Notes under the pieces: generated by a model
The model's input: only the letters and a program-made list of their open reading frames with translations
Databases searched by the model: none
Told to the model about the DNA's origin: nothing
In this document: positions 1 to 33,873 of the stretch, piece by piece
How the letters are laid out: each line of letters starts with the position of its first letter
How positions within the stretch are numbered: the first letter of the stretch is position 1
Position numbers and translations under genes: made by a program
Assembly: GCA_029863275.1 (NCBI GenBank)
Contig: JAOTVS010000015.1
Span: forward strand, 1 to 33,873
DNA length: 33,873 bases
Source of the DNA: Candidatus Nitrosopumilus sp.
Lineage (GTDB): Archaea > Thermoproteota > Nitrososphaeria > Nitrososphaerales > Nitrosopumilaceae
Direction: 5' to 3'

Positions 1-1
1 T

Positions 2-280
2 AAATATCAAGATGGTTTGGTGCCATTTGAAAATGATGAGGAGCAAAAGAGTATTTTTCGAGAACTAGCATTGAGAATTTCAACTAGGAAAAATTTTGAC
101 TATGCAATGGGAGCCGTAAAATATTCTGCATCAAGAAGAGAGAAATTAGTTATGATGAGTTTTCCTTTAAAAGATATGATTCTGTTGATTACCGCAGAAC
201 CTAATGTAAATTTGGATAGATTAGCTTACAAGATAATCCAGATTCTTGGAAAAGATTGGAGTGAATTCTTTGGTGAATAG
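2..280 (+). CDS. Conserved thaumarchaeal protein, C-terminal part (DUF6659-like), 5' truncated
   Basis: The frame is open to the left edge of the window (it reads K-Y-Q-D-G before the first possible TTG start at 17), so this is the 3' end of a longer gene. The 92 visible residues include a basic SASRREK stretch and an MMSFPLKDMILLITAEPNV segment. From memory these resemble the C-terminal half of a roughly 130-150 residue family abundant in Nitrosopumilus (DUF6659), of unknown function. No transmembrane segment is seen. It converges on the AsnC-type gene at 318-557. The family call is by recall and not by search. Confidence 0.6.
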   Translation, partial: KYQDGLVPFENDEEQKSIFRELALRISTRKNFDYAMGAVKYSASRREKLVMMSFPLKDMILLITAEPNVNLDRLAYKIIQILGKDWSEFFGE

Positions 281-308
281 GTTTAAAATTGTATTTTTAA
301 TTGCAAAG

Positions 309-326
309 CAAGAAATTCTATTCTTG
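309..326. terminator. Possible bidirectional hairpin between convergent genes
   Basis: CAAGAA at 309-314 pairs with TTCTTG at 321-326 around a 6-base loop that contains the stop codon of the minus-strand gene. It lies between two convergent genes and is flanked by T-rich sequence at 286-302. Archaeal termination depends mainly on T-runs, so the hairpin may be incidental. Confidence 0.25.
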
Positions 327-557
327 ACCTTCAATTCCCATTAGAGTTAATGTTGATCTTATCTTAGGGATCTTTCTAATTTTCCAAGTAATAATCTCAC
401 GAAGTTTTTCAACTTGTTCTGATGTTACTTTTGCTAAAATATCATAGGCACCAAAGGTACCATGTACATCACTTACTCCATCAATTGATTTTAATTCAGA
501 AATTACAGATTCTTCAGAACCTAATTCACAGTTTATTAGAACATATCCGGTTGCCAT
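318..557 (-). CDS. Stand-alone Lrp/AsnC ligand-binding (RAM) domain protein
   Basis: This 79-residue protein consists only of the alpha-beta RAM domain found at the C-terminus of Lrp/AsnC regulators: first strand GYVLINCELG, a central G-V-x-D-V-H-G-T-F-G-A-Y-D-I segment and a closing I-x-K-I-P-K-I-R-S-T-L-T-L. There is no DNA-binding helix-turn-helix. In the family such single-domain forms oligomerise and bind amino acids or other small ligands, and they may modulate full-length Lrp proteins. The ATG at 557 lies about 35 bases after a TATA-like element (589-596). It is a lone gene and its ligand cannot be told from the sequence. Confidence 0.85.
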   Translation of the reverse strand: MATGYVLINCELGSEESVISELKSIDGVSDVHGTFGAYDILAKVTSEQVEKLREIITWKIRKIPKIRSTLTLMGIEGQE

Positions 558-584
558 TTTATTTTTTAATTCCCAATGCTGTAA

Positions 585-600
585 CCTAAATTTAAAGTGG
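585..600 (-). promoter_or_regulatory. TATA/BRE-like promoter of the AsnC-type gene
   Basis: Read on the minus strand this is CCACTTTAAATTTAGG, centred about 35 bases before the ATG at 557, which would give a leader of under 10 bases. The rest of 601-736 is very AT-rich and shows no gene. Confidence 0.45.
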
Positions 601-736
601 AAATATATAAGTAATAATAATATTTTTTTAAATATTTCTTAGAAAATTTCTGAAATTAATTAAAATATTTTCATATTAAGAAAAAAGTTTTTAATTGTAC
701 AAACTTATTTTTTATTCGATTTCATTTGAATTAAAA

Positions 737-1696
737 TTATTGATGATAGGCCTCTTTCATTATTTTTTCAAGTTCTGTAATGTTCTTTGACAAGGTAATT
801 TTTGAACGTATCTTTGAACCACCATTGATTCCTTTTGTAAATCTCATTGCTTGTCCTTTGATATTTGCAAATTTTATTTTATATTTTTCAGTGAGATGAA
901 GATATTCAAAAAATGAATCCAATCTATTCTTAAAAGAATATTGGTTATAGGTTCCAGTTTTAAGATAATCATCAATTTGTTCAAATAGAAAGGGATTTCC
1001 CATAGCGCCTCGCCCTACCATTACATAATCACAGTTTGTCTCATCAATCATTGTTTTGGCATCCTCGGGAGTTGTAATATCTCCATTTCCCACAATTGGA
1101 ATATTTGAAATTTCTTTTAGCTGTTTTATCATCGTCCAATCAGCATTTCCAGAATAACCCTGATTCACAGTTCTAGGATGAAGTGTAATCATTTCAATTC
1201 CCTCATCTTCTGCAATTTGGGCTATGTCTTTGAACAAATATCTACTAGCCTCAGTAACACCTAGTCTAATCTTTAGTGTAACCGGTTTTTTCACAGCATT
1301 TACCAAAGTGCTAAAAATTTGTTGTGTAAGATTTGCTTCTTGTAAAAGTGCGCCACCTGCCATTTGTTTTGTTACGTGAGGCGCTGGACATCCCATATTG
1401 TAATCAATTATATCAAAAAAAGGCTCTACAATTTTTGCAGCTTTTTCTAAGGCTGTAAGATCAGATCCAAATAATTGAACAGATAGTGGTCGCTCACCTT
1501 CAGAGTATTCAATAAATTCTTGAATGGTTTTTTGATTTTCTTTTAGCTGTTGTTCTTTTGCAACTATGCTGTGAATGTTTGTAAATTCAGTAACAACTAA
1601 TCCTGCACCCAATTTTTTACATTGAAGTCTAAGTGCAGGGTCACTAACCCCTGCCATTGGTGCCAGAAAAGCTTGACTAGAAAATTTTGGAAGCAT
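737..1696 (-). CDS. tRNA-dihydrouridine synthase (Dus family)
   Basis: A 319-residue FMN-dependent TIM-barrel enzyme that reduces uridine to dihydrouridine in the tRNA D-loop. Visible motifs in order: FMN-binding A-P-M-A-G-V-S-D (12-19), the catalytic cysteine loop D-Y-N-M-G-C-P (Cys103), L-H-P-R-T (172-176), G-N-G-D-I (203-207) and the phosphate-binding M-V-G-R-G-A-M-G-N-P-F (226-236). Length is normal for the family. The ATG at 1696 follows a TATA-like element by about 25 bases, suggesting a leaderless transcript. It lies 57 bases downstream of the TSP3 operon on the same strand but probably has its own promoter. Confidence 0.93.
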   Translation of the reverse strand: MLPKFSSQAFLAPMAGVSDPALRLQCKKLGAGLVVTEFTNIHSIVAKEQQLKENQKTIQEFIEYSEGERPLSVQLFGSDLTALEKAAKIVEPFFDIIDYNMGCPAPHVTKQMAGGALLQEANLTQQIFSTLVNAVKKPVTLKIRLGVTEASRYLFKDIAQIAEDEGIEMITLHPRTVNQGYSGNADWTMIKQLKEISNIPIVGNGDITTPEDAKTMIDETNCDYVMVGRGAMGNPFLFEQIDDYLKTGTYNQYSFKNRLDSFFEYLHLTEKYKIKFANIKGQAMRFTKGINGGSKIRSKITLSKNITELEKIMKEAYHQ

Positions 1697-1712
1697 ATAG
1701 AATTTGTTTTTA

Positions 1713-1725
1713 GAGTATATTTATT
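1713..1725 (-). promoter_or_regulatory. TATA-like promoter of the dihydrouridine synthase gene
   Basis: Minus-strand AATAAATATACTC is centred about 25 bases before the ATG at 1696, the spacing expected for a leaderless archaeal transcript. It lies in the 57-base gap after the TSP3 operon, next to T-runs (1731-1740 on the coding strand) that could end the operon transcript. Confidence 0.4.
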
Positions 1726-1753
1726 ATATTAAAAATTAAAACTAGGGATTATT

Positions 1754-3925
1754 TTATGGATCAGGACAGCCATCAAAGTCTCTGTCTCCATCATAGTCTT
1801 CAGGGTCTGCTGGACATGAATCTTTATCGTTGATAATTCCATCCAAATCATCATCATGAACAAATCTTTGTTGTTCTGGTGCAATATCTGGGCAGCCATC
1901 AGTATCTCGGTATTTGTTCCAAGTTTCAGGACTGGTTGGACATAAGTCTACATTGTCATAAATCCTATCACCATCTGAATCAAATTTGGTTGGCGCAGAT
2001 GATTCTGCTGCCTTTGAGTCAGGGCAGCCATCCCAATCAGTATAATCGTTAAAAGTTTCAGGCAATAAGATACATTGATCCCATCTGTCATCAATTCCAT
2101 CACCATCTGAATCAGGGAATTGGTATGATGTTTGTTCTTCTAAAACACTATCAGGGCAACCATCAGAGTCTTGATAAAAGTTGTAAACCTCAGGTGTCAT
2201 TGGACAAGAGTCAATTACATCTACAATTCCATCCATGTCAGTATCTATCGTTGATACAATTTTGTCAGGACAACCATCTGAGTCTTGGAATTGATTGTAA
2301 ACCTCAGCTTGGGTGGGGCATAAGTCCAAGTTATCTATAATTCCATCACCGTCAGTATCTTTGGTAGCCTTTCCATCAGGTACCATATCAGGACAGCCAT
2401 CATCATCTTCAAACTTGTTGTAAGTTTCCTTACTGAATTGACAAAGATCATTTTGATTTGGAATTCCATCACCATCTGAATCTCCCATATCTAGATAATC
2501 AAGAACATCAGGGCAGCCATCCTCATCAAAGTAGCGGTTGTAATTTTCTCGTATTGTGGGGCAAATATCAATATGATCTGGAATTCCGTCATAATCAGAA
2601 TCAGCTAAAGCAGTTTCGGATATTATTACAGTATCAGCGCACCCATCTCGATCTAAATAACCATTAAAAGTTTCTGGTTCATTAATACATGCATCCCATC
2701 TGTCAGGAATTCCATCACCATCAGTATCAGGGAATTGATATGTCAATAATTCAGATACAACTGTATCAGGGCAGCCATCTGAGTCTTGGAATTGATTATA
2801 AGTTTCAGGTTCTTGAGGACATTGGTCAAGTACATCAATAATTCCATCCAGGTCACTATCAAGAGTTGGGGTTAATTTATCGGGGCAACCGTCTGAATCT
2901 TGGAAATCATTGTAAACCTCTGCTTGGGTGGGGCATAAGTCCAAGTTGTCTACAATTAAATCACCGTCAGTATCTTTGGTAGCCTTTCCATCAGGTACCA
3001 TATCAGGACAACCATCAGTATCTTCAAACTTGTTATAGGTTTCTTTATTGTATGGACAAAAGTCATTTTGATTTGGGATTCCGTCCCCATCAGTATCACC
3101 TGAGATCAAATAATCTACGATATCAGGACAGCCATCATCATCTTCAAATTTGTTAAAATTTTCTCGCTCAAAAGGACAATTATCTTTTGAATCTGGAATA
3201 GAATCGTAATCAGAATCAATCAAACCAGGAGAGTCAAATCCTAGATTTTCAGGACAACCGTCCCAATCAAGATATCCATTAATGTTCTCTGCTAGTTCGA
3301 TACAAACATCCCATCTATCTGGAACACCATCACCATCGGTGTCAGGAAATGTGTAAATCTCATCAGACTCAAAAATTTGGTCAGGACAGCCATCATTATC
3401 TTCAAATTGATTATAAGTTTCCATAATTTCAGGGCATTCATCTAGATTGTCAGAGATTCCATCTCGATCGGTATCTAGTAACGAGGAAACGTCATCTGGG
3501 CAGCCATCCTTATCATCGATACCGTTAAAGGTTTCTGGTTGATTAGGACAACGATCTAGAAAATCCGCAAAGCCATCATTATCAGAATCAGCTGTATTTT
3601 TTCCATCATATGGTGCAGAATCAGGACAACCATCTTCATCCTGATATTTATTATAATTTTCTCTTACGGTTGGACAATCATCGATGTGATCTTCAATTCC
3701 ATCCAAATCAACATCATACCATAGAACAAAATCTGCTGGGCAACCATCAATATTAATTCCATATTGTGGATCATAATCTTCTAAAAGATGAGGGCATCTA
3801 TCTACATTATTTGGAACTCCATCATTATCATTATCATTGATTCCTGCTCCATAGACACTACCTGGCAACATAACAGCCATTGATATAAAAAAAAGTAAAA
3901 ATCCTACAAGATAATATATTTTCAT
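1754..3925 (-). CDS. Secreted thrombospondin type-3 repeat protein (third of three, 17 units)
   Basis: A 723-residue protein with an N-terminal signal peptide (hydrophobic core about 5-22, likely cut after VYGAG) followed only by TSP3-like units, to the last residue. Each unit of about 36-41 residues has the pattern D-x-D-x-D-G-x-x-D-x-x-D-x-C-P-x-x-x-E-x-Y-N-x-F-x-D-x-D-G-C-P-D. I count 17 units, with one variant ending in GCAD. In the family the Asp/Asn residues coordinate calcium and the cysteines form disulfides, giving a rod-like, calcium-dependent fold. There is no C-terminal membrane anchor or sorting signal. Units 5, 10 and 15 carry a D-R-W-D variant spaced exactly 615 bp apart. The start ATG follows the stop of the preceding paralogue by 12 bases, with GGGG as a possible ribosome site. 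The biological role is unknown; adhesion or extracellular matrix is inference. Confidence 0.9.
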   Translation of the reverse strand: MKIYYLVGFLLFFISMAVMLPGSVYGAGINDNDNDGVPNNVDRCPHLLEDYDPQYGINIDGCPADFVLWYDVDLDGIEDHIDDCPTVRENYNKYQDEDGCPDSAPYDGKNTADSDNDGFADFLDRCPNQPETFNGIDDKDGCPDDVSSLLDTDRDGISDNLDECPEIMETYNQFEDNDGCPDQIFESDEIYTFPDTDGDGVPDRWDVCIELAENINGYLDWDGCPENLGFDSPGLIDSDYDSIPDSKDNCPFERENFNKFEDDDGCPDIVDYLISGDTDGDGIPNQNDFCPYNKETYNKFEDTDGCPDMVPDGKATKDTDGDLIVDNLDLCPTQAEVYNDFQDSDGCPDKLTPTLDSDLDGIIDVLDQCPQEPETYNQFQDSDGCPDTVVSELLTYQFPDTDGDGIPDRWDACINEPETFNGYLDRDGCADTVIISETALADSDYDGIPDHIDICPTIRENYNRYFDEDGCPDVLDYLDMGDSDGDGIPNQNDLCQFSKETYNKFEDDDGCPDMVPDGKATKDTDGDGIIDNLDLCPTQAEVYNQFQDSDGCPDKIVSTIDTDMDGIVDVIDSCPMTPEVYNFYQDSDGCPDSVLEEQTSYQFPDSDGDGIDDRWDQCILLPETFNDYTDWDGCPDSKAAESSAPTKFDSDGDRIYDNVDLCPTSPETWNKYRDTDGCPDIAPEQQRFVHDDDLDGIINDKDSCPADPEDYDGDRDFDGCPDP
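2077..3306 (-). repeat. 615-bp five-unit super-repeat in TSP3 gene 3
   Basis: The equivalent position in the codons for the D-R-W-D variant falls at 2077, 2692 and 3307, so two complete 615-bp (205-codon) periods lie here and a third, shorter block continues upstream. Each period holds five TSP3 units in the same order. The sequence has diverged but the length has not. Confidence 0.8.
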
Positions 3926-3937
3926 TCTTTAGGACCC

Positions 3938-6106
3938 CTAATAATCAGGACAGCCATCAAAGTCTCTGTCTCCATCATAGTCTTCTGGTTGTAGAGGACA
4001 TGAGTCTTTATCGTTGATAATATTATCCAAATCATAGTCGTGTACAAATCGGTCTTGTTCTGGGACTGCATCGGGGCAGCCATCATGATCATCATATTTG
4101 TTCCAAACTTCAGGAGCAGTTGGACAAGCATCTACTGAATCATTAAATCCGTCGCCATCAGAATCAATTCTCGTAGGACTAGTTGATTTTGCACCCGGTA
4201 CATCAGGGCAGCCATCCCAATCAGTAATATTATTGTAATTCTCAGGCACTGTTATACATTGATCCCATCTGTCTTCAATTCCATCGCCATCAGTATCAGG
4301 GAATTGATATGGTGTCACATCTTCCACAACGACATCAGGACAGCCATCATAGTCCTCAAATCTGTTATAATTTTCTGGGTGTTGAGGACATTGGTCAAGT
4401 ACATCAATAATTCCATCCCGATCACTATCAAGTGTTGGATTTAATTTATCTGGGCAGCCATCATTGTCAATATAGTTATTGAACGTCTCTGGTTGTCCAG
4501 GACACAAATCTATGTTATCAATTATTCCATCCCCATCAGTATCAGATGTGGATTTATAATCAGGAACAAAGTCTGGGCAGCCATCAGAGTCTAAGAATCT
4601 ATTGTAGGTCTCTGAGACAAGAGGGCATTCGTCTACGTCATCCATGATACCATCATTATCTTCATCTCCAATAGAATCATGAGAAACAGCATCTGGGCAG
4701 CCATCATCATCTAGGAACTTGTTATACCTCTCTCCAATCGTTGGGCATTGATCTCTATAATCTGGTATTCCATCATAATCAGAATCTGCAATTGGGTCTA
4801 CAGTTACGCCAGAAATTTCAGGGCAGCCATCTTTATCAAGAACTCCATTAAAGTTCTCTGGCTCGTCAATGCATGCATCCCATCTATCTTGAATACCATC
4901 ACCATCAGTGTCAGGGAATTGATATGTCAATAATTCAGATACAATTGTATCAGGGCAGCCATCTGAGTCTTGGAATTGATTATAAGTTTCAGGCTCTTGG
5001 GGACATTGGTCAAGTTCATCAATAATTCCATCCCGATCACTATCAAGTGTTGGATTTAATTTATCTGGGCAGCCATCATTGTCTTTGTATCCATTAAATA
5101 TTTCAGGTTGTAAGATACAAAAATCTACATTATCCATGATTCCATCGCCGTCAGTGTCTGCAACGAATTTGTTATCTGCAATTAAATCAGGACAGCCATC
5201 ATCATCCTCAAATTTGTTATAGGTTTCGGGATTATATGGACAAGAGTCATTTCTATCTAAAATTCCATCATGATCAATATCATCACTGAATGTAAAATTT
5301 AACTTATCTGGGCAGCCGTCAGTGTCTTCAAATTTGTTAAAGTTTTCTCGCTCAAGAGGACAATTATCAATAGAGTCTGGAATTGAATCATAGTCAGAAT
5401 CTAAACGTTCTTGAGTAGTACTACCTGAAATCTCTGGGCAGCCGTCTTTATCAAGAATTCCATTAAAGTTCTCTGGCTCGTCAATGCATGCATCCCATCT
5501 ATCTTGGATTCCATCACCATCAGTATCAGGGAATGTATATGATTTTTCATCCTCGGGCACAATGTCAGGACAACCATCATCGTCTTCAAATCGATTATAA
5601 TTTTCAGGAATGTCTGGACATTCATCTATGTTATCAGAGAGTCCATCTCTATCATTATCCCTAAGAGTTAGAATACTATCTGGGCAGCCGTCTTTATCAT
5701 CAATTCCGTTGAACGTTTCTGGTTGAGTAGGACAAAAATCAGAATAATCAAAAATACCATCACCATCAGAATCCTTTATTCCTGCACCACTACTTGGTGA
5801 CACGTCTGGGCAGCCGTCATCGTCTTCAAATCGATTGTAATTTTCTCTTACGGTTGGACAATCATCAATGTGATCTTCAATTCCATCATAATCTGCATCA
5901 TACCATGGAACAAAATCTGCTGGGCAACCATCTATGTTATAGCCATATTGTGGATCGTAGTCTTCTTTCTGATTAGGACATTGATCAACATTATTTGGAA
6001 TTCCATCTCCATCATCATCATTTGACTGCGCATAGACAGTAGTTTGAAACAGACCGATTGTTGAAACAAGTAAAACTAAAAATCCTAAAATTTTATATTT
6101 TTTCAA
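3938..6106 (-). CDS. Secreted thrombospondin type-3 repeat protein (second of three, 17 units)
   Basis: A 722-residue paralogue of the downstream gene with the same 17-unit order. I place the start at the TTG at 6106 (M-K-K-Y-K-I-L-G-F...), not at the ATG at 6133 that overlaps the upstream gene. The TTG begins a normal signal peptide (about 28 residues, ending V-Y-A-Q-S) and lies 8 bases after AGGAG, a ribosome site that overlaps the TAG stop of gene 1. Translational coupling with gene 1 is therefore likely. The mature protein is entirely TSP3 units with no membrane anchor. It opens with an aromatic F-V-P-W-Y-D cap and closes with P-E-D-Y-D-G-D-R-D-F-D-G-C-P-D. Units 5, 10 and 15 are the D-R-W-D variant. 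Long stretches are nearly identical to gene 3 at DNA level. Confidence 0.9.
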   Translation of the reverse strand: MKKYKILGFLVLLVSTIGLFQTTVYAQSNDDDGDGIPNNVDQCPNQKEDYDPQYGYNIDGCPADFVPWYDADYDGIEDHIDDCPTVRENYNRFEDDDGCPDVSPSSGAGIKDSDGDGIFDYSDFCPTQPETFNGIDDKDGCPDSILTLRDNDRDGLSDNIDECPDIPENYNRFEDDDGCPDIVPEDEKSYTFPDTDGDGIQDRWDACIDEPENFNGILDKDGCPEISGSTTQERLDSDYDSIPDSIDNCPLERENFNKFEDTDGCPDKLNFTFSDDIDHDGILDRNDSCPYNPETYNKFEDDDGCPDLIADNKFVADTDGDGIMDNVDFCILQPEIFNGYKDNDGCPDKLNPTLDSDRDGIIDELDQCPQEPETYNQFQDSDGCPDTIVSELLTYQFPDTDGDGIQDRWDACIDEPENFNGVLDKDGCPEISGVTVDPIADSDYDGIPDYRDQCPTIGERYNKFLDDDGCPDAVSHDSIGDEDNDGIMDDVDECPLVSETYNRFLDSDGCPDFVPDYKSTSDTDGDGIIDNIDLCPGQPETFNNYIDNDGCPDKLNPTLDSDRDGIIDVLDQCPQHPENYNRFEDYDGCPDVVVEDVTPYQFPDTDGDGIEDRWDQCITVPENYNNITDWDGCPDVPGAKSTSPTRIDSDGDGFNDSVDACPTAPEVWNKYDDHDGCPDAVPEQDRFVHDYDLDNIINDKDSCPLQPEDYDGDRDFDGCPDY
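4261..5490 (-). repeat. 615-bp five-unit super-repeat in TSP3 gene 2
   Basis: The D-R-W-D variant codons recur at 4261, 4876 and 5491, giving two complete 615-bp periods, the same length as in gene 3. A second anchor, the sequence beginning ACATTGGTCAAG on the plus strand, recurs at 4388 and 5003, again 615 bp apart and nearly identical over about 80 bases. Confidence 0.8.
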
Positions 6107-6117
6107 TTCAAATACTC

Positions 6118-8550
6118 CTAAAGATCCGGACAACCATCAAGATCTCGATCTCCATCATAATCTTCTGGCTCCAAAGGACATTGGTCATTAGCATTAACGA
6201 TATTATCTAGATCTGCATCATGTTTGTATCTTGATTGTTCTGGAAGAGTATCAGGGCAACCGTCTAGATCTTTATACTTATTCCATGTCTCTTTATCATT
6301 TGGACATTGATCAATTGAATCATCTATTCTATCACCATCAGTGTCAATAGATCCATTGCCGATTGGAAGTACATCAAGGCAACCGTCATAGTCGATATAT
6401 CTATTCCAATTTTCCATCTGTGTTGGACACAAATCCATTACATCAGCTACTCCATCACCGTCAGAATCAGGTAATGATATGTCAATGTCTGGACAGCCAT
6501 CTAGATCTTCTAATCCATTATAGGTTTCCGCATCAAATGGACAGGCATCTAATCTATCTTCAATACCGTCATTGTCAGAATCTACTATCAGCGATTCTAT
6601 AATCTTGTCAGGACAACCATCAGCATCTTGGAACTGATTGTAGGTTTCAGGTGATTGTGGGCAAGCATCAATTGCATCTGGTACTCCATCTAGATCTCTA
6701 TCAGCACTTGGAATGTAATTGTCTGGACAGCCATCTCTATCCAAAATACCATTAAATGTTTCAGGTTGATTTGGACAATTATCTTCAAGATCATAAATCC
6801 CATCACCATCAGTATCTGCGCGGTTCTTTCCATCAACTACTGAATCAGGACAACCATCTTCATCCTGGTATTTGTTATAAATTTCAGGAATGGATGGACA
6901 TTCATCAATATCATTTGCAATACCATCAAAGTCAGAATCACCTCCTCTCAGGTAATCTGGGAAATCTGGGCAACCGTCTTCATCTTCAAACCCATTGTAT
7001 CGTTCTCTTTCCATGATACATTTATCCACACTATCTAAAATACCGTCAAAATCAGAATCATTATCTAGAATACTATCTGGGCAACCGTCATGATCAACAT
7101 ATCTGTTCCAAGTTTCTGGTTGATCTGGACACAAATCTGATGAATCTAAAATCCCGTCAGCATCAGAATCTATCAACGCAATATCAGGACAACCATCATG
7201 GTCGTTGTATCCATTAAAAGTTTCAGGTTCTTTTGCACATTTGTCTAATAAATCTATTATTCCGTCTCCATCAAAGTCTGAATCAGATAGACCACTAACA
7301 GAGTCTGGGCAACCATCATCATCTTGGAAATTATTATACGTCTCCTTTACCGCTGGACATTTATCAAGAGAATCAATTATTCCATCTAAATCTCTATCAG
7401 TTGCTGATGCAGTATCAGGACAACCATCTCTATCAAAAAAGCCATTGAATGTTTCTGGTTGAGTAGGACATGAATCAGCAAAATCGAAAATTCCATCACC
7501 GTCAGTGTCTGGTGCCTCACTAGTTGGGTTGACATAGTCAGGACAACCATCAACATCTTGGAAATTATTATAATTTTCTTTTATAGTTGGACATTCATCG
7601 ATGCTATCTAAAATTCCATCAGAGTCTGAATCCCTGTCAATTGAGTAAGGAGGAAAATCTGGGCAGCCATCAAAATCTTCGTATCCATTATATCGTTCAG
7701 CTTCTGTTGGACAAGAATCATCTTCATCTAAAACGCCATCATTATCAGAGTCATTGTAAGTACCTAAAATTGGTCCTGAATCAGGACAACCATCATAATC
7801 AGCATATCGGTTAAAAGTTTCAGCTTGTCTTGGACAAATATCAAATCTGTCTGCAATGCCATCACCATCCGTATCAACAAAATTTGAATCAAGTGCAGTA
7901 TCAGGACAGCCATCATAGTCTAAATACCCATTAAAGATTTCTGGTTGTGTAGGACAAACATCTACCTTGTCTTGTAGTCCGTCATTATCTGAGTCAACAA
8001 ATTCAGTATCAATTACACTGTCAGGACAACCATCATCATCTTGATAACGGTTATAGATTTCAGCTTTTAACGGGCAAGAGTCAAGGCCATCAATAATTCC
8101 ATCTCTATCCCTATCACCTGTCATGCTAAAACTATCAGGACAACCATCTCTATCCAAAATACCATTAAATGTTTCAGGCTGATTTGGGCAAGAGTCAACT
8201 AAGTCAATAAACCCATCACCGTCAGTATCTGCTACTGATTTACCACTTTCTGGGGAATTGTCAGGACAACCATCATAGTCTTTAAATTTATTATAATTTT
8301 CTTTTAAGTTGGGACATTCATCGATATGATCTTCAATTCCATCATAGTCTTCATCATACCAGGGAACAAAGTTTGATGGGCAACCATCAATTGCTCCCTC
8401 ATAATCTTCTTGAAGATTAGGACAGTCGTCGATCTCATCTAAAACACCATCACGATCAAAATCATGAGCTGCAAAAGTAGGATTTAACGGGACACTTGTT
8501 ATTGTAGTAATAAGCAATACTAGGAATGCTACAAAATACTTTGGCTTCAA
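6118..8550 (-). CDS. Secreted thrombospondin type-3 repeat protein (first of three, 20 units)
   Basis: An 810-residue protein with a signal peptide (hydrophobic core about 6-20, then A-A-H-D) followed by 20 TSP3 units reaching the last residue. The start is TTG at 8550, and a TATA-like element centred near 8580 suggests a leaderless transcript. It shares with the two downstream paralogues the aromatic F-V-P-W-Y-D-E-D-Y-D-G-I-E-D-H cap in unit 2 and the P-E-D-Y-D-G-D-R-D-L-D-G-C-P-D end. Its internal higher-order repeat is six units long (anchors at 8144, 7424 and 6731, spacing 720 and 693 bp), unlike the exact five-unit period of genes 2 and 3. Departures include C-A-K-E in unit 11, C-I-M-E in unit 13 and GCLD in unit 18. 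As first gene of the operon it probably provides the promoter for all three. Calcium binding is expected from the family; the function is unknown. Confidence 0.9.
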   Translation of the reverse strand: MKPKYFVAFLVLLITTITSVPLNPTFAAHDFDRDGVLDEIDDCPNLQEDYEGAIDGCPSNFVPWYDEDYDGIEDHIDECPNLKENYNKFKDYDGCPDNSPESGKSVADTDGDGFIDLVDSCPNQPETFNGILDRDGCPDSFSMTGDRDRDGIIDGLDSCPLKAEIYNRYQDDDGCPDSVIDTEFVDSDNDGLQDKVDVCPTQPEIFNGYLDYDGCPDTALDSNFVDTDGDGIADRFDICPRQAETFNRYADYDGCPDSGPILGTYNDSDNDGVLDEDDSCPTEAERYNGYEDFDGCPDFPPYSIDRDSDSDGILDSIDECPTIKENYNNFQDVDGCPDYVNPTSEAPDTDGDGIFDFADSCPTQPETFNGFFDRDGCPDTASATDRDLDGIIDSLDKCPAVKETYNNFQDDDGCPDSVSGLSDSDFDGDGIIDLLDKCAKEPETFNGYNDHDGCPDIALIDSDADGILDSSDLCPDQPETWNRYVDHDGCPDSILDNDSDFDGILDSVDKCIMERERYNGFEDEDGCPDFPDYLRGGDSDFDGIANDIDECPSIPEIYNKYQDEDGCPDSVVDGKNRADTDGDGIYDLEDNCPNQPETFNGILDRDGCPDNYIPSADRDLDGVPDAIDACPQSPETYNQFQDADGCPDKIIESLIVDSDNDGIEDRLDACPFDAETYNGLEDLDGCPDIDISLPDSDGDGVADVMDLCPTQMENWNRYIDYDGCLDVLPIGNGSIDTDGDRIDDSIDQCPNDKETWNKYKDLDGCPDTLPEQSRYKHDADLDNIVNANDQCPLEPEDYDGDRDLDGCPDL
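6731..8190 (-). repeat. Six-unit super-repeat in TSP3 gene 1
   Basis: A plus-strand anchor starting CCATCTCTATC (coding for the L-D-R-D-G or F-D-R-D-G part of units 15, 9 and 3) falls at 6731, 7424 and 8144. Spacing is 693 and 720 bp. The first and last copies are nearly identical over about 47 bases although 1413 bp apart. Confidence 0.65.
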
Positions 8551-8573
8551 CTTACAAATTTACCCCGAAGATC

Positions 8574-8586
8574 CAGTTATTAAACC
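8574..8586 (-). promoter_or_regulatory. Promoter of the TSP3 operon
   Basis: Minus-strand GGTTTAATAACTG is centred about 29 bases before the TTG start at 8550. It is the only good TATA candidate close to that start, in a 138-base divergent region shared with the Taw1 gene. Confidence 0.45.
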
Positions 8587-8657
8587 TCACTCCCGATTAG
8601 AGTAAATTTACGATCGAATTTGAGAATAATTTTGGCAATTTACCAAAATCTAGATCA

Positions 8658-8667
8658 CTTTAAGTAA
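8658..8667 (+). promoter_or_regulatory. Promoter of the Taw1 gene
   Basis: CTTTAAGTAA is centred about 26 bases before the ATG at 8689, consistent with a leaderless transcript. No ribosome-binding site precedes the ATG. Confidence 0.4.
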
Positions 8668-8688
8668 ACCAAAATTGGATTTTATTTT

Positions 8689-9714
8689 ATGAGTTGTTCT
8701 GGTGAAACAGTTGAGGAAGATCAAATAATTCAGATTAAACCTATGGTTTCTCAGCAGTTAAAAAAGGCAAAGTATGGCGTGTCGGATCACTCCACCGTAG
8801 CACTTTGTCATTGGACTAAAAAATCCTTCAAAAATGAAGGTAATTGTTACAAACACAAGTTTTATGGAATTTTGACTCATAGTTGTATGGAATTTTCCCC
8901 AGCAGGTATGTATTGTGAAAATCGTTGTGTATATTGTTGGAGACCAATGGAGTTTTATGAATCAATGAAAATGGAACCTGAACATGTATCTGAACCACAT
9001 GAGATAATGTCAAAGTTGATGGAAGAGCGAAGAAATTTGATCATGGGACATTATGGAGATCCGAAAAGTGATAAAAAAAGGTTAGATGAATCACTAAAAC
9101 CGAATCATTATGCGATTTCCTTGTCAGGTGAACCGACCATGTATCCCAAGCTTCCTGAACTAATAAAATATTTAAAATCTCTAAAGGAAACAAAATCAAT
9201 TTTTCTTGTAACAAACGGACAAGAACCAGATATGATTCAGAAATTACAACAAGAAGATGCATTACCAACTCAATTGTATTTATCAACAAATGCTTCGGAT
9301 TATGAATCCTTTTTGCGGATAAACAAACCAAGGTATGACGATTCTTGGGAACGATGGAATAAAACTTTAGACATGTTAAAGGATTTGAACACAAGAACTG
9401 TACTTCGAATCACTTTGATAAGAGATTACAATGATCACCCAGAAATGACTGTAGCGTTTGCAAAAATGTTAGAACAATCAAGTCCTCATTTTGTTGAAAT
9501 AAAATCCTACATGCACATTGGTCGTTCAACAAATAGATTAGATCGCGAAAATATGCTAGAGATGGATGAGATAAGGAAATTTAGTGAAGGTTTAGCAAAA
9601 AAGAGTCGCATATTTTCAATTATGGATGAAAGTTTTATTTCAAGAATTGTAGTATTGCAAAACAATAAAAGAAATATTGATAGATATATTCCTACTTATC
9701 AAAATACCAATTAG
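8689..9714 (+). CDS. taw1: S-adenosyl-methionine-dependent tRNA 4-demethylwyosine synthase (TYW1/Taw1)
   Basis: A 341-residue radical-SAM enzyme that condenses N1-methylguanosine-37 of tRNA-Phe with two carbons of pyruvate to build the tricyclic wyosine base. The radical-SAM cluster ligands are C76, C80 and C83 in C-E-N-R-C-V-Y-C-W-R. The second Fe-S cluster ligands C40, C53 and C66 show the 13-residue spacing known from the M. jannaschii enzyme, and the 10-residue step from C66 to C76 also fits. An S-L-S-G-E-P-T-M-Y-P motif (SAM binding) follows. The gene faces away from the TSP3 operon, and its last 23 bases overlap the convergent pyrophosphatase gene. Confidence 0.95.
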   Translation: MSCSGETVEEDQIIQIKPMVSQQLKKAKYGVSDHSTVALCHWTKKSFKNEGNCYKHKFYGILTHSCMEFSPAGMYCENRCVYCWRPMEFYESMKMEPEHVSEPHEIMSKLMEERRNLIMGHYGDPKSDKKRLDESLKPNHYAISLSGEPTMYPKLPELIKYLKSLKETKSIFLVTNGQEPDMIQKLQQEDALPTQLYLSTNASDYESFLRINKPRYDDSWERWNKTLDMLKDLNTRTVLRITLIRDYNDHPEMTVAFAKMLEQSSPHFVEIKSYMHIGRSTNRLDRENMLEMDEIRKFSEGLAKKSRIFSIMDESFISRIVVLQNNKRNIDRYIPTYQNTN

Positions 9715-10234
9715 AAAATTTTTTTAAAGCCTTGAATCTATGTGATATGTTATTTTTTGATTCCGCAAATGTTTTTGTGGATTTTAAAGGGATGAAAATC
9801 GGATCATACCCCCAACCAGTTCCAATAATTGATCTGGAAATCTTTCCATCCACTTTGGATTCAAATGATTCACGATTTTTTTTATCGTAAAATGAAATTA
9901 TTGATATGAATTTTGCTTTTCTGTTTTGTTTTAAAAGTTGTAAGATGCCCTTGTTTCCAATTGTTTTAAAAACATATGACGAATATGGACCAGGAAATCC
10001 ATTTAGAGAATCGATGAAGAGTCCATCATCTTCAACTATGATTGGTTTTTTACATTTTTGGAATGCTTGCACAGCTTTATTTTTAGCAATTTCTTTTAAC
10101 GAATTAGACTGAATTTCTTCTAACTCGCATTTGAAAAATCCTAAATTAATTCCAAAACCCTCAAGAATTTTTTTTGCTTCTTGAAATTTATGATTATTTG
10201 AGGTAGCAAAAAAAAGATCAAACGACTGTGGCAT
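9692..10234 (-). CDS. XTP/dITP pyrophosphatase (RdgB/HAM1 family)
   Basis: A 180-residue house-cleaning enzyme that hydrolyses non-canonical purine triphosphates (dITP, XTP) to monophosphates. Motifs: the N-terminal A-T-S-N-N-H-K (10-16), V-E-D-D-G-L-F-I-D-S-L-N-G-F-P-G-P-Y-S, G-W-G-Y-D-P-I-F and the closing S-H-R-F-K-A-L. I prefer the ATG at 10234 over an upstream TTG at 10252, because GAGGT lies just before it and the family starts close to the first strand. It overlaps the end of the bud32 gene by 17 bases and is probably co-transcribed with it; this pairing is common in archaea. Confidence 0.93.
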   Translation of the reverse strand: MPQSFDLFFATSNNHKFQEAKKILEGFGINLGFFKCELEEIQSNSLKEIAKNKAVQAFQKCKKPIIVEDDGLFIDSLNGFPGPYSSYVFKTIGNKGILQLLKQNRKAKFISIISFYDKKNRESFESKVDGKISRSIIGTGWGYDPIFIPLKSTKTFAESKNNISHRFKALKKFSNWYFDK

Positions 10235-10838
10235 ATCTACCTCTACCCTCAATTTCTGATACTAAATTTTTTATCTGTAGATATTTGGAATTTCCAACTA
10301 TTGATTTGTAGCCTGCCAAAAAGTTTTTCCATGTTTCTTTCATGATTGTAGCATGTGCGCTGTTTAGAATTTCCTTAATTAATCTCAAATCTACTGCTTG
10401 ATCTTCTGGTTTAGTGGTTTTATGTGATAAACCAAAATCAATTACATAGACCTTTTTTTGGAAATAAATAAAGTTCGAAGTAGTTAAGTCCCCATGGATA
10501 ATTCCGTTCTTATGCATTAATCCTACAAGTTTTCCCATTTGCTTTGATAATGAAATTATTTTAGGATTTGATAAATCATGTATTGGCTTTCCAGGTATCT
10601 GTTGCATAATTATCATTGTTTTTTCTAAATTAACAAAATATACAAGTGGTGTTGGGATACCAAATGATTTTACTTCAGAAATTGTTTGAGATTCTTTAAT
10701 GGTCCTCAGTTTTCGCAAGTTAGAATCAAGATTTTGATTACGATAATGTTTCGTCTTTCTTATTTTTAGAATAGCTCTTTTATTCTGCCATTTAGTAGTA
10801 TAGATATCTGCTTCTGCTCCTTTTTTAATTATGTTCAT
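10218..10838 (-). CDS. bud32: KEOPS complex protein kinase/ATPase Bud32
   Basis: A 206-residue small atypical kinase of the KEOPS complex, which makes t6A at position 37 of ANN-decoding tRNAs. Visible: glycine-poor nucleotide loop G-A-E-A-D-I-Y (7-13), Lys25 in I-L-K-I-R-K, catalytic loop I-H-G-D-L-T-T-S-N (Asp117), D-F-G-L-S (134-138) and a C-terminal G-R-G-R-Y tail near the end. Length matches free-standing Bud32; in many Euryarchaeota it is fused to Kae1, but here kae1 is a separate gene 396 bases away with an opposite-strand gene between. Confidence 0.95.
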   Translation of the reverse strand: MNIIKKGAEADIYTTKWQNKRAILKIRKTKHYRNQNLDSNLRKLRTIKESQTISEVKSFGIPTPLVYFVNLEKTMIIMQQIPGKPIHDLSNPKIISLSKQMGKLVGLMHKNGIIHGDLTTSNFIYFQKKVYVIDFGLSHKTTKPEDQAVDLRLIKEILNSAHATIMKETWKNFLAGYKSIVGNSKYLQIKNLVSEIEGRGRYATVV

Positions 10839-10913
10839 TAGATTTCAGAAAAATGTTTCATAATTTAGAAGTTTTTGATAAACATACAAATCGCCCCACA
10901 ATAGTTTTTGTTT

Positions 10914-11240
10914 ATGGATGAAGGAGAAAAAAGGCTAAAACAAGAAGATTGTAGTGAAGATAATCTAGGTTCAGGAATTCTTACTCTGACAAATAAGAGG
11001 TTGGCCTTTGATAAAACAAGCGCCAGAATAATGGATTTTTCAAAGAGGTTTGGAGATACTATATTTGAGGTAGAATTACAAAATATTGTAAAAGTTTGGA
11101 AAGAAGGAAGACTAATGAAGAAAGTTTGCTTTACTGCTAAGATTGATAATGATGAAAAAACTTTCAAGTTTGGAGTGTTCAATACCAAAGATTGGTTAAA
11201 AAACATAGAGTCTGCAATTGAGAATAGTAAAAGTCAATAA
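10914..11240 (+). CDS. Small cytosolic protein, possible GRAM/PH-like domain
   Basis: A 108-residue protein (ATG at 10914, with an in-frame TTG two codons upstream). It shows alternating beta strands: G-S-G-I-L-T-L-T-N-K-R-L-A-F near residues 19-32, then D-T-I-F-E-V-E-L, I-V-K-V-W-K-E, K-K-V-C-F-T-A-K-I and T-F-K-F-G-V-F, ending in a helix (D-W-L-K-N-I-E-S-A-I-E). The L-T-N-K-R-L-x-F turn followed by a strand series and a terminal helix resembles bacterial PH/GRAM-like domains. There is no signal or membrane segment. It lies in opposite orientation between two KEOPS genes and overlaps the end of kae1 by 7 bases. The function is unknown. Confidence 0.7.
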   Translation: MDEGEKRLKQEDCSEDNLGSGILTLTNKRLAFDKTSARIMDFSKRFGDTIFEVELQNIVKVWKEGRLMKKVCFTAKIDNDEKTFKFGVFNTKDWLKNIESAIENSKSQ

Positions 11241-12217
11241 TTCACAGTCACTGAATCTAATCTCCAAGATTGTGTGACAAAAGTATCTTCTAAAGAAACT
11301 CCTTTTTTAATTTGGTTTTCCAAAAGACCCGTCCAACAAATTTGACTTCCACAATCACCTGCAAACTTTAGAGGAGTTACAAAAAATTTACATCCATGGC
11401 GTTTACAAACATCTTTTAACATTTCAGATAATCGTTTGTTGGCGGCAACACCACCAACAATTAACAATTCTTTTTTTTCAGTGAAGGACAAAGCTCTCTC
11501 AACTGTTTCACTAATCATCGCAAAGGCTGTTTCTTGCAAAGAATAACATGCATCAGCTTTGCTTTTTAAAACAATTGATTTTGATGCAGAAAGTAAACCT
11601 GAAAATGAAACATCATTTCCTTTCACAGAATATGGTAATGGAACATATTTAGATGAAGTGCTAGCCAGATTCTCTATGTTTACGCCACATGGAGAAGCAA
11701 ATCCAATTGATCTTCCAAATTGATCAAGAAGTTGTCCTAAAGTGATATCCAAAGTCTCCCCAAATACTCTCCATTGTTTGTTTAGAAATGCAAGGATCAT
11801 AGTATGGCCACCTGAAACCAAAAGAACTAGAGGGTTTTTAGCACCAGTTAGGAGCTTGCCTAATTCTATATGTCCAATTGCATGATTGACTGGGTAAATT
11901 GGAATTTTATAGTATGATGCCAAGGTACGAGCTACAACTGCACCTACTCTTAAACAAGGGCCAAGACCAGGTCCTGCAGCATATGAAACAATGTCTATGT
12001 CTTTTATTGTGACCTTTGCCTCTTGAAGACATTCAGATAATACTATTGAACTGTTTTCGATATGATGTCGTGAGGCCTCTCGAGGATGTATGCCTTCACC
12101 CTCAGGTGGGCGATAGATTTTCCTAATATCTGATAATATTTTTCCGTTTTTTCCATTTTTTTTAATAACTGCACATGAAAATGTATGTGCTGTGCTTTCA
12201 ATACCTAACCCTATCAA
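11234..12217 (-). CDS. kae1: KEOPS complex catalytic subunit Kae1 (tRNA N6-threonylcarbamoyltransferase)
   Basis: A 327-residue ASKHA-fold enzyme that transfers threonylcarbamoyl to A37 of tRNAs. Motifs: G-I-E-S-T-A-H-T (5-12), H-P-R-E-A-S-R-H-H (44-52), the metal-binding N-H-A-I-G-H-I-E (His112 and His116), L-V-S-G-G-H-T (133-139), G-G-V-A-A-N-K-R-L and the closing F-A-G-D-C-G-S-Q with the third metal ligand. Only one base separates its ATG from the stop of the upstream GTPase gene, so the two are almost surely co-transcribed. Confidence 0.96.
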   Translation of the reverse strand: MIGLGIESTAHTFSCAVIKKNGKNGKILSDIRKIYRPPEGEGIHPREASRHHIENSSIVLSECLQEAKVTIKDIDIVSYAAGPGLGPCLRVGAVVARTLASYYKIPIYPVNHAIGHIELGKLLTGAKNPLVLLVSGGHTMILAFLNKQWRVFGETLDITLGQLLDQFGRSIGFASPCGVNIENLASTSSKYVPLPYSVKGNDVSFSGLLSASKSIVLKSKADACYSLQETAFAMISETVERALSFTEKKELLIVGGVAANKRLSEMLKDVCKRHGCKFFVTPLKFAGDCGSQICWTGLLENQIKKGVSLEDTFVTQSWRLDSVTVNY

Positions 12218-12218
12218 T

Positions 12219-13409
12219 CTAACCCCTACTTAGTGTTGACACAATTTTAATTACATCGCCATGTTTTAGTTTATGGTCTCCTCCAATCCTTTGTTTTGTT
12301 TTACAGTCAATTGCATGCAAAAATCCTTTAGCAATATCAGCATGAATCAATTCAGCAAGATTTTTTGCAGTAGAGTCTTGTGGTAATAGTTTTGCATCCG
12401 GTAAAACATCACCATCCTTATTGGTAAGTTTAGTTTCATCTTCAACGGGAAATACAACAATGAATTTTAGAGAGTCAAATACTGCAATGTTTAGAATTTT
12501 TTGGATCCCTGTGGATCCAATTTTTGAGAAAACTGTTTTTACAACTTCTAATGCCTTTTTTTGTTGAGGTAAAATTTCCTTGTTTTCGATGATAGAAAAA
12601 TTTTCATTACCAGGTGAATAATTAACTAATCCAGCCTTTGAAGCTTTTCTTAGCAATAATTCTGTTTCTGCACTACACGGAACAATACGAGTATTTGAAA
12701 TTTTTTTGATTATGTCAAGGTCTTTACAAAGATCTGCCTTGTTTGCAGCAATTATTATGGGCTTGGTATTTTTTCTGAGTTCTTTTACAAAAGTTTGGAT
12801 ATCAGAATCTAGCCATTCTTTTGGATTTTTTGAAACTAAATTTAATTTTTGTAATACATCTGAAACCTGGTAATCCTTAATTCCTAAACCTGTGAACCGT
12901 TTTGCAATACCATCAGTTAATTTAGCTCTTTTTTGATCAATTTCCCTCGTGATTTTATCCCACTCTCTTTGTAGAATATTTACAAACCACTGATCAAATT
13001 CATTTTGAACAAATTCAATATCTTCAAGAGGATCATGTGTACCTATAGGAACGGGTTGACCTTGAATGTCGGTGGTTCCTGCAATGTCAACTACATGAAT
13101 AAGAATTTCAGCTTGCCTTGCATCATCTAGAAATTGATTTCCTAAACCTTTTCCTTTATGAGCGTCAGGCACTAGACCTGCAACGTCAATTAGCTTTATG
13201 GGAATAAACCGAACTTTGTTTACACATAACAAATTGTTATGTGGGATCCCAAAATGACTACAAGCGCAATCAGAGGTTACATATGCGACCCCAATATTGG
13301 GCTCTATGGTTGTAAATGGAAAGTTTCCTATTGGAACCGGTGTTTCAGTTGCAGCAGAGAAAAATGTTGATTTACCCACATTTGCCTTGCCCAGTAATCC
13401 AATTTGCAT
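12219..13409 (-). CDS. YchF/Obg-family GTPase with TGS domain
   Basis: A 396-residue translation-linked GTPase. G1 is G-K-A-N-V-G-K-S-T (7-15), G2 lies in N-F-P-F-T-T-I-E-P-N, G3 is D-V-A-G-L and is followed by the Obg/YchF signature H-K-G-K-G-L-G-N-Q-F-L, and G4 is N-K-A-D. A helical insertion follows, and a C-terminal TGS domain (about 310-396, ending in a K-H-G-D-V-I-K-I strand) completes the protein. Bacterial and eukaryotic YchF/Ola1 have an N-x-x-E G4 and prefer ATP; the N-K-A-D here predicts GTP. It lies upstream of kae1 on the same transcript. A TATA-like sequence around 13428-13437 would give a leaderless mRNA. Confidence 0.92.
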   Translation of the reverse strand: MQIGLLGKANVGKSTFFSAATETPVPIGNFPFTTIEPNIGVAYVTSDCACSHFGIPHNNLLCVNKVRFIPIKLIDVAGLVPDAHKGKGLGNQFLDDARQAEILIHVVDIAGTTDIQGQPVPIGTHDPLEDIEFVQNEFDQWFVNILQREWDKITREIDQKRAKLTDGIAKRFTGLGIKDYQVSDVLQKLNLVSKNPKEWLDSDIQTFVKELRKNTKPIIIAANKADLCKDLDIIKKISNTRIVPCSAETELLLRKASKAGLVNYSPGNENFSIIENKEILPQQKKALEVVKTVFSKIGSTGIQKILNIAVFDSLKFIVVFPVEDETKLTNKDGDVLPDAKLLPQDSTAKNLAELIHADIAKGFLHAIDCKTKQRIGGDHKLKHGDVIKIVSTLSRG

Positions 13410-13482
13410 AAACGGCAGAACATGTATTATACATATTAGTATTGCAGAAATTGTTTAATGTAGTTTATTCTAATTTCATTGT

Positions 13483-14034
13483 ATGTCTTATGTAATAACT
13501 GGAAATCCTGGTGTAGGAAAACATACCATATCAAAGAAAATCAGTAAATTATTACAAATGGAAATAATTGATATTAACAAAATTGCACAAGACTTTGAAT
13601 TATTTGAAAAGAATGGAGAAACTAATGATGTAGATGTGGTAAAATTGGGAGAAATAATCAGGAAAAAATTCTCACGTCCTGTTTTGTTTGTAGGACATTT
13701 AGCCCCATATGTTTTATCTTCAGATAAAATAAAAAAAGTTATTGTATTGAGAAAAAATCCTTATGATTTGATTTCAATCTATATAGAGCGAGGATATTCA
13801 AAAGAGAAAATTAGAGAAAATTTAGGAGGTGAAGCACTTGGAATAATTCTTCACGACGCTATTTCTCAGTTTGGTCCAGAAAAAACTGTACAAATAGATG
13901 TCTCTTCACATAGTGTTTTGCAAACAATAAAAAAAGTAATGGATGCTCTTAATGGAGAAATTAAAACCGAAGAGGTAGACTGGTTAACTACAATTTCTGA
14001 AAAAAATGATTTAAAGGAATTTTTTGCTTATTAA
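13483..14034 (+). CDS. AK6/Fap7-type adenylate kinase-like NTPase
   Basis: A 183-residue P-loop protein of the AK6/Fap7/CINAP family, which acts in late small-ribosomal-subunit maturation and has adenylate kinase or ATPase activity. The Walker A region is G-N-P-G-V-G-K-H-T (7-15), where a histidine replaces the usual Ser/Thr after the lysine. The family-typical V-G-H-L-A-P-Y segment and a V-I-V-L-R-K-N-P-Y-D-L strand-turn follow, then an R-G-Y-S-x-E-K-I-R-E-N lid-like region. It is co-directional with tgtA and probably in one operon with it. Confidence 0.88.
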   Translation: MSYVITGNPGVGKHTISKKISKLLQMEIIDINKIAQDFELFEKNGETNDVDVVKLGEIIRKKFSRPVLFVGHLAPYVLSSDKIKKVIVLRKNPYDLISIYIERGYSKEKIRENLGGEALGIILHDAISQFGPEKTVQIDVSSHSVLQTIKKVMDALNGEIKTEEVDWLTTISEKNDLKEFFAY

Positions 14035-14065
14035 TTTAATAAAACCTCTGGAGGCTAATACTTTA

Positions 14066-15577
14066 TTGTTTGAAATTTTAAAAAATGATTTGGCTGGAAG
14101 GATTGGAATAATTACCACAAATCATGGAAAGATAGAGACACCTGCATTTGTACCTGTCATTCACCCCGTCAAACAAACGATTCCCTCAAAGAAAATTAAA
14201 GAGATTGGATTTGATTTAGTGATTACAAATGCATACATTACAAGAAATCATTATGGAGATGACGCAATAAAAAAAGGAATTCACAAAATAATTAATTTTG
14301 ATGGAGCCATCATGACAGACTCTGGTGGATATCAAGTTCTTGAATATGGAGATGTGGATGTTTTACCCCCAGAAATGGCAAATTTTGAAAAAGGGATCTT
14401 AACAGATTTTGCTATACCTTTGGATAAACCAACAGGGTATGGACTTGCAAGGAAAAAAGCCGAAGCATTTGTTAACCATACTCTAAAGGTTTCAAAAACA
14501 ACACTACAAGATAAAGAAGATAATGGGCAGATTTGGATTGGTCCCATTCAAGGAGGGGAACATTTTGACTTGGTAGAAAAATCTACAAAATCATTGGTGG
14601 ATATGGGTTTTAAGATGTTAGCTCTTGGAAGTCCAGTAGAATTCATGGAATCTTATGAGTTTAGATTATTAGCGCAAATGATAATTTCTGCAAAAAAACA
14701 AATGCCATACTCAATTCCCCTACATTTGTTTGGAGCAGGGCATCCGTTAACAATTCCTTTTGCAGTTGCACTAGGGTGTGATACCTTTGATTCGGCATCA
14801 TACATGCTCTATGCAAAACAAGATAGATACATTACAGATGATGGCACGAGATACCTCTCAGATATTTCGGTCTTTCCTTGTAATTGTGAAATATGTTCCA
14901 AGTATACCCCTAATGAATTACGTCAATTACAAGGTCAGGACAAAATTAATGAAATTGCAATACATAATTTACATGCAATAAAACTTGAGGTTGATAAGGT
15001 AAAGCAGGCAATTTATGAAGGAAGATTATGGGAATATGTCATAAAAAAAGCAAGGGCCCATCCAAAGTTATTTGAAATGACGGAAATTCTTTTTAATAAT
15101 TCTAATAAATTAGCCATCTCCACTCCAAGATTTAAGGAGAGAGCAATTTTTCTTTTTGACAAAAATGATCAATACCGACCAGAAGTTATGGCTTATCATG
15201 AGATGGTAAGAAGATTCAAAACAAAGAAAAAAATCGTAATCATATTGAAAGAACCAAACATAAAACCAGGATATTTATCTCAAGATTATTTTTCTCTAAA
15301 ACGAAAATTTAAAAACATTAAATCAATTCAAGTTTGTTATTATAATCCACAATTAGGGTTAATTCCAAACGAAATTTCAGATGTTTTTCCTGCGGCTCAT
15401 CATGAGACTGCAAGAGTAATTTTTCATCCAAAAGACTTTTCAGAATTTGAAAAAACTTGGATTAAATTTTTTGATATCAATGATTTTACAGAAATTTATT
15501 TCGATAAAAAAGATGATTTTTTGAAAAGATTTATCAAAATTCTTCCAAAAGGGATAAAGAAAAAATCTCTAAATTAA
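14066..15577 (+). CDS. tgtA: Archaeosine tRNA-guanine transglycosylase TgtA, without C-terminal PUA domain
   Basis: The enzyme swaps guanine-15 in the D-loop of tRNA for the archaeosine precursor preQ0. I choose the TTG at 14066 (M-F-E-I-L-K-N-D-L-A-G-R-I-G), preceded by GGAGG at 14050-14054; the frame is open back to 14024 but those extra 14 residues are not typical. With this start the protein has 503 residues. Catalytic Asp85 lies in M-T-D-S-G-G-Y-Q-V and Asp242 in C-D-T-F-D-S-A-S-Y. Zinc ligands are C272, C274 and C277 plus a histidine near 300-303. Residues beyond about 345 form the archaeal C1/C2-like region. Euryarchaeal enzymes of about 580 residues end in a PUA (C3) domain that seems absent here. 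Confidence 0.93.
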   Translation: MFEILKNDLAGRIGIITTNHGKIETPAFVPVIHPVKQTIPSKKIKEIGFDLVITNAYITRNHYGDDAIKKGIHKIINFDGAIMTDSGGYQVLEYGDVDVLPPEMANFEKGILTDFAIPLDKPTGYGLARKKAEAFVNHTLKVSKTTLQDKEDNGQIWIGPIQGGEHFDLVEKSTKSLVDMGFKMLALGSPVEFMESYEFRLLAQMIISAKKQMPYSIPLHLFGAGHPLTIPFAVALGCDTFDSASYMLYAKQDRYITDDGTRYLSDISVFPCNCEICSKYTPNELRQLQGQDKINEIAIHNLHAIKLEVDKVKQAIYEGRLWEYVIKKARAHPKLFEMTEILFNNSNKLAISTPRFKERAIFLFDKNDQYRPEVMAYHEMVRRFKTKKKIVIILKEPNIKPGYLSQDYFSLKRKFKNIKSIQVCYYNPQLGLIPNEISDVFPAAHHETARVIFHPKDFSEFEKTWIKFFDINDFTEIYFDKKDDFLKRFIKILPKGIKKKSLN

Positions 15578-15610
15578 AAATAAGAAAAAAATTGTGCTGA
15601 AAGATACAGT

Positions 15611-15913
15611 CTATAAGGCTGCGTCTTCTGCCCAGCCGTTGATGAAGACACCGTTTTTGTGAAGAGGTACTGGTTGTCCAGCTGTGTAATTCATTGGTCT
15701 CATCCAAAAGATTGATTTTGTTGGACATACACCTATGCATGCACCATCAGAAATACATCTTTCTGGGTAAAAGACAAATGCTTTACCTCTCTTCCAGCCT
15801 TCTACTGGTTTTACTCTAAGGACATCAGGACCAAGTGTTGTACAGATTTCTACACATAGTGCACATCCGATACATCTTTGCTCATCAATGTCTGGAAGTA
15901 TTGCGATTGGCAT
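15611..15913 (-). CDS. Ferredoxin with one Cys4 and one Cys3-Asp cluster site
   Basis: A 100-residue electron carrier. I choose the ATG at 15913, since a TATA box lies about 32 bases upstream; a TTG three codons earlier is possible. Site 1 is C14-x2-C17-x2-C20-x3-C24. Site 2 is C53-x2-D56-x2-C59-x3-C63-P, where the second cysteine of the usual motif is replaced by aspartate. That substitution is known from Pyrococcus furiosus ferredoxin, where it gives an Asp-ligated cluster that converts easily to 3Fe-4S. A conserved-looking C-terminal tail (F-I-N-G-W-A-E-D-A-A-L) follows the clusters. It converges on tgtA. Confidence 0.9.
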   Translation of the reverse strand: MPIAILPDIDEQRCIGCALCVEICTTLGPDVLRVKPVEGWKRGKAFVFYPERCISDGACIGVCPTKSIFWMRPMNYTAGQPVPLHKNGVFINGWAEDAAL

Positions 15914-15940
15914 TTTATTCAATTCTTTAATGCTTGGTTG

Positions 15941-15950
15941 CTATTTAAAC
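15941..15950 (-). promoter_or_regulatory. Promoter of the ferredoxin gene
   Basis: Minus-strand GTTTAAATAG includes a near-ideal archaeal TATA box (TTTAAATA, 15942-15949) about 32 bases before the ATG at 15913. The remaining intergenic sequence to 16071 shows no other gene. Confidence 0.6.
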
Positions 15951-16071
15951 CATGATTGAATCCCATAACCCTGTTATGAAAATGATCGATGAAAGTATAC
16001 ATTTGTAAAAACTGTATGTGGTCAGGACAAGATAATTTTTAAAAAACAAAAAGATAACGTGTTTAGCACGT

Positions 16072-16284
16072 TTATTTTCTCATTGCATCGATTTGGCCAG
16101 AAGTTACCCAATCGAGTAATTCTGCTGAAGAAGGATTAAGATCTGCCTTCTTGTTCATAAGATTGTGAACCCAAATCCAATTAATTTGGTTAAGAAGTAC
16201 TTTGTTTCCTTCATCGCCTGCACGAGTTTTTGCTACGACAGCTTGGTCTTGTTGAGCTATCCACTCATCATAGGATCTTCCCAT
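16072..16284 (-). CDS. Small conserved protein, function unknown
   Basis: A 70-residue soluble protein (M-G-R-S-Y-D-E-W-I-A-Q-Q-D-Q-A...) with a predicted helical make-up, four tryptophans and no cysteine, signal or membrane segment. The ATG at 16284 is 28 bases after a TATA-like GCTTTAATTAG (16307-16317), so a leaderless transcript is likely. It sits between the ferredoxin and the beta-CASP nuclease genes, transcribed toward the ferredoxin but with its own promoter. I do not recognise a family with a known role; codon use and promoter support a real gene. Confidence 0.75.
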   Translation of the reverse strand: MGRSYDEWIAQQDQAVVAKTRAGDEGNKVLLNQINWIWVHNLMNKKADLNPSSAELLDWVTSGQIDAMRK

Positions 16285-16306
16285 GAGGATCGGATCTTAG
16301 CTTGCA

Positions 16307-16317
16307 CTAATTAAAGC
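16307..16317 (-). promoter_or_regulatory. Promoter of the 70-residue protein gene
   Basis: Minus-strand GCTTTAATTAG, centred 28 bases upstream of the ATG at 16284. Confidence 0.5.
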
Positions 16318-16396
16318 TTTTGTAGATTCTATATTGTATGTAATGATCGGATTCATCTTGGTAAGGTTTTAACATAGATTAAAGTCAGGTTATTTC

Positions 16397-17662
16397 TTGA
16401 ATGTTAAAGTTTTAGGTGCAGCAAATGAAGTGGGTCGATCTGGTTTTTTAGTAGATTGTAATGGGACCAAATTATTAATGGATTATGGAGTATTGTTTGG
16501 AAAACGAGGCTCTCTTCCACAATACCCGTTGCATGTAAAACCTAAAGATTTGGATGCAATAATTATCACTCATGCCCATCTTGATCACTCTGGAAATGTT
16601 CCTTCATTATTTGTAAGTGGAAATACAGATGTTTTTGCCACACCTCCTACCTTTGATTTATCCCAGTTGCTCATCGAAGATATGCTAAAAATTACCAAAG
16701 ACGCTCAACCCTTTGGATTGCCTGAATTAAACAACATGATGAGAAATGCAAAAGAAATTGATTATAAGCAAAAAATTACCAAAGGAAATGCAACATTTGA
16801 GTTAAGAGAAACTGGTCATGTGATTGGTGGAAGCAGTGTTTTAATTGAATCTGAAAAAAAGAAATTATTCTATACTGGAGACATTAAAACTCACGGCTCT
16901 AGAATGCTCCGTGAGGCAGATTTAGATGTTGGAGATATTGATCTTTTAATTATCGAAAGCACATATTCTCAATCAGATCAAAAACCAAGACAGGAATCTG
17001 AAAGAGAATTAATAGAATTTGCAAATGAAGTTATGGATAGAAAAGGAGTGTTATTTATTCCCTCTTTTTCAGTTGAGCGTTCCCAAGAGATTGCATGTAT
17101 CTTAAGAAGCGCCAGATTTAAACACAAAATAATAATGGATGGGATGGCACTTAAAGTAAATGACATTATGTTTCGTCACCCAAATTATCTTAGGGATCCA
17201 GAAGTTTTTGCAGATGCAATTAATGAGGCTATTGCAATAAAGGATCACGATAAAAGAAAACGTGCTATTGAAGATCCTTGTGTAGTTATTTCTCCTGCAG
17301 GAATGCTTGTTGGTGGAAATGCTACATATTATCTACAACAATTATCCTTTGATAGTAAAAATGGTATTGCACTTGTTTCCTATCAAGGTGAAGGAACTCC
17401 CGGTAAAAAACTTCTTGATACTGGTAAAGTTAACACGAGGGGAAAGGACCTAAATGTAGCTGCAGAAGTTAAGCAATTTCAATTTTCTGGACACGCAGAT
17501 AGAGATGAATTATTTGAAGTGATTAGAAAAATAAAAGGGAATCCCAAAGTTTTGACAGTTCACGGTGATACTGAATCTTGTGAGAAATTTTCTCAAGAGA
17601 TCCATGATCAATTTGGCCTAGATGCTCATGCTCCATCAGTTGATGAAATCACAACCATTTGA
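16397..17662 (+). CDS. Beta-CASP metallo-beta-lactamase ribonuclease (aCPSF2-like)
   Basis: A 421-residue RNA-processing nuclease of the CPSF73/RNase J superfamily. The zinc-binding T-H-A-H-L-D-H-S-G is at 58-66, followed by E-T-G-H-V-I-G-G-S, Y-T-G-D-I-K, the beta-CASP elements I-I-E-S-T-Y-S and P-S-F-S-V-E-R-S-Q-E, I-S-P-A-G-M and the final F-S-G-H-A-D-R-D-E. There are no N-terminal KH domains, which excludes the termination factor aCPSF1; I prefer aCPSF2 to RNase J on the length and lack of extra domains. The start is TTG at 16397 with AGGT ten bases upstream. The glycosylase gene starts immediately after its stop and is probably co-transcribed. Confidence 0.9.
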   Translation: MNVKVLGAANEVGRSGFLVDCNGTKLLMDYGVLFGKRGSLPQYPLHVKPKDLDAIIITHAHLDHSGNVPSLFVSGNTDVFATPPTFDLSQLLIEDMLKITKDAQPFGLPELNNMMRNAKEIDYKQKITKGNATFELRETGHVIGGSSVLIESEKKKLFYTGDIKTHGSRMLREADLDVGDIDLLIIESTYSQSDQKPRQESERELIEFANEVMDRKGVLFIPSFSVERSQEIACILRSARFKHKIIMDGMALKVNDIMFRHPNYLRDPEVFADAINEAIAIKDHDKRKRAIEDPCVVISPAGMLVGGNATYYLQQLSFDSKNGIALVSYQGEGTPGKKLLDTGKVNTRGKDLNVAAEVKQFQFSGHADRDELFEVIRKIKGNPKVLTVHGDTESCEKFSQEIHDQFGLDAHAPSVDEITTI

Positions 17663-17663
17663 A

Positions 17664-18506
17664 ATGGTTGATTATTGTAAAATTAATTTAGAAAATACCA
17701 TAAATAGTGGACAGGTTTTTCTTTGGAAAAAAGATCAAGAGAATTGGTATGGAATTAATGGTCAAAATGTTTTAAAAATAAATGAAATAGGTGAAATCAA
17801 GTCAAATACTAGGAAAAAGATAGATTTTTTTAGAGAAAAAGATAATCTGGAAGAAATTTTAAAATCAATTTCAAAAGATAAGATGGTAAAGAATGCAATA
17901 AAAAATTATTCTGGACTACGAATATTAAGACAAGATCCTTTTCAATGTTTTATTTCATTTATTGTTTCTTCTAATTCAAATATTCAGAAAATAAAAAGAT
18001 GTCTGGAAAATATTTGTGAAAATTTTGGAGAAAAGGTTATTTTTGATAATAAGGAGTTCTTTTTGTTCCCGACACCTAAAATTTTAGCCACTGCATCAAT
18101 TCAGGAAATAAAAAAATGTGGCACTGGTTATCGATCAAATTTTATTATTACGGCTTCGGAGATGGTTTATTCAAATAAAATTAATTTTGAATTACTAAAA
18201 AAATGTGAATATTACAAGGCCAAGGAAATCATATCTCAGGTCCCTGGAGTGGGAAATAAAGTTGCAGATTGTATATTGTTATTTTCACTTGACAAGTTAG
18301 AAGCTTTTCCATTAGATAGATGGATGATTAGAATCTTAGAGCAATACTATCCTAGTATTTTTGAATTATCTACCAAAACACTTACACACAAACAGTATGC
18401 AATGTTGCATGAGAAAATTGCAAATTATTTTGGTCCTTATGCAGGGTATGCTCAACAATTTTTGTTTAAAATGGAAAGAGAGAATTACGAAAAAAAATGG
18501 TTGTAA
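17664..18506 (+). CDS. 8-oxoguanine DNA glycosylase/AP lyase (OGG1 type)
   Basis: A 280-residue HhH-GPD base-excision repair enzyme that removes 8-oxoguanine. The helix-hairpin-helix loop V-P-G-V-G-N-K-V-A-D-C contains catalytic Lys199, and Asp218 lies 19 residues on in P-L-D-R-W-M, the same spacing as K249/D268 in human OGG1. An N-terminal S-G-Q-V-F-L-W strand and the L-R-I-L-R-Q-D-P-F-Q-C-F-I-S-F-I segment are also typical. The start is uncertain: ATG at 17664 follows the upstream stop by one base, while ATG at 17643 would overlap that gene by 20 bases; neither has a clear ribosome site. Confidence 0.9.
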   Translation: MVDYCKINLENTINSGQVFLWKKDQENWYGINGQNVLKINEIGEIKSNTRKKIDFFREKDNLEEILKSISKDKMVKNAIKNYSGLRILRQDPFQCFISFIVSSNSNIQKIKRCLENICENFGEKVIFDNKEFFLFPTPKILATASIQEIKKCGTGYRSNFIITASEMVYSNKINFELLKKCEYYKAKEIISQVPGVGNKVADCILLFSLDKLEAFPLDRWMIRILEQYYPSIFELSTKTLTHKQYAMLHEKIANYFGPYAGYAQQFLFKMERENYEKKWL

Positions 18507-18539
18507 ACCCTTAAAATGGCAATTACAATGCTGGTTTTT

Positions 18540-18614
18540 GGGCCTATAGCTCAGCATGGATAGAGTGTTGGACTTCTAATCCAATGGTCAAGGGATCGAA
18601 GCCCTTTGGGCCCG
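18540..18614 (+). tRNA. tRNA-Arg (anticodon UCU)
   Basis: A 75-base cloverleaf without an intron. Acceptor stem GGGCCTA (18540-18546) pairs with TGGGCCC (18607-18613) with one G-T wobble, and the discriminator is G. D-arm GCTC/GAGT encloses a loop with A14, G15 and the GG pair. Anticodon arm TTGGA-CTTCTAA-TCCAA places TCT at 18575-18577 with A37 next to it. T-arm AAGGG/CCCTT encloses ATCGAAG. CCA is not encoded. G15 and A37 are the targets of TgtA and KEOPS, whose genes lie nearby. Position 54 is A instead of the usual T. Confidence 0.96.
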
Positions 18615-18652
18615 CTTTAACAAATTTATTCAGATGAAAGTCATGTTATCTT

Positions 18653-19003
18653 ATGAAAGACATTGAATTTAATTTAAATTCTAAAGAAATTCATCCAAAT
18701 TCTGAAATCAAAGGTACGATTTCAGTGAATTATCCAGGTAGATATGACGGGGTGGTAATCAATACAACAATTATGGACTCTAATGAACATATTATTTACA
18801 AATCATATAATGGAAAAAAAATTTCTCAAAATGTTTCTCGACTTTTTATCAACAAAGATGTAATGGCTGACAATAAAGCTGAATTTACTGCAATTATTTC
18901 TTTTGAACCAACAAAGATACATGAAATTAAATTCAGAGCATCAATAATTGAACAGCATAAAGAAATTGAAAGTCAAATAATTTTTGCACAATATTCTGCC
19001 TAG
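18653..19003 (+). CDS. Small beta-sandwich-like conserved protein, function unknown
   Basis: A 116-residue protein with alternating strands (I-E-F-N-L-N, I-K-G-T-I-S-V-N-Y, G-V-V-I-N-T-T-I-M-D, A-E-F-T-A-I-I-S-F, I-K-F-R-A-S-I-I-E) and little helix, resembling an arrestin-like or C2/Ig-type sandwich. There is no signal peptide, cysteine or membrane segment, so it is probably cytosolic. The ATG at 18653 follows a TATA-like AAATTTATTC (18621-18630) by about 27 bases, and the gene lies directly after tRNA-Arg. Its TAG stop shares the palindrome CTAG with the convergent cupredoxin stop. No function can be assigned. Confidence 0.7.
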   Translation: MKDIEFNLNSKEIHPNSEIKGTISVNYPGRYDGVVINTTIMDSNEHIIYKSYNGKKISQNVSRLFINKDVMADNKAEFTAIISFEPTKIHEIKFRASIIEQHKEIESQIIFAQYSA

Positions 19004-19461
19004 AATCTACTCTTCTCAATTTTTATTGATCCCTTCATCCAAGGATGGGGTTCACAATGATAAAGGATTTCTTGAGGTTCTGTAAAAAGAAATTCATAAC
19101 TTTCTCCTGATTTAATAACACCAGGTGATCCAAAATCACCACTGTAAGAGTCAGAAGTTCTGTGATCAGGAGTAACAGTATGTGGTGTATCATCGTAGTT
19201 TGTCCAATTTACACGGTTGTCTATTTCAAGTGTAGAAACAGCTTTATTTGGAACATAACTTGGATTGCCCTCAATAACTGCCCCCATGGGAATCTCAATT
19301 TCAAGGATTCCGCTTGGTTCTAAAATGTGTTCAGAAACGGATGGTTTTGCCAAGGATTCTGGAAGGTAAAAACCAGTATAGAAAATAAGGCCAACTGAAA
19401 GTCCAACAATTACTGTAATTACTCCAATGCCATATGCATGACTTGTCGTATTGGCGCTCAA
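19000..19461 (-). CDS. Membrane-anchored cupredoxin (plastocyanin/halocyanin-like)
   Basis: A 153-residue blue copper protein, the likely electron carrier serving the neighbouring cytochrome b/Rieske complex. One N-terminal transmembrane helix (about 10-32) is followed by an outward-facing cupredoxin domain with type 1 copper ligands His94 (D-T-P-H-T-V), Cys136, His139 and Met142 (Y-H-C-E-P-H-P-W-M). The start is TTG at 19461; no ATG is available, and a TATA box about 29 bases upstream favours a leaderless transcript separate from the cytochrome b mRNA. Thaumarchaea use many such copper proteins in place of cytochrome c. Confidence 0.92.
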   Translation of the reverse strand: MSANTTSHAYGIGVITVIVGLSVGLIFYTGFYLPESLAKPSVSEHILEPSGILEIEIPMGAVIEGNPSYVPNKAVSTLEIDNRVNWTNYDDTPHTVTPDHRTSDSYSGDFGSPGVIKSGESYEFLFTEPQEILYHCEPHPWMKGSIKIEKSRF

Positions 19462-19484
19462 TGTCTTTTTTTTCCTTCAGAGTT

Positions 19485-19494
19485 CTTATAAAGC
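19485..19494 (-). promoter_or_regulatory. Promoter of the cupredoxin gene
   Basis: Minus-strand GCTTTATAAG is a good TATA box about 29 bases before the TTG at 19461. It lies between the cytochrome b stop and the cupredoxin start, so the cupredoxin can be made independently of the other two subunits. Confidence 0.55.
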
Positions 19495-19512
19495 TTTTTT
19501 AGAATTTGAAAA

Positions 19513-21090
19513 TTAGGGTTTTGAAATATCTGAAGACCCAATATTTGTTTCACGATTAACATCAAAACTAACATCAGCTTGTGTTTTTGGGGTTTTGATT
19601 TCTGGGGCTAGTTCTTTTTTGTCATCTGGTTTACTTGATCCCTCAGGGAGTTTTTTACTATCAGGAACTGATAGTTGTTCTTGAAGTTTTGGTTTCTCTT
19701 CAGGCTCTTTGAGTGGAGGTGGAGGTGGAGGATTTTTTGCTTGCGCTAATCCATATCTGTAGATATGGAAGAATCCAGCAAATACTACCAAGATTAAGCC
19801 TATAAAGAACAATGAGATGTTTTTCATTCCCGTCAATGCTGCGTTATATGCTGCAATGTTTAGTAAAACTTGGAAGGCAAGCAATGCGACTAAAACCCAA
19901 TTTATCCATTTTTCTGAAAGGTTTATCGTAGCCACTTTTTGAGGTGCATTTTCTTTGTGGAGTTTTGCTTTTCTTTCAGACTCATTTGCAAGTTTTATCA
20001 TCATGTAAGTGAATCCAAATCCCATTGGGACTAATAGTATCATTACAGAATAGAAGAATATTGGATCAATCACAAGACGTTCTACTAATGGCACAGTCGT
20101 ATCTGGAGAAATATAGAATCCCCAGTAAGTTGTAACCATAATTTGGGCTAGTCCTGTAATTCCAAATGCTGTAATCATAGGACGATCCCTCCAAGAGAAT
20201 TTCTTGTATCTGTCTATGAATGGAATCAATACAAGTGCTATGATAAACATCAAAGGCCACAGCAGTCCTGTTACAAACTTGTCATACTGAGTTCTCATAA
20301 AAGCATAGATTCCTGTTAGATACCATTCAGGAACTGTTACACCTGGCGGTACCGTGGGTTCAAATTTGAATCCCATATCAATTGGAAAGACACCACCGGT
20401 AATCAAAATGGCTCCACCAATTGCCATGACCATTGGTACGTCAAATACCAAAAACCTTGGAAAGTGTACTGCCATCAAACCTAACATTACTATTGGTAAA
20501 AGAAATACGTGTTGTGCATAAAATCTTAAAACAAAGTCTGAAAACCCACTACCCAACATCGCATCACGCATTAAAGGTCCAACTACAGGAATCGAAGTTG
20601 TAAGCGAGGCTGCAATACTAATTGCAAGTTCGGCTCTTTCGCTAAATATCACGTCATATCCAGTAAAGGCCTCAAGAATTGTAATAACACCAAGTATGAC
20701 ACCAGTAACCCATAAAATTTCATTTCGAATTTTGTATCGTCCACTAAAATATTGATAATACATGTGAAGTACTGCTAATAACACCATGGCATTTGAGCCG
20801 TGGTAGTGAATGTTTCTTATGTGAAAACCAAATGGAACTTCATCGTTGATAAATTGTACACTGTCCCAAGCCCTATCTAAAATTGGTTGATAGTAGAACA
20901 TTAGTAATGCACCAGAAATTCCTAGAATAACAAAAACAACAAAAGTAAGCATTCCCAAAAATCCAAATGGACTTACAAATCTTGCAGGAAATGAAAATTT
21001 AATTGCAGTAAAAATAGATCTATCTAATCCATCCCATAACCAATAGAAAAAGGCTGTAACACCTGTTCTTCTACTTAATGAAACGGCCAT
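19513..21090 (-). CDS. Cytochrome b of a complex III analogue, b6/subunit IV fusion with proline-rich tail
   Basis: A 525-residue multi-pass membrane protein that oxidises quinol and passes electrons to the Rieske protein and across two b hemes. Heme ligands are His95 and His109 (14 apart) and His194 and His209 (15 apart); the 15-residue spacing is typical of cytochrome b6 and not of mitochondrial cytochrome b. P-E-W-Y (254-257) of the quinol-oxidation site lies in the subunit IV-like part, so both halves are in one chain. After the last helix a hydrophilic tail of about 77 residues begins with a run of prolines. I choose the ATG at 21090 (GGAG nine bases upstream) over a TTG two codons earlier. 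It overlaps the Rieske gene by 20 bases, so translation is probably coupled. Confidence 0.94.
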   Translation of the reverse strand: MAVSLSRRTGVTAFFYWLWDGLDRSIFTAIKFSFPARFVSPFGFLGMLTFVVFVILGISGALLMFYYQPILDRAWDSVQFINDEVPFGFHIRNIHYHGSNAMVLLAVLHMYYQYFSGRYKIRNEILWVTGVILGVITILEAFTGYDVIFSERAELAISIAASLTTSIPVVGPLMRDAMLGSGFSDFVLRFYAQHVFLLPIVMLGLMAVHFPRFLVFDVPMVMAIGGAILITGGVFPIDMGFKFEPTVPPGVTVPEWYLTGIYAFMRTQYDKFVTGLLWPLMFIIALVLIPFIDRYKKFSWRDRPMITAFGITGLAQIMVTTYWGFYISPDTTVPLVERLVIDPIFFYSVMILLVPMGFGFTYMMIKLANESERKAKLHKENAPQKVATINLSEKWINWVLVALLAFQVLLNIAAYNAALTGMKNISLFFIGLILVVFAGFFHIYRYGLAQAKNPPPPPPLKEPEEKPKLQEQLSVPDSKKLPEGSSKPDDKKELAPEIKTPKTQADVSFDVNRETNIGSSDISKP

Positions 21091-21679
21091 ATCCAATTAC
21101 TCCATTATCATTCACACCCCACTTTGGTGGGACAATCCATAAAAAGCCATCTGAGGCAATTTCAAAATTTAATTTGGGTAAAGTATTTGATGGTGCTGCT
21201 TGAACTGATGCAGGTCCAACATAAGCTGTTCCAGAAAGAACATCATACATCGTACCATGACAAGGACATTCTCCCCTTTTTCTTCCTTCATCAGGCCAGT
21301 ATTTCCATAAACACCAAAGATGAAGACAAATCATACTATATCCTCGAAAAGCAGAAATATCTTTTTTAGAACCGCCTAGCTCTTCAGGCAATCTGATGAA
21401 CTGCCACTTTCGAAAGGCCTCTGCATCAAGTGCTGCATCACCAGTGGAAGGATATGTGATAACTTCTGCATGATTTGTAGGGTAAGTATCAATATGAGCT
21501 TGAGTTCCATCAGGTAAGATTACTGGAACTTTTTCAAGTGTAGCTGATGATGGATTTGGCATATAATTCCCAAATGGAATAAAGGGTGCAAATGCTAGAC
21601 CTGTTCCTGCAGCTCCAATTAATTTTAAAAAGTCTCTTCTGGATAACCCGCCAGATTTTTGTGTCCCTTGCTCTGACAT
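21071..21679 (-). CDS. Rieske iron-sulfur protein
   Basis: A 202-residue 2Fe-2S subunit of the complex III analogue. The N-terminus has a twin-arginine signal (S-R-R-D-F-L-K, 13-19) followed by a hydrophobic anchor (about 20-37), so it is probably exported folded by Tat. Cluster ligands are C118 and H120 in C-L-H-L-W-C, with C123 as disulfide partner, and C138 (disulfide), C140 and H141 in C-P-C-H-G. The sequence between the two boxes is short and basic. A strong TATA box precedes it by about 30 bases, and the cytochrome b gene follows with overlap. Confidence 0.95.
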   Translation of the reverse strand: MSEQGTQKSGGLSRRDFLKLIGAAGTGLAFAPFIPFGNYMPNPSSATLEKVPVILPDGTQAHIDTYPTNHAEVITYPSTGDAALDAEAFRKWQFIRLPEELGGSKKDISAFRGYSMICLHLWCLWKYWPDEGRKRGECPCHGTMYDVLSGTAYVGPASVQAAPSNTLPKLNFEIASDGFLWIVPPKWGVNDNGVIGYGRFIK

Positions 21680-21703
21680 TCAAGCTGACGTACTCGCCAA
21701 ATT

Positions 21704-21714
21704 GCTTATAAACC
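21704..21714 (-). promoter_or_regulatory. Promoter of the Rieske-cytochrome b genes
   Basis: Minus-strand GGTTTATAAGC is centred about 30 bases before the ATG at 21679 and probably drives both genes. Confidence 0.6.
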
Positions 21715-21722
21715 TTGTTCAA

Positions 21723-24700
21723 TTAATTGTCTGAATTTCGTCGAGTGACAAACACGAATACTAATGCGATCGCAATTCCGATTCCAATTCCAACAATTAA
21801 TTCTAATGGAAAGGACACTTCTAAAATTTCATCTTGTTTAATGATATTTGATGAATCATTGGAATCATCTTTGACTTCGGGTTTTGTTTGGGTCTTATTT
21901 AGAGGAATTGGTTCGAGTTGAATTTTGGTTTGATTCAATTCATTTATTTCAGATTGAACATCAGCAGAAATTGTGGAGAATTTTGCAGCAAGAGTAATTG
22001 GTTCAGTAGTAGAATTTCCTCCAAATAATGTGCTATGTGCTAAAATTGAGTAAGTTCCAGTTTGATTAATTGGGACATAAATTACAGTTGATGTATTATC
22101 TTTATTTTTCACTGGAAAAAATCCACCGCCTTGACTAAACATTGAATTTCCTAACCAATCAAGTGATACCCATCCCATAAAATGTCCAAAAATTCCTGGT
22201 GGCATATTAGTTTGAATTATTTTTCCTTCTGGATTCATAACAAATACAGAGAGATTAGTATCATCTGTTAGCCAAGATAATTCAATAGCAGCTGAATTAA
22301 TGAATTCATCTTGAATATCAAAATAATATTGTCGCCAGTCTCCTGCCATATAGCGATTAGCCATGTCAAAGGCACCTTTTACATATCCATTTCCATAAAG
22401 TACATCCTCACTTTGATAACCTTTAATCAAAATTGGAGTATCTTTTTGGTTTACTGATTGCTTGACTACAAAAGAGACAGGAGCATTTACCGTATGTTTG
22501 ACACTTTCAAATGTTAAAAATCCCTGATAAACTCCCGGTTGAATATCAGTTGGTAGAATCAAATTTAATTTTACATCAGCTGTATCTTGAGGTGGAACTG
22601 TAATTGTTGAAGATTCAGGCCACATAACAGACCAATTTTGTTTTTTATAATAACTTGCAGACAATGTGTAATCCATTGCAGTCGAATTTTGTCTTGTATC
22701 ACCTGACCAAAATGAGTATCTAGTTGGAATAGGATAAACTCCAACAAGAGGAATGCCTTCAAATTGTTCATTTGGATCGGTGACTCTTAGTTCTTGTACT
22801 GTTCCCCAGGAACCTGCACGGTTGATTAGCGATAATTCGTTACTAGTAACTTTAGTATTATTATTAAGATCATTCCAATCATAAAGATAAAGTGATGAAA
22901 TTTTTAAATCATTTGCATAGATATCGTCAGTCTTGTTCATAAAGGAATTAAAAGGAAAATTTACATTTAAAACTAACAAAGATGCATCTTCAGGAATTGT
23001 ATTTTTTTCGTCAAAAAATTCTCCTAAACCTTGATGTAATTTTACATCGGAGAGTTTAATGTAATTTGGAATATATGCATTTTTGTCCTTTAATTCTGGA
23101 TCCTTAAGATAGTTTGTGTCTAGTTGTTGTAATTTAGTGGTACCATCAAATTGATTTTTTTTGATTAGAGATAATTTTTGTGGTTTTATTTTAATATCAA
23201 TTTGTGTATTACCAGGATTTTCTATCGTGAATTTTGCATAACTTTTTTCTCCAGGGGATAAATGTCCTGCAAACCAACTTGTCATAGGCATTGACCTTGA
23301 GGGGATTTTAAATCTCTCAAAATCTAATGCTGTAGAATTTATAGATTCAACTGCTGGATCTAGTATTTTTTTTATGTTGGTGTACGAGGCATCATTGTAA
23401 ACTATGAAAGTTTCATTGTCTCCATTTACAAATTGGAGTGCGGAATTTACATTTACCAAACCTGAACCTTGATTAAACGGATCATTTTGTAAATCCGTAG
23501 CAGTAGACATTAAGATATTTTTAATGGTAAAAGGATCATAATCTTTTGATTGATTTTGTAAGCCTTCCATCAAAATAGCAGCACTTCCAGAAACTATTGG
23601 TGCTGCCATACTGGTTCCACCAAATAAAGAAAAGGATTCTTTTTTTGAATCTTTGTGAATTTTCAACATATTTGATGGCGTAAATCCATAAGCACCTATA
23701 CTCATAATATCAGGTTTAGGATCACCGATAATTCCTGGACCTCTACTTGAAAAATCCACTACGTCGTTATTATGTAAAGTTGAATTTCCAAATCGTGGTT
23801 CATTTTTAAAAGGACCATATCCAACAAAAACATTATTTGTAGTTGCTCCAACGGAAATCCCAAATGGTGAAACATTTGGCATTCCCATTGTTCCGTACCC
23901 TGGTCCAGAATTTCCTGCACTTGAGACGATAGTAATTCCAGGGTAATCATCATCAAGTGATTTTGGGGTTGCAAGTATACTTGCGATTAGTGATAAGATG
24001 TCCATACCAGGAGATGATTTGAGAATTGGGAAATTTGATATTCCCCAACTATTAGAAATTATATCTACGTTTGTTTTACCAGTAAATTTCCAATTATTTT
24101 CTTCATTTTCAAAACCAGCAGCCCACAACCATGCATAAACTGTATCTCCAAACCATAGGGCCTTTATTGGAACTATTTTTGCATCAGGAGCAACACCTTT
24201 TATTATGAATTTTTTTGTGTTGTTGTAAATATCATATTCTTGTACTCCTCTTGAAGTGATTGAACCTGTGCTACTGGTTCCATGTCCCATAAAATCAGTC
24301 ATTACACCAAAATACTCCCCGTCGGGATCAATTGAAGAAAGTAAAGTTCCATTTATTGCATTTACAGTATCTTCAACTTTGCTTTTTTTATCTTGAATAA
24401 CTCCATAGACGTCTAAGACTTTAGCCCCAACTGCACCTGCACTGTAATCGATCTTTCCATCACCATTGGAATCATAAACAAGAAATTCATTTCCACTTCC
24501 TAGAATAATTGGTTTCTCATCAGTAAAATCAAAATCATAATTGGGTGTTTCATTTGACTCTAAATCATATCTAGTAAAATCTTCCCATGACGTAGAAAGA
24601 TCTGGAATTATTGTGTCATAGTTGCCTGCAATATTAGAATCTACAAAAAGAACAGGTACCACCTGAACCCTACTTTCTGGACCAGAAAGACCACCTTGGA

Positions 24701-25559
24701 ACATTATTCCAAGGTGATAAATTCCACTTTTTGATTTAATGTAATCTCTATTATTATTGCCAATTTTTATATCAGTATTTAGTGTTCCATTAAAAATAAT
24801 ATCAAATCCAGCCTGAGGAAAAAAAGAATTGTAAATTGGAATGTTTGTTCCTTTTCCATCTTGTACTATGTCTAAAAAGATACCTTCCTTTGATTGATAT
24901 ACACCTGAAGTTATTCCCTCAGGAATTGGTTTGCTATAATTTCTAATGATGTTATCCTTATCCTTAAAGGCAAAAAATGTAGCATTAGTCAAAACAATCC
25001 CTTGACCGTCTACATCAATCATTATTGGATGATTAGATTTGTCCCTTGCAACAGAGTCTTGAATATCTGGATTGGAAAAATCTACACCTGTATCTACAAT
25101 TGCAATTGTAATTCCTTTTCCTGTAACATTGTAATTAATCTCGGCTAAATTAGCTCCAGTTATTTTTCCAATTACTGAAGCATCTGGAATATCTTTCTCA
25201 GAGTGAAAATCCAGTGGAAAGTCTTCAATTACGTTATAGCCCCGTGAGATTAATTTAGAAACTGAATTTTCATCCAATACTGCCACATGAAAAAATCCTT
25301 GCTCAGACTCTATACCATACATCGAATTTTTTTGTAAAAAATCAAAATCATTGACACCTGTGCCAAATATCACGTATCTTTTGAAATTATTTTTTGTAAA
25401 AAAATCTGGGGCAATATCTACTATATTTGAATCAAAAAAAGTGTCATAATTTTTTTGAACAAAATTATCATCAACTACATCACCGCCTGTAAATCCATAT
25501 GAACTTGAAATTGTATATGAGAGCAAAATTAACATAAAAAAGATTGCCACCGTGGGCAT
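21723..25559 (-). CDS. Membrane-anchored subtilisin-like (S8) serine protease
   Basis: A 1278-residue surface protease. An N-terminal signal peptide (about 1-22) and a propeptide-like region precede the S8 domain, with catalytic Asp156 (A-I-V-D-T-G-V-D), His426 (G-H-G-T-S-S) and Ser650 (G-G-T-S-M-A-A-P) and an S-S-A-G-N-S-G oxyanion segment. The 270 residues between Asp and His are much longer than in subtilisin and include an EF-hand-like loop D-S-N-G-D-G-K-I (363-370). Beta-rich domains follow (about 740-1190), then a linker and one transmembrane helix near 1252-1271 ending in R-R-N-S-D-N, so the protease faces outward. It is encoded 31 bases downstream of the coiled-coil membrane protein and near the S-layer gene. 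S-layer maturation or peptide scavenging are possible roles (inference). Confidence 0.93.
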   Translation of the reverse strand: MPTVAIFFMLILLSYTISSSYGFTGGDVVDDNFVQKNYDTFFDSNIVDIAPDFFTKNNFKRYVIFGTGVNDFDFLQKNSMYGIESEQGFFHVAVLDENSVSKLISRGYNVIEDFPLDFHSEKDIPDASVIGKITGANLAEINYNVTGKGITIAIVDTGVDFSNPDIQDSVARDKSNHPIMIDVDGQGIVLTNATFFAFKDKDNIIRNYSKPIPEGITSGVYQSKEGIFLDIVQDGKGTNIPIYNSFFPQAGFDIIFNGTLNTDIKIGNNNRDYIKSKSGIYHLGIMFQGGLSGPESRVQVVPVLFVDSNIAGNYDTIIPDLSTSWEDFTRYDLESNETPNYDFDFTDEKPIILGSGNEFLVYDSNGDGKIDYSAGAVGAKVLDVYGVIQDKKSKVEDTVNAINGTLLSSIDPDGEYFGVMTDFMGHGTSSTGSITSRGVQEYDIYNNTKKFIIKGVAPDAKIVPIKALWFGDTVYAWLWAAGFENEENNWKFTGKTNVDIISNSWGISNFPILKSSPGMDILSLIASILATPKSLDDDYPGITIVSSAGNSGPGYGTMGMPNVSPFGISVGATTNNVFVGYGPFKNEPRFGNSTLHNNDVVDFSSRGPGIIGDPKPDIMSIGAYGFTPSNMLKIHKDSKKESFSLFGGTSMAAPIVSGSAAILMEGLQNQSKDYDPFTIKNILMSTATDLQNDPFNQGSGLVNVNSALQFVNGDNETFIVYNDASYTNIKKILDPAVESINSTALDFERFKIPSRSMPMTSWFAGHLSPGEKSYAKFTIENPGNTQIDIKIKPQKLSLIKKNQFDGTTKLQQLDTNYLKDPELKDKNAYIPNYIKLSDVKLHQGLGEFFDEKNTIPEDASLLVLNVNFPFNSFMNKTDDIYANDLKISSLYLYDWNDLNNNTKVTSNELSLINRAGSWGTVQELRVTDPNEQFEGIPLVGVYPIPTRYSFWSGDTRQNSTAMDYTLSASYYKKQNWSVMWPESSTITVPPQDTADVKLNLILPTDIQPGVYQGFLTFESVKHTVNAPVSFVVKQSVNQKDTPILIKGYQSEDVLYGNGYVKGAFDMANRYMAGDWRQYYFDIQDEFINSAAIELSWLTDDTNLSVFVMNPEGKIIQTNMPPGIFGHFMGWVSLDWLGNSMFSQGGGFFPVKNKDNTSTVIYVPINQTGTYSILAHSTLFGGNSTTEPITLAAKFSTISADVQSEINELNQTKIQLEPIPLNKTQTKPEVKDDSNDSSNIIKQDEILEVSFPLELIVGIGIGIAIALVFVFVTRRNSDN

Positions 25560-25580
25560 ACAGTTAGTGTTTAATTCTTA

Positions 25581-25591
25581 GTTATTATAAC
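25581..25591 (-). promoter_or_regulatory. Possible promoter of the subtilase gene
   Basis: Minus-strand GTTATAATAAC (itself an inverted repeat) is centred about 27 bases before the ATG at 25559 and touches the stop codon of the upstream gene. It would allow transcription separate from that gene. Confidence 0.35.
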
Positions 25592-26559
25592 TATCTTCTT
25601 CGCGCAAGAATTGCAACTTGAAGTGCAACAATGATTCCAATTGATGCTACTACTGGAAACAATAACGAATTTAGTTGAGATGATGCCTCTTCAATATTTA
25701 GTACTGATTTGGAAACTGAAGCTACACTAGCATCGATATTACTGCTGGCATTTCCTAAAGTAGAGCCAAATTCTTTGACTTCGGATTTTAAGGTATCTAG
25801 TTCTTTGGATGTTTCATCCAATACTGAATTTAATTCAATGATTTGATCCGAGATTCCACTTATGTCTTGGCTTTGAACTAGAGTGGCAGCTGAGCCATTA
25901 GATGTTGTTCCTTGGCTAAATGCAACTACATGAAAAACAAAAGTCCCCTCCTGTTTGGGGATATAATCTACAAAAAATAATCCTTGATGTAAGGTCGTAA
26001 AAGAATCAGTTAAGGTCTCTACCTGTCCTGAGGGAAGATGGACATGACTTGATTCAAGAAGTTCTGCAGGATCATTGCCTATTAAAAGACCATCACTTGT
26101 GGTTTGAACAAAGACCCGAAATGAATTATTTATTGCTGCAGTCTCTGGTGCAAATACTAGTGTGTTTACATTTCTTTCAACTGGAACATCAACTAGTTCC
26201 GTCGTTGAGGTAAATGAAACATTAATTTTTTGCGATACTCCACTTTGCTCAGTACTAATTACCTCTACTGTATAAGTTCCAAAAGGAAGACTTGCAGAAG
26301 AAGTAGGCCAAGTTATTAAAACATGATTAAAAGAGCCGTCATCATTTGTAGTTACCTGATTAAATCTAGTTATTGTTTCATCTGGTGCAAATAATCTAAT
26401 TATTAGATTTTCATTTGGTAATCCTTTACCGTATACAAAAAGTGGTTGTCCCTCTGAAAAAACACGATTATTGGTTTCAACTGCAAGGTCTGAATAGCCA
26501 TTTTGAATTGTAACAGTCAATAATGGAATTAAAAACAAAGTGAAGATTTTTTTGTTCAT
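25591..26559 (-). CDS. Secreted Ig-like/coiled-coil protein with C-terminal membrane anchor (candidate S-layer stalk)
   Basis: A 322-residue protein from the ATG at 26559 (M-N-K-K-I-F-T-L-F...), chosen because it begins a clean signal peptide; the frame is open to 26583. After the signal come two beta-sandwich-like regions (about 25-225). The first has F-V-Y-G-K-G-L-P-N-E-N-L-I-I-R typical of archaeal Ig-like surface domains. A heptad-rich stretch (about 234-298) with leucines, isoleucines and valines regularly spaced predicts a coiled coil. One transmembrane helix (about 299-319) ends in A-R-R-R. This order resembles the Sulfolobus S-layer anchor SlaB in architecture, though not visibly in sequence. 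It is encoded directly downstream of the S-layer gene, whose product has no membrane segment. The anchor role is inference. Confidence 0.8.
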   Translation of the reverse strand: MNKKIFTLFLIPLLTVTIQNGYSDLAVETNNRVFSEGQPLFVYGKGLPNENLIIRLFAPDETITRFNQVTTNDDGSFNHVLITWPTSSASLPFGTYTVEVISTEQSGVSQKINVSFTSTTELVDVPVERNVNTLVFAPETAAINNSFRVFVQTTSDGLLIGNDPAELLESSHVHLPSGQVETLTDSFTTLHQGLFFVDYIPKQEGTFVFHVVAFSQGTTSNGSAATLVQSQDISGISDQIIELNSVLDETSKELDTLKSEVKEFGSTLGNASSNIDASVASVSKSVLNIEEASSQLNSLLFPVVASIGIIVALQVAILARRR

Positions 26560-26583
26560 GTTAGAGTACTTGATAATAATCAC

Positions 26584-26598
26584 CTAGATAATACTTCT
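26584..26598 (-). promoter_or_regulatory. Promoter of the coiled-coil membrane protein gene
   Basis: Minus-strand AGAAGTATTATCTAG includes a TATA-like AGTATTATC about 30 bases before the ATG at 26559, so this gene can be transcribed apart from the S-layer gene. Confidence 0.4.
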
Positions 26599-26635
26599 GG
26601 AAAATTTGTTTACAACTATCGTTAAGAGAAGATTC

Positions 26636-26648
26636 AAAAAAAAGAAAA
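26636..26648 (-). terminator. T-run terminator of the S-layer gene
   Basis: On the coding strand an uninterrupted run of eight T (26636-26643) and a run of four T (26645-26648) lie about 25-35 bases after the S-layer stop codon at 26672. Archaeal RNA polymerase stops at such runs, and this one would isolate a very highly expressed gene from its neighbour. Confidence 0.6.
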
Positions 26649-26671
26649 GGAATAGTGTGAATTTTCTAGTC

Positions 26672-29600
26672 TTAGATGACAGTTATGCTTGTATCTACAG
26701 GTGGAGATAGAGCAGTTGGATTATCAACGCTCTCCCAAACAAATGCGGTCACATCAAAGTTACCTGCATTCTCTGGTATCCACGATAAAGCTGGGCTGAA
26801 TGATTGTCCTGGTGACAATGAACCAGTAATCCATGCTAGTGAGACTGTAACGCCGTTTCCATCCTGAATCTGTATCAAGTAAGCAAATGGTTGCTCTCTA
26901 TCTTGGCCATTTGAAACATCACAAGTGATTTGTACCTGTTGGTCTACGGAGACACTACTTAGAGTGTTACCGAAGGCATCAACAACTCTACAGTTAGAAG
27001 CCGGAGCTCTCTCTAGAGGTGGCACAACAGTACCTATGAGTGAAGTGGCAGTGATATCAAGTTCATCTGCTGTTGTATATGGATCAGGTAAGGTGTTATC
27101 TTCATATTCTGCAGTGACAGTGTCACCTTCTGCTACTCTGAGTCTGTGACCAGATGATTCATCAAGAATAGTGAAGAACACTGTTCCCTCGAATATACCG
27201 GTTGCCTCATTAGTTTCAGTTACAGTTAAGTCGATACCACCAGCGTCAGAATCAGACCATACGTCGACATCGAAGTTGTCGACTGCTTCTGGATCTAAGT
27301 TCATGTCTGGATCAATTATTCTAACAACGCCAGTTCCGCTTGCAGGATAACTTGCTTCAAGCCACTGTGCCTCACCAATGTTCCATCTGATAAGTGCTGA
27401 GCCGACTACTGTTTCATCCTCTGAGAATTCAAAGGAGACAGTAATACCGTCATCATCATCAGCTGGTAAGAGTCCATCAGTTGGACCAGATCCGGATGGG
27501 GATCTAGAAACTACATCATTACCATTAGCATCACCAGTTCTGGAATCGCCATCAGCATTGTGTGTAAAGCCAGTAAGGATTACCTCACCAGTGAAAATGC
27601 CTGTGTCGGTACCAGTTTCGACAAGTTTGTAGTTGTCAATATCGTCACCTCTGGTTGCGACCTTTACTGGGTCCAAGTCAGTGTTACCGATTTCGTCAAC
27701 TAGATCACTGTCAAAGTTGTGATCTGGTGCTACAATTGTAATGTATACTTTATCAGTCCATGTGTAGACTTTTTGGTCAAGTTCAACAGTTGCTCCGAAG
27801 TTTGAAGTGTAGATTGTCAAGTTGACATCTTCATCTTCGTCACCTACAAAGTCAGATCCACTTGGGCCCCAATCAGTGTACTCGAGAACAATTTCTTCTC
27901 CTCTTTCCAATCTGTCACCTTGCAACACTTCAGGTACTTCAATGATAATCTGGAAGATTCCAGTGCTATCACCTGTTTCTCTAAAGGCAGTTGGTTCTGG
28001 GTCAAATGCGGCTGCTTCGCCGTCAGCGTCTCCCATGGAGACGGTTGCGGCATCAGAGTCCCATTCAATTAAGTCCAAGTCATATGTTTCTGCAGCATCA
28101 TTGTCCAGATCTAAGTCTGGTTCAATTAATGTGAGAATTATATCGGATCCAATGATATATACGGATTTATCGGATTGCAATACACCATTTCTAAGGTCAA
28201 AGGTAGCTGAATCTGTAACAGTATTTACATCACCAGATGCATCAGCTGGGTCAGTGTATTCTACTTGGAGAATATCTCCTTGTAAGATACAATAGTTTTT
28301 ACCAGCATCTGAAGCTGTTGAGAATCTGTTAAGTTCGCCAGTTCCACCTGAACCATCAAGAGGACTAAATACCTCTGTTTCTGGACAGATGGCGTTTGCT
28401 GGACCGTCGGTATATCTTAATCCAATATCAATCTCAAAGATACCTGCATCTGGTGCAATTTCATCGATTGGACCAAACTGTCTAACAGTTGGTGAATCAG
28501 TGAAGATACACTTTGCACTTACACTAGCAATAGCTGGGCTTGGTGTAATAGTACAAGGACCATTTACAAATCCATTACCACTTGGAGGAGACTTTATGGT
28601 TAATTCTCCGTTCTCGATGGTAGATGTGTTATCTGTAAATAGTGCAGTTGCAATACTTGTTGAGGTTCCTTGTATTACTACATCCACGGAATTACCGGTT
28701 GTGTAACCGGCTCCAGGATTAGTAATGGACAACTCATTATCATCAACATTCTTGTCTCCATTGATATCAGTCCATACTGCTGTAGCTAATGTAGTAGCAA
28801 ATGGAGCAGTATTTGTGGTAATCAAACTACCTGCAAGGGCGTCATCTAAGACGACATTGGTTGGTAGTGGGAGTAGTTGATCAATGGAAGTTGAGATATC
28901 TAATTCAGACATAGCAATCTGGTTGGTGCCAAGATTTGTGAACGTTCCTAATGCACAATTTGCAGGTGCCATACCTGGTTGGCAAATAAGTACGTCAGTT
29001 GCTGCGAAACCACCAATGTTGGTAATTTCGGAACCTTGATCAAGACCGTTATTGGAGCCATCAGTAAAGAGTGCAGCTACTGTGTTTGTTCCTTGACTAA
29101 TGGTGATTAAACCATTTGTAAAGAAAGGCAAACCAGCGCCGATGAAGGTGTTTAGTTCAGTTCCTGCACCAAGTCCTGCTGATCCAGTATCAGTAAATGT
29201 TGCAGATCCAAAGTTTGGAGGCTGCGAAATACTAATTCCTGGGCCAGAAGTAAATGTGCCAGGATTGCCCTGAGCACCTGTACCAAAGCCAGGAGTACTT
29301 GAGAGAATATTTATCTCACTTGCAACTACCTGACCGTCACCTTTTAGATTAGTTCCAACATTAATCGTACCATCTCTTGCAGATGGTCCACCGGCAAATC
29401 CAAGGATCACAGTTTCAGAACCTCTGATTACAGAGACCTTTACTGGACCAATTGGTTTTGCTGCAGTGTTTTGATTAATTGTGTCTTCACCACTTGCGGA
29501 TATATCATAATCTGGGTCGTTAACTCGTATGTGAATAGTCAGATCTCCGTTAGGTAGGAAGCTACCTGGATCAGTCAAATCATCAGCATTATTGCTGTTT

Positions 29601-32545
29601 CCATCAGAGGAAACACCAGTTGCGTGTATTGGGAATACGGATGTATTATCCGGACTAGTTTGTCCGGCAAGACCTCCAAAGTCCGCTGGTACACCAAATG
29701 GTACTGGATAGACTGTTCTGTCGAGACTTACTGAACCGGTGTTTGCGCGAATTCCTGCGCTGTCACCTACCTCGATAATTTCACCAGAAGCGTCTCTAAA
29801 GTCAACATAGTTTACTTCAATATCTAAACCAGTGGTGGTCTCAGGAGCTGTTGCACCTGGTCTACACCATTGAGTTGGGATTTGGAAGTCTCCTCTGAAG
29901 AGTCCAGAGTCAGTATCACCTTGTTCAATTAGGCTAAATCCACTTGCTCCTAAGCCGGTATCAATACCTGCTGGTAGAGTACAAGTGTTAGAGACTTGCC
30001 ATGGTTGATCATCAAAGGTGACATCCATTAATCGTCCTAGTGGTCCAAATGAATAGACCGGTAATCCTGCTACACCTACTGCATCACGTGCAGGCTCAGT
30101 GAAGATGGTTCCTGGAACGACTGTGAAAATATCAATGAGGTCAGAGTCTACGTTAAGATCTGCATCTTCTAATGTAATATTGACTGTGTCAGCAACCTTG
30201 TATGAATCGCCATCAAATGAAACAACACCTGAATGACTTGGTGCCTCTTGTTGATCCGAGACTTGTGTAGATACACCGTCTGCACCTAAGTCAAGATAAT
30301 TGACTCTAGGTGAATCTTCATCAGTTAGATCTTCAAACACGATAAAGGTTGGATCATTTGCAATGGTACTCAAGCCAGTGTATGTTGCTGGATTCAAAAC
30401 GTTCAATTGGTTTATCATAGTATATTCTAGAGATCCTTCAAAAGTGCTAGTGTTATCACCAGTCTCTTCTAATTCGAGTCTGATAATTTGATTAGCAAAT
30501 CTTTCGGAAGCCTCTACACCATCATCAGTAAATCCAAAGCCAAAGATATCAGATGCTATTGGCATCACGGTACCGGCTGGAGCTGCTACTGGACCACTTG
30601 TGTTCAACACAAACACTACATTTAGTGGAGTGCCTGCTGGTAATGCACCAAATGTTGAGGCACCTCCAATGGTATTGTCAATTAAGATTAGACCTTGTAG
30701 AGGGGCACCAGCTGCTGCTGGAATTGGTATTCCAGCGATGGTTAGTGAACTGATTGATGTTGCACCTAGACTATCACCAAGTGACCTAATATCATAGTTG
30801 TATAATGCTACACCTCTGAAAGAAGGATTGTTTACTGGTGATGCGCCGAAGAAGTCTAACATTGATCCTTGGAATAGAGTTAATGTGTCTGCAGCAGCAC
30901 CACCTGTTGAGGTTGCGCCAGTTGTAGTCAACATTGCTCTTTGGCTGAATGCTTGCACACAGCTATTTCCACCTAATGTGTCTGCTCCACAACCAATTGT
31001 AGAACCAGGAGCACTTGAATATGTAGCAGCGGTTAAGCTAGCTAGGGTTGCAGGTGTACCGGTTTTTAAGGTTGGAATAAGAGCTACATCAGGATTGTTG
31101 AAATCAAGGTCTTCGTCTGCACGTGAGTTTAGGTTAGCATCAGCATCAACGAGGATGACTGGAACTTCTTCACCAGAAGACCATTCATCATCGACTAGTT
31201 GAATGTCTATGCTACCAAATGCGAAAGCTACAAGTACTGAAACTGGGGTCTCATTGTAATCAAATGATGCAGAGGTTCCCCTTGCTGCATTCTTTGTAAT
31301 TACAATACTAGATGTATCTGATTCATCATATGAACCAAATACTCCAGAGTTTGGACCTTGTTCAGTTACTGTGATTGGGACTGCACCTATCAAATTGGTT
31401 GCTGGAGATCCAGTACCCCAATCTAATGGGTTTTGTGGATCTACGATTGTATCAGCATCACCATCGATAGGAGATAATACAGAATCATCGGTATCTTGAA
31501 GGGTAATAACAGCACCTGTACCTTGTAGATCTGCATCTACTATCAGTACACAGTTGTCTTCACACATCAAGTTACCAAGTTGGGCAGTAAGAGCATTGCC
31601 AATACCAGCATTTGAAGCTACATTACCTACAGCATTTCCGTTCTCATCGAAAACTTGGTAGTTTGTGGATGCAGCTTTAATTAAAGCGCCGCCAGTTGTA
31701 CCAAATGTCCAAGAGTCTTCATCTGTTGGGTCAATGTTAAGCCACAAATCTGTAATTGTTGCATGTACTTGATCACCTTGTCCATACGAACTTTTGTCTA
31801 ATTCTGCTCCGGCAAAGCCTTCAACAGTATCAAAAGTAAGTGTTGTTGTTTGAGCACCACCACCTTTGTTGTACTGAATGACTACGTTACCAGTTGGATT
31901 TAGAGGATAAAGTTGAATGAATGGCCAAACAGCTGGGTCAACACCAATTTGTCCTGGTGCTGTAACTGCTTGATTGATCTGTTTTTGTTCTCTGAGAACA
32001 TTTTGTAAATCACCTGCGGGGAATGGTCCTGAACAGGATGGGCCAGTAATTGGTCCACCAGTTGCAGATCCTGCTCCACCATTAGTGTTTTGGATTGCGA
32101 TACCTACAGTATCTGTTACGAAGACTGTATTTGCACCGATTCCCAAGTTACTTGTGTTATCACAGAAAGTACCAAAGTCCAGACCTACTCCAGGCACTGC
32201 TGAAGTATTGTCTGCAATTTGTGCCATGTCTCTGTCTGCAAAGTAACCATACCAGTTACCGTCTACGGCTTGAACCATTCTGAGGATCTTACCGTTTACT
32301 GTAACGTCTGGCTCACCTTTTGCATCATCTGTATCATTAATGTCCGAATCAATCACAACGACCTCAATTACTTGAGGTCCTGACATATAGTTGTCAAATT
32401 GCGAGTTTTCTGCGGATACAAATAGATTGGCGTTGGCTGCATGAGCGACTGGCATTACACCAGGTGCTGCAACAGTTAGTCCACCGGCAATCATAATTGT
32501 CATTATTGTAAGACTAGTTAGTTTACGTCCTATTTCGTTATTCAT
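26672..32545 (-). CDS. Giant S-layer protein (major cell-surface lattice protein)
   Basis: A 1957-residue secreted protein. Signal peptide about 1-36 (M-N-N-E-I-G-R-K-L-T-S..., cut after A-H-A). The rest is tandem Ig-like beta domains with two recurring signatures. One is an acidic loop of the type D-x-D-x-N-x-D (for example D-A-D-L-N-V-D-S-D, D-P-D-M-N-L-D-P-E, P-D-H-N-F-D-S-D). The other is E-T-G-x-x-T-G-I-F-x-G near residues 392, 691, 872, 1360, 1521, 1641 and 1774. The mature chain has 16 cysteines, allowing eight disulfides, and no transmembrane or C-terminal sorting segment. Context and size match the N. maritimus S-layer protein (Nmar_1547 from memory; that protein is somewhat shorter). 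The extra length may come from a repeat block near 1070-1348. The gene looks less AT-rich than its neighbours, as expected for very high expression. Confidence 0.93.
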   Translation of the reverse strand: MNNEIGRKLTSLTIMTIMIAGGLTVAAPGVMPVAHAANANLFVSAENSQFDNYMSGPQVIEVVVIDSDINDTDDAKGEPDVTVNGKILRMVQAVDGNWYGYFADRDMAQIADNTSAVPGVGLDFGTFCDNTSNLGIGANTVFVTDTVGIAIQNTNGGAGSATGGPITGPSCSGPFPAGDLQNVLREQKQINQAVTAPGQIGVDPAVWPFIQLYPLNPTGNVVIQYNKGGGAQTTTLTFDTVEGFAGAELDKSSYGQGDQVHATITDLWLNIDPTDEDSWTFGTTGGALIKAASTNYQVFDENGNAVGNVASNAGIGNALTAQLGNLMCEDNCVLIVDADLQGTGAVITLQDTDDSVLSPIDGDADTIVDPQNPLDWGTGSPATNLIGAVPITVTEQGPNSGVFGSYDESDTSSIVITKNAARGTSASFDYNETPVSVLVAFAFGSIDIQLVDDEWSSGEEVPVILVDADANLNSRADEDLDFNNPDVALIPTLKTGTPATLASLTAATYSSAPGSTIGCGADTLGGNSCVQAFSQRAMLTTTGATSTGGAAADTLTLFQGSMLDFFGASPVNNPSFRGVALYNYDIRSLGDSLGATSISSLTIAGIPIPAAAGAPLQGLILIDNTIGGASTFGALPAGTPLNVVFVLNTSGPVAAPAGTVMPIASDIFGFGFTDDGVEASERFANQIIRLELEETGDNTSTFEGSLEYTMINQLNVLNPATYTGLSTIANDPTFIVFEDLTDEDSPRVNYLDLGADGVSTQVSDQQEAPSHSGVVSFDGDSYKVADTVNITLEDADLNVDSDLIDIFTVVPGTIFTEPARDAVGVAGLPVYSFGPLGRLMDVTFDDQPWQVSNTCTLPAGIDTGLGASGFSLIEQGDTDSGLFRGDFQIPTQWCRPGATAPETTTGLDIEVNYVDFRDASGEIIEVGDSAGIRANTGSVSLDRTVYPVPFGVPADFGGLAGQTSPDNTSVFPIHATGVSSDGNSNNADDLTDPGSFLPNGDLTIHIRVNDPDYDISASGEDTINQNTAAKPIGPVKVSVIRGSETVILGFAGGPSARDGTINVGTNLKGDGQVVASEINILSSTPGFGTGAQGNPGTFTSGPGISISQPPNFGSATFTDTGSAGLGAGTELNTFIGAGLPFFTNGLITISQGTNTVAALFTDGSNNGLDQGSEITNIGGFAATDVLICQPGMAPANCALGTFTNLGTNQIAMSELDISTSIDQLLPLPTNVVLDDALAGSLITTNTAPFATTLATAVWTDINGDKNVDDNELSITNPGAGYTTGNSVDVVIQGTSTSIATALFTDNTSTIENGELTIKSPPSGNGFVNGPCTITPSPAIASVSAKCIFTDSPTVRQFGPIDEIAPDAGIFEIDIGLRYTDGPANAICPETEVFSPLDGSGGTGELNRFSTASDAGKNYCILQGDILQVEYTDPADASGDVNTVTDSATFDLRNGVLQSDKSVYIIGSDIILTLIEPDLDLDNDAAETYDLDLIEWDSDAATVSMGDADGEAAAFDPEPTAFRETGDSTGIFQIIIEVPEVLQGDRLERGEEIVLEYTDWGPSGSDFVGDEDEDVNLTIYTSNFGATVELDQKVYTWTDKVYITIVAPDHNFDSDLVDEIGNTDLDPVKVATRGDDIDNYKLVETGTDTGIFTGEVILTGFTHNADGDSRTGDANGNDVVSRSPSGSGPTDGLLPADDDDGITVSFEFSEDETVVGSALIRWNIGEAQWLEASYPASGTGVVRIIDPDMNLDPEAVDNFDVDVWSDSDAGGIDLTVTETNEATGIFEGTVFFTILDESSGHRLRVAEGDTVTAEYEDNTLPDPYTTADELDITATSLIGTVVPPLERAPASNCRVVDAFGNTLSSVSVDQQVQITCDVSNGQDREQPFAYLIQIQDGNGVTVSLAWITGSLSPGQSFSPALSWIPENAGNFDVTAFVWESVDNPTALSPPVDTSITVI
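28495..29338 (-). repeat. Six degenerate repeats inserted in an S-layer domain
   Basis: Codons of about residues 1070-1348 encode six units of roughly 43-60 residues, each starting E-[LI]-x-I and ending in an A-x-F-T-D type strand: S-A-T-F-T-D, A-A-L-F-T-D, L-G-T-F-T-N, T-A-V-W-T-D, T-A-L-F-T-D and K-C-I-F-T-D. Unit 5 carries P-G-A-G-Y-T-T-G. The block interrupts a standard domain whose second half resumes at D-E-I-A-P-D-A-G-I-F. Confidence 0.65.
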
Positions 32546-32571
32546 GTTATTGTATTTTTTCTTGATAGTTT

Positions 32572-32581
32572 GTATTTAACC
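32572..32581 (-). promoter_or_regulatory. TATA box of the S-layer gene
   Basis: Minus-strand GGTTAAATAC is centred about 31 bases before the ATG at 32545, giving a transcript with a leader of only a few bases and no ribosome site. Confidence 0.55.
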
Positions 32582-32585
32582 CTAA

Positions 32586-32600
32586 TGGACGAATTGTCCA
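32586..32600. promoter_or_regulatory. Inverted repeat next to the S-layer TATA box, possible operator
   Basis: TGGAC and GTCCA form perfect 5-base arms around a 5-base AT-rich centre, four bases upstream of the TATA box. The position fits a regulator that acts on recruitment of TBP/TFB. No regulator is identified. Confidence 0.35.
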
Positions 32601-32650
32601 CAAAATACCACTTTTGTATAGTTTTTTCATGCCTGAGAAGAGGTATATGT

Positions 32651-32666
32651 AATTTTTATAAAAATT
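32651..32666. repeat. 16-bp perfect palindrome in the divergent intergenic region
   Basis: AATTTTTATAAAAATT is its own reverse complement. It lies between the S-layer and epimerase starts in a very AT-rich stretch (32601-32760) that shows no gene, so it may be a chance product of composition. Confidence 0.35.
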
Positions 32667-32822
32667 GATGTAAATTTTACAATTTTATCTATTTTTGAAA
32701 TTTTGATCTTTAAAATTTAATAGATTTACTCTGATAAACACTAAAAATTCTATGCTTTTTTGGTGTTTTTTATTTCCAAGCCCATGGAAACCAAGATAAT
32801 TGGCAGACTATACACTATTTCA

Positions 32823-33728
32823 TTGAGAATTCTAATTACAGGAGGGGCTGGGTTTATTGGAAGATATCTTGTGAATTCTTTATCAAGTCATCACGAGGTT
32901 ACAATTTATGATAATTTATCAAATAGTTCAAAAAAAAATATAGAATTTCTCTTAAAAAAAGGAGTCAAATTTGTACATGCAGATATTTTAGATTATGAAA
33001 AGCTACAAAAATCATGTATTGGATATGATTTGATAATCCACCTTGCTGCAAAATCTGATGTAGCTGACTCTGTAATTCACCCAGAGATTACAAATAAAGT
33101 AAACATTGTAGGAACTGAAAATGTAATTAGATGTTGTATTGAAAATAAAATTAAAAAAATAATTTTTGCATCGTCTTCTGCAGTTTATGAGGATTCAAAA
33201 GTTCCAATAAATGAAAATGCAAAAACAAATCCTGTTTCTCCTTATGGAAAAAGTAAACTTGTAGCAGAGAAAAAAATAAAAGAATTTTCAAAAGAACATG
33301 GAATAGATGCAATTTCGTTGAGAATGTTCAATGTGTTTGGCATAGGACAAAATGAAAAATATTACGGAGCCATTTCAAAATTTGTTGAAAATATTTTAAA
33401 AAATAAACCTATTGAAATAAATGGTGACGGAGAACAAACTAGGGATTTTATTGGGATTTTAGATGTGGTAGAGGCGTTTAATTGTGCAATTAAAAACATT
33501 CAGGGAAAAAAAGGAGATGTATTTAACATTGGAACTGGTAAATCTATTAGCATTAATGAACTTGTAAAGATGATTTTAAGAATAGCTGATAAGAAAATTG
33601 AGGTGAAAAATAAAAAACAAAATAAAAGTGAGATAAAATTTAGTGTTGCAGATGTAACGCTTGCAAAAATTGAATTAGGATTTATTGCAAAACAAAAGTT
33701 AGAAGATCAGTTGATTAAACTACTTTAG
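32823..33728 (+). CDS. NAD-dependent sugar-nucleotide epimerase/dehydratase (GalE-like SDR)
   Basis: An extended short-chain dehydrogenase that probably interconverts UDP-sugars for surface glycans. Rossmann motif I-T-G-G-A-G-F-I-G near the N-terminus, a D-N-L-S-N-S acidic turn after strand 2, H-L-A-A-K-S-D-V, the S-S-A-V-Y region and catalytic Y-x-x-x-K in S-P-Y-G-K-S-K, then N-V-F-G-x-G-Q and R-D-F-I substrate-side motifs. I choose the TTG at 32823 (L-R-I-L-I-T-G-G), since the family begins right at the Rossmann strand; the frame is open to 32760, with an ATG at 32784 as alternative. With the TTG it has 301 residues, normal for the family. It diverges from the S-layer gene, whose product is probably glycosylated (inference). 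Confidence 0.9.
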   Translation: MRILITGGAGFIGRYLVNSLSSHHEVTIYDNLSNSSKKNIEFLLKKGVKFVHADILDYEKLQKSCIGYDLIIHLAAKSDVADSVIHPEITNKVNIVGTENVIRCCIENKIKKIIFASSSAVYEDSKVPINENAKTNPVSPYGKSKLVAEKKIKEFSKEHGIDAISLRMFNVFGIGQNEKYYGAISKFVENILKNKPIEINGDGEQTRDFIGILDVVEAFNCAIKNIQGKKGDVFNIGTGKSISINELVKMILRIADKKIEVKNKKQNKSEIKFSVADVTLAKIELGFIAKQKLEDQLIKLL

Positions 33729-33746
33729 AATTTAGTTATCATACTT

Positions 33747-33873
33747 TTAATTATCTTTGTCTTTGTTTCCCTTGCCGGGATTCTCTACATTTGAGTTACC
33801 TTTGTTGGAGTTGTCTTTTTTGTCATTGTCATCATCCTTGTCTTTGTTTCCCTTGCCGGGTTTCTCTACATTT
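33747..33873 (-). CDS. C-terminal end of a Lys/Asp/Asn/Gly-rich repeat protein (5' part outside window)
   Basis: An open minus-strand frame enters from the right edge and ends at TAA (33747-33749), giving 41 visible residues of low-complexity charged sequence. The motif N-V-E-x-P-G-K-G-N-K-D-K-D occurs twice, 27 residues apart, joined by an Asp/Lys/Asn-rich linker. The DNA copies (33760-33792 and 33841-33873) differ at one base. It converges on the epimerase gene with an 18-base gap. Such tails occur on secreted archaeal proteins, but the main part of this one cannot be seen. Confidence 0.6.
   Translation of the reverse strand, partial: NVEKPGKGNKDKDDDNDKKDNSNKGNSNVENPGKGNKDKDN
33760..33873 (-). 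repeat. 33-bp direct repeat, period 81 bp
   Basis: Copies at 33760-33792 and 33841-33873 match at 32 of 33 positions and stay in frame (27-codon period). The second copy touches the window edge, so more may follow. Confidence 0.8.

Follow-up and report, generated by a model that had tools for sequence, protein, structure and literature searches.

Proteins built of thrombospondin type-3 (TSP3) repeats are already known in Nitrosopumilus. Bayer et al. (2019) found that two such TSP3 (TT3R) proteins, each with a marked signal peptide, were on average 15–40-fold more abundant under H2O2, that S-layer proteins rose alongside them with some small aggregates, and that the archaeal proteins resemble a myxobacterial thrombospondin-like cell-surface cluster; the authors point out that the cells could have been mending damaged surface proteins (PMC6593220). 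Because TSP3 proteins of Nitrosopumilus have already been tied to the cell-surface matrix there, a role in matrix or adhesion is the leading published reading (PMC6593220). The thrombospondin genes of Marine Group II archaea have likewise been interpreted as adhesion genes (PMC6461757), and a hadal-archaea paper refers to a thrombospondin-like structure outside the cells of one ecotype, citing Wang et al. 2019 (PMC7265257). A 2025 biofilm study of N. maritimus points to another region, Nmar_0455–0459, for adhesion, and thrombospondin does not occur in the text consulted. Among bacteria, the TSP3 protein TraB of Myxococcus forms a cell–cell adhesin together with TraA (PMC6372800).

We analysed a window of 33,873 nucleotides from a Candidatus Nitrosopumilus sp. 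contig (JAOTVS010000015.1), in which a first-pass annotation had proposed an operon encoding three secreted proteins made only of TSP3 units. This operon is real, conserved and well delimited. The three tandem reading frames lie on the minus strand exactly where they had been placed, the numbers of units were confirmed by segmentation and by counting Cys pairs, and the host is supported as an ammonia-oxidising archaeon (Table 1). The annotated gaps of 11 and 12 bases are correct if gene 2 begins at TTG 6106. The ORF caller chose an upstream TTG at 6133 that overlaps gene 1; the start at 6106 is supported because relatives begin with MKKYxxLGFLLLL. First-start calling gave a TTG start in 23 of the 30 complete class I genes and an ATG start in 21 of the 28 class II genes (classes as defined below), and class I may have a conserved weak TTG start that adjusts the amount produced.

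Table 1. Features of the TSP3 operon, its surroundings and related loci. Positions refer to the window unless a locus is named.
Feature	Position	Strand	Description
tRNA-dihydrouridine-synthase-like gene	737–1696	minus	Constant downstream neighbour, outside the system; named from similarity by eye
Gene 3 (class II)	3925–1754	minus	723 aa; putative signal peptide and 17 TSP3 units; 34 Cys; 5-unit super-repeat
Gene 3, second 5-unit super-repeat	2150–2764	minus	Residues 388–592; unit lengths 44-42-40-41-38
Gene 3, 40-codon patch	2726–2845	minus	95–97% DNA identity to gene 2
Gene 3, first complete 5-unit super-repeat	2765–3379	minus	Residues 183–387; unit lengths 44-42-40-41-38
Gene 3, signal-like N-terminus	3848–3925	minus	26 residues, ending VYG before AGI; from sequence
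Gene 2 (class II)	6106–3938	minus	722 aa; putative signal peptide and 17 TSP3 units; 34 Cys; 5-unit super-repeat; TTG start from comparison with relatives
Gene 2, signal-like N-terminus	6029–6106	minus	26 residues, ending VYA before QSN; from sequence
Gene 1 (class I)	8550–6118	minus	810 aa; putative signal peptide and 20 TSP3 units; 40 Cys; 6-unit super-repeat; TTG start
Gene 1, signal-like N-terminus	8470–8550	minus	27 residues, ending TFA before AHD; from sequence
TYW1-like gene	8689–9714	plus	Divergent, constant upstream neighbour, outside the system; named from similarity by eye
Subtilase-like gene	21723–25559	minus	1278 aa; C-terminal hydrophobic segment
S-layer-like gene and adjoining SlaB-like gene	25591–32545	minus	S-layer-like protein of 1957 aa
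Classical TSP3 locus, own genome	L097:2–550 (contig C34)
Classical TSP3 locus, own genome	L098:1–1101 (contig C10)
Classical TSP3 locus, own genome	L100:1–2073 (contig C29)
Classical TSP3 locus, own genome	L101:649–3546 (contig C45)
Secreted-looking protein, own genome	L099:2–778 (contig C1)		Three DGCPD-type units, then Pro-rich TELPP tail running off the contig
14-unit gene of a relative	L064:14633–16369		Class II N-terminus, class I-type spacing
Class II gene of a relative	L068:12449–14620		The one class II gene of its island

The units of all three proteins follow the form DxDxDGIxDxxDxCPxxPExYNxxxDxDGCPD with a linker of variable length, and they measure about 40 residues, ranging from 36 to 44 within one protein, with a C-x15-C pair. 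Relative to the first Cys, Asp occupies positions -13, -11, -9 and -2 in 54 of 54 units, and Glu +5, Asp +12, Asp +14, Gly +15 and Cys +16 are present in all 51 units of standard spacing. The several Asp/Asn ligands per unit described in the first-pass annotation were found, whereas its ‘usually two’ cysteines understated the pattern, since every unit has exactly two (108 over the 54 units). Asp makes up about 21–22% of the residues, and the calculated pI is about 4. Pfam TSP_3 (PF02412) matched the three whole proteins with 130, 104 and 139 bits where 25 is the cut-off (E values between 3e-30 and 3e-41, 15–17 stretches per protein), and in the Pfam scan of the three proteins no other family rose above its cut-off. 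Signal-like hydrophobic N-termini, judged by eye, are present in the three proteins and their relatives, which supports the proposed export signals at the level of sequence. At the other end, no more than 10 residues lie beyond the final Cys in any of the 66 complete relatives, so there is neither a sorting tail nor a membrane anchor, and the three C-termini of the operon were read directly. Together with the Pfam scan, these C-termini bear out the view that the proteins contain nothing beyond the array. AlphaFold2 models were of low confidence for both class I (alignment A1; mean pLDDT 56, pTM 0.17) and class II (alignment A2; mean pLDDT 53, pTM 0.18) and carry no information on the shape of the chain. 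The TSP3 ‘wires’ of animal thrombospondins fold compactly; the rod shape, calcium binding and adhesion proposed for the archaeal chains are readings of their sequence and may hold.

The two best NCBIfam matches both bear myxobacterial cell-contact names and lie well under their cut-offs: MtsC (NF047638, ‘cell-cell cohesion MYXO-CTERM protein MtsC’), the best match of each of the three proteins, scored 131, 126 and 177 bits against an equivalog cut-off of 350, and TraB (NF033763) scored 81, 102 and 146 bits against 700. MtsC of Myxococcus shares the long TSP3 array, but the archaeal proteins have neither MYXO-CTERM nor any other sorting tail and occur as at least two paralogues in one operon. 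We rejected the name ‘MtsC orthologue’ on account of the score and the missing tail. TraB has TSP3 units of a similar type, flanked by an outer-membrane barrel and an OmpA domain, and neither an OmpA C-terminal domain nor a barrel was detected beside the archaeal units in the Pfam scan. Nearly identical units also occur in bacterial OmpA-type proteins (PDB 5wtl, found by sequence match; two Myxococcales proteins, L094 and L095; a Raymondbacteria protein, L092), where a few of them act as a spacer between domains, whereas in the archaea they are the entire protein; L095 carries the unit CPNEPETYNNFQDDDGCPD, near-identical to the archaeal type. In animal thrombospondins and COMP a single TSP3 wire lies within a multidomain protein. 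These animal proteins share Pfam TSP_3 and detectable sequence similarity with the archaeal ones (COMP, PDB 3fby, E 1.6e-6), which lack any other domain. The usual role of TSP3 units as links between other domains is seen in the bacterial relatives and also in the organism itself, whose genome encodes classical animal-like units (DNCPLTPNPGQEDSNNNGVGDACE) in multidomain proteins, several of them cut at contig ends. Two kinds of TSP3 therefore coexist in this genome. Near-identical units probably broke the assembly at contigs C34 and C10, and the two may belong to one gene. A further contig encodes the secreted-looking protein with DGCPD-type units listed in Table 1.

The proteins fall into two classes, class I with 20 units in a 6-unit super-repeat and class II with 17 units in a 5-unit super-repeat. 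Similarity is greatest between units six apart in gene 1 and five apart in genes 2 and 3, and when the units were shuffled 5000 times, the observed value was reached 0, 2 and 2 times, respectively. Unit lengths in class II cycle 44-42-40-41-38, the 44-residue unit having a signature such as FPDTDGDGIxDRWDxCI. When 25 class I proteins (alignment A1) and 21 class II proteins (alignment A2) were compared, the distance between units was nearly fixed at each position, with exceptions of one residue; the majority residue has a share of about 0.45–0.7 at linker positions, whereas it is about 1.0 at the main Asp ligand and Cys positions. We considered whether this spacing is unusually free of indels and dropped the claim, because enzymes encoded nearby, used as a control, show similarly few. 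The constraint on linker length is thus about that of a folded protein and not greater.

Lengths were surveyed in 66 complete genes from related genomes, with 21 genes excluded as open at contig ends, frameshifted or containing runs of N. The 28 genes with the 5-unit pattern have 12 (one gene), 14 (one), 17 (22), 22 (three) or 27 units (one), and the 30 genes with the 6-unit pattern have 14 (two), 20 (26) or 26 units (two), so that 27 of the former and all of the latter either have the standard length or depart from it by a whole number of super-repeats. Eight genes, of 7, 8, 14, 17 or 19 units, fit neither pattern under this simple rule. The rule is a simple, testable statement on how long calcium-repeat proteins evolve. 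Genes 2 and 3 share a patch of 40 codons that is probably a product of gene conversion, as judged by its near-identity in DNA (Table 1) against 48–92% in the remaining 20-codon windows. Blocks are also more alike within a protein than between proteins (identity 0.69 and 0.62). The shared patch and the higher identity within proteins point to recombination between units behind the changes in length. Recombination by itself could yield a whole-block rule, and the rule is therefore no proof of a structural register. Two relatives have unusual arrangements. A 14-unit gene with the first-unit spacing of class II (18), followed by class I-type spacing and a 6-unit super-repeat, is apparently a chimera formed within its island, with a class II start and a class I body. 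In another island, the two 5-unit blocks of the single class II gene are 90% identical compared with an average of about 69%, a pattern that suggests recent block duplication or conversion.

Full-length class I relatives with 58–76% identity occur in many Nitrosopumilaceae, and named taxa with relatives include Nitrosopumilus, Nitrosarchaeum, Cenarchaeum and Ca. Nitrosomaritimum khambatensis. Searching the whole class, we obtained hits at E <= 1e-20 for 55 of the 120 genomes and for 10 of the 37 genera, and every positive among the matches listed came from Nitrosopumilaceae. Restriction to one genus was rejected, as 12 of the 20 genera sampled in the family match some such array at E <= 1e-30. 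In the family and class searches the arrays were absent from many Nitrosopumilaceae, ammonia oxidisers included. At loci reaching both flanks the arrays sit between TYW1 and dihydrouridine synthase, usually as a single class I gene with one to three class II genes after it; the synteny across Nitrosopumilaceae that the first-pass annotation had suggested looking for is thus present. One relative (L111) has an empty slot, with dihydrouridine synthase about 90 bases from TYW1 and no TSP3 gene between them. The complete genomes G048 (1,645,259 bp; two S-layer frames, 1740 and 1711 aa long) and G082 (1,803,090 bp) have exactly 20, 17 and 17 units; judging by their sizes, we take them to be N. maritimus SCM1 and N. 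adriaticus NF5. Since these two genomes resemble the strains used by Bayer et al., the TSP3 proteins of that study, which belong to the same archaeal family, are probably encoded by these very genes or their orthologues; the paper itself does not give an operon, unit counts or super-repeats (PMC6593220). In the literature searched, outside which most subscription papers lie, we came across no account of the operon or of its two classes, near-fixed spacing and super-repeat rule.

Ammonia-oxidising archaea are among the ocean’s most abundant cells and, to our knowledge, little is known of their surface apart from the S-layer. The proteins of this operon are conserved and apparently occur in cultured strains of Nitrosopumilus; they offer a concrete candidate for aggregation, for attachment to particles and for the way the surface responds to H2O2. 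We think it about equally likely to be right or wrong that they are secreted, anchorless, calcium-folded and disulfide-stapled surface or matrix proteins made of TSP3 throughout, probably cohesive, and like MtsC in action without being MtsC. On this reading, the operon of Nitrosopumilaceae would make exported structural proteins in which each unit offers two clusters of Asp/Asn/Glu ligands and a Cys pair, and the chain would fold around seawater calcium, perhaps with two ions per unit; given the Cys pair and the two clusters, calcium-driven folding is to be expected in seawater. Once exported, the proteins would remain on the cell surface, beneath the S-layer or within shed matrix, where they would cross-link or line surfaces. 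Their likeliest role would be cell–cell or cell–particle cohesion with envelope reinforcement, raised under oxidative stress. Calcium binding, disulfide bonds, shape, location and cohesion are inferred. The reading is backed by the TSP3-only composition with all units intact, the lack of an anchor, the conserved gene order, the likenesses to MtsC and TraB, to OmpA-type proteins and to 5wtl and 3fby, and the published rise of two TSP3 proteins under H2O2 and their likeness to the myxobacterial cluster (PMC6593220); the invariance of ligand and Cys columns in alignments A1 and A2 while linkers drift also speaks for it. Against it, the proteins have no known binding domain, anchor or partner, the AlphaFold models are silent on shape, the 2025 biofilm study points to another region (Nmar_0455–0459) for adhesion, and the response to H2O2 could be surface repair. 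A more specific proposal, which we consider unlikely, is that super-repeats and near-fixed spacing set a register, as in a modular molecular ruler, with chains of classes I and II co-assembling on archaeal cells, driven by calcium, as a fibre or sheet of defined size; the chains would then gain or lose whole super-repeats, since any other length would disrupt the register.

The main rival to a cohesive matrix, unlikely in our estimate, holds that the chains are companions of the S-layer, calcium-bridged spacers of set length between it and the membrane or on top of it, which would tune the stiffness of the envelope and not join cells. Anchorless chains of near-fixed length would suit such a spacer, as would an S-layer that in N. 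maritimus depends on calcium and is stripped by EGTA (PMC11153153) and whose proteins rise together with TSP3 proteins under H2O2 (PMC6593220). However, the published S-layer structure paper names no TSP3 protein (PMC11153153), and the arrays are missing in many Nitrosopumilaceae. A constant distance of about 18 kb separates the operon from an S-layer gene in the window and in other complete genomes, but general synteny explains it, and a functional link from position was rejected. It is improbable that the arrays act as a cation sink, in which polyanionic chains would buffer calcium or keep ammonium concentrated close to the membrane: the Asp-rich composition and low pI fit, and acidic channels of the N. 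maritimus S-layer enrich cations (PMC11153153), yet a buffer requires no fixed spacing, super-repeats or Cys pair per unit. Many ammonia oxidisers of the family do without arrays, seawater is rich in calcium, and the calcium buffering considered in the first-pass annotation gained no specific support.

The 15–40-fold increase of the two Nitrosopumilus proteins under H2O2 (PMC6593220) would also be expected if the 108 Cys formed a sacrificial thiol/disulfide layer shielding the cell from the oxidant. We judge this very improbable, since the Cys stand at fixed structural positions, one pair per unit, as for disulfides, which are poor scavengers of H2O2, and since the island has no gene for a thioredoxin-like partner. 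Hardly credible is an origin mostly in recombination-driven repeat expansion under weak selection and with little function of the product; the gene-conversion patch, the partial homogenisation of blocks inside genes, the length changes by whole super-repeats and the patchy presence are what it predicts, but ligands and Cys are intact in every unit, spacing is nearly fixed across the 25 and 21 proteins, and 26 of the 30 complete class I genes with the 6-unit pattern have 20 units.

Elsewhere in the window, the S-layer-like protein resembles N. maritimus S-layer proteins in other genomes. The adjoining gene encodes a SlaB-like protein of 330 aa (NF040788, E 1.2e-8, below the cut-off) with a coiled-coil-like stretch and a C-terminal hydrophobic segment; for N. 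maritimus, a homologue of SlaB has already been published (PMC11153153). The gene for the subtilase-like protein has the SlaB-like gene on one side and the Rieske/cytochrome b genes on the other.
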